Of a stretch of DNA of 64,000 nucleotides, positions 1 through 64,000 are shown one piece after another (position 1 is the stretch's first letter; every line of letters begins with the position of its first letter). Under the pieces are notes generated by a model. That model did not search any database and was not told where the DNA came from. It saw only the letters and a list, made by a program, of their open reading frames with translations. Both the position numbers and the translations under genes were made by a program. Source of the DNA: Closterium sp. NIES-65 (lineage: Eukaryota; Streptophyta; Zygnematophyceae; Desmidiales; Closteriaceae); contig CANXME010002068.1 of NCBI GenBank assembly GCA_948144175.1, positions 2,170,001 to 2,234,000 on the forward strand, given 5' to 3'.

Positions 1-3173
<3,173 letters not shown>

Positions 3174-3331
3174 CACCTAGTGACTTAGCCTCTCAAGCCT
3201 CCCCTAGCCTCCCTAGCCTCCCTAGCCTCCCATTGTTCGGTTCTCTTTGCATTTGTTTCTCCTAACCGAGCGGAGAGAGAGGAGAGAGAGGCAAGCACTA
3301 ATCGCAACACAGGGGCAAGCGGAGGTCGGAT

Positions 3332-4552
3332 CTACATCCGGTGTGCTCCAAGGGCATGGAGAATGCCAGTTAGGGTCCGCCACAGCTCCCGGACCACCAG
3401 CGTACTTGCGCCGATCGCCGCGGCTCCAGATCCAGCGCGCAAATGCCGCTTCAAGCTCCGGACAGCCTCGTCCAGCTGTCCCGCAGCAGCAGCGCCACCC
3501 TCCGCGGGCGCAGCCAGCACGGGCGCCAGCAGCACGGCGAGCTGGTCCGCCGCATCCAAGCATGTCTCGCGCGGACGGTCGCGAAACGTCTCAGGAGGGA
3601 CCAGAGGGAGTGAGGAGTGAGCAAGGACTTGTATCAGCAGCAACGCGTGGAGACTCTCGGCGAGGCGGTGGAGCTGCCCGAGAGTCGATGCGGGAACACG
3701 CGTCTGCGGAGGCTGAAGCGCCTTCGCCAGGAATTGGAGCGGCTCATCAGCTCCATACTGAGCCGCTGCCGCGCCACCACCCGCGGCCACAAACTCCACC
3801 CCCGCAACAGGCGGAACCGTCGGCAGATGCAGACGAGAGCCGGGAGCTGGCGCCGCTACAGAGGGAGAGGGAGCAGACGGGACGAGGACAGGGGAAGGAA
3901 ATAGAACGGTCGGCGGAGGGACCATAGGAGGCACAGGCGGACGAGGAGCCACGCGCGCCGGCGCAGCCCGCGGCGATCTGCTCTGGCTCTGCGCCGCCCT
4001 CTCCTCGCGAACAGCGCGGGAGACTTCCCGCTGAAGATCGGCCATCGTCACCGGCGGGCGGTACCCCCCACCACGCCCGCGGGGACCCCTCCAGTCCCCC
4101 TGACCACCGGGGCGAGCAGGCCAGTCACGCTGCTGCTGGTGTCGCCGAGGAGAATCACGACGGCGACGAGACGACTTGCGATCCTGGTGAGGCGAGGGGG
4201 AATGAGGGCGAGACGATCGGCAATCAGGCGACGGGGGGCGCACCGGCTGACCAGCCGGGTCCACTGTCGCCGCAACAGGCCCGGATTGCGCCGCCGCTAA
4301 AGGCGCAACCGACGGAACCGGGCCGCCAGTGGTGGCGGACGCCGCATTCGTCGACGAAACAGAAGCCGGTGCCGGCGCGTTGGGGACGGAAGCAGGCGGA
4401 GCAACGGGCGCCCCAGCTCCAAGAGCAGCCGCAGGAACAGACGGGCCAGCTCCCAACACGGCAAGGGGATCCGCGGGTGCGTGGGGAAGAGTCTTTTCAG
4501 CGACTGTTGTCGAGGGCGTCGGAGCCGGCGGTTCAGGGGGCTCCGTCGGCAT
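3332..4552 (-). CDS. antisense ORF of LINE copy 2, 406 aa, Pro/Arg-rich with conserved helical C-terminus
   Basis: This is an ATG-initiated minus-strand ORF inside the 5' part of a plus-strand LINE. Residues 1-105 are Pro/Ala/Ser-rich. Residues 106-165 are basic and RS/RG-rich (SSRRRRDSPRR, GPRGRGGGY). Residues 170-188 can form a charged helix starting MADLQREVSRAV. Residues 195-235 are Pro-rich. Residues 287-406 look like a folded, Leu-rich helical domain ending ALGAHRM. The C-terminal domain matches the antisense ORF of LINE copy 3: both have AE-x-L, PP-x2-F-x3-PR, an AA-x2-L segment, a VVR-x-LW motif and a final A-x-RM. The plus-strand frames of the same regions show no such similarity, so I take the minus strand as coding. 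The basic region plus helical domain would fit a nucleic-acid-binding, Gag/ORF1-like particle protein. That function is inference; I do not recognise the family. Confidence 0.65.
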   Translation of the reverse strand: MPTEPPEPPAPTPSTTVAEKTLPHAPADPLAVLGAGPSVPAAALGAGAPVAPPASVPNAPAPASVSSTNAASATTGGPVPSVAPLAAAQSGPVAATVDPAGQPVRPPSPDCRSSRPHSPSPHQDRKSSRRRRDSPRRHQQQRDWPARPGGQGDWRGPRGRGGGYRPPVTMADLQREVSRAVREERAAQSQSRSPRAAPARVAPRPPVPPMVPPPTVLFPSPVLVPSAPSPSVAAPAPGSRLHLPTVPPVAGVEFVAAGGGAAAAQYGADEPLQFLAKALQPPQTRVPASTLGQLHRLAESLHALLLIQVLAHSSLPLVPPETFRDRPRETCLDAADQLAVLLAPVLAAPAEGGAAAAGQLDEAVRSLKRHLRAGSGAAAIGASTLVVRELWRTLTGILHALGAHRM

Positions 4553-4620
4553 GGTCGCCTTTCCGGGCCCCGACTAAGGCAGGGCGACCACAGCCGACCA
4601 GGCGGCAGCGCGCACTGGCG

Positions 4621-4953
4621 ATGGCTCAGATGCACCGGCAATCACCATCTGGAGATCGGGGAGGCAGCGGGGCCAGGAGGCAGGTTACGAGCGGGGCAGG
4701 CGGATGTCCGGAAAACGGGTACCAAGCGGCGGGGCGTAGGGCTTTAAGGGCTCTGGAGGCAACTAATGAGGATTATGAGGATGACGAGATAAGGGACCCA
4801 CCTTATAGGGAAGAATCCCTCCCTCCAAGCGAAGACGAGGGGACCGAGGACGAAGGCAGTACACGGGAGGCAGCGGGAAGAGGAGTAGCGCGGGTAGGGC
4901 TCCGCTACAGAGGGAGAGGGAGCAGACAGGACGAGGACAGGGGAAGGAAATAG
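4621..4953 (+). pseudogene. truncated 5' end of the LINE sense ORF, repeat unit 1
   Basis: The frame begins with the same ATG context (GCGATGGCTCAGATGC) as the main ORF at 6719. It encodes the acidic N-terminal region (NEDYEDDEIRD, SEDEGTEDEG), then crosses the repeat junction at 4902/4903 and stops at TAG 4951-4953 after an unrelated basic tail. It lacks RT and endonuclease and is a by-product of the tandem duplication. Confidence 0.7.
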
Positions 4954-5601
4954 AACGGTCAGCGGAGGGACCATAGGAGGCACAGGCGGACGAGGAGCCA
5001 CGCGCGCCGGCGCAGCCCGCGGCGATCTGCTCTGGCTCTGCGCCGCCCTCTCCTCGCGAACAGCCCGGGAGACTTCCCGCTGAAGATCGGCCATCGTCAC
5101 CGGCGGGCGGTACCCCCCACCGCGCCCACGGGGACCCCTCCAGTCCCCCTGACCACCGGGGCGAGCAGGCCAGTCACGCTGCTGCTGGTGTCGCCGAGGA
5201 GAATCACGACGGCGACGAGACGACTTGCGATCCTGGTGAGGCGAGGGGGAATGAGGGCGAGACGATCGGCAATCAGGCGACGGGGGGCGCACCGGCTGAC
5301 CAGCCGGGTCCACTGTCGCCGCAACAGGCCCGGATTGCGCCGCCGCTAAAGGCGCAACCGACGGAACCGGGCCGCCAGTGGTGGCGGACGCCGCATTCGT
5401 CGACGAAACAGAAGCCGGTGCCGGCGCGTTGGGGACGGAAGCAGGCGGAGCAACGGGCGCCCCAGCTCCAAGAGCAGCCGCAGGAACAGACGGGCCAGCT
5501 CCCAACACGGCAAGGGGATCCGCGGGTGCGTGGGGAAGAGTCTTTTCAGCGACTGTTGTCGAGGGCGTCGGAGCCGGCGGTTCAGGGGGCTCCGTCGGCA
5601 T
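4744..5601 (-). pseudogene. truncated antisense ORF, repeat unit 2
   Basis: This 285-aa minus-strand ORF starts with the same MPTEPPEP N-terminus as the 406-aa ORF and keeps the Pro-rich and RS/RG-rich parts. At the repeat junction it runs into the complement of the sense N-terminal region and ends in a short hydrophobic tail. The conserved C-terminal helical domain is missing, so it is probably non-functional or a dominant variant. Confidence 0.6.
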
Positions 5602-5669
5602 GGTCGCCTTTCCGGGCCCCGACTAAGGCAGGGCGACCACAGCCGACCAGGCGGCAGCGCGCACTGGCG

Positions 5670-6002
5670 ATGGCTCAGATGCACCGGCAATCACCATCTG
5701 GAGATCGGGGAGGCAGCGGGGCCAGGAGGCAGGTTACGAGCGGGGCAGGCGGATGTCCGGAAAACGGGTACCAAGCGGCGGGGCGTAGGGCTTTAAGGGC
5801 TCTGGAGGCAACTAATGAGGATTATGAGGATGACGAGATAAGGGACCCACCTTATAGGGAAGAATCCCTCCCTCCAAGCGAAGACGAGGGGACCGAGGAC
5901 GAAGGCAGTACACGGGAGGCAGCGGGAAGAGGAGTAGCGCGGGTAGGGCTCCGCTACAGAGGGAGAGGGAGCAGACAGGACGAGGACAGGGGAAGGAAAT
6001 AG
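5670..6002 (+). pseudogene. truncated 5' end of the LINE sense ORF, repeat unit 2
   Basis: This is the same fragment as in unit 1, exactly 1049 bp downstream. The ATG is at 5670, followed by the acidic N-terminal region. The frame crosses the junction at 5951/5952 and terminates at 6000-6002. No catalytic domain is present. Confidence 0.7.
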
Positions 6003-6650
6003 AACGGTCAGCGGAGGGACCATAGGAGGCACAGGCGGACGAGGAGCCACGCGCGCCGGCGCAGCCCGCGGCGATCTGCTCTGGCTCTGCGCCGCCCTCT
6101 CCTCGCGAACAGCCCGGGAGACTTCCCGCTGAAGATCGGCCATCGTCACCGGCGGGCGGTACCCCCCACCGCGCCCACGGGGACCCCTCCAGTCCCCCTG
6201 ACCACCGGGGCGAGCAGGCCAGTCACGCTGCTGCTGGTGTCGCCGAGGAGAATCACGACGGCGACGAGACGACTTGCGATCCTGGTGAGGCGAGGGGGAA
6301 TGAGGGCGAGACGATCGGCAATCAGGCGACGGGGGGCGCACCGGCTGACCAGCCGGGTCCACTGTCGCCGCAACAGGCCCGGATTGCGCCGCCGCTAAAG
6401 GCGCAACCGACGGAACCGGGCCGCCAGTGGTGGCGGACGCCGCATTCGTCGACGAAACAGAAGCCGGTGCCGGCGCGTCGGGGACGGAAGCAGGCGGAGC
6501 AACGGGCGCCCCAGGTCCAAGAGCAACCGCAGGAACAGACGGGCCAGCTCCCAACACGGCAAGGGGATCCGCGGGTGCGTGGGGAAGAGTCTTTTCAGCG
6601 ACTGTTGTCGAGGGCGTCGGAGCCGGCGGTTCAGGGGGCTCCGCCGGCAT
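5793..6650 (-). pseudogene. truncated antisense ORF, repeat unit 3
   Basis: This is a 285-aa minus-strand ORF from ATG at 6650 (N-terminus MPAEPPEP). It has the same structure and the same loss of the C-terminal domain as the unit 2 copy. Its start codon faces the ATG of the main RT ORF across 68 bp. Confidence 0.6.
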
Positions 6651-6718
6651 GGTCGCCTTTCCGGGCCCCGACTAAGGCAGGGCGACCACAGCCGACCAGG
6701 CGGCAGCGCGCACTGGCG
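6651..6718. promoter_or_regulatory. 68-bp divergent gap between antisense and sense start codons
   Basis: The antisense ATG (6650) and the sense ATG (6719) face away from each other across 68 bp of GC-rich DNA (GGTCGCCTTTCC...GCACTGGCG). The same gap occurs in units 1 and 2. In copy 3 the corresponding ATGs (12063 and 12198) are 134 bp apart. The layout suggests that two divergent transcripts, or at least two divergent translation starts, come from this region. I see no TATA box in the gap, so promoters may lie inside the flanking coding DNA. This is inference. Confidence 0.4.
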
Positions 6719-9700
6719 ATGGCTCAGATGCACCGGCAATCACCATCTGGAGATCGGGGAGGCAGCGGGGCCAGGAGGCAGGTTACGAGCGGGGCAGGCG
6801 GAGGTCCGGAAAACGGGTACCAAGCGGCGGGGCGTAGGGCTTTAAGGGCTCTGGAGGCAACAAATGAGGATTATGAGGATGACGAGATAAGGGACCCACC
6901 TTATAGGGAAGAATCCCTCCCTCCAAGCGAAGACGAGGGGACCGAGGACGAAGGCAGTACACGGGAGGCAGCGGGAAGAGGAGTAGCGCGGGTAGGGCTC
7001 TTGGCCACGCAAGCAGCACAGGCGGCTCAGCGACTGTCCGATGCCAATCGAACGGGTGAAATTCCAACCCCAATCCTGCCAGGGCGGACGGGTCGCGCTC
7101 GACGAAATCAGACCGCTACTCCCAATGTCGCGACGCGCCAAACCACTCCGACACCCCGCTATTTTTCCCCTGACGAACTGGCGAAGAGAGCAGACCTGTT
7201 CGCAACAATCTCGAGCTGGGACATCGCGGCACTCTGCGACAGTCGCCAGCCTTCGCTGACACGTCGTTTACCGCCTACTCTGTGCCAACTGTTCTCGCTA
7301 GCGCTTCTGACACCGTTACTCCACCTATCGCAAAACCCTGAATCCGAGGAGGGTTGGCGCTTGCTGCTGTTCCTCCCGCGCCTAACACTTCGCCAGACCT
7401 CGCCACAACGACCGAACTGGCCGCGGGTCAAAGCCCAGCTCGGAGCCTTTCAGCGCGGCGAATGGGGGCAGCCATACCAGAACGCAGTCGACGCGGTCAA
7501 CACACCCCCACCGCCACGACACCAGCCTGACACGACCGGAGTCATCAGCCGAGCCGAGGGCCTGGCGAAACGTGGCAGCCTACGCAGGGCCGTGCTGGCC
7601 CTGGAGTCAACACCCGTCTGCACCCCGAGCCAGGAAATATTAGAAGAGCTGCGACAGAAGCACCCGCCAGCAGTACCCGATGCAGTGACCTGGCCTGAGC
7701 CACCAGAGTCAAAACTTTCCATCACTCATGCTGAGTTCTCCAAGCTTCTTGGAAGGTGCGAGAACGGGGTAGGGGCCGGACCTTCGGGTACGACATTTGA
7801 GCACCTACGTGACGCGGCGATCACCAACGGAATGGTTAGCACCCATCTGCACGCCTTGGTCAATACCATTCTCGGAGGGAATTTGCCAGGCCCGGTCGCA
7901 AAAATCCTGACCGCGTCACGGCTCATAGCTCAGGCCAAGCCTGGGGGAGGAGCCCGGCCAATTGCGATAGGCGAATGCTTGACAAGGCTGACGGCCAAGG
8001 CAGCCCTGATAGCCATGGGAGAAGCTGCACGCGAACATTTCCTGCCAATTCAGTACGGCGTGGCAGTGCCAGGTGGAGCTGAGGCAGTAATACACGCAGC
8101 CAGGGCTTTCTTGGATGCTCGTCCCAACAGCCTGGTCCTGCAAGCCGATATATCGAACGCATTCAACAGCATTTCGCGACATGCCATCGCCACTGCGTTA
8201 CAGGAGCCCGGACTCTCGCCACAACAGACATTTGTAAAACTGACGTACGGTAACCCGTCGCAGCTGTTCCTCGACTCTGATTTCAACAGCGAACCACTGC
8301 AAAGTGAACGGGGCGTTCGGCAGGGTGATCCACTAGGCCCGTTACTGTTTGCAGCGGGAATACACCCCACGCTCCGCGAGATTACAGTGGCACACCCCAA
8401 CGTGCTCTGCTTGGCATATGCGGACGATGTCACCTTCCTGGGTGACACTTCGTGCACTGTAGCAGCATTCACAGACTTCACAGCCAAGCTGGCATGCCTG
8501 GGCCTGACGCATAATCCGCAGAAATGTGCGGCCTGGAGCTCGACGACAGTCACACAAGCGCAACTCCCACCCGGGGTGCCGATTTCAACGGACGGGGTAC
8601 GACTCCTTGGTAGCTACGTGGGGACAGACGTCGGAGCAGCCAAGTTCCTAACCGAACAGTTAGCCGAAATGACAAAGCCGCTGCCACTAATAGAACGAGC
8701 TGACCCCCAAGTAGCCGCGCTTCTACTCACGCGATGCATTTCTAGACGAGTAGCCTACCTCATTAGAACAACACCGCTTCACCTACTCCCCCGCGACACC
8801 TGGAGCCAGTGGGGTCGGGACCTGCTCACTACCTTACTCACCTCCTGCGACATCCGCATGCCAACTTGCCGCACTGAGCAAGCACGTGTGTGGGAGCAGG
8901 CGTCGCTGCCCACATCGCTAGGAGGCATCGGCATTACAAACCCGCTCGTTGAAGGAATCTACGGTTTTACAGCAAGTTTCACCCAAGCGGCGTTGTTCTT
9001 GTCCTCCCTGGCGCTAGCACCGGAGAATGCCTTGACGATCGCTCAGAACCACATGCTACTGCCAAGAGATGACAGCACGCCGATGCATTCCTGGCTCAAG
9101 GAGTGCGAAGCAGGTCTGCCACTAGACGCGCGCGAGATCCTAGAGAAGGAGCGGCTGGAGCGATCGGATATTAGGCTGCAACATGTGCTCGGGCTAAAGG
9201 TACACGGAAGCAGATATGTGGTACAGGTCCAGGCAACCAGGCGCATGCGGTTGAACCCACTGTCAGGCCACACGCAGCGTATGTTTTCGCTGACCGGGTA
9301 TGGCACCGGCGATTGGCTCACCGCGATCCCCATTGAGCCCACCAGACGGATAGGCCCCGTACACTTCGCCAATGCCGTTCGATTCCGCCTGGCCCTCCCC
9401 TTTTCAACCCCTAAGAACTGCGACTGTGCGGACAAGACCGCCATCACCGATCCCCGCCTACCGAACCATCTCCTCCGCTGCGGTTTGGGCAAACACCGCA
9501 TCAACACCCACAACGAGCTACGGGATGCGTGCATTAGCATGGCGCAGCACGCATGTTTCATTGTTCACGGCGAGTCGGCCGCCCATTGCCCTATCGAGGA
9601 CCAAACCGCCGACTTTACAATGACGGATAGAAGCAGTGGGGCGGTTTATGTCTGTGATGTCACCATCACGGACCCCATCAGCACGAGAGACCCAGAGGCG

Positions 9701-9952
9701 CAGAAAGGCAGGGGATGGGCGGCACGGGAACAAGCCGATAAGAAAATACAGCATTACGCCAACCGGCCAGAGACGGTTGGCTTCTTCCCATTGGCAGTCG
9801 ACACCTATGGTTGCCCATGCGCGGAAGTACCAACCTTCCTGAAGCTCCTCGCAGACACGGCGGCTCGGCGCCACTTTAACGCCGACTCCAAATCCTTTTA
9901 TGCCGCCAAGTTCCTGCACCAGTTTCGGCAGCGATGGTCAGTGGCCCTCTAA
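6719..9952 (+). CDS. LINE ORF: reverse transcriptase and restriction-like endonuclease
   Basis: The ORF is open upstream from a GTG at 6467, but the first ATG is at 6719 (GGCGATGG context), giving 1077 aa. Counting from 6467, the order is an acidic N-terminal region (about 130-165), a conserved pre-RT region with LLFLPRLTLRQ, then RT at about 430-700. RT shows GPSGTTFEHL, ARPIAIGE, motif A with Asp561 (ADISNAFNS), motif B RQGDPLGPLLFA and the YADD box at 651-654. The knuckle is C985, C987, H1001 and C1005. The endonuclease has Asp1049 and Asp1064 in AD-x14-DVT, followed by KGRGWAAREQADKK. Compared with copy 1 the frame ends early: TAA at 9950-9952 replaces a CAG, and the usual last 44 codons follow in frame to TAG at 10085-10087. 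No APE domain is present. The protein would do target-primed reverse transcription. Confidence 0.88.
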   Translation: MAQMHRQSPSGDRGGSGARRQVTSGAGGGPENGYQAAGRRALRALEATNEDYEDDEIRDPPYREESLPPSEDEGTEDEGSTREAAGRGVARVGLLATQAAQAAQRLSDANRTGEIPTPILPGRTGRARRNQTATPNVATRQTTPTPRYFSPDELAKRADLFATISSWDIAALCDSRQPSLTRRLPPTLCQLFSLALLTPLLHLSQNPESEEGWRLLLFLPRLTLRQTSPQRPNWPRVKAQLGAFQRGEWGQPYQNAVDAVNTPPPPRHQPDTTGVISRAEGLAKRGSLRRAVLALESTPVCTPSQEILEELRQKHPPAVPDAVTWPEPPESKLSITHAEFSKLLGRCENGVGAGPSGTTFEHLRDAAITNGMVSTHLHALVNTILGGNLPGPVAKILTASRLIAQAKPGGGARPIAIGECLTRLTAKAALIAMGEAAREHFLPIQYGVAVPGGAEAVIHAARAFLDARPNSLVLQADISNAFNSISRHAIATALQEPGLSPQQTFVKLTYGNPSQLFLDSDFNSEPLQSERGVRQGDPLGPLLFAAGIHPTLREITVAHPNVLCLAYADDVTFLGDTSCTVAAFTDFTAKLACLGLTHNPQKCAAWSSTTVTQAQLPPGVPISTDGVRLLGSYVGTDVGAAKFLTEQLAEMTKPLPLIERADPQVAALLLTRCISRRVAYLIRTTPLHLLPRDTWSQWGRDLLTTLLTSCDIRMPTCRTEQARVWEQASLPTSLGGIGITNPLVEGIYGFTASFTQAALFLSSLALAPENALTIAQNHMLLPRDDSTPMHSWLKECEAGLPLDAREILEKERLERSDIRLQHVLGLKVHGSRYVVQVQATRRMRLNPLSGHTQRMFSLTGYGTGDWLTAIPIEPTRRIGPVHFANAVRFRLALPFSTPKNCDCADKTAITDPRLPNHLLRCGLGKHRINTHNELRDACISMAQHACFIVHGESAAHCPIEDQTADFTMTDRSSGAVYVCDVTITDPISTRDPEAQKGRGWAAREQADKKIQHYANRPETVGFFPLAVDTYGCPCAEVPTFLKLLADTAARRHFNADSKSFYAAKFLHQFRQRWSVAL

Positions 9953-10183
9953 AGGGCCCAATCAGTGGGTCTTCTACTCAAGTTGGGCGAGGCAGCAGCA
10001 GCAGAGAACCCGCCTGTAGGGGGTATTGGTCAAGAGTTACACCTAGGGGACTGTTTTGCTGTGGTAGAGCCCTTTCTGGAGCTCTAGGGGAAAAGTGGGT
10101 ATGATTGGTGCTTTGTTTGTTTCTTTGTTACATCCTTATATTGCATGCTTGTACCTTGCTGCCATATCAATACAAGGGCCATT

Positions 10184-10200
10184 AGAGAGAGAGGGGGGGG
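10184..10200. repeat. short GA tract plus G-run after LINE copy 2
   Basis: Ten bases of GA repeat followed by a run of G directly after the 3' end of LINE copy 2 (...GGGCCATT). This is the same junction type as at 3063, but the tract is much shorter and passes straight into another endonuclease fragment. Confidence 0.85.
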
Positions 10201-10380
10201 CGCACAAACACACACAATGAAATTAGAGACAAGTGCGCACGGATGGCACAAGATGCTGGCTTCATGGTGCATATCGAGAAGGCCGCCTTCAGCCCAGTGG
10301 AGGAGAAGAAGGCAGACCTGGCCTTACGCTGCCGCTCTACTGACGCCGTCTACATATGCGATGTAACGGTAACGGACCCC

Positions 10381-10384
<4 letters not shown>
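10198..10384 (+). pseudogene. isolated fragment of a third LINE endonuclease domain
   Basis: An uninterrupted 187-bp reading frame encodes RTNTHNEIRDKCARMAQDAG, then KKADLALRC and YICDVTVTDPI. It corresponds to the part of the LINE ORF between the zinc knuckle and the end of the endonuclease active-site segment, including both catalytic Asp positions. The sequence differs from both other families in the window. It is held between two GA tracts, and its right edge is ...GACCCCATCAG followed by AGAGAG. It is either a severely truncated element or a remnant left by recombination between GA tracts. Confidence 0.75.
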
Positions 10385-10460
<76 letters not shown>

Positions 10461-10467
10461 GAGAGAG
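10385..10467. repeat. (GA)n microsatellite before LINE copy 3
   Basis: About 83 bp of GA repeat with single interruptions (ACAG, ATAG). It lies between the endonuclease fragment and the 5' end of LINE copy 3, which begins CGTCTTACTTAGCCTCT. Confidence 0.95.
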
Positions 10468-10497
10468 CGTCTTACTTAGCCTCTTCCACCCTCCACC

Positions 10498-10504
10498 TAT
10501 ATAA
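10498..10504 (+). promoter_or_regulatory. possible TATA box in the LINE copy 3 leader
   Basis: TATATAA lies 31 bp inside the element in an otherwise C/T-rich leader (CCACCTATATAATGGCC). It could drive a sense transcript, although a sense promoter placed here would make the RNA lose the first bases of the element. Copy 2 has no matching TATA, so this may be chance. Confidence 0.3.
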
Positions 10505-10713
10505 TGGCCTCTCGGCCTATGATCTAGCTCATTATTTGCTTGGTTCTTCAAAGCATTTTTCCGGCTCTCGCGGGCGCGGTCTTCGGCTGCGCGTGAGAGG
10601 TGACAAGATCTCTACAACCGTGGTCAACTAGCAAGACCGACAACGACAATGGCATGCAATGACATCTAGGCAGGATCACATGGAACGGGTCTACACGCGC
10701 GCGAGAGCTGCGC

Positions 10714-12063
10714 CTACATGCGGTCCGCCTCAAGCTCACCTAGCATTTCGCGGGCGGTCAACCACAAGCAGCGGACCACTGACGCGGTGACAACGTCAAC
10801 AGGAGTTCCGCGATCTCCTACAAGCGTCTTCAGATCCAGGGCCCTCTCAGCCAGCAGGGTGGCTGAGACTACTCCCGGCAAGGGCGCAACCTGCAGTGGC
10901 GATACGAACGCGAATAGTGTTGACGCCGCCGCGTGACACCTTGCTCGCGGCATCTGAGAGAACATGCTCGGTGGGGTCAACGACATGGAGCCGTGAGACT
11001 CCACAAGAACCACCTCAAGACTCTGCAGGCACTCCGCGATCGACCACAAATGCGCCAGGGTCGCCATGGGCACTTCTTTCTTTGCCGGCGGCATTGCAGT
11101 TTGGCGAGCTCGACGCGCCGACACCACATAATCGCGCGGAGGTGGAGCGGGACGTGGAGGAACGTACGGGGCCCACGGATCCCCGCCACCCACTCCCACG
11201 AAACCTGCCCCCGCAGGCAGAGGACTACGGGGACGCACAAGAGACCCCACCGGGTTGTGCGGCAAGAGCGCAGCGAGGGGAGCGACTGGAGCTGCTGGGC
11301 GCGCGACCTGCGATGATGACTCCGCCTTCGAACGGTGGAGTGCCTTCTCCACTCCATCCAACCTCTGCTGAAGACGCTCCATTGCGGATGGCGCCATACG
11401 CGCCGCTCCGCCACGGCCATAGCCGCCCTGCCGCCCATGTCGCGCACGGCCGCTCACATTTGAGCGCGCAGGCGATGGACGGCGGGACGAGACGAGCTGG
11501 TGCGGGCGCTCAGGAGATCGTCCCCCGCGACGAGGGGAGTAAAGTCGCCACCGCTTTTGCTGCTGCGGCGAACGCGGGGAGAGGGAGCGATGGTGCGAGG
11601 CGTGATGCTCAGGAGAATGCTGGCGTGACGATTAGCGAGCAGGGGATCGGTGACGACGCCTCCAGCGATCTCGGGACGAGCTTCGCGACGCCACGCGGCG
11701 TGGCGATCGCGACCGGTGGGGCGATAGCGGCGGGGGAGGCGTGCAGGACATATCTCGACGATCATCACGACGACTCGCCCGCCCCTCATGGTGTGTTACT
11801 GACGAGCGGCGCCAAGGCGATCGCCCCCGGTGCGCCACAGCCTCTTCGTCGGAGCGCATGCCGGGCCCCTTGCGTGCCAGTTCCTTCCGTGGCGAGGTTC
11901 GCACCAGCTCGCATCGATGCTCCTCGAAGCGGCGGCGGACCTGTTCTGCCGCCTTCAACGGGGCCATAGGGACACTCGCCGCAGGTCGCGACGGAGGAAG
12001 CGCACGGGGAGCAGGATCGCTCTCCGCGGTACGTTCATGGACCGGAGCGGCGGGCAGATCCAT
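10714..12063 (-). pseudogene. antisense ORF of LINE copy 3, one frameshift
   Basis: This is the minus-strand counterpart of the 406-aa ORF in copy 2. It starts at ATG 12063 (MDLPAAP) and has a basic SR-rich stretch (PHRSRSPRRVASRSSSRDRW). It shifts frame once near 11630, then continues with more RS/RG-rich sequence, GRQGGYGRGG and a helix of the MERLQQRLDGVEKAL type. The C-terminal helical domain is 10714 to about 11060 and ends LGELEADRM. That domain aligns with copy 2 over its whole length, with matching AE-x-L, PP-x2-F-x3-PR, AA-x2-L and VVR-x-LW elements and the same last residues. Domain order is also the same. Retention on the antisense strand of two diverged families is the main evidence that this ORF is real. 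Function is unknown; a nucleic-acid-binding role is inferred. Confidence 0.6.
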
Positions 12064-12197
12064 CAAGCCGACAGACAGATGCTGCACGAGGCGCGGACGG
12101 ATGACTTCCCGCAGTCGGCCCTGCGGGACGAGAGGGGAGCGCGGCTGTCGGCGGGGGACCAGAAAACGTCTACCAGCGGGCGGGCAGACTGGCTTTA
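12064..12197. promoter_or_regulatory. 134-bp divergent gap in LINE copy 3
   Basis: This interval lies between the antisense ATG (12063) and the sense ATG (12198). It is GC-rich and has no clear TATA box. Its position matches the 68-bp gap of copy 2, so the head-to-head arrangement is shared by two diverged families. Confidence 0.35.
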
Positions 12198-15175
12198 ATG
12201 AATCTCGATGAGGATACTGATAGCAACACCTCGGATGTTAGCTTTGTACCCACTGTATCCACGGACTCGACCTCGAGCTCAGAGTCTGTGGATGAAGCGG
12301 AGCTTCGGACTCCTGCTTGGGCAGATAGGGCAACGACCGCTAACACTGGTAGGAGACCCGGGAGGAGGGGTCCAACAACACCAACTCGCGCCGCATCGGG
12401 AATTGCTGCCACGCCACCACACCCAACCACAACTTCCCACATTTAGACCCCTGCGCAAACCGCCCCTCCATCTGCACCTGCACCTGGCCGTAACCCCATT
12501 TCAACCCAACCCCTCGAGGAAAAATCACCTGAAACCCTAGCATTGGACGATCCCCTATTTGCAGCAGTGGAAGTGTGGGACTTAGCGACACTTCGCGACA
12601 GTCGCCACGCCTCCCTCTCTCGCCACCTCCCCCACGACCAACGAAAGCTCCTCGCCACGGCCATGTTAGTGCCACTGCTGCGCCTGGCGAAGGATCCCGA
12701 CTCTTACCCAGCCTGGGTGCTGCTCCTCTTCCTCCCGCGCCTTACCCTTCGCCAACTGTCGCCGAGAAAACGCGACTGGCCCACTGTCACGGCTCGACTC
12801 ACCCAATTCCTGTCAGGCGAATGGGACAAGCTGTACCTGAACACTGTGGCCTCCCTGTCGTGGCCAGAGCCACCCAGACACCAGCCTGATGACGTCGTCG
12901 TCATCGCTCGTGCTGAGGGGCTAGCGAGACGTGGCTGCCTGCGGCGTGCGGTATTGGCTCTCGATGCCACTCCGGTCTGCACTCCGTCTCCAGCCGTGCT
13001 GGAGTCACTGCGCGCCAAGCACCCACGAGCTCCCTCCTCTCAACTGAACCGGACATACCCAGCACCAGACCCACCACTGACCGCTCCCTTCGAAATTTTC
13101 TCCAAGGTGTTGGGACGCTGTGAGATGGCTGTTGGGGCAGGCCCCTCTGGGACAACATTCGAACACTTACGGGACTCAGTGCTGATCAACGCCTCGGTGG
13201 GAAAGCACCTGCATGCACTCGTGAACACCATCCTAACGGGGAAATTACCGCCCGCCGTAGGAGAACTCCTCACTGCTTCCCGCTTACTAGCACTTACCAC
13301 ACCAGACAGGGGGACGTGGCCAATCGCTGTTGGCGAGTGCCTCTTACGCCTCGCCGCTAAGACGGCCCTTGCCCTGACAGCTAATGACGCGCAGAAATTC
13401 TTTCTTCCCTACCAGTTTGGAGTAGCAGTCCCGGGCGGAGCGGAGGCAATCATTCACATCTCCCGCACTTACCTCACCGTGAATCTGAGCGCTCTGGTCC
13501 TGCAAGTAGACATAGCAAACGCTTTCAATAGCGTTGACCCGGCGGCAATCGTAGCATCCCTCATTGGTTCCTCGCTAGCCTCCCTACTGCCCCTGGTGAA
13601 GTTTACCTACAGCCATCCATCTGCGCTGCGCCTCGACGCCGGCTTCTCACACACACCTCTCTCGAGTGAAACCAGGGTGAGGCAGGGGGACCCCCTCGGC
13701 CCACTCCTTTTTGCTGCAGCCATGCATCCAGCGCTCAAACAAACAGCCCTGGCGTACCCGTTCGTAGTCTGCCTCGCTTACGCGGACGATGTGACCTTTC
13801 TGGGAGAGGCGGCGGAATGTGCAGCCGCTTTCAATGACTTCATCACCAACCTCACTGGGATCGGGCTGCTCCACAATCCCTCCAAATGCGCGGCATGGTC
13901 TCACACAGGGCAGCAGCCGGCATCACTACCCCGTGGCTTGCCCTTCAGTGACGGTGGTGTGAAGGTGCTGGGCAGCTTCATTGGTGGTACCGACGCCACG
14001 GCCTCCTTCCTTCGCAACAACCTCGACGCAATGGGTAGCCCGCTACGCCTGATAGCTCAAATGGACCCGCAGCTAGCCTCCCTCCTGCTTACCCGCTGCA
14101 TTTCGCGCCGCGTCTGTTACGTAGCCTGCACAACTCCACTGTCAGCCCTGCCAATAGAGGAGTGGTCGGACTGGGGAAAGCGGTTGTTTGACACCTCCGC
14201 CTGTGGAATACGCCAGCCGAGGGGTGAAGCAGAGATTGCACGTGCCTGGGCACAAGCATCTCTCCCGGTCTCCCTTGGAGGCCTTGGCCTGGCGGACCCA
14301 TCGGTGGAGGGGCGTGTCGGATTCCTCGCTAGTTACACACAGGCCAGCCACCTACTCACCTCCCTCGATGAGGCATCAGTTGGAGCCCTGGCAGAGACAC
14401 GGGCTCAGATGGTAGGGCCCCTACAGAACACAGCACCCCTCTTTGATTGGCTTGAGAGGTGTGAGGAGGCGCTGCCAGCTGAGGGGAAGGAGCTGTTACA
14501 AAGCGAACGGGCTGAACCCAAAGGCATAAACCTGCAGCACGGGCTCACCACATTGGTTCAGGGGTTATGGTACGCTGAGCAGGCTCGAGACACGCGCAGG
14601 ATGCAGCTCAATCCCCTCAGCGGCCACACCCAGCGGATGCTCTCCTTATCTGGCTACGGGGCAGGGGACTGGCTGCACGCGGTCCCCTTCAACTCATCAC
14701 TCCGCCTTGCCCCAGCCCACTTCGCCCACGGGCTGCAGTTTCGGATGGGTCTGCCATCCTCCGCCCCTGGTGCCTGCGATTGCCGCATGGAGGTGGCAAT
14801 TGCAGATAGGAGGTTGCCCAACCACCTGCTCTGCTGCGACACAGAGGGGGGACAAACTAATACTCACAACAAACTTCGGGTTGAGTGCGTGCGCATGGCG
14901 GAAGACGCAAGCTTCATGACCCATAGCGAAACAACCGCGTTCTGCCCGGTCACCAGAAAGAAGGCAGACATTGCCATACGGGACCACTCCTCCGGGGCAG
15001 TTTGGATCGGGGACGTGACAATCACAGACCCCATTAGTACTTGAGACCCCAACGCGATCAAGGGAAGAGGCTGGGCGGCACGGGAAGCAGCAGACAAGAA
15101 AATATCTGACTACGAGGGCTCCACGGCCTCATGGGTTGGATTCTTCCCCCTCGCCGTTGAGACTTACGGATGTCT
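12198..15175 (+). pseudogene. LINE copy 3 ORF: reverse transcriptase and endonuclease, broken
   Basis: The ORF starts at ATG 12198 (MNLDEDTDSNTSD, acidic as in copy 2). It has an in-frame TAG at 12444-12446 and a TGA at 15042-15044 where copy 2 has an Arg codon (CGA to TGA). After that it reads on (DPNAIKGRGWAAREAADKK) until it is cut at about 15175. RT motifs are present: GPSGTTFEHL, motif A DIANAFNS, motif B RQGDPLGPLLFA, YADD at about 13780, and LLHNPSKC. The knuckle CDC...NHLLCC and endonuclease AD-x14-DVTITDP follow. In RT motif 2 it reads TWPIAVGE where the other copies have ARPIAIGE. The protein is homologous to copies 1 and 2 along its full length but clearly a different family. Confidence 0.85.
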
Positions 15176-15830
15176 GTACCTGATGACCTGTACTCGCTCT
15201 TAGCGTCATGGCACCCTTTGTCGCACCTGGGAGACACCGACCTTCCCACTGGTTGGCTGCTAAGAGGGTGCTGAAGTATGTGGCGAGCACATCAGACATG
15301 TGACTTGTCCTTGGAAAGAAGCAGCCAGTACACTCACAGGTTTCTTACACTCGTCGTACGCGGACTGTGGCCAGGCGTACAGGTCTACATAGGGTTACTG
15401 CTTCAGCCTTGGGACCGGAGCCGTTTCGTTGAGGTCGACTCATGCGTCCTCCGTTGCTAGCTCCAGCTATGAGGCTGAGGTGTACGCTGCGGCCATGGCC
15501 GCCCACGAGCTTCGGTGGCTACCTTCACTCCTCACCGGCCTTGATGAGCGGCCTTGCTCCCCCCCTGTCTTGTTTGTCGACACAAACTGATGTCCTGTTG
15601 TGCGAGAAGCCCCGACTAGTTGGGAAGGCGAAGCGTATCTAGCTTCGTTACTTACTTTTGCACAAATTGTAGCCGCGTGGACAGACCCGTATGGTACGTG
15701 TGGCATCTGAGGCCAACACTGCATATGTCTTCACCAAGGCGTTGCCGCCTTCTAACCACCAGCGTTACTACACCCAGTTGGGCCTTGTGCCTGCCAGTGC
15801 TCACTTGCTTACGTACGGATGCCTGTCTTG
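15176..15830 (+). pseudogene. decayed copia RNase H fragment (element A)
   Basis: The sequence starts with YLMTCTRS and continues through remnants of the copia RNase H domain: YCFSLGTGAV, SYEAEVYAAAMAAHELRWLPSL, PVLFVDTN and a degraded ANTAYVFTKALPP C-terminus. It has many stops and at least two frameshifts. It replaces the 3' end of LINE copy 3. In intact copia elements this domain degrades the RNA template and carries the D-E-D catalytic residues; here the reading is lost. Confidence 0.75.
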
Positions 15831-16102
15831 CTTGTCTTGTACTCTTACATCTCCTATTTTTGCTATACTCTTGCATGTGGACTGGCCTTGTCACCTCTTG
15901 CTTATTCTCGGATTGTGTGGTGATCTTGAGATCCTCCATGAGATTTGTTTTGTTCTTGTGGACTGGTCTTGTGAACATTGCTTGTTGTTGCTGACTGGCC
16001 ATGTGACCCTTGCTTGCTCTCAGACCGTATGGTGACTTTGTGATCCACCCTGAGATATGTGTTGCTTTCCACGGGATTGCCGTCACCTAGACTATGGGGT
16101 TG
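15831..16102 (+). other. 3' untranslated tail of copia element A
   Basis: This T-rich non-coding sequence contains the phrases GACTGGCCTTGT and GTGGTGATCTTGAGATCC, which recur in the tails of all short-LTR copia elements in the window. It ends in ACTATGGGGTTG, a polypurine-tract-like stretch next to the LTR at 16103. Confidence 0.65.
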
Positions 16103-16253
16103 TGTCAAACTATGATTGCTATGGTTTGTTAGTTTAGTCTATGTGTTACACCGAGTTCTGCTGTAGAGGGTACGTCCCCCTTTAGGGTTTGCTATATGAT
16201 TTCTCGTTATGCTTGTTTTTCTAGTCATTCATTCTCCCATTCCTAGTTCAACA
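16103..16253 (+). repeat. 3' LTR of copia element A, 151 bp
   Basis: It starts TGTCAAACTATG and ends TAGTTCAACA. It follows a polypurine-like ATGGGGTTG and shares the GAGGGTAC and TAGGGTT core of the other short LTRs in the window. The matching 5' LTR is absent because the element is truncated at 15175. Confidence 0.7.
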
Positions 16254-17093
16254 GGAATCAATGGTCCTACCCAACGTGATACCATGTCAACAACATAAAA
16301 AGCGACCAGAAGGTGGCATATGGCCTACAGGGGAGTACAAGTAGCAACCCATATCCTCTAGACCAGGGCCAAATATTGGTTTCGGGGCACCCTGCCATAT
16401 CAGGGTCCCCCTGGCCCCTTTGCCTGACAGTCAGGGTGAAAAAAAAATTGCCCAGTGCTAATCAGTGTGTTTTGGCCAGTATTCTGTCTTTGTAAGGGTA
16501 TTTATGGAACCACCTTGAATGCAAGAGCAAAATCCAAATGCCACTACCTCATACTTGTGGTGTGGTGTGTTGAGTTGACAGTGCGAAAGTGACTGCAGGG
16601 GCCAGTTTTGTAACCAATCTCGGTCGAGTGGCCACACGGGCCCTGTTGCACAGAAACGACACGAAGGAAGTCTGTTTCTGTGCATTTCAAAAAGTACCCT
16701 GACTCGTCAGGGGAAAACTCGGGGAGGCCTGATTTTGAAACTGTATTTCAAAAACTACATTTTTACAGTCAGGGTCGTTTGGCAAATACACGTACTATAT
16801 CAGGGCAATCCTGGAAAAGCGGCCCATAGCAAGGGTAGAAAGGGTAAAACACCCTTGAATTTTGGGCCTTGCTCTAGACCCAACCTAGCCTAGCAATCTA
16901 CACGTACAAAATGTATAACTGCACATTGATAGCTTAACCACGAAATGGAGTAAGGTATATTAGAATCTTTTCCGCGTACAACAAAGTACACGCCCACTAT
17001 AACTATTTCCATCTTGATACCTCCTCGCGATATTCGCTTCGACCAGTATTCGCGCAATTGTGCATAAGCCACAAGCTTTGGCTGGTAACACAC
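16254..17093. other. unassigned non-coding stretch
   Basis: About 840 bp, AT-richer than the surroundings. It contains several CAGGGTC / GACCCTG-like words (near 16390-16440, 16700 and 16770-16810), but I could not resolve terminal inverted repeats or a coding frame. I recognise nothing here. It may be old flanking DNA or a decayed non-autonomous element. Confidence 0.5.
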
Positions 17094-17219
17094 TGTCAAA
17101 CTCATATGCTATAGTCTGTATAGGCTGTAGTGGGGTAGACAATATGGGGTACAACACTTTTAGGTTTTCCTACTTGTACCCACCTGCTTGCTAGTTCATT
17201 CATTCCTCATTTCTTCACA
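17094..17219 (+). repeat. 5' LTR of element D, 126 bp
   Basis: TGTCAAACTCATATG... to ...CATTTCTTCACA. It carries the inverted repeat GGGTACAA / TTGTACCC. The same LTR family occurs as a solo LTR at 20458-20583 and as the minus-strand LTR at 53162-53287. Confidence 0.88.
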
Positions 17220-17248
17220 TGGTATAGAGCAGGTTCCCTAGTGGGAAC
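17220..17248 (+). promoter_or_regulatory. primer binding site and adjacent hairpin, element D
   Basis: TGGTATAGAGC directly abuts the LTR. It resembles the plant copia PBS TGGTATCAGAGC (initiator-Met tRNA) with one base missing. A GTTCCC-TAGT-GGGAAC hairpin follows at 17233-17248. Confidence 0.75.
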
Positions 17249-17979
17249 TTTTCCTAGGGCCCACCACTGAAAATCGAGTTTTCTTTATTTTTTTTCCTGC
17301 CCTGAGATTGAGTCACCCTTGACCGAGGCGCACCCTGTGTGCCGCCCTCCCCTTAGCAACCCGCCGCGCCGCCCTTAGCGCCCCCCCCCCTCTCATGGCC
17401 CCTCGCGAACCCGTCGCTGCCCCCTAGCGGCCCGTCGCGCCGCCCTGAGCGGCCCGTCGCGCCGCCCTCAGTGGCCCCACCTCCACGGCCCCGTCGCCGC
17501 CCTCTCGCGGCCCTGTCGCCGCCGTTCGCGACCCCTCCGCCGCCCATAGCGGCCGCGTCGCCGCCCTCTCGCGGCCCCAGTGCCGCCCTCTCGCGGCCGC
17601 GTGGCCGCCCTCTCACGGCCTCAGTGCCGCCCTCTTGCGGCCTCGTCGCCGCCCTTAGTGGCCCCGTCGCCGCCCCTTGCGGCCCCGTCGCCGCCCTTTT
17701 CGGCCCCTCCCCGGCCCCTTCACCGCCAAGCCGCCGTGCCGCCAAGCAGCCGAACCGCCGAGCCGTGAAACCGCCGAGCCGCCGAGCCGCCAAGCAGCCG
17801 AGCCGCCGAGCAGCCAAGCCGCCAAGGCCGCCGTCGAGCCGCCACTACCGAGCCACCGTCGAGCCGCTACTGCCACCGCCAAGCCGCTGCCACCGCGGTT
17901 GCAGCCCTATTCCTACCGGCGCGCCCCGGCCCTACCCACCCGGACTGGTGAGAGCACTCCCTGCTAGATCACTGCTGTC
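17249..17979 (+). other. GC-rich leader of element D with short tandem repeats
   Basis: This untranslated leader is built from CCGTCGCCGCCCTCTCGCGG-like units and, from about 17740, CCGCCGAG repeats. Open frames in it on both strands are a product of the repeats. It ends GTGAGAGCACTCCCTGC shortly before the gag ATG. Confidence 0.75.
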
Positions 17980-20900
17980 ATGGCTACCCCTAGTGTCCTT
18001 ACCTTTGATGCTGAGGGTCGTGCTGTTGACTTCGAGGTCTGGGTCGATGACCTACAGCTCTTCCTACAGTGCGATAGGGCAGACGGACTCTCCTTATTCG
18101 ATCTCACCTCTGGTGCCTCTCCTGCCCCGCCTGCTGATGCTGACAGCACTGTTCGCACACAGTGGGCCACACGCGATGCTACTGCCCGTCTTGCTGTGCG
18201 TCGCCACTTACCGACCGCTGAGCGTGCGCACTTTAGTCAGTACAAGAGTGCTAAGACCTTGTACAACGCTGTAGTTGCACGCTACTCTTCCCCTGCCACT
18301 GCAGCTCTTAGCCGCCTCATACTGCCGTACCTGTTCCCTGACCTTGCTGCCTTTCCCACAGTCGCTGACCTCATTACGCACCTTTGCACTAGTGACACTG
18401 GCTACCGCGTTGCACTTTCTGCTGAGTTCTGCGCCAAGAACCCTCCCCCCATGTACATCACCCTCTACTACATAGTCACCCGGCTCCCTGACTCCCTTTG
18501 CTTAGTCAGGGACCACTTCCTCTCAGTTTGCCCTACCACACTCACCGTTGACCTCCTCGAGGAGTGCCTCCTGGCAGCAGAGAAGAGCATAGGTGCAATA
18601 GGAGCCTCTCATGGTGACCCTCGTACCCCCGTCTTTGAGGGGTGTTCCCCCTCCCCCCTCTTGCCCTCTGTTGCTTCTGCTGCTGCGGCCGACCTCGTAG
18701 GCTTCGAGTCGGTCGGAGTTGCGTCCGCCTCTAGCGGGAGACGCTGCACCGGCAAGGGCAAGGGGGGCAAGGGCGCTGGAGGGACTGGCGGGGGCTTTGG
18801 AGGTGGCGGTGGAGGCAGTGGAGGAGTCGGGGGTGGTGGTGGGAGCGGTGGCGGGGGTGGAGGTGTCGGTGGCAGCAGTGGAGGCGGAGGAGGCGGCGGC
18901 GGTGGTGGTGGGAGCGGAGGCGGCGGAGGTGGCGGAGGCGGCGGCGGCAGCAGTGGAGCTGGTCGCGGCTCTGTGCAGAGGAGTGGCTCCGATGGTGGTT
19001 CGCGCCAATTGCAGCAGCGCACTCGTGAGACCCCGTACCCCCAGTAGCTTCGTGAGTTGTACGCTGCGCGTCAGTGAGGTGGGGGTACTGGTTCCTATAC
19101 CTACGTCCTCCGTACCGGCAACCGCGCTGGTGAGCAGTACGGGGGCTCGCACTCCACCCAGCGCTGCTTCGGCCGCCTGACGGACGCTTGGCGTCACCAG
19201 TTTCCTGACACCACTGAGATTCCTTGCTGCGGAGAGCTGTCTAGGGCGGGGGTTGCTATCTTTGATCTTGACTTTGATGCTATACTTGCTGCCATGTATG
19301 CTGTGTCTACTAGTGATAAGGGCGACTGCTACTTGTATGTTCCACCTGACCCGGGCGTTGGGACTCCTGCTCTAGGTGCTGGTGAGGCTGCTGCTCTAGG
19401 TGCTGGTGAGGCTACTGCTCTTGGTGCTAGTAAGTCTGCTGGCCCAGGTGCTGGTGAGTCTGCTCTCTCAGGTACCACGTCGACTCAGGCCTCCCACACC
19501 TTCACCCTTGACTCGGGTGCTTCCCATTCCTTCTTTCGAGACCGCACCACACTCACGCCGCTTAGTCGGCCAGTGGCGGTCTCCTTGGCAGACCCCTCCG
19601 GGGGTCCTGTCCTTGCCCACTTCTCCACTGTCTTATCGTGTCCGGCGGCCCCCTCTGGCACCCTGTCAGGTCTTTACCTCCCCTCGTTCTCTAAGAACTT
19701 GGTGAGTGGTGCAGATCTACAGGATGGGGGGGTTCACCAGTTCACTCCTGCGAGTCAGCGAGTGACCCACTGCACGTGTGCTCGGACGGGCCGACACTTG
19801 GCCACGTTTACCCGTCGACTTGGGTCGAGCCTGTACACACTGACTACTGGTCCTCCTCAGTCTACTGCGTCTGGTCAGGTAGCTGCGTTGGGTCAGAGGT
19901 CTGCTGCGACGTCCTGGTCTGGTCCTGAGTCTGCCCCCTGCTTGTGTCGTCTCCTGTCTCACCAAACTCTCCTCTGGCACCACCGCCTTGGTCACCCCTC
20001 CCTGCCTCGTCTCCAAGGCATGGCCTCCCGTGTCCTTGTCTCTGGTCTCCCCCGGTCCCTCCCTCCCCTCCCTCCGGGGCCTGCCCCTACTTGCGTTCCC
20101 TGCGTCGAGGGGCGGCAACGTGCCGCCCCTCACTCCTCCGAGTTTCCTCCGACAGAGGCTCCGCTGCAGACTCTTCACATGGACGTGTGGGGCCCTGCCC
20201 GCGTCCGTGGCTAGGGTCACGAGCGTTACTTCCTGTTGGTAGTTGATGACAACTCGCGTTACACCACGGTGTTCCCCTTGCGCAGCAAGGGTGACGTCTC
20301 TGAGGTGTTGATCGACTGGATCCGCGCAGCCTGTCTCCAGCTCAGAGATAGTTTTGGCTCGGACTTTCCTGTTCTGCGTTTGCACTCTGATAGAGGCGGG
20401 GAGATTTCCTCTGCCCTTCTGAGAGCCTTCTGTCGTGCACAGGGCATCCACCAGACCTGTTAGAATGTTATTGTCTAGCTTGCAGTGGGGTACTCCATAG
20501 CGAGTAGAACCCAATTAGGGTTTCCTATATGTATGCCAACTGCTGCTAGTGCAACCCCCCTTCTTCATTCCTCATTTCTCACAACACCTTCACGCTTCTG
20601 GCCTCTCCACAACAAAATGGGATTGCTGAGCGCCGCATTGGCATAGTCATGGACGTCCCTCGTACGTCCATGATTCATGTGGCTGCTCCCCATTTTCTGT
20701 GGCCATTTGCGGTTCAGTACGCAGCGCATCAGATCAACCTTCAGCCTCGGGTCTCTTTGCCAGAGACCTCCCCCACCTTGCGGTGGACGGGGAAGGTTGG
20801 CGATGCGTATGCGTTTCGTGTCTGGGGATCTCGGGGGTTTGTCCGCGACTTGTCTGCGGACAAGCTGTCCCCCCGTGCGGTTCCCTGCGTCTTCCTTGGC

Positions 20901-21284
20901 TTCCCCCCTGACGCGCCTGGTTGGCAGTTTTACCACCCCACCTCACGCCGTCTTCTGTCCTCCCAGGACGTCACGTTTGACGAGTCGGTTCCTTATTACC
21001 GTCTCTTCCCCTACCGCACTGCACCCCTCCCCTTGCCGCCGCTTTTCCTTGCGCAAGGTCCCCCCCCGGTAGACCCCCTGCCCCCTCAGGGTCCTGCCAT
21101 GTCAGGTGTGTCCCAGGTAGACGCCGTCGAGCCTGTCGAGGTAGCTATTGACTCTGGTACTGCTAGGGGTGCTGAGCCTGGGGGTGCTGAGCTTGGGGGT
21201 ACGGAGCCTGGGGGTATGGAGCCTGGGTGTGTTGAGCCTGGGGGTGCGGAGCCCGGGAGAGGTGCTAGCGGTGGCTGGTGGTGA
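17980..21284 (+). pseudogene. copia gag-protease-integrase polyprotein of element D, broken
   Basis: Gag starts at ATG 17980 (MATPSVLTFDAEG) and has the LFDLTSG and FSQYKSAKTLY segments. It then runs into a long glycine-rich tract (about 18780-18960). TAG at 19045-19047 and TGA at 19075-19077 interrupt the segment that should read QQLREWYAQR. After a CFGRLTDAW motif the protease shows FTLDSGASHSFF. The integrase-preceding zinc domain has LLWHHRLGHPSL and CVPCVEGRQ. Another TAG at 20212-20214 replaces Gln before GHERYF. Integrase Asp residues (HMDVWGP, HSDRGGE) and PQQNGIAERR are visible on either side of the nested LTR. Gag and protease are in one frame here, as expected for copia polyproteins. 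The RT part is missing. Confidence 0.85.
20458..20583 (+). repeat. solo LTR nested in element D integrase
   Basis: TGTTAGAATGTTATTG... to ...CATTTCTCACA, 126 bp. It is flanked by AGACC on the left and ACACC on the right, a 5-bp target duplication with one mismatch. It arose by insertion followed by LTR-LTR recombination. Confidence 0.8.
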
Positions 21285-21287
21285 CAC

Positions 21288-22159
21288 TGTCTAGTTGAGT
21301 GTTGGAGCTCCAGCAAGTTGCTGGTGAATCACTCCACCTTTCTAGCCGTAGTTGTTGTTGTTGTCGTTCAGCTTCCAGCATTCTTGAGTCGTACTGTATG
21401 TCCTGTCTTCTTACAGTACTTGCAGAAGAGCTATTTCTTGTCTGGTGGCGCTTGTGCATAAAATGCGATGGTCTCCTTCTTGTTGCCTCTCTCGTTGTAC
21501 AAATCAATCTCGTGTTACTCGGCAAGAAGCGAGGTGCAGAGGGAGGTTTCGCGAAGGGTTCCTTACGTGCGAAGTAGAAATTTGCAGTGGCGCCATTCTG
21601 GGCTCAGACCAGCGAGGATGATGGTGACGAACATGTCGTCAGGAAAGTTGTCGTCGCCTTTTTTGAATTGATCTCTCAGTTTTTTTCAGTAGTTGATGTA
21701 CGATCTGGCCTTCTCTCTGGGGAACATTTTGACGTTGTTTAGCTGGTTGAGCAGGTGACTAAGTGTCACTGAATCTGTTGCCATGTGGCAGGTGCGCAGG
21801 TGTTCCCAGGATTGCTGCGCGGGTGCCCACTCGTTCTTGAAGAGGTGAATACTCAGTTGTTCTTCGGGCGACTGGTTCGGATCAACACCGTGAAGGCCAG
21901 GAGAAACTCGTTGTAGTACTGCGTCTTCTCCAGAGGTGAGCCATTTGTTGGGAATGCATATGACCCGTCGTAATACATCCAAATATGTGCGCCTTGAGCC
22001 AGGAGTTTGAATTCATAACTCCATGTGTAGAAGTCTTTCCCGTCGAAGGGCTTCGTGGTCCCGAGCTTTGATGTTGAGAGAAACTTGCTTTGCATTGACT
22101 CCATTGCTTCGTAATGCGTTTGCTTTGTTGGTGCAGATTCTTGAGCTCCGCGATTGCCG
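21288..22159 (-). pseudogene. minus-strand copia gag remnant, part 1 (element M)
   Basis: Read on the minus strand from 22159 down, the sequence shows MESMQSKFLSTSKLG, KPFDGKDFYTWSYEFKLL and later broken frames with Gln-, Arg- and Ser-rich sequence. The FDGKDFYTW segment is typical of the N-terminal part of copia gag proteins of a family different from B, C and D. It is the continuation of the part at 29623-29850; element B was inserted between them. Several frameshifts and stops are present. Confidence 0.65.
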
Positions 22160-22289
22160 TGTCAGATTATTATAGCTGATGCATGTTTGTAGGCTATAGT
22201 GGGGTAGCACATATGGGGTACAGTTTGCTAGGGTTGTATTTGTACCCAACTTTGACTTAGTCAATTCATTCCTGTTCATTCCTTTCACA
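22160..22289 (+). repeat. 5' LTR of element B, 130 bp
   Basis: TGTCAGATTATTATAGC... to ...CATTCCTTTCACA. It shows the TATAGTGGGGTAG core and a GGGTACA / TTGTACCC inverted repeat. It appears identical to the 3' LTR at 29493-29622. Confidence 0.95.
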
Positions 22290-22355
22290 TGGTATAGAGC
22301 GGGTTCCCTGTGGGAACTTCGCCTAGGGCCCACCGAAGCGCGCCCCGAGGCGCGC
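22290..22355 (+). promoter_or_regulatory. primer binding site and two leader hairpins, element B
   Basis: PBS TGGTATAGAGC at 22290-22300. Hairpin 1 is GTTCCC-TGT-GGGAAC at 22303-22317. The conserved string CCTAGGGCCCACC follows. Hairpin 2 is GCGCGCC-CCGA-GGCGCGC at 22338-22355 with a perfect 7-bp stem. The same order is found in elements C, D and H (PBS and hairpin 1), and hairpin 2 also in C and L. Confidence 0.75.
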
Positions 22356-23269
22356 GATCCTTTTTTTTAGCGACCCCCCCGAGTCGCCCTTCCCCTGCGG
22401 CCCCGCCGCCCTTCGTTCGCGGCCCCGCCGTCCAGTCGCGGCCCCGCCCTTACGTCGCGGCCCCGCCCTTACGTCGCGGCCCCGCCACTAAGTCGCGGCC
22501 CCGCCACTAAGACGCGGCCCCGCCACCCAGTCGCGGCCCCGCCGCCTACTCGGACGCGGCCCCGCCGCCTGCTAAGACGCGGCCCCGCCGCCTGCTAAGA
22601 AGCGACCTCCGCCGCCTGCAGACGCCGCGGCCTCCGCCGCCTGCTCAGCCGCGACCCCGCCGCCCGCTACGACGCGGCCTCCGCCGCCTGCTCAGCCGCG
22701 GCCCCCGCCGCCCTCTACGACGCGGCCTCTGCCGCCTGCTCAGCCGCGGCCCTGCCGCCTCCTACGACGCGGCCCCGCAGCCTGCTCAGCCGCGGGTGCT
22801 TCCAGCGGCCCTCCGCTGCATCCTGACGGCCCGCCGCTGCACCCTGCGGCCCAGCCACTGCGCCTGTCCCGGCTCCGCCACTGCACCCTGACGGCCCCGC
22901 CGTCCCCTGTCTCGGCCCCACCGCTGCACCCTGACGGCCCCGCCGTCCCTTGTCCCGGCCCCGCCACTACACTGCAGCCGAGCCGCCCAGCAGCAGCCGA
23001 GCCGCCCAGCAGCAGCCGAACCGCCCAGCAGCAGCCGAACCGCCCAGCAGCAGCCGAGCCGCCCAGCAGCAGCCGAACCGCCCAGCAGCAGCCGAACCGC
23101 CCAGCAGCAGCCAAGCCGCCCGGTACCTGAGCCGCCCGAGCCGCCCGAGCCGCCCGAGCCGCCCGAGTCGCCCGAGCCGCCCGAGCCGCCCGAGCCGCCC
23201 GAGCAGCCCGAGCCGCCTGCTGCTGACCTACCCGACTCTCCCATCCCGGTGAGACTTTCAGCTGCTGCC
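22356..23269 (+). other. GC-rich tandem-repeat leader of element B
   Basis: Successive minisatellites: CGCGGCCCCGCC units (about 22380-22800), then GCCGCCCAGCAGCA units (about 22980-23115), then GAGCCGCCC nonamers (23115-23220). It is probably an untranslated leader. The long minus-strand frames over it are repeat artefacts. Confidence 0.8.
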
Positions 23270-24157
23270 ATGGCCACCCCCAATGTTCTCACTTTTGACG
23301 CTGAGGGGAGGGCCATTGACTTTGCCGTCTGGATCGAGGACCTGCAGCTGTACTTACTGTGTGATGCGGTAGATGAGGTCTCTCTCTTTGACTTTGTCTC
23401 TGGCGCTGTCCCTGCCCCGCCTGCTGATGCTGACTCTGCCGTTCGCTCCAAGTGGGCGACCCGCGATGCTGCTGCACGTCTTGCTGTGCGTCGCCACCTC
23501 CCTTCCTCTGAGCGTGCCCACTTTAGTCAGTGCAAGACCGCTCAGGCCTTGTACGACGCTGTAGTTGCGCGCTACTCCTCCCCTTCCTCCGCTACCCTTA
23601 GCCGCCTCATGCTACCGTTTCTCTTCCCTGACCTCGCTTCCTTTCCCACTGTCGCTGACCTCGTTACCCACCTCCGCGCTAGTGACACCCGCTACCGCGC
23701 TGCCCTTCCTGCTGAGTTCCGCGCTGCGAACCCTCCTCCCATGTACATCACTCTCTACTTTCTCGTCACCCGTCTCCCTGAGTCCCTTCGTGTCGTTAGG
23801 GACCAGTTTCTCTCTGTCTGTCCCACCACTCTAACTGTCGACCTCCTTGAGAAGTCCCTGCTAGCGGCTGAGAAGAGTATTGTCGCTGTAGGGGCCTCTC
23901 GGGGTGACCCTCGCACCCCCATCTTTGAGGGGTGTGGTCCCTCCCCCCTGCTGCCCTCTGTCGCCTCTGCCGCTGCGGCCGACCTCGTTGGTTTTGAGTC
24001 GGTCGGCGCGGCGTCTGCCCCCAGTGGCAGACGCCGCACTGGCAAGGGCAAGGGGGGCAAGGGAGCGGGTGGAGCCAGAGGGGGCGGTGGAGGAGGCGGT
24101 GGGGGTGGAGGGGGGAGTGGGGGTGGCGGGGGGGGTGGTGGCGGGAAGTGGAGGTAG
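23270..24157 (+). CDS. copia gag of element B
   Basis: ATG at 23270 in the context GCCATGG. The protein begins MATPNVLTFDAEGRAID and carries copia-gag segments VWIEDLQLYLL, FSQCKTAQALYDAVVARYS, LFPDLASFPTVADLV and MYITLYFLVTRLP. It ends in a basic GKGKGGKGAGG stretch and a glycine run. The frame terminates at TGA/TAG-bearing sequence at 24155-24157, while pol is in the +1 frame overlapping from 23904. In element D, gag and downstream protease share one frame, so I read this as an indel in the G-run (about 24120-24150), or an assembly error, rather than programmed frameshifting. Gag forms the virus-like particle that packages element RNA. Confidence 0.85.
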   Translation: MATPNVLTFDAEGRAIDFAVWIEDLQLYLLCDAVDEVSLFDFVSGAVPAPPADADSAVRSKWATRDAAARLAVRRHLPSSERAHFSQCKTAQALYDAVVARYSSPSSATLSRLMLPFLFPDLASFPTVADLVTHLRASDTRYRAALPAEFRAANPPPMYITLYFLVTRLPESLRVVRDQFLSVCPTTLTVDLLEKSLLAAEKSIVAVGASRGDPRTPIFEGCGPSPLLPSVASAAAADLVGFESVGAASAPSGRRRTGKGKGGKGAGGARGGGGGGGGGGGGSGGGGGGGGGKWR

Positions 24158-27100
24158 TAGTGGCGGCGGTGGAGGCGGAGGTGGCGGCGGAGGTGGTAGC
24201 GGAGGAGGCGGTGGGAGCGGTGGGAGCGACGGTCCTGGTGGGGGAGGTGGCGGTGGCGATGGGGGTGGCGGTGGAGGCGGGGGTGGCGGTGGAGGAGGGG
24301 GTCGGAGTGGCTCGTCCCAGCGGAGCAGCTCTGGGGGTGGTCAGCGCCAGCAGCAGCAGCAGCAGCAGCCGCAGCAGCAGCCGCAGCAGCAGCAGCGCTC
24401 TCGCACCGTCCCCGGCCCTCAGCAGCTCCGTGAGTGGTACTTGCAGCGTCAGCGCGGTGGTGCGCTTGGTCCCTGCCCCTACGTTCTTCGCACTGGTGAC
24501 CGTGCAGGGGAGAGGTGTGGAGGCGCCCACACAGCCCGTCGCTGCTTTGGCCGCCTGACCGACGCCTGGCGTCAGCAGTTTCCGGAGGCCGCTGAGATCC
24601 CCCGCTGGGGAGAGCTGTCTAGGGCTGGTGTAGCTATTTATGATCTTGATTTTGATGCTATTCTCTCTGCTATGTATGCTGTGACTGGTAGTGATGAGGA
24701 TGACTGTTACCGGTGTTTCCCGCCCGACCCGGGCATTGGTACGGCCGCGTCAGGTACTAGTGAGGCTGCTGCTCTAGGTGCCAGTGCGTCTGTGCTTTCA
24801 GGTACTGGTGAGTCCGCCCTCTCAGGTACTGTGTCGGCTTCGGCCTCTCACACCTTCACCCTTGACTCTGGAGCGTCTCGCTCCTTCTTTAGGGACCGCA
24901 CCACTCTCACGCCGCTGAGTCGGCCTGTTGCGGTGTCCCTGGCGGACCCCTCTGGGGGGCCTGTCCTGTCTCGCTTCTCCACTGTCCTCCCGTGTCCGGC
25001 GGCCCCCTCTGGCACCCTGACTGGTCTATACCTCCCCTCGTTCTCGACGAACTTGGTGAGTGGTGCTGACCTCCAGGATGCAGGTGTCCACCAGTTCACC
25101 CCTGCTCGTCAGCGGGTGACCCACTGTACGGAGGCGGATACAGGTCGCCACCTAGCTACGTTTACACGTCGGCCGGGGTCGAGCCTGTACACACTGACCA
25201 CTGCTTCTCCTCCAGGTACTGCGTCTGGTAGGGCCCCTTCGTCTGGTCAGGTGTTTGCTGCAGCGTCCAGGTCTGGTCCTGAGTCTGCCCCTTGTTCGTG
25301 TCGTCGTCTGTCTCACGAGACCCTCCTCTGGCACCACCGCCTTGGCCACCCCTCTCTGCTTCGGCTCAGAGGCATGGCCTCGCGGGTCCTTGTGTCTGGT
25401 CTTCCCCGGTCCCTCCCTCCCCTTCCTCCGGGCCCTGGCCCTGCCTGTGTCCCCTGTGTCGAGGGGCGCCAGCGTGCTGCCCCTCACTCCTCCCAGTTTC
25501 CTCCGACAGAGGCCCCGTTGCAAACGCTTCACATGGACGTGTGGGGCCCAGCCCGCGTCCGTGGACAGGGTCAGGAGCGCTACTTCCTGCTGGTGGTTGA
25601 CGACTACTCGCGTTACACCAGAGTCTTCCCCTTGCGCAGCAAGGGTGAGGTCACTCAGGTGTTGATCGACTGGATCCGCGCAGCTCGTCTTCAGCTTCGG
25701 AGAAGCTTTGGCTCTGACTTCCCTGTCTTGCGTCTGCACTCGGACAGAGGCGGAGAGTTCTCCTCTGCCCTCCTGAGTGCCTACTGTCGTGTGCGAGGCA
25801 TCCGTCAGACCTTCACGCTTCCGGACTCACCACAGCAGAATGGGATCGCTGAGCGCCGCATTGGCATGGTCATGGACGTCGCTCGTACGTCCATGATGCA
25901 TGCGGCTGCTCCCCATTTTCTGTGGCCGTTTGCGGTCAGGTACGCTGCACACCAGATCAACCTCCACCCCAGGGTCTCTCGACCGGAGACCTCCCCAGCT
26001 CTGTTGTGGACGGGGAAGGTTGGCGATGCGTCGGCGTTCCGGGTCTGGGGATCTCGGGCGTTTGTTCGCGACCTGTCTGCGGACAAGCTGTCCCCTCGTG
26101 CGTCTCCTTGCGTCTTCCTCGGGTTCCCCCCCGACGCCCCTGGGTGGCAGTTTTACCACCCCACCTCTCGACGTGTTCTGTCCTCCCAGGACGTCACGTT
26201 CGACGAGTCGGTACCCTACTACCGCCTCTTCCCCTACCGCACTCCGTCCCTCCCCCCACCCCCGCTCTTCTTGGTACCAGGTCCCCCCCCAGTAGTCCCC
26301 CTCCCCCCTCAGGGTCCTGCCCCTTCAGGTGTGTCTCAGGTAGACGCGGTCGAGCCTGTCGAGGTCACTGGTGACTCTGGTGCTGCTGCGGGAGCTGAGC
26401 CTGGGGGTGCGGAGTCTAGGGGTGCTGAGCTTGGGGGTGCTGAGCCTGGGGGTGCGGAGTCTGGGGGTGCTGGGCCTGGGGGTGCTAGGCCTGGGGGTGC
26501 TGTGCCTGGGGGAGCTGAGCCTGGGGGTGCGGAGTCTAGGGGTGCTGAGCCTAGGGGTGCTGGGCCTGGGGGTGCTGAGCCTGGGGGTGCTGTGCCTGGG
26601 GGTGCTGAGCCTGGGGGTGCTGTGCCTGGGGGTGCTGAGCCTGGAGGTGCCGAGCCTGGAGGTGCTGTGCCTGGTGGTGCTTCGTCTCGCCGGGAGCCGC
26701 TCTCTCCACAGGAGCTGCGTGAGTGGTTTGCCCGGCGCTGGAGGCGTGCCGCTGGTGCTGGTGGTTCTTCGGCTGCGGAGGGCGCTGCTGCCACGCAACC
26801 TGGCGGTGCTCGTCCTGTGGGTGCTGGAGCTGCTGGGTCTGAGGGTTCTCCTGGAGCTGGTCCTGCTGAGGACGTTGGCGCTGAGCCTGCGGTTGGTGGT
26901 CCGACTGACGGTGCTCCTGGTGCTGCTGCTGGAGGTTCTGGAGCTTCTGGTGGTTCTGCTGGAGGTGCTGCTGGAGTGGGTGCTCCGGCCGGAGCTGCTG
27001 GTTCTGTTCCTGCTGTTTCTGGCGTCGCCGCGCGGTCTCGACCGTACTTCGTTCCGCTCCTGGAGCAGGTTCTTGGTCTTGCTCCTCCTCCTCCTCCCTT

Positions 27101-29288
27101 AGAGGGTCCGCAGCCTGTCCGGTCACAGCCACAGCTAGAGCCTGCCTTCCCTTTGCCTGCTCCTTCTCCCTACGCTGGTCCGACTGGAGGCCTTACTGAG
27201 CGTCGTGAGCCTGCGTCTCGTCCTGCGTCGCCTGTTCGTACTGAGCGCGCTAGTGGTCGCGGGTCGCGTCAGCGTCCTCCTCCTGTCCCTGGCACGCACC
27301 GGATGTCACTGCGTCCGTCCACTGCTCCTCTGCGTGCCCCTTTGCCTTCTCCTCCTGCTTCCTCTCTTCCTGCTCTTGCCGACCCGGAGTCGGACTCTCT
27401 TCGTGCTGCCAGTCCTACTGTCACGCGTCTCCTTGCTACTGCTGTCACTGACCCTTCCTTCGAGTCGTCTGCTGCGTCTGCCCTTGTCACTGAGCTTGTC
27501 GACTTTGCTGCGCGCTGTCGTCTAGACTACGCTGCTCGTCTTGTCGCTGAGTCAGAGTCCGCCTGTCCTCCGTCCGTCGGGGGTGAGTGTGCCCTTGGCA
27601 CGGACGTCCTAGAGGACAGGCAGGAGGAGTTCCAGTGTCTAGCCGCTGCTTCACCTCGTCTCGCGTCTGTACTGCTAGCCCCTGAGGGAGACCCGGATGC
27701 ACTAGACATCCCGACTCCGCGTTCTTACGCGGAGGCGGTAGAGGGTCCCTACTCCTCTCAGTGGCAGGCAGCTATGGATGCAGAGATGGCTTCCTGGAAG
27801 TCCACAGGCACCTACGTTGACGCGGTTCCCCCTCCTGGGGCGAACATCGTTAGTGGCATGTGGATCTTCAGGGTGAAGCGGCCGCCGGGCTCGCCGCCTG
27901 TCTTCAAGGCGCGTTACGTGGCTCGTGGCTTCAGTCAGCGGCAGGGAGTTGACTACTTTCAGACCTTCTCTCCCACCCCGAAGATGACCACTCTTCGGGT
28001 GCTGCTGCACATTGCCGCTCAGCGCGACTACGAGCTTCACTCTCTCGACTTCAGCACTGCGTTCCTGCAGGGTAGCCTGCACGAGGAGATCTGGCTGCGC
28101 CGTCCGCCTGGCTTCACTGGGACTTTCCCTCCTGGCACCCAGTGGAGCCTCCGACGGCCAGTCTACGGTCTCCGCCAGGCACCGCGTGAGTGGCACGACA
28201 CACTGAGGACTACGCTTGCGGCTCTTGGGTTTGCTCCTTCTACTGCTGACCCGTCGCTGTTTCTTCGCACCGACACTTCCCTGCCGCCGTTCTACATCCT
28301 CGTGTACGTCGACGACTTGGTCTTTGCCACAGCGGACACTGCTGGACTAGCCTACGTGAAGTCCGAGCTGCTGAAGAGACACACGTGCACAGACCTGGGT
28401 GAACTGCGCAGCTACCTTGGCTTGCAGATCACTCGGGACAGAGCACGCCGCACCATTACCCTGACTCAGTCACACATGGTGCAGCAGGTCCTTCAGCGCT
28501 TCGGCTTCACGTACTCCTCGCCTCAGGCCACTCCTCTGCCTACTCGCCACTCACTCTCAGCTCTGCCTTCGGATGAGTCCGTAGAGTCGAGTGGTCCGTA
28601 TGCAGAGCTTGTTGGCTGCCTCATGTACCTGATGACCTGCACACGACCTGACCTTGCATACCCTCTGAGCATCCTTGCACGCTATGTTGCTCCTGGGAGA
28701 CACCGACCAGAGCACATGGCTGCAGCGAAGAGGGTATTGCGCTACCTGTGCAGTACGTCGGGCATGGGGCTAGTGCTTGGAGGGCGGAGTCCAGTGGTCC
28801 TTACTGGGCACGCAGACGCTTCTTGGGCTGACGACCAGGCTACGCAGCGGTCGTCACAGGGTTACACCTTCAGCCTTGGTTCCGGCTCTGTCTCGTGGCG
28901 GTCTACTCGCTCGTCTTCAGTTCTCGGCTCCAGTTGTGAGGCTGAGATCTACGCCGGGGCCATGGCTGCACAGGAGCTTCGCTGGCTCACCTACCTGCTG
29001 ACTGACCTTGGAGAGCTGCCTCGTTCTCCTCCAGTGCTGTACGTAGACAACAAGGCCATGTTGGCCTTGTGTCGAGAGCAGCGCTTGGAGCACAGAACGA
29101 AGCACATTGCTCTCCGCTACTTCCTTGCTCGTGAGCTGCAGCAGCGTGGTCTGTTGCGACTTGCTTACGTGGCCTCTGAGGCCAACACTGCTGATGTGTT
29201 CACCAAGGCACTTGCGCCTTGCGACCATCAGCGCTTTTGTACCCAGCTGGGTCTTGTACCTGTCTTGCCTCACTTGCTCTCTTCTTGA
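24158..29288 (+). CDS. copia pol polyprotein of element B: protease, integrase, RT, RNase H
   Basis: The frame is open from 23904 (overlapping gag) to TGA 29286-29288. Order: glycine-rich gag end, a CPYVLRTGDRAGERC and CFGRLTDAW region, protease with LDSGAS (Asp at 24864), pre-integrase zinc domain (LLWHHRLGH near 25330; CVPCVEG), integrase with HMDVWGP, LHSDRGGEF and QQNGIAERR supplying D, D and E, then a long GAEPGG-type repeat spacer (26395-26690). RT begins near 27720 (YSSQWQAAMDAEM) and has YVDD at 28304-28315. RNase H has GHADASWADD, SSCEAEIYAG and YVDNKAMLAL, and the C-terminus is ANTADVFTKAL. All catalytic residues I can check are present. This is the most intact coding sequence in the window and could supply enzymes in trans to gag-less relatives. 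Confidence 0.93.
26395..26690 (+). repeat. 15-bp minisatellite encoding (G)GAEPG repeats in pol of element B
   Basis: Tandem GGGGGTGCTGAGCCT-type units keep the frame and encode alternating GGAEPG, GGAESR, GGAVPG and similar pentapeptides between integrase and RT. The same array occurs with different copy numbers in C (44610-44730 and 44840-44985), D (21165-21265) and, in degenerate form, K (58080-58400). Confidence 0.9.
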
Positions 29289-29492
29289 CTTTACTTGTAC
29301 TTTGACATATATATACCTGCTCTTGCTTGTCTAGTTTTATATATATGTCTGTACTCCTGCATGTGAACTGGCCTCTGGCCTTGCTCTTGTGCTCGGACTG
29401 TGTGGTGACTTTGTGATCCACCCTGAGCTTGCTTTGCTTTGCTTGACTGGTCTTGTGACCCCTTGTTCTCCCCCACTTTGCCTATGGGGGTG
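29289..29492 (+). other. 3' untranslated tail and polypurine tract of element B
   Basis: It contains two TATATA-rich runs (29306-29350), the conserved tail phrases GCATGTGAACTGGCC and GTGGTGACTTTGTGATCC, and ends CCTATGGGGGTG, a polypurine tract next to the 3' LTR. Confidence 0.75.
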
Positions 29493-29622
29493 TGTCAGAT
29501 TATTATAGCTGATGCATGTTTGTAGGCTATAGTGGGGTAGCACATATGGGGTACAGTTTGCTAGGGTTGTATTTGTACCCAACTTTGACTTAGTCAATTC
29601 ATTCCTGTTCATTCCTTTCACA
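29493..29622 (+). repeat. 3' LTR of element B, 130 bp
   Basis: Identical by eye to the 5' LTR. It is followed by TGCCG, the second copy of the target duplication. Confidence 0.95.
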
Positions 29623-30304
29623 TGCCGAAGGTAAAGGATCGTTAGGATCCTGCTCCTTGAGGATCGGGAGGTCTTCGGGCGTAGTTAGAGCCGTCGATGC
29701 TCATCGGCTGGTGGCTCTCCAAGGCGTTGATGTGGGAGATGAGCTGTCCAAGGAGCGCTAAATCCTCGGTCGTTGTTGTAGAAGCGACATTGGTGGAAGG
29801 AAGTACTGGATTTTCTCCAGCCTCTCCGCAATCTGCGCCTAGCATGATGTTGCCCTTGATGTAAAGATAAGTTATAGTAAAGATTGCTTTGAAGCCTTTT
29901 AGCAGTTCCTATAATCCAAACTGGCTCTCATATCATGCTAAAGTAAGGATCTTGGATAGGGTAGGAATGCTTCATAAAGTTTTGGTAGCGGAAGTCTTTG
30001 TGGTAGGAACTTTGTGCATAGTGGATGCAAATGACAAAAGTTGATTAAAGCATAAATTACACACAACAAAATAGATATAGCTAGCCATGTACTATAAGGG
30101 GTATATTCCCTTAATCTAACTGTTTTACTGGCAATTCTACAGTGACTGACTATTTCTCTTCTTCTTGTTACCGAGTTGTGTGTAACCGTAAGGACGGTAA
30201 CGCTTGTTGCTATTCCTTGATGGTGGGTTGTTCAGATTAAATGGTCAATCGTCGCGACAGTTGACATTTGCGATTTTTGACCTTCCTGCCCTTGATACGG
30301 GCTT
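29623..30304 (-). mobile_element. 5' part of minus-strand element M: possible LTR, PBS and start of gag
   Basis: Minus-strand frame 29845-29642 encodes MLGADCGEAGENPVL and GQLISHINALESHQP, probably the beginning of the gag interrupted by element B. On the minus strand ATGATATGAGAGCCAG (about 29925-29940) resembles a copia primer binding site (TGGTATCAGAGCCAG). The AT-rich sequence to its right up to 30304 would then be the 5' LTR. I could not confirm LTR ends because no second copy is in the window. Confidence 0.45.
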
Positions 30305-30455
30305 TGTCAAATAATGTTCATATGCATTGTTAGGTTTCTAGGCTACAATGAGTTGCCCTTAGAGGGTACAACCCATCCTAGGTTAACTTTTGTATCCCCC
30401 TGGACTTTCCACATAGCACAATTACCTCGACATTGATTCCTAGGCTACTTTAAGA
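30305..30455 (+). repeat. 5' LTR of element K, 151 bp
   Basis: It starts TGTCAAATAATGTTC and is followed at 30456 by TGGTATTAGAA, a degenerate primer binding site. It contains GGGTACAA and a TTGTATCC arm, the same inverted repeat as in the other LTRs but using a G-U pair. A nearly identical LTR lies at 62118-62268. Confidence 0.75.
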
Positions 30456-31526
30456 TGGTATTAGAATATGTTATATTTCCATCCCACACTTCCGCTCCCT
30501 CCCTTAGGTGCTCCCGAGGCGCCCGTCCCTTAGTGCCCATTTCGTCATGGGTAGGACGGCCGTCGGGGGCCTCGTTTCTGTCGCGATCCCAGGCCCCCGC
30601 CGCAGCCTCGTTTAGTCGCTTTCCAGGAACCCCCCCCCCCCCCCCCCGTTTCGGCGAGCTGTAGATGCGAGTAGGACGCCCCCCCCCCCCCCCCCCCCCC
30701 CCCCCTCTGCGGCCTCGCGTAGCCACGCGTATCCAACAGCAACCGCGCACGCACGCAGCAGGTGCTCACGCACCAGCAGCAGCAGCGAGCGCGTTAGCCA
30801 GGGGCAGCGACGCATGCCACTACAGCCGTGCATGTACGCAGCGATAGCGCACAAAGCAGCTTCAGCAGCTGCACGCGTCGCAGGTAGCCGCCAGCAGCTC
30901 ACCGCTAGTAGCACCTAGTTGCAAGCTGCTAGCCGCTAGCAACTAGCCGCCATCAGCAGTTAACCGCCATCAGCAGCTAGCCGCCAACAGCAGCAGCTAG
31001 CCGTCAGCAGCTAGCCCCTCCCACCCGCCCACAGCCCCTTTCAACCGCTCACAGCCCCTTCCAACCGCTCACAGCCCCTTCCAACTACTCATAGTCCCTT
31101 CCAACCGATCACAGCCCCATTTAACCACTCACAGCCCCTCATCACGCGTGCACACCACCCAAGACCAACCGACCTCCGTTGGTTCAACACTCGCATCACT
31201 CATACTCACAGTGTTTCGCACCGTTGCGGCTAGAGGCTGCTCCACTTAGCTGTTTAGGCTAGTCCTAACGTTCGTTGTTAGCTAGGTCTCTCCTCGCTCC
31301 GCCAGCCCCTCGAACGACCCTCTGGCTCGATCGGCTCATCAGCCTTGCCTCCTCCAGCCGTCTGCTCCTAGCTCAGCTAGCTCCTAGCTCCATTCGTTAC
31401 TAGACTGGCGTTTCTAGCTCAGTTTTCCTCCGTGCTCCAGTAGTACCTCGCCTAGTCCCACCTAGCACTCCTCGCTTCTAGCTCCGTTTGCTCCATGCTC
31501 TAGCTGCTCCTAGCCTAGCGTCCAAT
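30456..31526 (+). other. leader of element K with poly-C runs and CAGC-rich repeats
   Basis: Non-coding. It has two long C homopolymers (about 30629-30647 and 30680-30704), CAG/CAGC-rich sequence (30765-30990), repeated AGCCCCTTCCAACC(G)CTCAC units (31035-31140) and TAGCTCC-rich sequence up to the gag start. I see no gene. The apparent frames on both strands come from the repeats. Confidence 0.65.
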
Positions 31527-33526
31527 ATGGACTCCTCCCGCCGCCTTCGTTTTGATGTAGAGGGGCGCCCGATAGAGTTCGGCACCTGGCTCCGATAGAC
31601 TCAGTGCTACCTCACCAGTCAGTGCCAGGACGGCGCCACCCTGTACGCCCACACGTCCGGCGCCCTCCAGGCACTACCATGTCAAGAGCCCCTCCCTGCA
31701 GTGCCCCCCCCCGACTCCGGAGGCGCAGGCAAACTATGCTCATCTTGTCTTGGCGCGGGACGTTTAGGACTCCCGTGACGCTGCGGCTGCACTCGCGCTG
31801 ACCGAGCTCCTTCCACCGACTGAGGTCGCTCACTTCGACCTGGTAGAGACTGCGAAGGAGGTGTATGATGCTATTTTTGCACGCTATTCCACCCCTTCCT
31901 CTTCCTCCCTCAGCCGTATCCTCATGCCGTTCGTGTTTCCCGACCTCGGCTCGTTTGTGACTGTCTCCAACCTAGCCACACACTTGCGCTCCCTTATCGC
32001 TAGCTACCGAGCAGCTTGCACTGAGGCTCAGCTTCTTGTTGCCCCTCCTCCTATCTGGATTACCGTCCATTGGGAAGTCCTTCGTCTCCCTGACCGCCTC
32101 TCCACTGCCCGTGACGCACTTCTCCAGCAGCACTTCAGTGAACTTACGATTGATCTTCTCCAGACCACCCCCGGGAAGATCGAGAGTCATCTCTGTTGCC
32201 TCAGCCACTGCCACAGTTGCCCCTCGTCTGTTTGAGGGGTGTGCTGTCCCCCAGCTTCCTACCTTCACTGCTACTCGTGCCTCTGCTGCTGTGTAGGTCT
32301 CTGAGGACACTGCATCTGTTTTTGCCGCTGACAGGCAGAAACGGGGCAAGGGAGGGAAGAAAGGCGGGGAGGGGGTGGCGGCGGTAGAGGAGGTGGCAGT
32401 GGTGGAGGCGGCCCTAGCGGCGGCAGTGGTGGCGGTGGCGGTGGTGCCCCAGGCGGAGAGAGCTCTAGAGAAGGTGCTGACTCGTCTGCTGGAGGAGGTT
32501 CGACCAGCGGTGGTGCGGGGCCCCAGCACCAGCGGCCACAGTAGAGACAGCAGCAATGGCAGCCACTGCAATGGAGTCCGCAGCAGCACTAGGGCCCTCC
32601 GCCACTATGGGGAAGTGGAGGTCACAAGAGCACTGGCCGCAGCAGTAGCACTAACAGCTGGGCCCCTCGCCCCTTGCGGCGCGACACCGGCCCCTGTGAC
32701 CACTGGTGCGTCACCGGACTGGGCAGTCCCTGTGTCTGCGGCCGCGACGACCACTCTGCGACGCGGTGCTTCTGCCGCCTCGACGACCTCTACCGTGCTC
32801 GCTGGGGTCCTGAGGCGACCACCCCGCGCTGGGCTCGCCTGCTAACCCGTAAGATTCCTGTATTTGAATTGTCTATGGACAATGCTCGTCAGTATGCTTT
32901 GTATGCTGATGTGGACTATAGTGCTGATAGATATGTGTGCTCGCGTGTTCGTAGTCTAGGATGCTTGCCTCGTGTTAGTGTAGACTTGTGCCTCTCTAGT
33001 CTAGGTGCATGTGTCTCTACTCTAGGTGCTTGTGTAGCCTCCGGACCTGACACGCCTCCGGTTGAGGCATCTCTGTCGTTCACGCTGGACTCTGGAGCTC
33101 CGTAGTGTTTCTTCCGCGACCACACGACCCTCACACCACTCCTTGCTCCGGTTCTTGTAGCTCTGGCTGATCCTTCTTCAGGACCAGCCGTTGCGCGCAG
33201 CTCCACCACCCTTCCGTGCCCTGTGGTCCCTCTGGTGTCCTGCGCGGCCTCCACATCCCCTCGTTCACTCGGAACTTGGTGGGTGTTGGATACCTCCAGG
33301 AAAGGGGGGTCACCATTAACTTTGTGGGGGGTAGAAGGACTGCAATCTGTACAGACGCCGCTACAGGTGCTGTTCTCTACGTTCTCCTCACCGAGCGCTC
33401 CCCAGTTACTTCCTCTGCTTAGGTCGTTGAGTCCGCTCAGGTCCCATTGGTTGTTGTGTCTGGTCAGGTGAAGGTGTCTGGTCAGATTGATGTGTTTTTC
33501 TCTTGTCGGTCCCTCGCCCACCCGAC
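31527..33526 (+). pseudogene. element K gag and protease, broken
   Basis: Gag starts at ATG 31527 (MDSSRRLRFDVEGRPIEF). It has a TAG after GTWLR, further stops and a frameshift, then a recognisable EVYDAIFARYSTPSSSSLSR segment (31861 on). A glycine-rich stretch near 32350-32500 is followed by CDHWCVTGLG and CFCRLDDLYRARWG. The protease segment FTLDSGAP is followed immediately by a stop (TAG at about 33104) and FFRDHTTLTPLL. It belongs to a family related to, but clearly distinct from, B, C and D. Confidence 0.75.
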
Positions 33527-33657
33527 TGTCAGAACATCATAGCTTATACATTTGTGTAGGCTGTAGTGGGGTAGCCCATATAGGGTACAACCCAATTAGG
33601 GTTAGTACTTGTACCCAACTCTTTCATAGTTCATTCATCCATTCTCACTTCTCGTCA
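33527..33657 (+). repeat. solo LTR in element K, 131 bp, perfect target duplication
   Basis: TGTCAGAACATCATAGC... to ...CACTTCTCGTCA, flanked by CCGAC at 33522-33526 and 33658-33662. It is the same LTR type as element L (62658-62788). It contains the full GGGTACAA / TTGTACCC inverted repeat. Confidence 0.92.
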
Positions 33658-33662
33658 CCGAC

Positions 33663-34083
33663 CGTCTTGTGGCACCACCGCCTTTGCCACCTGACGCTCC
33701 CCCGCCTCCGCAGCATGGCCGGTCACAGTCTTGTCTCAGAGCTCCCGCACGTCTTTTAGTCGCTCCCTCCCTCGCTTGCCCCACCCTGTACTCCTTGCAT
33801 CGTCGGCCACCTGCGCGCCACTCCGCACTTCTCGTCCCTTTGTCCGGCCACTACTCCCTTCCAGACTCTACACCTGGACGTCTAGGGCCCTGCCCCTACG
33901 CTGGGACCTGAGAGGGAGCGCTACTTTCTAGTGGTCGTTGACGACTACTCCAGGTACACCACGGTGTTTCCTCTCGCGAAGAAGTCCGAGGTGACTTCTA
34001 CGCTGATCCGGTGGCTTCTGGCCACTGAGGGCACTCATGGTAGTCGTGTTCGTTGTTTCCAGTCCGACCATGGGGGTGAGTTA
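33663..34083 (+). pseudogene. element K pre-integrase and integrase, left half
   Basis: The sequence reads TVLWHHRLCHLTLPRLRSMA, then broken frames, then VVDDYSRYTTVFPL and CFQSDHGGE. It stops at 34083, where element E is inserted. The first and second integrase regions are recognisable. The third (QNGVAERR) lies beyond E at about 57430. Confidence 0.75.
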
Positions 34084-35047
34084 TGTTATGCTCTACAGTC
34101 CACTTAGGGGTCGCGGATGCCCATGAAGCCGCCTAAGTAGAAACTGACGACTTCAAACTGCCTCTGTTAAAAATGATGCCACGATCTGCTCTGATAACAT
34201 ACGAAGCTGAAACTTGAATAGAAGTTAGCTTAAGGTTTCTGCTTTCCAACGGTATATTGCTTGCTTTCATCAGAGGTGTATACGCTACACTATGAATGAA
34301 AACGTACGCTCGGCTGAAAACGTGTAGTTTCATTGATGTAAGGAAGAGGTGAGTACAACATTGCCCAGGGGACTCTTAAGGGGTTGGGATCATCCTGGGA
34401 ACTCAGAGAAGGTTGAGTCCTAGGAGAGAAAGGCTAGAGAAGGATGGAAACGTCCTAGCTAGGTCAGCAAAGCCAACCACACTTGGATGTTCAGAGCTGT
34501 ATTCAAGGCTACCAATAGTGTGTCAAGCCAACCATGACTAAGCTTGTCTTCCCACTTGCACCCTCTTTCAAGCTGCTTCCAGGAAGACCACACTTCTCAA
34601 AAGGAGGGTGGTAGAGTCCCCCTTGACCACATGTACTTCTTGTCTCACTCTCTGTTCCTGCACCATTCGCATAACAACAATGAAAGGGTGGCAAGGGAAA
34701 TGCTGCCAACAGTGCACCATGACTACGGAACAGTAAATTTCGACAGCTGTCACGTGCTGCTCCAATGCTGGGTTGTCCTGAAACTCGGTGACCACCTGAA
34801 CAACACAGCAAAGGACTGCCACACCGACTTTCAGACCAATCCAAGCTTGGTAAATGAGTCAGCAGCCGAAATGGTGAACTCGGGTGTTACCAAAAAAGAG
34901 TAACACACACTTCCGGGATGCCATATGTCTTGAGGGTGTGAAGAACACATGTTGAAGCAACTCCTCACAAAATTCCAGAAGCTTAACAGGCTTGTAGGCC
35001 AAATGGGAGTGCGATGACTATGCCACTATAGTGTGTTGGCACAACCA
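34084..35047 (-). repeat. 3' LTR of element E
   Basis: About 964 bp, homologous along its length to 56349-57352. Compared with that copy it lacks about 55 bp near 34925 (between short CTTGA repeats) and has about 16 extra bases near 34185. A polypurine tract follows in element orientation (complement of ACTCCCCCTC at about 35048). Confidence 0.88.
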
Positions 35048-35139
35048 ACTCCCCCTCATCGTGCTCTCATTCATCCCTTAGCTGCTCCCTGAAGCTGCCT
35101 CCCTTAGTTGAAGGACATGCCACACAAGGTGGCACAGCT
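35048..35139 (-). other. polypurine tract and 3' untranslated part of element E
   Basis: On the minus strand GATGAGGGGGAGT abuts the 3' LTR and fits a polypurine tract. The rest up to the end of the RNase H ORF is short non-coding sequence. Confidence 0.6.
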
Positions 35140-36813
35140 TCAATGCTGATGCTCTGCAAGCCGCTTGGTCAAGAAATCTGCAGGTTGCTCGGTAGTGTTG
35201 ATGTACTGCAAGGTAACCGTGCCCTTCTTCACCTCCTTCCTCACCCAATGCCACTTGATATGCATGTGCTTGTTCAGCCCATGGAGCACAGCATTACGAG
35301 CCATTGCAATTGCTCCTTGGCTGTCACAAAACACAGATGTAGGACCTTCTTGCTCATGCCCCAACTCCTCAAGCAACCTCCTCATCCAAACCACCTCCTT
35401 CACCCCATGAAACAATGCCATGTACTCGCTCTCCGTTGATGAGTGAGCTATCTCCCCTTGCTTCTTAGACTTCAAGCTCTCTCGACTCCCTCCAACACAG
35501 CATACATAGCCACTATGGGATGTTGCATCACTGATGTCACTTGCCCAGGTAGCATCGGTGAAGCACGAGAGGTACAAGTGTCCACGCCTTGCAGGTGCAC
35601 CGGTCTTCGTGCTCACCTCCTCCACTCCCTTTTGCTTCAGCCCATGCACTGAATATTGCAGCCCCACCCTTGAGGTTGCCATGCAGTACCTCACCAGCCT
35701 CTCTGCTGCGTCAAGGTGCTCTTGAAGTGGCCTAGACACCACACGAGCCAGCTGCGAAACCGAGAACGCAATATCGGGGCGAGTGTTGACCGAAGCATAC
35801 ATCAAGCTCCCCACCATAGCCTGGAAGCAACGCTGCAACTCGGGCTCCAACACCTCACCCTCCTCTTCATCAAGGTGTAGCTGAAACCCTGAGGGTAGAG
35901 GAGTCTTCGCACTCCTCCCTTCCTCTAGCCCATACCTCTCCGTTGATGAGTGAGCTATCTCCCCTTGCTTCTTAGACTTCAAGCTCTCTCGACTCCCTCC
36001 AACACAGCATACATAGCCACTATGGGATGTTGCATCACTGGTGTCACTTGCCCAGGTAGCATCGGTGAAGCACGAGAGGTACAAGTGTCCACGCCTTGCA
36101 TGTGCACCGGTCTTCGTGCTCACCTCCTCCACTCCCTTTTGCTTCAGCTGCCCATGCACTGAATATTGCAGCCCCACCCTTGAGATTGCCATGCAGTACC
36201 TCACCAGCCTCTCTGCTGCGTCAAGGTGCTCTTGAAGGGGCCTAGACACCACACGAGCCAGCTGCGAAACCGAGAACGCAATATCGGGGCGAGTGTTGAC
36301 CGAAGCATACATCAAGCTCCCCACCATAGACTGGAAGCAACGCTGCAACTCGGGCTCCAACACCTCACCCTCCTCTTCATCAAGGTGTAGCTGAAACCCT
36401 GAGGGTAGAGGAGTATTCACACTCCTCCCTTCCTCTAGTCCATACCTCTCCGTTGATGAGTGAGCTATCTCCCCTTGCTTCTTAGACTTCCAGCTCTCTG
36501 GACTCCCTCCAACACAGCATACATAGCTACTATGGGAAGTTGCATCACTGGTGTCACTTGCCCAGGTAGCATCGGTGAAGCACGAGAGGTACAAGTGTCC
36601 ACGCCTTGCATGTGCACCGGTCTTCGTGCTCACCTCCTCCACTCCCTTGTGCTTCAGCTGCCCATGCACTGAATATTGCAGCCCCACTCTTGAGGTTGCC
36701 ATGCAATACCAGCCTCTCTGCTGCATCAAGGTGCTCTTGAAGGGGCCTAGACACCACACGAGCCAGCTGCGAAACCGAGAACGCAATATCGGGGCGAGTG
36801 TTGACCGAAGCAT
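35140..36813 (-). CDS. element E RNase H region, in-frame tandem triplication (557-aa ORF)
   Basis: Read on the minus strand, a segment of about 170 codons occurs three times. Landmarks are YGLEEGRS, the LPSGFQLHLDEEEGEVLE stretch, SLMYASVNTRPDIAFSVSQL, DAAERLVRYCMA, CFTDATWASDTSDATSHSGY, SKKQGEIAHSSTE. Only the lowest-coordinate copy continues into the true C-terminus (SEYMALFHGVKEVVWMRR, VFCDSQGAIAMA, KHIKWHW, TEQPADFLTK). Periods are 507 and 510 bp, both multiples of three, so the frame survives. The extra copies contain the first RNase H Asp (TDATWAS) and the Glu of the following motif is replaced by ER-Y at the junctions. A normal copia protein has one such unit. The upstream RT part is in another frame, so this ORF is not a natural start. 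Confidence 0.8.
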   Translation of the reverse strand: MLRSTLAPILRSRFRSWLVWCLGPFKSTLMQQRGWYCMATSRVGLQYSVHGQLKHKGVEEVSTKTGAHARRGHLYLSCFTDATWASDTSDATSHSSYVCCVGGSPESWKSKKQGEIAHSSTERYGLEEGRSVNTPLPSGFQLHLDEEEGEVLEPELQRCFQSMVGSLMYASVNTRPDIAFSVSQLARVVSRPLQEHLDAAERLVRYCMAISRVGLQYSVHGQLKQKGVEEVSTKTGAHARRGHLYLSCFTDATWASDTSDATSHSGYVCCVGGSRESLKSKKQGEIAHSSTERYGLEEGRSAKTPLPSGFQLHLDEEEGEVLEPELQRCFQAMVGSLMYASVNTRPDIAFSVSQLARVVSRPLQEHLDAAERLVRYCMATSRVGLQYSVHGLKQKGVEEVSTKTGAPARRGHLYLSCFTDATWASDISDATSHSGYVCCVGGSRESLKSKKQGEIAHSSTESEYMALFHGVKEVVWMRRLLEELGHEQEGPTSVFCDSQGAIAMARNAVLHGLNKHMHIKWHWVRKEVKKGTVTLQYINTTEQPADFLTKRLAEHQH

Positions 36814-36950
36814 ACATCAAGCTCCCCACCATAGACTGGAACCGACGCTGCAAATCGAGCTCCAATACCTCACCCTCCTCTTCATCAAGGTGTAGCTGAA
36901 ACCCTGAGGGTAGAGGAGTCTTCACACTCCTCCCTTCCTCCAGCCCATAC
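35430..36950 (-). repeat. three tandem 507-510-bp units in element E pol
   Basis: CTCCGTTGATGAGTGAGC occurs at 35431, 35938 and 36448, giving periods of 507 and 510 bp. The units differ at scattered positions and by a 3-bp indel (CTG in CAGCTGCCC). The third unit also has an internal deletion near 36715. Confidence 0.93.
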
Positions 36951-39255
36951 CTTCCCTTGTGGCTGCAAGATACTTGTGTTGGTGAAGCCTCAACCATCCC
37001 TTCACCTCGTCCCGCTCCACGTGAAGACCAAGGTAATACCCCACTGGTCCAAGGGCCTTGCATTGAAAGGTCTCCTTCCGATTCCCTTGCACCTCCTTGA
37101 TCCTCTCCAGGGATGGGGAGAAGAGGAGATGTCATCGACGTAGACAAGGAGAAACACCTTCTCCTCCTCTCCCTCGGTCATGAAGAGAGTCTTGTCGCAC
37201 CTGCTAACTTCGAAGCCAAGAGCCTCTAACGCCTCCACCAGCCTTGCATACCAGCACCTTGGAGCTTGTTTGAGGCTATATATGGCCTTGTTGATCTTGC
37301 AAACACGTCCGCTCCCATCGTCGTACCCCTCTGGCTGCTTCATGTAGGTCTCATCTACCACGCCATAGAGGAATGTCGTCTTCACATCCATTTGCTCCAC
37401 CTTCCAACCACAAACGGCAGCGACTGCTAGCAACACCCGGAGAGTAGGAGCCTTGGCAACAGGAGCAAACACCTCCTCAAAGTCAACCCCCTCCCTCTGC
37501 TGGAAGCCCTTGATCACAAGTCTTGTTTTGCACCTCTCCAACTTCCCCTCCGCATCGGCCTTCACACGCACTATTCACGTGCAGTCCAATGCCTTTCTTC
37601 CAGGGGGCAGATTGGTGAGTTTCCACGTTCCATTCTCCATGTGGCTCTGAAACGCATCCTTCCTTGAAGCCAACCAAGCCTCTCGATCATCTCCAGCAAG
37701 TGCTTCCTCTATTGAAGCCGGTTCATGAGGTAAGTTTACTCCGAAGCAACAAATCCGCTCCATCTCTCCTCGGCTCCCTTCTCCTCATCATCTTCCTCCT
37801 CCTGGACCAGCAACGCCTTGGGACCCCAAGCCTTTCATACTTGAGGAAATCCCTTGGGTGAGTAGCTCTCTTGGGCCTCTCCTTGGCTGCACCTTCCGTA
37901 ACTCCACGCTTCCCTTGGGTTGTCCGCCTTGGTGGAACTGTAGGGGATGGTGTAGGCTGATGCACCTCCTCCTCGACATCACCTCTCTCAGCTACAGGAG
38001 CCGCCTCTTGCTGCAACACTCCCTCCACCTCTGTTGCCTCCCCTTCAGCTCCCAAGTCATGCGACACCTCCGTCACTTCTGAAGATGAAGACAACTCAAT
38101 GGGAATGAGAAGTGGGTCATTCGTTCCCACCTCTATCCCGAGCGGACTGGTGACCTTGCTCCTCCCTCACTCCAACCACTCCTTGAAGATGAGCCCCTCC
38201 ATGAACTTGGCGTCTTTGGTGGTGAAGATGGTGTTGGCTTTTGGGTCCCACATGAGCCACCCCTTGCTCCCTTGTGCAAGTCCCAGATGAAAAGCCCACA
38301 CCGCCGCTGCTTGAAGCTTGTCACGCTTCTCCTTAGGGACGTGCACGAGTCTCATGCACCCGAAGACTCGAAGCATATCCACCAGGGGCTTCTTGCCTCT
38401 CCACTTCTCCATAGGGACCCAATGCTACCCTCCCATGTGAGTCAATACTTGGTTTTTTATGACGGTGGCATGGCAAATAGCGAGGGGCCAGAACCGTAAG
38501 GGTAGACCCGAGTCTACCAATATCGTTCTCCCGCCCTCCATGATGATCCGGTTCGCTCTCTCCGCCACGCCATTGGATTGAGGGGTGTAGGACATGGTGA
38601 GTTGCTGCTTGATGTTGTGCTGCTTCAGCCAGTTCCGGAACTCCGCTCCCAAGAACTCCCCATCACGGTCGCTACAAACGGCCTTCACCCGCTTTCCGCT
38701 CTCTCGCTCCACCATGGGCAGCCACTCTTCAATGATGACCCTTGCATCATCATTCTTCTTTGCAAGTTCAAAGGACCAGGTGAGCCTCGTGTTGTCATCC
38801 ACCATGGTCATGGAATACAGGGCCCCACCATCTCCCTTCACCTTCATGGGTCCCACGAGATCCACATGCACGAACTCCACCGGGTCACTCGACTTCCCCT
38901 CCACCGAATGGAAGGAAAACCGTGAAAACTTGCTCGTCAAGCAAGTCTCACAAGATCCCTCCTCCTTAGTCCTTGACTCTTTCCTCCTTGAACAGCTGCT
39001 GCAACTGAGGTAGCACCACGTGGCCAAAGTGACGGTATGCGGTGAGCAAATCCGTCTCACCCGTGCTAGGAGTTACACTTGGTAGCGCAACCCCACCATG
39101 CCCAAGGAGCCCACCATCACTGTCATCACCACCTCCTCCATTGTCCACATGGTTAACATGCCCTCCTCTCACATCTCAAGAAGCCAAACGTGCAGCCGCC
39201 TCCTTCCCTGGCAACACCGGTATCTCCCACATGGACCGGTGCATGTCCTTGCTCT
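36814..39255 (-). pseudogene. element E pre-integrase, integrase and reverse transcriptase, broken
   Basis: On the minus strand from 39255 down: a SKDMHRSMWEIPVLPG segment, AYRHFGHVVLPQL, then integrase with VHVDLVGPM, CSDRDGEFLG and TPQSNGVAERANR (D, D, E). Then CMRLVHVPKEKRDK, an acidic linker, and RT with MENGTWKLTNLPPGRKA, KGFQQREGVDFEEVFAPVAK and YSLKQAPRCWY, ending in the YVDD box near 37135. Stops and frameshifts separate these pieces (near 38420, 38130, 37575 and 37100). The family is unrelated in detail to elements B, C and D. Confidence 0.82.
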
Positions 39256-39829
39256 CGAGGAGAAAAGGCCCCGCCCTCGCTTGGGCGAAGTCGGCCATGC
39301 TTTTCAGAGCACAACGGTGTTCGTTTCGTGGTCATCGCCGACTTCATGGACTTTTATCTCTGTTCGACGGGTCGATTTTCAAGAAGATTAAGTCGTTGAA
39401 ATTGAAGTGTTGTTTCTGCTCTACGCAACTACCCGTCGACAAGGCACTTGTTGAGGGGAGAAAATCGGCGTCGAAATCGGGCCTTGCGGGTCGACGAAAT
39501 TGGAGAAAATGGCGCTTCGACGAAACGCTGGTTGACAGAATTAAGCTCGAACGAGGCATCATCAAGCAGAGAAATTATGTTCGACCAAAATTACTTGTCT
39601 CCGAAAATCGCAATGTGCGCGAATTTCGACCAATCGCAAAACAACAAACTTTGACCAATCAGAGCATTTCGGAAATTGTACCATAATCTTGTTCTATCAA
39701 ATTTCCTTCGTGAAACTATGCTCAAATTCTACCAAGTCATTCAAACACTCAGTTCAGAATCATTGCCAGAACTCTGACCGTGCATCACACGCAATTCAGC
39801 TCTCCCTTAGAATAGAATTCTCCGCACTT
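39256..39829. repeat. repeat X, left copy
   Basis: Non-coding, moderately AT-rich. It begins AGGAGAAAAGGCCCCGCCC and includes CATGGACTTTTATCTCTGTTC and TTCGACGGGTCGATTTTC. A second copy lies at 54087-54877. Both copies are followed by the same roughly 118-bp piece of element E gag. I do not recognise the sequence; it could be a solo LTR or part of an unclassified element inserted in E. Confidence 0.7.
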
Positions 39830-39947
39830 GCAACCTCGCAGGTCCCACAACACGCGCCCATCCAGAGTTGCTTTGAAAACCTTTGTGCCCAGCATCTCCA
39901 TCTTCATCCCTGCCTCACTTAGGGCCTTGGTAGAGAGGAGACGAAGG
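39830..39947 (-). pseudogene. short duplicated piece of element E gag-protease
   Basis: The minus strand encodes LLSTKALSEAGMKMEML and GRVLWDLRGCKCG, the same as the end of the large E gag ORF at 54879-54999. After GTAGAGAGGAG (39947) the sequence switches to an unrelated plus-strand element (F). Confidence 0.85.
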
Positions 39948-41545
39948 CCTTCATCCTTCTCTAGCCTTTCTCTCCGAGCGGTTGACGGCAAGGTGGAGAT
40001 GCCGGACGAAGACGACTCTGAATTGTTGGCGGAAATTGGCGCTGCTCACCTTCTGACTTTCATGGTCCTTTTGCGGTGATGTTCTCCACTGGTGCAAGTC
40101 GCGTTAAAGCCGTGCCGACTCCGTGTGGACGCCGGCTACCAAGCGTGGCGGTACATCATGCGCACCTACAACGCGACCGACGACCTCGACGTCAGCCATT
40201 TGGAGAAGAAATTGGCCACCATTCGTATGGGCGAGCAGGAATCGGCGACCGAGTACTGCAATCGAGCGCGACGAATTTTGGCCGACATGCAGATGGCTGG
40301 CTTCGAGTACTTGGTGGCGTCATATGTCACGCATGTCATCAATGGCCTCCCCTCGAGCTACAATCTGATGTGACGGATGCTGATCATGCCTGGCGCGTGC
40401 GAGACTCTGAACGATGATTCGCTTTTGAGTCACATCATCCAGGATGAGTTCATGCAGGAGTCTGAGTGGTCTTCAGAGCTCCTTTCGCAAGCCAACTACG
40501 TTGCTCAGACAAAGCAGGGACGTTAGATGGGGCAGCGTGGGAAGTCGGGCGGAGGAGGAGGCAGTGGCGGAAAGTCGTCGAACACGAAGTCAACGGAGGG
40601 CGCCGACCGCGAGAAGTCGGCGAAGGGCAATGATCGCGGTAGTAGTGGTTCGCGTCGAGGAGGACGTCGCTGCTACATCTGCGAAGACCCTGACCAACTC
40701 TCGTACGACTGCCCTGATTGCGACGAGTGCGACGACGATCACCGAGGAAGCCGCGGGAAGTCAAACAGAAAGCGTCGTCGTCGAGACCACGAACCGCAAA
40801 AGGGAGTCAGCGTCGTCGAAAACGCCGTCAACATCAGAGGGAGACACCTCGAGCAGCAAGGAAGCCTCTTGTTTGATGGTTGTAGTGGTTGATCCAACTA
40901 TTTCGCTGGCACCAGAGGCTAGAGAAGACTTCCAGGCGGTCGCTGCTGCCGTGCAGGCGAATCCGAGCGTGGTGCTCCTCGACAGCGGCTGCTATCATCA
41001 TCATCTGATGGGAACGCGAGAGGCCCTCGTCGACATGAAGCCAGGAGGTGAAATCCGTCACGTGCGCGGATTCAACGGGGCACTTCAGCACGTCGAAGGC
41101 CGTGGCAGAGTTGCTCTAAAAGGGGAGACCGGAAAGCAGATTCTGATCCCCGACGTGTTGTACGTCCCGGGCGTGCAGGCGAATTTGCTGTCGGCTGGTC
41201 AGCTGAAGGAAAACGGCGTGAAGCTGCAGAATGAGGGTGACGAGATGCTGCTCTTTTCCGTTGCAGGAGATGTGCTCGGTCGAGCATGCTACACCAGCCG
41301 AGTCCTCTGCACCGACCTCCGACCCTGCTCCTCGAAACCGCCTACATCTGCGACAGAAGTAGTTGCTCTGCGGACAATCGCATCGGCGACGAAGTCAAAG
41401 CCGGTTAAGTGGCACGCGAGGCTCGCGCATGTCGGCATTGACACGATGATGAGTTCGACGAAACATGAAGTTGCCATTGGCCTGGACATCGAGAAGCCAA
41501 CTGGAGCCGACGTGCCGTGTACCTCCTGTGACGGCGGCAAGCTGG
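39948..41545 (+). pseudogene. copia element F gag, protease and pre-integrase, broken
   Basis: The plus-strand gag reads YQAWRYIMRTYNATDDL, HLEKKLATIRMGEQESATEY and VINGLPSSYNLM, then a stop. TKQGR is followed by a stop and a basic GGRRCYICEDPDQLSYDCP segment. This is a CCHC-type knuckle in which the His is Gln. After a frameshift the protease shows VVLLDSGCYHHHLMG and LYVPGVQANLLS. WHARLAHVGI and CTSCDGGKL mark the pre-integrase zinc domain, where element C is inserted. This family is unrelated in detail to B, C and D. No LTR of F is recognised. Confidence 0.78.
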
Positions 41546-41675
41546 TGTCAGAACATATAGCTTATACATTTGTGTAGCCTGTAGTGGGGTAGCCCATATG
41601 GGGTACAACCCAATTAGGGTTAGTACTTGTACCCAACTCTTTCATAGTTGAATCATTCTCGTTTCGATTTTCACA
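41546..41675 (+). repeat. 5' LTR of element C, 130 bp
   Basis: TGTCAGAACATATAGC... to ...TTTCGATTTTCACA. It is very similar to the 3' LTR. By eye the differences are few (GTAGCCTG versus GTAGGCTG, TTGTACCC versus TTGTTCCC). Confidence 0.93.
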
Positions 41676-41820
41676 TGGTATCGAGCAGGTTCCCTCGTGG
41701 GAACTGTTCCTAAGGCCCTACTACTGCTTTCGATGCTACTCGATCTGTCGCACGCCCCGCGGCGTGCGACCTATTTTGGCGCGCGGCGATTTTCTTTCTG
41801 GCGCGCGCCCCGAGGCACGC
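41676..41820 (+). promoter_or_regulatory. primer binding site and leader hairpins, element C
   Basis: PBS TGGTATCGAGC at 41676-41686. Hairpin 1 is GTTCCC-TCGT-GGGAAC at 41689-41704. Hairpin 2 is GCACGCC-CCGC-GGCGTGC at 41750-41767, a perfect stem in which an A-T pair replaces a G-C pair of element B. A second, imperfect copy, GCGCGCC-CCGA-GGCACGC, is at 41803-41820. Confidence 0.72.
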
Positions 41821-42640
41821 GACCCCGCCTCTCTCGTCGCGGCCCCGCCCCTTGTCGCGGCCCCGCCCTACGTCGCGGCCCCGCCCTACGTCGCGGCCCC
41901 GCCCCTCGTCGCGGCCCCGCCACCTCTCGTCGCGGCCCCGCCATCTCTCGTCGCAGCCCCGCCACTCTCGTCGCGGCCCCGCCCTTTGTTGTGGCCCCTG
42001 CCGCCCTTCGTCGCGGCCCCTGCCGCCCTTCGTCGCGGCCCCTGCCGCCCTTCGTCGCGGCCCCTGCCGCCATTCTCCACCGCGGCCCCGCCACCTCCCT
42101 TGCGGCCCCGCAGCCCTGCACCGACCCGGCCCCGCCTCTGCTGGCACCGTCGCCGCTCCACCCGGCCCCGCCACCGTTCCCAGGCGGCCCCGCCGTCACC
42201 ACAGAGCCGCCGGCGCCGCCGAGCTAGTGCCGAGTCACCCGAGCCGCCCGAGCCGCCCGAGCCGCCCGAGCCGCCCGAGCCACCCGAGCCACCCGAGCCG
42301 CCCGAGCCGCAGCGCCACCTCAGCCACCCGAGCTGCCGGGTCGCCGAGCCGCCGAGCTGCAGTTGCTGCCGAGCAACCGTACCGCCGAGCCGCCGAGCCG
42401 CCGAGCCGCCCGAGTCGCCCGAGCAGCCGAGCCGCCCGAGTCGCCCGAGCCGCCGAGCCGCAGTTGCTGCAGTGCTGCCGTGCCGCCGAGTCGCCGAGTC
42501 GCCGAGTCGTCGAGCCTGCTCTTCCCACCACTGGTGAGCCCCTGCCTTACTAGCGCGCTGCCTGCTGCTTGCTTGGCTGCCTGCCTTACTGCTGCTACTC
42601 CTGCTCCTGCTTCTACTGGCGGCGGCCAGATGCAGCTCTA
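41821..42640 (+). other. GC-rich tandem-repeat leader of element C
   Basis: CGTCGCGGCCCCGCC units (41830-42000), CCCTTCGTCGCGGCCCCTGC units (42000-42070), then GAGCCGCCC repeats (42240-42310) and GCCGAGCCGCCGAG sequence up to 42515. No gag ATG region follows; the leader is joined to CTGCTGCTTCTACTGGCGGCGG and then post-gag sequence. Long frames here are repeat artefacts. Confidence 0.75.
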
Positions 42641-42659
42641 GCGACGCCCACGCGCGTCT

Positions 42660-45600
42660 CTCACGCCCCAGCAGCTTCGTGAGTGGTACGCTCAGAGTAG
42701 AGGGTCTCTCAGTTCTGTTCGCTACTCTTACATGATTCGCACTGGTGCTTGGACTAGTTAGCCTAGTGGGACGCCTAGTCACACACCGTCCCGCTGCTTC
42801 GCCCGTCTGAGCGACGCGTGGCGTACCAAGTTTGGCGACGAGGCTGAGCTCCCCGACTGGGTGGAGTTGCTTAGGCAGAGGGTAGATATATTTGCTCTTG
42901 ACTATGATGCCATTCTCACTGCCATGTATGCATTGCCTACTAGTGCTGACCGTGCCGGTCACCTGTGCGTACTGCCTGACCCGGGTATAGAGCCTGCTGC
43001 TCTAGCTGCTGGTGCGGCTGCTGCTCTGGGTGCTAGTGTGTCTCCTGCTCCAGGTACAGGTGCGGCTGCTGCTCTAGGTGCTAGTGAGTCTGCTTCCTCA
43101 GGTGCGGGTGAGTCTGCTCTCTCAGGTACCGCGTCGGCTCCGGCCTCTCACACCTTCACCCTTGACCCGGGGGCTTCCCGCTCCTTCTTTCGAGACTGCA
43201 CCACACTCACGCCGCTTGGTCGGCCAGTTGCAGTCTCTCTGGCAGACCCCTCTGGGGGCCCTGTCCTTGCTCACTTCTCCACTGTCCTCCCGTGTCCGGC
43301 GGCCCCCTCTGGCACCCTGTCTGGTCTTTACCTCCCCTCGTTCTCTACGAACTTGGTGAGTGGTGCTGACCTACAGGATGCGGGGGTTCACCAGTTCACT
43401 CCTGCGAGTCAGCGGGTGACCCACTGCACAGACGCTCGGTCAGGCCGACACCTGGCCACGTTTACTCGTCGGCCGGGGTCGAGCCTGTACACACTGACCA
43501 CTGCGTCTCCTCCAGTTGCTGAGCCTGGTAGGGTAGCTGCGTCGGGTCAGGTGTTTGCTGCAGCGTCCAGGTCTGGTCCTGAGTCTGCCCCCTGTTCGTG
43601 TCGTCTCCTGTCTCACGAGACTCTCCTCTGGCACCACCGCCTTGGTCACCCCTCTCTGCTTCGTCTCAGAGGCATGGCCTCTCGTCTTCTTGTTTCTGGT
43701 CTCCCCCGGTCCCTCCCTCCCCTTCCTCAGGGCCCTGGCCCTACCTGTGTCCCCTGTGTTGAGGGGCGCCAGCGTGCTACCCCTCACTCCTCCCAGTTTC
43801 CTCCGACAGAGGCCCCGTTGCAGACGCTTCACATGGACGTGTGGGGCCCGGCCCGCGTCCGTGGACAGGGTCACGAGCGCTACTTCCTGCTAGTTGTTGA
43901 CGACTACTCGCGTTACACCGTAGTCTTCCCCTTGCGCAGCAAGGGTGATGTCACTGAGGTGCTGATCGACTGGATTCGCGCAGCTCGTCTCCAGCTCAGG
44001 CAGAGCTTTGGCTCGGACTTTCCTGTTCTGCGTCTGCACTCGGACAGAGGCGGAGAGTTTTCCTCTGTTGTTGAGCGCCGCATTGGCATGGTCATGGACG
44101 TCGCTCGTACGTCTATGATGCATGCGGCTGCCCCCCATTTTCTGTGGCCGTTTGCGGTCAGGTACGCGGCGCATCAGATCAACCTTCACCCCAGGGTCTC
44201 CAGGCCGGAGACCTCCCCAGCCTTGCTGTGGACAGGGAAGGTTGGCGATGCGTCGGCGTTCCGGGTCTGGGGATCTCGGGCGTTTGTCCACGACTTGTCT
44301 GCGGACAAGCTGTCCCCTCGTGCTGCTCCTTGCGTCTTCCTGGGGTTCCCCCCTGACGCGCCTGGGTGGCAGTTCTACCACCCCACCTCTCGCCGTATTC
44401 TGTCCTCCCAGGACGTCACGTTTGACGAGTCGGTCCCCTACTACCGCCTCTTCCCCTACCGCACTCCGTCCCTCCCCCCGCCCCCGCTCTTCCTTGTACC
44501 AGGTCCCCCCCAGGTAAACCCCCTCCCCCCTCAGGGTCCTGCCCCTTCAGGTGTGTCCCAGGTAGACGCAGTCGAGCCTGTCGAGGTCACTGGTGACTCT
44601 GGTGCTGCTGAGGGTGCTGAGCCTGGGGGTGCTGAGCCTGGGGGTGCTGAGCCTGGGGGTGCTACACCTGGGGGTGCTTTGCCTGGGGGTGCCGGGCCTG
44701 GGGGTGCTGAACCTGGAGGTGCTCCGCCTGGAGGTTCTCCGGGTGCTTCGTCTCGCCGGGAGCCACTCTCTTCACAGGAGCTGGGCGAGTGGTTTGCCCG
44801 GCGCTAGAGCCATGCTGCTGGTGCTGGAGGTTCTTCGGCTACTAGGGGTGCTGAGCCTAGGGGTGCTGAGCCTGGGGGTGCTGAGCCTGGGGGTGCTACG
44901 CCTGGGGGTGCTGAGCCTGGGAGTGCTGAGCCTGGGGGTGCTGAGCCTGGGGGTGCTGAGCCTGGAGGTGCTCCGCCTGGAGGTTCTTCGGGTGCTTCGT
45001 CTCGCCGGGAGCCACTCTCTCCACAGGAGCTGCGCGATTGGTTTGCCCGGCGCTGGAGCCGTGCTGCTGGTGCTGGAGGTTCGTCGGCTACTGAGAGTGC
45101 TGCTGTCGCGGGTCCCGGAGATGCTCGTCCTGGGAGTACTGAAGCTGCTGGGCCTGCAGGTTCGACTGGAGCTTGTGCTGCTGAGGGTGTTGGCGCTGAG
45201 ACTACCACTGGCGGTCCTACTGGGGGTGCTCATAGTGCTGCTGGAGGTTCTGGAGCTCCTGGAGGTGCTGCTGGAGCGGGTGCTCCTGCTCGAGATACTG
45301 GTGCTGTCCCTGCTGTTTCTGGCGTCGCCACGCGGCCTCGACCGTACTTCGTTCCACTACTGCAGCATGTTCTTGGTCTTCCACCTTCTACTGGTCCTCC
45401 TCCTCCTTTAGAGTGTCCACAGCCTGTCCCGTCACAGTTACAGTTGCAGCCTACCTCCCCTTTGCCTGCTCCTTCTCCCTACACTGGTCCTACTGGGGGT
45501 CTTGCTGAGCGTCGTGAGCCTGCGTCTCGCCCTGCGTCGCCTATCCGTGCTGCTCACGCTAGTGGTCGTGGTTCGCGTCCGCGTCCTCCTCCTGTGCCTG

Positions 45601-47587
45601 GCACGCACAGGATGTCTCTGCGTCCGTCCACTGCTCCTCTGCGTGATCCTTTGCCTTCTCCTCCTGAGTCCTCTCTTCCTGCTCTTGCCGACCCGGAGTC
45701 GGACTCTCTTCGTGCTGCCTCTCCTACTGTCACGCGTCTCCTGGCTACTGTCGTCACTGACCCTTCTTTCGAGTCCTCTGCTGCGTCTGCCCTAGTTGCT
45801 GAGCTCGTCGACTTTGCTGCTCGCTGTCGCCTAGACTACGCTGCTAGTCTTATCGCTGAGTCTGAGTCTGTCTGTCCTCCGTCCGTCGGGGGTGAGTGTG
45901 CCCTTGGCACGGACGTCCTTGAGGACAGGCAAGAGGAGTTCCAGTGTCTGGCAGCTGCTTCACCTCATCTCGTGTCCGTACTGCTTACCCCTGAGGGAGA
46001 CCCGGATGCACTTGACATCCCGACTCCGCGCTCTTACGCGGAGGCGATAGAGGGTCCCTACTCCTCTCAGTGGCAGGCAGCTATGGATGCAGAGATGGCT
46101 TCCTGGAAGTCCACAGGCACCTACGTTGACGCTGTCCCCCCTCCTGGGGCGAACATTGTCAGTGGCATGTGGATTTTCAGGGTGAAGTGGCCGCCGGGTT
46201 CTCCGCCTGTCTTCAAGGCGCGTTACGTGGCTCGTGGCTTCAGTCAGCGGCAGGGAGTTGACTACTTTCAGACCTTCTCCCCCACCCGAAGATGACCACT
46301 CTTCAGGTACTGCTGCACGTTGCTGCTCACCGTGACTACGAGCTGCACTCTCTCGACTTCGGCACTGCTTTCTTGCAGGGCAGCCTGCACGAGGAGATCT
46401 GGCTGCGCCGCCCTCCTGGCTTCACTGGGTCTCTCCCTCCTGGTACCCAGTGGAGTCTCCGGCGTCCAGTCTACGGTCTCCGCCAGGCGCCACGTGAGTG
46501 GCACGACACACTGAGGACTACGCTTGCAGCTCTTGGGTTTGCTCCTTCTACAGCCGACCCGTCGCTGTTTCTGCGCACCGACACCTCTCTGCCGCCGTTC
46601 TACATCCTCGTGTACGTCGACGACTTGGTCTTTGCCACAGCTGACACTGCTGGACTCGCCTACGTGAAGTCTGAGCTGCAGAAGAGACACACGTGCACTG
46701 ACCTGGGTGAACTGCGCAGCTACCTTGGCTTGCAGATCACCCGGGACAGAGCACGCCGCACGACTCAGTCACACATGGTGCAGCAGGTCCTTCAGCGCTT
46801 CGGCTTCACGTACTCCTCGCCTCAGGCCACTCCTCTGCCTACTCGCCACTCACTCTCAGCTCTGCCTTCGGATGAGTCCGTAGAGTCGAGTGGCCCGTAT
46901 GCAGAGCTTGTTGGCTGCCTCATGTACCTGATGACCTGCACACGATTTGACCTTGCATACCCTTTTAGCATTCTTGCACGCTATGTTGCTCCTAGGAGAC
47001 ACCGACCAAAGCACATGGCTGCAGCGAAGAGGGTGTTGCGCTACTTGTGCAGTACGTCGGGCATGGGGCTAGTGCTTGGAGGGCGGAGTCCAGTGGTCCT
47101 CACTGGGCATGCAGACGCTTCTTGGGCTGACGACCAGGCTACGCAGCGGTCGTCACAGGGTTACACCTTCAGCCTTGGTTCCGGCTCTGTTTCGTGGTGG
47201 GCTACTCGCTCGTCTTCTGTTCTCGGCTCCAGTTGTGAGGCTGAGATCTACGCCGGGGCCATGGCTGCACAGGAGCTTCGCTGGCTCACCTACCTGCTGA
47301 CCGACCTTGGAGAGCCGCCTCGTTCTCCTCCAGTCCTGTACGTAGACAACAAGGCCATGCTGGCCTTGTGCCGAGAGCAGAGACTGGAGCACAGAACAAA
47401 GCACATTGCTCTTCGCTACTTCCTTGCTCGTGAGCTACAGCAGCGTGGTCAGTTGCGGCTTTCGTACGTGGCCTCTGAGGCCAACACTGCTGATGTTTTC
47501 ACCAAGGCACTTCCGCCTTGTGATCATCAGCGCTTCTGCACTCAGCTGGGTCTTGTCCCTGTCTTGCCTCACTTGCTCACCCCTTGA
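42660..47587 (+). pseudogene. copia pol of element C (gag missing), broken
   Basis: It begins after gag with LTPQQLREWYAQ. TAG at 42759-42761, CFARLSDAW, then protease FTLDPGASRSFF, where the catalytic DSG is DPG. LLWHHRLGH, integrase HMDVWGP and LHSDRGGEF follow, but about 25 codons between HSDRGGEFSS and ERRIGMVMD are deleted, including the PQQNGIA part. A TAG at 44805-44807 replaces Trp in RRWRR. One C is lost near 46287 (CCCACCCGAAG versus CCCACCCCGAAG in B), after which RT (YVDD near 46614) and RNase H (GHADASWADD, SSCEAEIYAG, YVDNKAMLAL) read on to TGA at 47585-47587. Four codons (ITL-type) near 46760 are also missing. Confidence 0.88.
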
Positions 47588-47802
47588 CCTTGTTTGTACT
47601 ATTACATATATATACACCTGCTCTTGTTTGTCTAGCCTTATATATATATATATATGTAATCCTGCATGTGAACTGGCCTTATGGCCTTGAACTTGTGCTC
47701 GGAATGTGTGGTGACTTTGTGATCCACCCTGGGCTTGCTTTGCTTTGCTTTGCTTGACTGGTCTTGTGACCCCTTGTTCTCCCCACTTTGCCTATGGGGG
47801 TG
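47588..47802 (+). other. 3' tail and polypurine tract of element C
   Basis: TATATATA runs (47608-47656), the shared GCATGTGAACTGGCC and GTGGTGACTTTGTGATCC phrases, and CCTATGGGGGTG before the LTR. It closely resembles the tail of element B. Confidence 0.75.
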
Positions 47803-47932
47803 TGTCAGAACATATAGCTTATACATTTGTGTAGGCTGTAGTGGGGTAGCCCATATGGGGTACAACCCAATTAGGGTTAGTACTTGTTCCCAACTCTTTC
47901 ATAGTTGAATCATTCTCGTTTCGATTTTCACA
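47803..47932 (+). repeat. 3' LTR of element C, 130 bp
   Basis: Ends TTTCGATTTTCACA and is followed by the second GCTGG. A near-identical partner of 41546-41675. Confidence 0.93.
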
Positions 47933-48552
47933 GCTGGCGCGTCATACTTTTCCGGAGAAGGGATCGGACGCTGAAACCGCGCTCGAAGTCGTGCATATTG
48001 ACCTCTGCGGCCCCTTTCGCATGGCCGCCATGGATGGGAGCCTCTATTTTCTCCTCCTCAAGGACCGCAAGACTCGCTTTGTGTGGGTCCATCCGATCGC
48101 GAAAAAGAGTGATGTGCTCGGAGTGTTCGAGTAGTGGCTGAAGGAGGTGGAGCGTCAGACGTCAAAATCGGTTAAACGGCTGCGCTTTTACTGTGGAGGG
48201 GAGTTCCTCGGTAGGGCCTTCACCGACCTGCTCGAGGACAAGGGTATCCTCCACAACCTCACCTGCCCCTACACTCCGCAGCAGAATGGCATGGCAGAGC
48301 AAGAGATGCGCACGGTCGTCGAAGCTGTGCGGACGATGCTGCTTCACATGGGGGTGAAGCATCACTGGTGGCACCTCGCCCTTCGCCACGCCGTATGGGT
48401 GCGCAACTGCCTTGAACGGGCTTCACTTCCTCCGAGGACGACGCCGTACGAGCTGCTGTTTGAGAAGAAGCCGGATCTCACGCTGGCGCGCATGTGGAGC
48501 TGCATGGTGCAGTTCATGCTCCCGGAGCAGCAGCGCGGCGGAAAGTTAGTAC
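47933..48552 (+). pseudogene. element F integrase, continued after element C
   Basis: The frame resumes with LARHTFPEKGSDAETALE and gives VVHIDLCGPF (first Asp), a TAG in GVFE-stop-WLKEVE (48132-48134), LRFYCGGEFLG where the usual SDNGGEF Asp is Cys, and YTPQQNGMAEQEMRTV (Glu). It ends in ARMWSCMVQFMLPEQQRGGKL. At about 48552 it is joined, at a shared CGGATGCAC, to RT sequence of the B/C family. Confidence 0.82.
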
Positions 48553-50126
48553 GGATGCACCAGACATCCCGACTCCTCGATTGTACGCTGAGGCGATTGA
48601 CGGTCCCTACTCGTCACAGTGGCAGTCAGCCATGGACACAGAGATGGCTTCCTGGAAGTCCACACGCACCTACGTCGACGAGGTTCCCCCACCTGGGGCG
48701 AACATCATCAATGGCATGTGGATTTTCAGGGTGAAGCGGCCGCCAGGTCTCCGCCTGTCTTCAAGGCTCGCTGCGTTGCTCGAGGCTTCCGTCAGCGAGA
48801 GGGAGTAGACTTCTTCCAGACCTTCTCCCCCACCCTGAAGATGACCACTCTTCGGGTACTCCTGCACGTTGCTGCTCAGCGCGACTACGAGCTTCACTCT
48901 CTTGACTTCAGCACAGCTTTCTTGCAGGGCAGTCTGCACGAGGAGATCTGGCTGCGCCGCCCTCCTGGCTTCAGTGGGTCGCTCCCTCCTGGTACCCAGT
49001 GGAGCCTCCGCGGGCCGGTCTACGGTCTCCGCCAGGCGCTACGTGAGTGGCACGACACACTGAGGACAACTCTTGTGGCACTTGGGTTCTCTTCTTCTAC
49101 TGTTGACCCGTCGCTGTTTCTACGCACAGACACTTCGCTGCCGCCGTTCTTCATCCTCGTGTACGTCAACGACTTGGTCTTTGCCACAGTTGACACTGAG
49201 TCTCTCGCCCACGTGAAGTCCGAGCTGCAGAAGAGACACACGTGCACAGACCTGGGTGAACTGCGCAGCTACCTTGGCTTGCAGATCACCCGGGACAGAG
49301 CACGCCGCACCATTACCCTGACTCAGTCACACATGGTGCAGCAGGTCCTTCAGCGCTTCGACTTCACCTGGTCCTGAGCACAGGCCACTCCTCTGGCTAT
49401 AGGTCACTCGCTCTCAGCTCTGCCTTTGGATGAGTCCGTAGAGTCGAGTGGTCCTTATCCAGAGCTAGTTGGTTGCCTCATGTACCTGATGACTTGCACT
49501 CGTCCTAACCTAGCATACCCTCTTGGCCTTCTGGCTTGCTACGTGGCTCCTAGTCGTCACTGAAAGGTGCAAAGAGGGTATTGAGCTACTTGTGCAGTAC
49601 ATCAGGCATGGGGCTCGTGCCTGGAGGAGGGAGCTCAGTTGTTCTCATTGGGCACTCAGACGCTTCTTGGGCTGACGACCAGGCTACTCAGTGGTCGTCA
49701 CAGGGTTTCAACTTCAGCTTTGGCTCTGGTTCAGTTTCATGGCGCTGTACTCGCTCGTCTTCAGTTCTCAGCTCCAGTTGTGAGGCTGAGATCTACGCCA
49801 CAACCATGGCTGCACAGGAGCTACGCTGGCTCACCTACCTGCTGACCGACCTTGGAGAGCGGCCTAGTTCTCCTCCACTGCTGTACGTCGACAACAAGGC
49901 TGCCATTACCTTGTGTCAGGTGCACAGACTAGAGCACAGAACGAAGCACATCGCTCTCCGTTACTTCCTTGCTCGTGAGCTTCAGAAGTTTGGTCAGCTT
50001 CGTCTGCGCTACGTGGCCTCTCAGGCCAACACCGCTGATGTTTTCACCAAGGCACTTCAGCCTGGTGATCATCAGCGCTTCTGTACTTTGTTGGGGCTGG
50101 TGCCCACTTTGTCTCACTTGTTGTAG
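48553..50126 (+). pseudogene. B/C-type RT and RNase H fragment (element G), broken
   Basis: It begins DAPDIPTPRLYAEAIDGPYS in the linker before RT. A small deletion frameshifts near 48750. RT has FQTFSPTLKMTTLRVLLH and, at the active site, YVNDLVFAT instead of YVDD. A TGA at 49375-49377 and a frameshift near 49560 follow. RNase H shows GHSDASWADD, SSCEAEIYAT and YVDNKAAITL and ends in ANTADVFTKALQP, TAG at 50124-50126. It lacks gag, protease and integrase of its own family. Confidence 0.85.
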
Positions 50127-50356
50127 GCTTTGCCTGTACTGTGATCTCTATATATACTCCTGCATGTTTACTCTGCTAGGTTGAGATCACCCTTGCTGTC
50201 TGTACTACTTATATATACTTCTGCATGTGAACTGGCCTTGTGGCCCTTTACTTGTGCTAAGAGAGTGTGGTGACGTTGTGATCCACCCTGAGCTTGCTTG
50301 CCTTTCTTGACTGGTCTTGTGACCCCTTGTTCTCCCCCACTTTGCCTATGGGGTTG
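50127..50356 (+). other. 3' tail and polypurine tract of element G
   Basis: TATATATAC runs occur twice, each followed by a GCATGT phrase. CCTATGGGGTTG precedes the LTR. Confidence 0.65.
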
Positions 50357-50481
50357 TGTCAAACACTATATGTGTTATTATTGTGTAAGCTATAGTGGGT
50401 TAGCCTTCAGGGGGTACACAAAGTTAGGGTTTCCTACTTGTACTCCAACTTTCATAGTGCAACCACTTCTTCTTCGTAACA
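50357..50481 (+). repeat. 3' LTR of element G, 125 bp
   Basis: TGTCAAACACTATATG... to ...TTCTTCGTAACA. It keeps GGGTACA and TTGTACTCC arms. It directly abuts the truncated minus-strand element H at 50482. Confidence 0.78.
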
Positions 50482-51240
50482 AGTGTCGGCCCGTCCGAGC
50501 ACACGTACAGTGGGTCACCCGCTGACTCGCAGGAGTGAACTGGTCAGCCCCCCTATCCTGTAGATCAGCACCACTCACCAAGTTTGTAGAGAACGAGGGG
50601 AGGTAAAGACCTGACAGGGTGCCAGAGGGGGCTGCCGGACACAGTAAGACAGTGGAGAAGCGAGCAAGGACAGGACCCCCAGAGGGGTCCGCTAGGGAGA
50701 CCGCAACCGGCCGACTAAGCGGCGTAAGCGTGGTGCGGTCTCGAAAGAAGGAGCGGGAAGCATCCGATTCAAGGGTGAAGGTGTGTAAGGCCTGAGCCCA
50801 CGTGGTACCTGAGAGAGCAGACTCACCAGCACCTGGGGCAGCAGACGCACTAGCACCTAGAGCAGCAGCCTCAATGCCTGGGTCAGGCGGAACACACAGG
50901 TAACAGTCACCCTCGTCACTGGTAGACACAGCATACATGGCAGCAAGAATAGCATCATAGTCAAGATCAAATATAGCAAATCCCGCCCTAGACAGCTCTC
51001 CTTAGCGAGGGATCTCAGTGGCGTCAGGGAACTGGTGACGCCAAGTGTCCGTGAGGCGGCCGAAGCAGCGCTGGGTGGAGTGCGAGCCCCCGCACAGCTC
51101 ACCAGCGCGGTTGCCAGTACGGAGGACGTAGGTAGTGGGACCAGTACCCTCACCTCGCTGACGCCCATCGTACCACTCACGAAGCTGCTGGGGGGACGGG
51201 GTCTCACGAGTGCGCTGCTGCTGCTGGCGCTGACCACCAC
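50482..51240 (-). pseudogene. element H post-gag region and protease, truncated
   Basis: On the minus strand: CFGRLTDTW-type segment, IFDLDYDAILAAMYAVSTSD, and protease FTLESDASRSFF, in which the DSG catalytic triad is ESD. Then SADLQDRGADQFTP and TCARTGRHL, after which the sequence is cut at 50482. A stop lies before the protease part, so the frame is not continuous with gag. Confidence 0.8.
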
Positions 51241-52258
51241 CTAAGCCGCCCTCTGTGGAGAGCCACCCCGACTAGCTCCACCTCCTCTGCTGCCACCTCC
51301 ACCACTGCCGCCACCGCCTCCTCCTCCGCTCCCACCGCCACCGCCGACGCCGCCACCGCCGCCACCGAAGCCCCCACCCCCGCCACCACTCCCACCACCA
51401 CCCCCACTCCCTCCACCTCCTCCACCTCCACCTCTACCGCCCCCGCCAGCCCCTCCAGCGCCCTTGCCTCCCTTGCCCTTGCCGGTGCGGCGACGCCCGC
51501 TAGGGGCAGACGCAGCGCCGACCGACTCGGTGCCAATGAAGTCGACGGCAGCAGCAGAGGCCATAGAGGGCAAAAAGGGGGAGGGGGAGCACCTCTCAAA
51601 GACAAGGGCACGCGGGTCACCTCGAGAGGCTCCTACAGCGACTATACTCTTCTCAGCTGCCAGGAGGCACTCCTCGAGGAGGTCAACGGTGAGTGTGGTG
51701 GGGCAATTAGAGAGGAAGTGGTCCCTGACCGAGCGAAGGGAGTCAGGGAGCCGGGTGATTATGTAATAGAGGATGATGTACATGGGGGGGGGGGGGGTTC
51801 TTGGCGCAGAACTCAGCACGAAGCACAGCGCGGTAGCGGGTGTCACTAGTGCGAAGGTGCGTAACGAGGTCAGCGACAGTGAGAAAGGCGGTGAGGTCAG
51901 GAAACAGGTACGGCAGTATGAGGCGGCTAAGAGCAGTAGTGGCAGGGGAAGAGTAGCGTGCAACTACAGCGTCGTACAAGGTCTTAGCAATCTTGTACTG
52001 ACTAAAGTGCGCACGCTCAGTGGTCGGTAAGTGGCGACGCACAGCAAGACGGGCAGCAGTTGCGCGTGTGGCCCACTGTGAGCGAACAGTTCTGTTAGCA
52101 TCAGCAGGCGGGGCTGGAGAGGCACCACAGGTGAGATCGAATAGGGAGAGTCCGTCTGCCCTATCGCACTGTAGGAAGAGCTGTAGGTCATCGACCCAGA
52201 CCTCGAAGTCAACAACACGACCCTCAGCATCTAAGGTAAGGATACTGGGTGTAGCCAT
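51241..52258 (-). pseudogene. element H gag, one frameshift
   Basis: ATG at 52258, MATPSILTLDAEGRVVDFEV, followed by LFDLTCGASPAPP, FSQYKIAKTLYDAVVARYS and LFPDLTAFLTVADLV. A run of G (C on the coding strand) at about 51786-51797 shifts the frame after SAEFCAKNPPP, and the second half continues MYIILYYIITRLPDSL and a glycine-rich C-terminus. It is closely related to gag of element D. Confidence 0.85.
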
Positions 52259-53132
52259 GACAGCAGTGGTCTAGCAGGGAGTGCTCTCACCAGTCTGGGT
52301 GGGTAGGGCCGGGGCGCGCCGGTAGGAACAGGGCTGTAACCGCGGTGGCAGCGGCTCGGCAGCGACAGTAGCGGCTCGACGGCGGCTCGGCGGCAGCGGC
52401 TCGGTAGTGGCGGCTCGATTGCGGCCTCGGCGGCTCGGCGGCCCGGTGTCTCGGCGGCTCAGCTGCTGGGCGGCTCGGCAACTCGGCGGTTCGGCGGCTC
52501 GGCGGCTCAGCAGCTCGGCGGCTCGGCTGCTTGGCGGCTCGGCGGCTCAGCGGTGAAAGGGCCGTGAAGGGCGGCGACGGGGCCGCTAGAGGCCGCGACG
52601 GGGCCACGAAGGGCGGTGACGGGGCCGCTAGAGGCGGCGACGGGGCCGCGAAGAGCGGCGACGGGGCCGCTAGGGGCGGTGACGGGGCCGCGAAGGGCGG
52701 CGACGGGGCCGCTAGGGGCGGCGACGGGGCCGCTAGGGGTGGCGATGGGGCCGATAGGGGCGGCAACGGGGCCGCAAAGGGGCCGCGAGGGGCCTCAAAG
52801 GGCGGTGATGGGGCCGCTAGGGGCGGCGACGGGGCCGCGAAGGGGCCGCGAGGGGCCTAGAGGGGCGGCGACGGGGCCTCGAAGGGGCCGCGAGGGGCCT
52901 AGAGGGGCGGCGACGGGGCTGCAAAGGACGGCGACGGGGCCGTAAGGGGTGGCGACGGGGCTGCTAAGGGTGGCGCGAGGGGCTGTGAGAGGGGCCTCTA
53001 GGAGGGCGCGACAGGCCGCTAAGGGCAGGGGACGTGACGTGAGGGCGGCCCACGGGGCGCGCCTCGGGCAGGGGCGACTCGCGCTTCGGTCAGGAAAAAA
53101 AAAGTCGATTTCAGTGGTGGGCCCTGAAAAGC
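52259..53132 (-). other. GC-rich tandem-repeat leader of element H
   Basis: In + orientation GGCGGCTCGG repeats (52370-52545) and GGCGACGGGGCCGCTAGGG units of about 21-30 bp (52560-52960). On the element strand this corresponds to the CCGCCGAG and CCGTCGCCGCC leader of element D. The many long frames are repeat artefacts. Confidence 0.75.
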
Positions 53133-53161
53133 GTTCCCACTAGGGAACCTGCTCTATACCA
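53133..53161 (-). promoter_or_regulatory. primer binding site and hairpin, element H
   Basis: The complement of 53151-53161 reads TGGTATAGAGC and abuts the LTR. The hairpin GTTCCC-ACTA-GGGAAC (+ orientation) is at 53133-53148, the same stem as in D, B and C. Confidence 0.75.
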
Positions 53162-53287
53162 TGTGAAGAACTGAGGAATGAAAATGACTAAGGAAAATGT
53201 GGGTACAAGTAGGAAACCTAGAAATATTGTACCCTATAGTGTCTACCCCACTACAGCCTAGATAGACCATAGCATATAAGTTTGACA
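53162..53287 (-). repeat. 5' LTR of element H, 126 bp
   Basis: On the minus strand TGTCAAACTTATATGC... to ...CAGTTCTTCACA. It is homologous to the LTR at 17094-17219. Confidence 0.88.
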
Positions 53288-53938
53288 GACATTCCTTTCG
53301 CGTATAGCAAGCTGGGGTCTAGTCTGACGGTGAGGAGCGATCAACACTAGCGCGAGGTTGATCGCTTCCTCACCTATCTTGCCGACACGCGCGATTTCGC
53401 TCTGGAGTTCGGAGGAGGACGCGAAACTCTGAAACTGGTCGGCTACGCGGACGCGGACGACGCCGGCGACAAGCAGAATCGCACTAGCACAAGTGGCTAC
53501 GTTTTCACCTTCGGTGGCGCAGCTGTCTCTTGGACGAACCAACGCATCAAGTGCATGATTCTGTCCTCTATAGAGTCGGAGTACATCGCGGCCACCGAAG
53601 CAGGCAAGGAGGCTTTTCGACTTCGGTTCCTCCTCACCGAGTTCCAGCTCCTTGATGCTGGGACGCCAACTGTTCTGAACGTAGACAATCAGTCCGCCAT
53701 CGCTGTCGCTGAGGGCTTCGGGCTGAAGGGCAACTTCAAGCACATGGAGCGACGCTACGCCTGGCTGCAGCAGATGGTGAAGCGCAAGAAGATTGCGCTG
53801 GAGTACATCCCGACATCTGAGCAGCCGGCGGACTTCCTTACGGAAGGGCTGCACTTTCCGACCTTCAACCGGTGCTCTGTCACGGTCGGTCAGGTTCGCC
53901 TTGCCGATGTCGGAGACGACGACGACGTGCAGCAGTAG
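53288..53938 (+). pseudogene. element F RNase H and C-terminus
   Basis: The plus-strand frame gives RFLTYLADTRDFALEFGGG, LVGYADADDAGD (first Asp), YVFTFGGAAVSWTNQR, SSIESEYIAATEAGKEA (Glu), VLNVDNQSAIAVAEG (Asp), HMERRYAWLQQ and EQPADFLTEGL. It ends after DVGDDDDVQQ at TAG 53936-53938. The sequence is open from about 53370. It probably belongs to element F, whose RT was lost when G and H arrived. Family match to F is inferred from orientation and position. Confidence 0.72.
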
Positions 53939-54086
53939 GTGCCATGTCCTCTAACATGGCTGGTGCGGTGATCGGCGTGCGGAGGTGTGCACGCCAGAGA
54001 AATATCCCCTTGTACTCTATTAAGTAGGTTCTGTGTGGACCTTGTGTGTGGGTGCCCAAGCTCGAGCTGTGCAGGGGAGTCTCTAG
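53939..54086. other. unassigned stretch after the F RNase H
   Basis: 148 bp without a coding frame, with CATGTCCTCTAACATGG and GTGTGGACCTTGTGTGTGGG. It may be the 3' end of element F. I see no LTR end. Confidence 0.45.
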
Positions 54087-54877
54087 GAGAAAAGGCCCCG
54101 CCCTCGCTTGGACGAAGTTTGCCATGCTTTTCGGAGCACAACGGTGTTCATTTTGTGGTCATCGGCGACTTCATGGACTTTTATCTCTGTTCAACGGGTC
54201 GATTTTTCGAGAAGATTAAGTCGTCGAAATTGAAGTGTATTTTCTGCTCTACGCAACTGCTCGTCAACAAGGCACTTGTTGAGGGGAGCAAATCGGCGTC
54301 AAAATCGGGCCTTGCAGGTCGACGAAATTGGAGAAAGTGGCGTTTCGACGAAACGTTGGTCGACAGATTTAAGCTCAAACGAGGCATCGTCAAGCAGAGA
54401 AATTCTGGTGGACCAAAATTACTTGTCTCCAAAAATCGCAATGTGCGCGAATTTTGACCAATTGCAAAACAGCAAATTTCGGCCAATCAGAGCATTTTGG
54501 AAATTGTACTACCCAGGAGATTTCGAATCAGTAAGGAAACTGAACCTAAAACACGTTTTTACTAACAGTAAAAACGTAAACAACTTTGAGCGTTGGAAAC
54601 CTGAGAAGCTGCCAACTCAGGAGAAAGACTCATATGCTTGTCGTTTCACCTAGCGTTGCTGACTCGGAAAGGTCGAGCGTTCGTCGAGGAACGTTTCTCC
54701 AGGGTTCATTGTGCTTGCTATTTGGGATCTCCTTCCTTGTACCATTATCTTGTTCTATCAAATTTCCTTAGTGAAAATATGCTCGAATTCTACCAAGTCA
54801 TTCAAACACTCAGTCCAGAATCACTGCCAGAACTCTGACCGTGCGTCACACGCAATTCAGCTCTCCCTTAGAATAGA
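54087..54877. repeat. repeat X, right copy, with an extra 240-bp segment
   Basis: Matches 39256-39829 from AGGAGAAAAGGCCCCGCCC to CCGCACTTGCAACCTCG. This copy contains about 240 additional bases (about 54510-54749) between two TTGTAC hexamers; the left copy has a single TTGTAC there. Non-coding. Confidence 0.75.
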
Positions 54878-54878
54878 A

Positions 54879-56315
54879 TTATCCGCACTTGCAACCTCGG
54901 AGGTCCCACAACACGCGCCCATCCAGAGTTGCCTTGAAAACCTTTGTGCCCAGCATCTCCATCTTCATCCCTGCCTCACTTAGGGCCTTGGTAGAGAGGA
55001 GGTTGGCACACACTCCAGGAACAAGGAGAACCCGCTTCAGCCCCATAAGCCTCCCAGCCGCACCCATGAACACGGCTCTCCCCTCGCCATGCACGGGTAC
55101 AACTTGGCCGGTGGCTGAAACGACGGTGGCTGCCTTTGATGGCCTAACTTCATCCATTAGATCCTCTCGGTTGGTCATTGTCATGAAGGCTCCCGTGTCA
55201 GTGACCCAATGGGAGGAGCGGTGAAGAGCAACCTTGCTGGCCGGCACAACCATGTCCTCGGAGCATGCCTCTCCTACATGGTAGAACATGACACCGTATC
55301 CGCCAGCACCTCCATCGCCCTCCTCAATGCCCATGCCTTCTCCCATAGCTCCATGAACACCCTTGGAGCCCTCAATTGATGGCTGAGCAGGCCTCCAACC
55401 GCCAGGTAGCTTGCGGCACTTGAACCATGGGTGACCTTCCACATTGCAATACCAACACATGCCGCCACACCGCTTGCCTCCCTTGTTGCCATGCTTCCCT
55501 CCCGAATGTTGCTCCCCTCCAGAGCCTTCCTTGGCCTTGCCTTTCTTGCTGCCACGCCCCTTGAAGCCCTTCATGCCGTAGGCAGAACCTCCACCTTCAC
55601 CGGCAGCGGCGGTCAACTCCTTCCTCCGAAACTCCTCTTGAAGAACTTGAGCGCGAATCCACTCAAGGGACCACGAGTCTTTCATGCCATTGAGGTTGAC
55701 CATCAAGGGCCCCCACGACTCTGGCAGCAGGGAGAGAGCCTTGTAGCACTTGATCTTCTCAGGATAGTCAATACCAGCAGCAGATATCTTCACATAGAGG
55801 TCCCTGAGTTGATCGAACGCTCCTTGCACGACATCACCCTCGTTGATCTTCACCGCTCGCTCAATCACCACCACCATCGCTTCGCTGCTGGGGGCATGGA
55901 CATCCTTCAATATCTTCCATGCCTTGGGACCACGCTGAACCTCCTTGATGAGATGCTTGATGTGGTGCAGCTGGTTGGATGAGAGGCATTGGGAGAGAAG
56001 GAAGAATCCATCCTTGGACACGCTATCCCATTTCTTGGTCGCTCCCTCGCTCGCAGGCCTCTTCAATTCTCCATCCATCACTTCAAGCAGCCCATAATGG
56101 TTGAAGAGGAGCTCCATCCTGAAGCTCCATGATGCCCAATCCTCCCCAGAGAACTTCTCCAGGTTGAATGCCTTCACATCACCCTTAGCAGATGTTGAAA
56201 CAGAAGCCATTGGTGCAGATCCGCCTGCAACGCCTCTTCCCGCTTCCCCAGCGCCTCTCACGCCACCACTGCAACTAGGACCAGCTGGAGCAAAACCTTC
56301 AGCCTCCATATTCAC
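54879..56315 (-). CDS. element E gag and protease, 478-aa ORF
   Basis: Minus-strand ORF starting MNMEAEGFAPAG, with a second Met at residue 36 (MASVSTSAKGDVKAF). The copia gag body shows FSGEDWASWSFRMELL, LFNHYGLLEVMDGEL, LIKEVQRGPKAWKIL and YYGLLSLLPESW-type helices. A CCHC knuckle CWYCNVEGHPWFKC follows a basic KGRGSKKGKAKEG stretch. The protease has WVTDTGAFMTMTN with a DTG catalytic motif and LLVPGVCANLLS. The ORF ends soon after GRVLWDLRGCKCG, where repeat X begins, so pre-integrase and everything after are cut off. It begins only about 20 bp from the primer binding site, with no long GC-rich leader, unlike B, C, D and H. Confidence 0.88.
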   Translation of the reverse strand: MNMEAEGFAPAGPSCSGGVRGAGEAGRGVAGGSAPMASVSTSAKGDVKAFNLEKFSGEDWASWSFRMELLFNHYGLLEVMDGELKRPASEGATKKWDSVSKDGFFLLSQCLSSNQLHHIKHLIKEVQRGPKAWKILKDVHAPSSEAMVVVIERAVKINEGDVVQGAFDQLRDLYVKISAAGIDYPEKIKCYKALSLLPESWGPLMVNLNGMKDSWSLEWIRAQVLQEEFRRKELTAAAGEGGGSAYGMKGFKGRGSKKGKAKEGSGGEQHSGGKHGNKGGKRCGGMCWYCNVEGHPWFKCRKLPGGWRPAQPSIEGSKGVHGAMGEGMGIEEGDGGAGGYGVMFYHVGEACSEDMVVPASKVALHRSSHWVTDTGAFMTMTNREDLMDEVRPSKAATVVSATGQVVPVHGEGRAVFMGAAGRLMGLKRVLLVPGVCANLLSTKALSEAGMKMEMLGTKVFKATLDGRVLWDLRGCKCG

Positions 56316-56335
56316 CCACGAACAGAGTAGAACAG

Positions 56336-56348
56336 CTTTGATACCACT
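56336..56348 (-). promoter_or_regulatory. primer binding site of element E
   Basis: The complement reads TGGTATCAAAGC two bases after the 5' LTR, one change from TGGTATCAGAGC (initiator-Met tRNA). Confidence 0.8.
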
Positions 56349-57352
56349 TGTTATGGTCTACAGTCCACTTAGGGGTCGTGGTGGCCCATGAAACCGCCTA
56401 AGTAGAAACTGACGACTTCAAACCGCCTCTGTTCAAAATGTTGTCACGATACGAAGTTGAATCTTGGACAGAAGTTAGCTTAAGGTTTCTGCTTTCCAAC
56501 GGTATGTTGCTTGCTTTTGTTAGATGTGTATACGCTACACAGTGAACGGAAACGTAAGATCGGCTGAAAACTTGTAGTTTTATTGATGTAAGGAAGAGGT
56601 GAGTACAACATTGCCCATAGGACTCTTAAGGGGTTGGGATCATCCTGGGAACTCAGAGAAGGTTGAGTCCTAGCGGAGAAAGGCTAGAGAAGGATGGAAA
56701 AACGTCCTAGCTAGGTCAGCAAAGCCAACAACACTCGGATGTTCAGAGTTGTATTCAAGGCTACCAATAGTGTGTCAAGCCAACCATGAGTCAGCTTGTC
56801 TTCCCACTTGCACCCTCTTGCAAGCTGCTTCCAGGAAGACCACACTTCTAAAAAAGAGGGTGGTAGAGTCCCACTTGACCACCTGTACTTCTTGTCTCGA
56901 TCTCTGTCCCTGCACCATTCGCATGACAACAATGAAAGGGTGGCAAGGGAAATGCTGCCAACAGTGCACCATGACTACGGAACAATAACTTTCGAGAGCT
57001 GTCACGTGCTGCTCCGATTCTGGGTTGTCCTGAAACTTGGTGACCACCTGAAAAACACAGCAAAAGACTGTCACACCGATTTTCAGACCAATCAAAGCTT
57101 GATAGATGAGTCAGCAGCCGGAATGGTGAGCTCGGGTGTTACCAAAAAAGAGTAACACACACTTCCGGGATGCCACATTTCTTGAAACTAAAAATGTTGC
57201 AATGCCTTGTAAACTGCTTTAAAATTTCCGAAACTTTGAGGGTGTGAAGAACAAATGTTGAAGCACCCCACCACAAAATTCCATAAGCTGAGCAGACTTG
57301 TACGCCGAATGGGAGTGCGATGACCGTTCCACTATAGTGTGTTGGCCCAACA
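56349..57352 (-). repeat. 5' LTR of element E, about 1004 bp
   Basis: On the minus strand TGTTGGGCCAACACAC... to ...GTAGACCATAACA. Homologous to 34084-35047 with scattered substitutions and two larger indels, so the insertion is not recent. Confidence 0.9.
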
Positions 57353-60300
57353 AGTTTCGCCCCGGCGTCCTTGCCGGGTTCTGCGGCGAACAGGGCATCA
57401 GACAGTCCTGGAAAGTGCCGGAGTCCCCACACCAGAATGGGGTTGCTGAGCGCCGCATTGGCTTGGTCATGGACATGGCCCGCATGTCCATGATCCATGC
57501 CCATGCGCCCCATTTTCTGTGGCCCTATGCGCTGCGCTTCGCCGCGCACCAGCTGAAGCTCTAGCCGTGGGTCTCGCGGCCAGAGGTTTCACCGACCAGT
57601 CTTTGGACTGGGTCCCCTGGTGTTGGGCCGGCATTTCACGTCTGGGGCTGCCTTGCGCTAGTCTGCAACACCTCTGCGGACAAGCTCTCGGCTCGTGCCA
57701 TCCCCTGTGTCTTCTTTGGTTTCCCGGTGGGCTCTCCCGACTACTCCTTTTACCACCCACCCCTCCACCAGTTTCTACACTCTCGTGACGTTCGGTTTGA
57801 CGAGTCAATGTCCTACTACACCCGGTACCCCTGTCGAGGTCTCCCGGTTCCTCCTCCCCCCCTCTTCCTCGCACCCTCTCTTCCCCCTGCTCCCGCTCCT
57901 CCGGTACCCCCATCCCCCCCCCTGTTCGTGCCCCGTCAGGTGTGTCTCATGCTACCCCTCTACCCTCGATCGCTCGTCAGGTAGCATCTCCCTCCCCGCA
58001 GTCCTCCTCACAGTCCTCTCAGCAGCCTTCAAAAATTCCACGACAGGTTACTGTGGACTCGGTTGGTGTTGGAGCTGGAGGTGCAGCCACTGGCAGTACT
58101 CAGTCTGGGGGTGCTCGTTCGAGGGGTGCTGGAGCTGGAGGTGCTTGCACAGGTGGTGCTAGCTCTGGGGGTGTTGGATCTAGAGGGTCTGGCACTGGAG
58201 GTGCTAGTTTTGGGGATGCTGGAGCTGCAGGTGCTGGCACTGGATGTGCTAGTTCTGGGGGTGCTTGTGCTGGAGGTACTAGCACTGGAGGTGCTTGTTC
58301 TTAGGGTGCTGGAACTGGAGGTGCTGGCACTGGCGATGCTAGAGCTGGGGGTGCTGGAGCAGGAGGTGCTAGCGATGTAGGAGCTAGTACTGAGGAGACG
58401 GGAGCTGGAGGCTCACCTACTGCGTCGCCCACTTCGCCTCCCCACCGCCACGACACCTATTTCCAGGCCCTTCACCGGCTTGAGCGCGAGGAGCAGGAGC
58501 AGTTGGAGCAGAAGAGGCAGGAGCTGCAGCGGTTGTACCAGCAGCAGCAGCAGCAGCCGCCGCCGCAGCCACCACTTTTTCAGCAGTTGTTCCCCTAGTG
58601 AGTGGCTTTCGAGCCATTGGTCTTCCTTCCTCTCCTCATGTTAACTCACAGTCTCCTACCGCGTACGGTCCTACGTTTCTTCCTTAAGACTCGACTCTGG
58701 CTGTTTTCTCTCCTCCTCAGTCACAGTCGCCCCCTCTTGTTGTCCGGCACGACTGGACCAGTCGTTGTCCTCCACGTGCTCGGCCCTCGTCTCCTCTTGC
58801 CGACCTCCGCACTGTCTTGTTTCATTCTCCTCCTCGTCGTTCTCCGCCTGTGTCTGTTCTCCCCTCACTTCCTGAGTCGTCTCTCAACGTTTCCTCTCAC
58901 CCTATCAGTGACTAGTACCGTGTTGCTCGCTCCGTTGTCTCTCGTGTTTTTGCTTCTCTTGTTACAGACCCTCGTGCCTCTCCGTCGTATGTCTCGGCTC
59001 TTACTGCCGCTGTCGCTGACTTTTCTTCCACCCGCCTTTTTTACTATGCCACGCGTGTGGTGGCTGCTCCACCTCCCCGTCCTCTGTCCATCTGGGGTGA
59101 GTCTGCCCTTGGCTGTGACATCCTAGAGGACAGGCAGTTTGAGCCGGAGTTCTTAGCAGCCGCTTCCCCCTCTCTCTGCGCCATGCTGCTTTCCCTTGAG
59201 GGAGACCCCGACGCCCTTGACATACCGACACCTAGCACGTACCGTGAGGCAGTTTCAGGGGAGTGGGCCTCTCAGTGGAAAGCGGCTATGGATGCAGAGT
59301 TAGCGTCTTGGAGATCCACAGGCACGTACGTCGACGCAGTTCCCCCTCCCAGGGGGAACATTGTCGATGGCATGTGGCTCTTCAAGATGAAGCTGCCGCC
59401 TGGTTCAGCGCCTGTGTTCAAGGCGCGTTACGTGGCTAGGGGTTTCAGTCAGCGTGAGGGAGTTGACTTCTTCCAGACCTTCGCCCCGACCCCAAAGATG
59501 ACTACTCTTCGGGTGTTACTCCACGTAGCAACACAACGAGACTACGAGCTGCACTCCCTTTACTTCTCCACTGCGTTTCTCTAGGGCTGCCTACATGAGG
59601 AGATTTGGCTGCACCCTCCTCCTGGCTTCAATGACACCTTCCCTCCTAGGACCCAGTGGAGCATGAGGCGGCCGGTCTACGGTCTCCGCCAGCCTCCCCG
59701 CGAGTGGCACGACACTCTTTGCTCCACGCTTCGTGACCTTGGGTTTCGTCCTTCCTCTGCCGACCCGTCGCTGTTTGTTCGCACTGGTTCCACTTCTTTC
59801 TTTATACTAATGTACGTCAACAACTTGGTCTTTGCTACAGCAGACAGGGCAGCTCTGGTTGAGGTGAAATCCAAACTGCAGAAGAGACACAAGTGAACTG
59901 ACCTCGGTGAACTGCAGCACTACCTTGGCCTGCAGATTACCAGGGACAGAGTCACTCGCGCCATCACACTGACTCAGCTACACATGGTGCCGTAGATCCT
60001 TTGGCGGTTCGGGTTTCAGTTCTCCACCATACACCCCACTCCTCTTGCCGTTGACCACCGACTCACTGGCCCTTTTCTTGACGAGCCTTTTGAGTCTAGT
60101 GGTCCCTACTCATAGCTTGTAGGCTGCCTCATGTACCTGATGACTTGTACTCGGCCGGACCTCTCCTTTCCCCTCAGCGTCCTCTCTCGCTTTGTTGCGA
60201 CTGGGAGACACCGTCCTGTTCACTGGACAGCTGTTGTGAGGGTGGCGAAGTACCTGGCGACTACTTCAGGCATGGGGCTTGTGCTTGGAGGGACACAGCA

Positions 60301-60770
60301 TGTTATGTTGACCGGTCACTGCGACTCTTCCTACGATGACGACGTGGAGACTCAGCGCTCAAATCAGGGTTACTGCTTCAATCTGGATGCTGGTGCTGTG
60401 TTGTGGAGGTCTACACGGTCACCGTCTGTGGCTTCGTCCAGTGCAGAGGCAGAGATCTACTATGGTGCCATGGCGGCACAGGAGCTTCGCTAGTTGACCT
60501 TCTTGCTCGTCAACCTTGGTGAGCGGCCTCGCTCTACACCGACCTTGTACGCTGACAAAAAGGCCATGATCCTCATGTGTCGAGAGCCTCGATTGGAGAG
60601 CAGAGTGAAGAATATTGACGTGAGGTACTTCCTCCTACGAGAGTTGCAGCGACCGGCCAGGCACGCTTGGACTTTGTGGCCTCAGAGGCCAACACTGCCG
60701 ACGTCTTCACTAAGGCCTTGGCACCTGGTTACCACCACAGGTTCTTTGTGCAGTTGGGGCTTGTTGAGGT
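57353..60770 (+). pseudogene. element K integrase (right half), spacer, RT and RNase H, broken
   Basis: It resumes the K integrase with LAGFCGEQGIRQSW, SPHQNGVAERRIGLVMD and PHFLWPYALRFAAH. A TAG after HQLKL follows, then VFFGFPVGSPDYSFYHPP. A degenerate GAG/GAS-rich spacer (58080-58400) and a Gln-rich stretch follow. RT shows WASQWKAAMDAELASW, KARYVARGFSQREGVDFFQTFAP, a TAG in place of Gln in AFLQG (59582-59584) and YVNNLVFAT instead of YVDD. RNase H has GHCDSSYDDD, SSSAEAEIYYGAMAAQELR followed by TAG for Trp (60491-60493), and LYADKKAM. Many other stops and frameshifts are present. The element is long dead. Confidence 0.82.
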
Positions 60771-60994
60771 AGGCTCTTGGTTGCTGTAGACTTGCTATTT
60801 GCTCTGCTTGTTCTGCTCTGCTATATATATCCTAGTGAGCTCATGAACTGGCCTTGTGGCCGCTTGCTTGTGCTCAGAATTTGTGTGGTGTCCTTGATAT
60901 CCACCCTGAGCTTGCTTTGCTTCTTGCATTGACTGGTCTTGTGACCGTTTGTTCACCTTGCTTGCTTTGATGCCCCTCACTTAGTCTATGGGGG
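60771..60994 (+). other. 3' tail of element K with polypurine tract
   Basis: Contains TATATATATCC, GAACTGGCCTTGTGGCC, GATATCCACCCTGAGCTTGC and ends CTATGGGGG before the LTR. These are the same tail phrases as in B, C and G. Confidence 0.65.
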
Positions 60995-61156
60995 TGTATC
61001 AAATGTTTATATCTTCTATATATTGTTAGATTGGATACAGTGAATTGCCCTCTTAGACCATTGAAGGGTACAACACTTTAGGTCGAGACTTGTATCTCCT
61101 TGTCCCCTCCCACTCAGACCATTCTCTTGACACTTGTTCCCTAGCCTATTTTAAGA
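60995..61156 (+). repeat. K-type LTR, about 162 bp, diverged
   Basis: TGTATCAAATG... to ...CCTATTTTAAGA. It keeps GTGAATTGCCC, GGGTACAAC and TTGTATCTCC but is diverged from 30305-30455. It is probably the 3' LTR of K or of a related element. Confidence 0.55.
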
Positions 61157-61944
61157 GTTTGTTCTTTGTTTTTTAGAACAATTTTCACGTTTAATCTTGA
61201 AATGAGTTTTTAAAGCTAGTCATTCCCTTAGCAAAACGAGGAGGCAAAATAGTTGTTGGGCTAAACAAAGCCCTTAGGATATTTTAGAGTCGTCCTTGAT
61301 AAAGTGTTGCAGCGGAAGTCTTATGAATTCCTTTAGAAAAGCGTGAATTTCTTATATTTTCAGTGTTTTTTTCTACACCCTGGCTGAATTTCCAGCCTGT
61401 TTGTATGAGTGTAGGCTGAGCACTCAGCCTTGTAGTGGGTACACACTGAGACCGGCAAATAGTGATTTCCGCCAGCCCACCACTTCCACACGAACTTCCC
61501 CCCACCAACCCCCGTGTTCCACTCGATTTTCTCCCCCAGCCCACGTGTTTCACCCGAATCTCCCCCCAGCCCACTTCGTCCATCAAAGTTCAACCAAATT
61601 TACGAACTTCTACACTAAAAGACACGCGCCCCCTTCTCAGCTCTCCTCCAACCCAACCCATTTCTCCCCTCAACCCAGGTCGCTGTCTCACCCCTTCCCA
61701 CAGCCCACCTGCTCGCCCCTCCCCAAAGCCCGCCTGCCTCCCTCGCCACGCCCAAACCAACCATAAAAATGTTACATAAAGTATATGTAATTCGTAGTTC
61801 TGCTAGCAATCAAAGCTATACGCACTCAGCGAAAAAAATTTATGAACACTGAATTTTCAGAGTTGTTTTCCTAGGTAACGCTGACTGTCAGCGCTTTTTT
61901 TCCGTACCAAGGCTGATGGATCAGCCGGGTCCAAAACGAATCTA
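61157..61944. other. unassigned stretch
   Basis: AT-rich at both ends, with a C-rich middle (61465-61755) made of CAGCCCAC(C/T)-like repeats. No gene, LTR end or known element is recognised. The open frames in the middle are low-complexity. Confidence 0.5.
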
Positions 61945-62268
61945 GGGGCCTGTAGTAAACTCTTGAAATGGCCTTGTGGCCATTTGCTTGTGTTCGGAGT
62001 GTGTGGCGACTCTGAGCGCTACCCTGAGCTTTGTTTTGTTGATTGCACCTGACTGGTCTTGTGACCATTGTTTCCCTTGCGAGTTCTTGGATGCACCTCA
62101 CTTAGCCTATAGGGGTGTGTCAAATAATGTTCATATGCATTGTTAGGTTTCTAGGCTACAATGAGTTGCCCTTAGAGGGTACAACCCATCCTAGGTTAAC
62201 TTTTGTATCCCCCTGGACTTTCCACCTAACACAATTCCCTCGACATTGATTCCTAGGCTACTTTTGGA
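61945..62268 (+). mobile_element. copia tail plus K-type LTR and start of leader
   Basis: 61945-62117 has the tail phrases ATGGCCTTGTGGCC, ACTGGTCTTGTGACC and CCTATAGGGGTG. The LTR 62118-62268 is 151 bp and nearly identical to 30305-30455. It is followed by TGGTATTAGAG and TTATATTTCCATCCCACAC, as in the K leader. An LTR with a 3' tail on its left and a PBS and leader on its right suggests two K-type elements that shared or recombined at an LTR. Confidence 0.65.
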
Positions 62269-62315
62269 TGGTATTAGAGTAGGTTATATTTCCATCCCAC
62301 ACTTCCGCTTGTCAG

Positions 62316-62657
62316 TAGGTGATCCCCGATTGATCCTACGGAAGTGTTACATGAACGTTGGCCTGGGGGGTTATGGGCGCACTGACCCGCTACTTAACAA
62401 GCCCTTTTATCCCAATGGTCTAGTGGTTGGGATTCTGACATGGTATCAGAGCCAAGGCCTCGGGTTCGAATCCCGGTGTATGCACTTTGGGCATCCAAGT
62501 GTGAGCGGGTGTCAGAGGTCCATTGGTGATCCCCGATTGATCCTAGGGAAGGGTTACAGGTACGTTGGCCTGGGGGGTTATGGGCGCACTGACCCGCTAT
62601 TTAACAAACCCTCTTATCCCAATGGTCTAGTGGTTGGGATTCTGACTTGGTCTCAGA
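62316..62657 (+). mobile_element. tandem tRNA-like SINE, 207-bp unit
   Basis: A 207-bp unit occurs one and two-thirds times (GATCCCCGAT at 62321 and 62528; GGTCTAGTGG at 62417 and 62624). The tRNA-like part (about 62408-62480) has an A-box-like GGTCTAGTGGTTGGGAT, an anticodon-type arm TCTGA-CATGGTA-TCAGA and a T arm with B box GGTTCGAATCC. In the second unit the arm is TCTGA-CTTGGTC-TCAGA, with TGG in the anticodon position. The 5' and 3' ends do not pair as an acceptor stem, so it is not a functional tRNA gene. The 130-bp body between tRNA parts has no similarity I recognise. The second unit is cut by the LTR of element L. Confidence 0.7.
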
Positions 62658-62788
62658 TGTCAGAATATTATAGCTTATACATTTGTGTAGGCTGTAATGG
62701 GGTAGCCCATAAGGGGTACAACCCAATTAGGGTTAGTACTTGCACCCAATTGTTTCATAGTTCATTCATCCATTCTCATTTCTCGTCA
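62658..62788 (+). repeat. 5' LTR of element L, 131 bp
   Basis: TGTCAGAATATTATAGC... to ...CATTTCTCGTCA, followed by TGGCATTAGAGCG, a degenerate primer binding site. It keeps GGGTACAA; the second arm is TTGCACCC. Confidence 0.88.
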
Positions 62789-62925
62789 TGGCATTAGAGC
62801 GTGTTTCGTCCTGGCCTGTGGGCCCGCCTTATGCTTCCAGTGGTGTTTTTCCGGTCGTGCACCTAGGGCGCGTGGCAATTTTCGTCCTGTCCCGGACCCG
62901 AGTGGCGAGTGACATCTTCTATGCC

Positions 62926-63095
62926 CGTCGCGCGCCCCGTGGCACGCGACGGTGCCCTAAACTTGCCCGCCGTGCGCCCGGTGGCACGCGACGGTGCCCT
63001 AAACTTGCCCGCCGTGCGCCCGGTGGCACGCGACGGTGCCCTGCTCGTCGTGCGCCCCGAGGCACACGACGGTGCCCTAAACTTGCCCGTGGGGG
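62926..63095 (+). repeat. 42-bp tandem repeats in the leader of element L, with hairpin-2 motif
   Basis: About four units of CGCCCGGTGGCACGCGACGG... CCTAAACTTGCCCGCCGTG. Each carries a hairpin-2-type sequence (for example GCGCGCC-CCGT-GGCACGC at 62930-62947; GTGCGCC-CCGA-GGCACAC in the last unit). Confidence 0.75.
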
Positions 63096-64000
63096 TTTTG
63101 GTCCCTGCGCTTACGTCCTTCGTTTTGGCCACCGAGCTAGTGAGCAGTGCGGAGGCCCGCACTCCACCCAGCGCTGCTTTGGTCGCCTGACGCACGCGTG
63201 GCGTCGCGAGTTCCCTGAGGCGTCAGAGATCCCTCGCTGGGAAGATCCATCTAAGGTCAGGGTTGCTATCTTTGATCTTGACTTTGATGCTATTCTTGCT
63301 GCCATGTATGCTATTGATACTAGTGTCACTGGTGACTGTTACCTGTGTGTACCGCCTGACCTGGGCACTGAGGCTGCTGCTCTAGGTACTAGTGAGGCTG
63401 CTGCTCTAGGTGCTAGTGCGTCTCCTGCCCCACGTGCCACTGCGTCTGCCGCCCCAGGTGCTGGTGAGTCTGCTCTCTCAGGTACTACGTCGGCTCAGGC
63501 CTACATTCACCCTGGACTCGGGTGCGTCCCGCTCCTTCTTTTGAGACCGCACCACTCTTACGCCGCTTAGTCGGCCGGTTGCAGTCTCTCTGGAAGACCC
63601 CTCTGGGGGTCCTGTCCTTGCTAGCTTCTCCACTGTCCTACCGTGCCCGGCAGCCCCCTCTAGCACCCTGTCTGGTCTCTACCTCCCCTCGTTCTCTACG
63701 AACTTGGTGAGTGGAGCGGACCTACAGGATAGGGGGGTTGACCAGTTCACTCCTGCGAGTCAGCGAGTGACCCACTGCACGTGTGCTCGGACAGGCCGAC
63801 ACTTGGCAACGTTCACCCATCGGCCAGGGTCGAGCCTCTACACCCTTACTACTGAGTCTCCTCTTGCTGCTGAGTGTAGCTAGGTAGCTGCGTCAAGTCA
63901 GGTGTTTACTGCGGCGTCCAGGTCTGGTCCTGAGTCTGCCCCCTGCTCGTGTCGTCTGCTGTCTCACCAGACTCTCTTTTGGCACCCCCGCCTTGGTCAC
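63096..64000 (+). pseudogene. element L post-gag region, protease and pre-integrase, broken
   Basis: GFGPCAYVLRFGHRASEQC, CFGRLTHAWRREFPEASEIP and FDLDFDAILAAMYAIDTS lead into an Ala/Gly/Ser-rich stretch. A base change near 63500 shifts the frame, so the protease (TLDSGASRSFF, then TGA at about 63541) is in another frame. LYLPSFSTNLVSGADLQD and TCARTGRHLATFTHRP follow, with a stop near 63880. The window ends in LSHQTLFWHPRLGH, the start of the pre-integrase zinc domain. Confidence 0.82.

Follow-up and report, generated by a model that had tools for sequence, protein, structure and literature searches.

Probable Coding on Both Strands in the 5′ Third of a Closterium Non-LTR Retrotransposon Family

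Introduction

ORF0 of the L1 element is short and primate-specific. Long antiparallel overlaps in which both frames are demonstrably maintained are, to our knowledge, rare. In the titles and opening lines of abstracts of the literature searched, no antiparallel overlap in a LINE was found reported besides L1 ORF0, nor was any nested antisense gene found in non-LTR elements of the restriction-like endonuclease (RLE) type. The plant LTR-retrotransposons Grande (gene23), RIRE2 and Retand encode conserved antisense proteins of unknown function, according to the part of the article consulted (PMC7264820), and the retroviral ASP overlaps env on the opposite strand, as stated in excerpts of two others (PMC8156140, PMC4335690). 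The consulted part of a further article describes insertion of Togen in (TG)n and of some HERO families in simple repeats (PMC4640811).

Here we report on a stretch of 64,000 nt from Closterium sp. NIES-65 (assembly GCA_948144175.1, contig CANXME010002068.1, positions 2,170,001–2,234,000 of the forward strand), called the window below, and on related copies elsewhere. The 5′ third of a LINE family present there very likely codes on both strands, as judged from its sequence.

Organization of the Window and Class of the Element

The features of the window are collected in Table 1. Copy 2 lacks its own 5′ TATA box, the 5′ hairpins and the sense ATG. Its 5′ part consists of about three tandem 1049-bp monomers, which comprise the antisense ORF in its middle and N-terminal part as well as the start of the RT-proximal sense frame, so that the N-terminal part of the minus ORF is present three times. 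Between copy 2 and the (AG)n tract preceding copy 3 lies a short 3′-part fragment of another LINE.

Table 1. Coordinates of LINE copies and reading frames in the window.
Feature	Position	Strand	Remark
LINE copy 1	1..3062	+	5′ part beyond window; 77% identity to 7154-10193
Broken RT/RLE frame of copy 1	ORFs 88-1326, 1266-2180, 2403-2951	+	
(AG)n tract, copy 1 3′ end / copy 2 5′ end	3063..3171		
LINE copy 2, R2-like RT	3172..10193	+	head to tail behind copy 1
Sense-frame remnant facing copy 2 antisense ORF	3247..3927	+	start lost, stop present
Antisense protein ORF of copy 2, 406 aa	3332..4552	-	ATG at 4552
C-terminal domain of copy 2 antisense protein, ~130 residues	3335..3730	-	predicted helical
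Tandem ~1049-bp monomers in copy 2	3831..7000		
Second antisense ORF, monomer 2	4744..5601	-	truncated
Third antisense ORF, monomer 3	5793..6650	-	truncated
Copy 2 sense ORF	6467..9952	+	RT (RVT_1), C-x-C..H-x3-C, putative restriction-like endonuclease region
(AG)n tract preceding copy 3	10384..10467		
LINE copy 3, diverged family	10468..15200 (end approximate)	+	decayed 3′ part
Antisense reading frame of copy 3	10714..12063	-	single in-frame TAA 11632-11634
Copy 3 RT ORF	12543..15044	+	50% identical to copy 2 RT; broken downstream

By sequence criteria, the element belongs to a Closterium family of non-LTR retrotransposons whose RT resembles that of R2 and is accompanied by a putative restriction-like endonuclease region. 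RVT_1 was recognized by Pfam in the RT ORFs of the window (E = 9e-20 and 4e-13), and the best PDB matches of the RT were R2 proteins (E = 9e-10 with a single sequence, 1.5e-18 with a profile). In the C-terminal region, C900, C902, H916, C920, D964 and D979 are invariant in 10 sequences, a C-x-C..H-x3-C / PD-(D/E)xK-like pattern that may correspond to the C-terminal CCHC and endonuclease of RLE elements; a second stretch aligns weakly to residues 935-1020 of R2 (i-E 0.58). No apurinic endonuclease domain was found, RVT_1 being the only family above the Pfam cut-off in the window RT ORFs, in the 1,574-aa sense ORF of copy L028 and in L039. Pfam recognized no R2-type N-terminal zinc finger or Myb domain in the whole L028 sense ORF, and the flanks seen consisted of (AG)n, further LINE copies or some other sequence, with no 28S rDNA, the target of the R2 clade, noted among them.

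A Conserved Protein Gene on the Minus Strand

The initial annotation had reported a minus-strand ORF in copy 2, which is present, and a homologous frame in copy 3 with one frameshift. The latter frame does exist, but a frameshift was ruled out and the interruption is a single in-frame stop. The copy 2 frame probably began originally at a conserved MVIAG codon at 4648, from which an in-frame TAG at 4574-4576 now cuts it off; across copies, the antisense gene measures about 420-475 codons.

In a composition-adjusted blastp comparison of all frames of copies 2 and 3, the proposed homology of the C-terminal domains was borne out: minus against minus scored E = 1e-8 (35% over 129 aa), and no other pair of frames did better than E = 0.002. 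A profile built from 120 Closterium homologs, collected with copy 2, matched only minus frames in the window at domain E ≤ 0.01, including that of copy 3 (E = 2.8e-9, profile positions 112-533 of 540). The order of parts (Pro/Ala-rich, RS, RG, short helix, a GF(V)xAGGG motif and the C-terminal domain) is shared by copies 2 and 3 and, compared by eye, is also kept in three further copies, L037, L038 and L039. Relatives occur in several Closterium strains and at many sites of this genome.

Several measures indicate, at the sequence level, that the minus strand carries a protein gene under purifying selection. In a codon-blind alignment of the C-terminal domain from 27 mutually related stretches, mismatches by minus codon position were 0.065/0.039/0.203. 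Median dN/dS of this domain was 0.14 in the minus frame (309/351 pairs used) vs. 2.88 in the facing open sense frame (89/351 pairs used) and, with the other frame controlled, NN/SN was 0.32 for the minus frame and NN/NS 1.50 for the sense frame. The synonymous excess sits in the minus frame by codon positions, dN/dS and frame-controlled ratios; the first refuting condition of the initial annotation, an excess in the plus frame only or in neither, therefore does not apply. A reverse shuffle gave 126±10 expected minus stops in 28 stretches, in which none was observed, and 77 of the 102 genome matches scored had no stop in the antisense frame. Between families, antisense proteins matched in 12/12 pairs (E 6e-14 or better), whereas sense N-parts matched in 2/12 (E 0.003 or worse in the remaining ten). 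For L038 and L039, similarity is higher between the sense N-parts (43% over 118, E = 2e-16), the antisense proteins reaching 36% over 121 (E = 6e-14).

No Pfam family exceeded the cut-off in the antisense proteins of copies 2 and 3, L014, L037 and L039, and among ORF1p domains neither RRM, CCHC knuckle nor esterase was recognized by Pfam in the five proteins scanned. The best PDB relative by sequence had E = 0.11. Viral relatives were also sought: a pattern search of IMG/VR contigs gave 36 matches, none of which was confirmed by tblastn.

The Facing Sense Frame

The initial annotation had seen no similarity between the sense frames of this DNA. The sense strand is nevertheless more than non-coding, since in most of the copies read the frame facing the antisense ORF is open as well. 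In five intact copies it reads across the antisense gene and on into the RT, giving a single ORF of about 1,560-1,620 codons, and 24 of 43 RT matches are stop-free with an open frame spanning 1,560 aa or more. An in-frame sense ATG was found in 24/25 copies, with the sense start located 31-34 nt beyond the antisense stop codon in 23/25. Synonymous shuffling of the minus ORF codons yielded 200.9±10.6 sense stops in 25 stretches, vs. 11 observed, and none of 500 shuffles had as few. In the RT part, used as control, the matching antisense frame was not depleted of stops (374 vs. 367), and another antisense frame was mildly depleted (117 vs. 143±9). L037, L038 and L039, whose RTs share 58, 53, and 42% identity with the copy 2 RT, each have zero minus stops and zero sense stops, where 6-9 sense stops were expected. 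One in-frame TGA separates the sense N-part from the RT in L037 and L039, so that the polyprotein is discontinuous there. Within the N-terminal third, changes creating sense stops were not rarer than other minus-silent changes (ratio 1.04, pairwise counts), and 6 of 15 sense stops found fall in this third.

These sequences show that the sense strand is kept nearly stop-free and, in intact copies, forms the N-terminal part of a predicted RT polyprotein of ~1,560-1,620 residues; the arrangement is therefore a fully nested antiparallel overlap and not simply a gene on the opposite strand.

Candidate promoter motifs occur on both strands: a sense TATA follows the (AG)n tract at a distance of 30-61 nt in 21/22 copies, and an antisense TATAAG precedes the antisense ATG by 141-159 nt in 15/16, the latter motif not being found in L037, L038 and L039. 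Known RNA families were rejected for the 5′ region, no match reaching the gathering score and weak ones falling on or beside AG repeats; the 5′ hairpins showed no double-sided changes in 25 pairs.

Attachment to the LINE and Exchange of the 5′ Part

In all 20 loci of 10 kb fetched, which were picked from stop-free antisense matches, the antisense ORF lies opposite the start of a LINE sense ORF; 18 retain the RT domain, and L010 and L011 keep the N-part only. Together with codon positions and dN/dS, these loci support the conserved LINE-borne protein on the opposite strand that had been proposed. Among the matches listed, 19/43 RT matches have an antisense neighbor on the other strand within 1.2 kb and none has one on the same strand within 2.5 kb. 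The second refuting condition of the initial annotation, routine breakage of the minus ORF beside an intact RT ORF, does not apply either: 11 of the 12 stop-free RT matches with a listed antisense neighbor have a stop-free antisense match. In 15 of 120 listed gene models, a peptide at or near the N-terminus matches antisense DNA of the sense ORF, in the portion lying upstream of the antisense gene; in none of the 120 does such a peptide match a plus frame.

Place, orientation and reading register of the antisense gene are identical in the copy 2 families, L037, L038 and L039. Congruent RT and antisense distances were expected but not found in ten copies (dN, r = -0.09, 1263/2000 permutations as high; dS, r = 0.20, 330/2000 as high). 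This disagreement points to exchange of the 5′ module between RT lineages, the protein not being tied to one RT. Sliding identity was about 90-98% in 5′ parts whose attached RT parts mostly reached 58-83% (e.g., L014/L018).

Proposed Function and Alternative Readings

The sense RNA would be driven by the 5′ end that follows the (AG)n tract and carries a TATA, and would be translated from its 5′-proximal ATG, so that the sense frame would have to stay open across the antisense gene; its amino acids would matter little opposite the antisense C-terminal domain. In the copy 2 families, a second promoter within the sense ORF, with TATAAG ~150 nt before the antisense ATG, may drive an antisense mRNA, whose protein may bind element RNA or cDNA as a separate, dose-controlled RNP protein similar to Gag or ORF1p. 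While the conserved opposite-strand protein of the initial annotation stands, its Gag/ORF1-like role is suggested by composition, i.e., an RS/RG-rich part plus a predicted helical C-terminal domain, and by two structure models of low confidence (pLDDT 61 and 68, pTM 0.46), with which fold searches returned generic helical bundles and other weak matches (best E = 0.051 in PDB, 0.047 in BFVD). On this composition and these models, we consider an RNP role taken by itself slightly less than an even bet. The complete reading, to which we give a probability of roughly 0.4, is that a Gag/ORF1p-like protein is made from antisense RNA only and interleaved over >1.2 kb with the RT polyprotein, that the sense N-terminal third exists because ribosomes must cross the antisense gene, that the overlap is old (at least four diverged families) and that the 5′ dual-coding cassette is swapped between RT lineages.

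The antisense product or RNA could instead mainly regulate the element, as a nuclear repressor or through dosage control like HBZ or L1 antisense transcripts. We judge this rather unlikely. The consulted parts of three articles (PMC7264820, PMC3985663, PMC10186651) discuss regulation by retroelement antisense genes and transcripts, and an own antisense promoter, as the motifs suggest, would permit independent control; the RS/RG-rich and helical architecture, however, also suits RNA binding and oligomerization, and no DNA-binding domain was recognized in the Pfam scans. RNA alone would be insufficient as regulator because selection acts on amino acids (dN/dS 0.14). Incongruent distances, near-identical 5′ parts on divergent RT parts (L014/L018) and the tandem repetition of the module in copy 2 would also fit a foreign gene or separate small element riding as a swappable 5′ module outside the LINE machinery. 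This is improbable given the identical place, orientation and register across the copy 2 families, L037, L038 and L039, the crossing sense frame that joins the RT in frame and is maintained open, and the lack of same-strand neighbors among the matches listed; moreover, 5′ exchange occurs in other LINEs too.

Codon usage bears on whether the sense frame is translated at all, or whether the avoidance of TTA, CTA and TCA has a different cause, such as codon-pair or dinucleotide bias. Avoidance before A is partly general, as codons ending in GT (0.105 vs. 0.261), AT (0.023 vs. 0.217) and AC (0.047 vs. 0.263) are also rarer there although no stop arises. Those ending in CT, TT and TC nevertheless collapse before A (0.381 to 0.023, 0.281 to 0 and 0.267 to 0.056), whereas those ending in CC and GC show no drop; with the RT part undepleted in the matching frame and the sense start codon conserved, an untranslated sense frame is very improbable. 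GC-rich genes often have long antisense ORFs opposite them, and the minus ORF might be such a ghost, produced by the codon bias of the sense gene, since the facing sense frame is open too and sense N-parts are alike in L038/L039 and L037/L039. Codon positions, dN/dS and the shuffles (0 vs. 126 minus stops) favor the minus frame, and antisense proteins match in 12/12 family pairs vs. 2/12 for sense N-parts; we therefore reject this explanation, which is hardly credible.

Comparison with Known Systems

The dual-coding LINE preferred here resembles RLE non-LTR elements (R2, R4, NeSL, HERO, CRE) in its RT, closest to R2 among solved structures, and in its C-x-C..H-x3-C, its putatively RLE-like C-terminal region and its single long sense ORF, but differs by the conserved antisense gene nested in the N-terminal third of that ORF. 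Its position adjoining (AG)n recalls the simple-repeat insertion of Togen and some HERO families, as far as the consulted part of the source describes it. With primate L1 ORF0 and the L1 antisense promoters it shares antisense coding or transcription from the LINE 5′ part; here, the frame is under purifying selection over about 420-475 codons, faces an open sense ORF and belongs to an unrelated LINE group with an R2-like RT. Plant LTR-retrotransposons likewise carry a conserved antisense protein in a plant-lineage retroelement, but their antisense ORFs (aORF-3R) lie, in the excerpt available to us, between pol and the 3′ LTR, whereas in Closterium the gene occupies the 5′ end of an element with a non-LTR RT, nested within the sense ORF.

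Such an overlap raises a life-cycle question, namely how an element dependent on full-length sense RNA could also make a protein from the complementary strand while escaping self-silencing. With its many copies of various ages, the genome offers a natural experiment on dual coding: positions are shared between the two frames in a fixed register, which makes selection on each separable. HBZ and ASP, likened here by gene arrangement and not by sequence similarity, and from partial sources, are also antisense protein genes; in contrast to them, in Closterium the antisense protein is constrained and the sense protein is loose opposite its C-terminal domain.

A protein shared on the minus strand

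The initial annotation had claimed that LINE copies 2 and 3 of the window encode related proteins on the minus strand of their 5' part, and this was confirmed: with composition-adjusted statistics, the minus/minus pair was the best of all frame pairs (E = 1e-8; next 0.002), and a profile of 120 proteins matched the window in minus frames only, at the places of both antisense open reading frames (ORFs). The frameshift described in the minus ORF of copy 3 proved to be absent, one stop being found instead. Of 7,990 proteins scored against the 406-aa minus ORF, 285 reached E ≤ 1, and the best 120 of these, none of them a named product, come from Closterium strains Naga37s-1, NIES-53, NIES-54 and Yama58-4; the copy 3 protein retrieved 21 matches, all from Closterium, NIES-64 and NIES-65 among them. 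The window is accordingly DNA of a zygnematophycean alga. In 15 of these 120 gene models from other strains, a peptide at or near the N-terminus matches the antisense strand of that part of the sense ORF which lies upstream of the antisense gene.

In the 874-Mb assembly, 77 of the 102 main antisense matches (best 102 of 85,744 candidates scored; at least 108 match pieces) carry no stop, as do 31 of the 43 reverse transcriptase (RT) matches (the best 43 of 4,940 candidates), and in 24 of these 31 the frame is open over 1,560 aa or more. Identity went down to 33% among the best 150 of 11,610 candidates for the copy 3 antisense piece. Twenty loci of 10 kb were picked across the identity range from high-ranking stop-free antisense matches. 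All 20 present the antisense ORF on the other strand, opposite the start of the sense ORF, and the RT domain comes next in 18, L010 and L011 keeping the N-terminal part only. Among the matches listed, at least 19 of the 43 RT matches have an antisense neighbour on the other strand within 1.2 kb. In keeping with the conservation initially proposed, an intact RT beside a broken antisense ORF is not routine, as it occurs in one of these 19 pairs; both are stop-free in 11, only the RT has a stop in four and both have stops in three.

Selection on the two strands

The alignment behind this analysis, made as plain DNA, covers the last 400 codons of the antisense gene in 27 stretches; 23 places contributed, four of them two stretches each. 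The copies are related and were counted as pairs. Pairwise mismatches at codon positions 1, 2 and 3 of the minus frame were 0.133, 0.151 and 0.290 overall, and 0.065, 0.039 and 0.203 in the last 400 nt. Using pairs with 0.05 < dS < 1 out of 351, median dN/dS in the minus frame was 0.37 over the whole (304 pairs) and 0.14 in the C-terminal domain (309 pairs), a synonymous excess that bears out a conserved minus-strand protein. The open sense frame, i.e., the plus frame opposite the antisense ORF, gave 1.15 (327 pairs) and, opposite the C-terminal domain, 2.88 (89 pairs). Sense f1, a third frame, likewise gives low values (0.43, and 0.27 for the C-terminal part), since its wobble position faces that of the minus frame, but it contains 271 stops.

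When each change was scored by its effect in both frames (131 pairs, 80-97% identity), the minus ratio with the sense fixed was 0.32, 0.43 and 0.57 in the C-terminal, middle and N-terminal parts, and the sense ratio with the minus fixed was 1.50, 0.87 and 0.73. The sense protein is therefore free of constraint opposite the antisense C-terminal domain; closer to the RT, it may be mildly constrained.

The opposite frame is kept open

The sense frame opposite the antisense gene is also maintained open. Over the 27 stretches, the minus frames hold 3, 176 and 164 stops and the sense frames 82, 271 (sense f1) and 15. Shuffling synonymous codons while holding the minus protein and its codon counts (500 shuffles, 25 stretches) left the third sense frame with 200.9 ± 10.6 stops vs. 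11 observed, and none of the 500 shuffles was as low. Among codons with T or C in the middle, the kinds that would complete a sense stop account for 15 of 475 before A and for 2,824 of 6,508 elsewhere. As controls, codons ending in CC or GC are not rarer before A, and those ending in GT, AT or AC are likewise rarer, though no stop results. The RT part of ten elements exhibited no stop depletion in the matching frame (374 vs. 367) and a mild one in another frame (117 vs. 143 ± 9). The reverse shuffle, from which two stretches with minus stops were excluded, predicted 126 ± 10 minus stops vs. 0 observed in 28 stretches. By pairwise counts, few changes make a sense stop in the C-terminal part (ratio 0.03) or the middle (0.38). 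The same is not true of the N-terminal part (1.04); that result speaks against a simple open-frame picture, and 6 of the 15 sense stops lie in this part.

Most copies, 23 of 25, have a sense ATG in frame 31 nt outside the antisense stop codon (34 nt in copy 3 and in the diverged copies L037, L038, and L039); in L023 the distance is 115 nt, and none was found outside the antisense stop of window copy 2. Five of 25 copies (L014, L022, L023, L024, and L028) have a sense frame open for 1,548-1,579 codons past the antisense stop, through the RT, forming an ORF of ~1,560-1,620 codons from the ATG.

Diverged families and module exchange

L037 (copy 3 type), L038 and L039, selected for an open minus frame and not for the sense frame, have stop-free antisense ORFs of 454, 440 and 423 codons, and their same-register sense frames contain 0 stops vs. 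7.8, 9.1 and 6.0 expected (no shuffle out of 500 was stop-free for any of the three). Their RTs are respectively 58, 53 and 42% identical to that of copy 2. All 12 antisense protein pairs compared across families match (E 6e-14 or better), with C-terminal domains 36-51% identical, and the N-terminal parts of the sense frame match in 2 of 12 (L037/L039, E = 4e-29; L038/L039, E = 2e-16; the rest 0.003 or worse), the sense match of L038/L039 being stronger than the antisense one. One in-frame TGA precedes the RT frame 478 (L037) and 492 (L039) codons past the antisense stop, a position that these two diverged families nearly share; from its position in the sequence, it could possibly be an ORF1/ORF2 border or a readthrough site. 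L038 has a TAA further on in the sense frame.

RT and antisense distances were not correlated among ten copies (dN r = -0.09, dS r = 0.20). L014 and L018 differ by a dS of 1.45 in the RT and 0.13 in the antisense gene, for L018 and L022 the RT value is the lower one (0.16, vs. 0.24 in the antisense part), and identity profiles present joints that begin roughly halfway through the antisense gene. The 5' dual-coding module is swapped between RT lineages. Antisense dS is low (0.28 of RT dS), which exchange and double constraint alike can produce.

Layout of the elements

The three LINE copies of the window are arranged head to tail, with (AG)n tracts directly before copies 2 and 3 and a short piece of another LINE between copy 2 and the second tract. 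LINE copies sit inside the 3'-terminal (AG)n tract of other copies, forming head-to-tail arrays, and elsewhere (AG)n lies beside unrelated sequence (e.g., L012 and L022); this arrangement suggests that the LINE targets AG microsatellites, own tails included. The RT ORF contains an RVT_1 domain (Pfam scan), and of the proteins with solved structures, those of R2 match it best (E = 9e-10, or 1.5e-18 when a profile is used). It ends in a C-x-C..H-x3-C motif and a D..D region, the latter aligning weakly to the R2 endonuclease region.

A TATA-like box lies 30-61 nt behind the (AG)n tract in 21 of 22 copies, followed, in most of 13 aligned copies, by two cUUCGg-capped hairpins and then the antisense stop codon. 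Copy 3 has one hairpin only, the first loop is inverted in L017, and window copy 2 lacks both box and hairpins. The hairpins matched no Rfam family and no compensatory changes were found in them. In nine loci the first ~100 nt, from the TATA box region to CCGAGCGG, recur wholly or partly upstream of the full element and resemble promoter monomers; window copy 2 presents three 1049-bp monomers instead. Window positions 17000-64000 harbor numerous minisatellites rich in GC, together with several repeats of 2-3 kb that resemble one another and are presumably Copia-type elements, one pair being 90% alike.

Coordinates of features in the window and in related LINE loci of the same genome (L numbers)
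Feature	Window	Other loci
GC-rich hairpins with cUUCGg loops, 5' region of sense RNA	10560-10630 (copy 3)	L014:1320-1430 and equivalents
Upstream repeat of first ~100 nt		L009, L014, L015, L017, L019, L020, L023, L026, L027
1049-bp monomers (copy 2)	3831-7000	
LINE in (AG)n tail of another copy	3063-3171, 10384-10467	L010, L011, L018, L021
In-frame TGA between sense N-terminal part and RT		L037:1850-1852; L039:1776-1778
5' dual-coding module		L014:1500-2500 (exchange between RT lineages)
Repeat pair	26521-29555, 44842-47864	

Possible role and known systems

By eye, the antisense proteins of all families share the order Pro/Ala-rich, RS, RG, short helix, GF(V)xAGGG, and helical C-terminal domain. 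Models of two diverged members have similar helices at low confidence, and fold searches with both were uninformative. We favor a nucleic-acid-binding RNP protein, with a probability of about 0.45; the main rival, an antisense product acting as a regulator, seems rather unlikely to us. As for expression of the antisense gene in the copy 2 families, 15 of 16 copies have TATAAG 141-159 nt before its ATG; the motif was not found in L037, L038, or L039. TTAAA stands at -99 in all 16 of those copies (TTAAAGCC in 15); since it codes in the sense frame too, it may not be a promoter signal.

The sense N-region is partly present in 2 of 104 RT-related proteins (36 of them named Closterium), retrieved with a query taken from the RT part. 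RT relatives outside Closterium (P0178-P0246; unnamed metagenome contigs, Cafeteria roenbergensis, and a Spumella transcript) are ~30% identical, and the RT lineage is therefore wider than Closterium. Among the papers listed on non-LTR elements with antisense ORFs, overlaps or Closterium, no title or abstract opening reports that any non-LTR element besides L1 has a conserved antisense gene. ORF0 of L1 is already known, as are an antisense promoter in L1 (PMC3985663), antisense ORFs in plant LTR elements (PMC7264820) and antisense genes in retroviruses (PMC10186651, PMC8156140).
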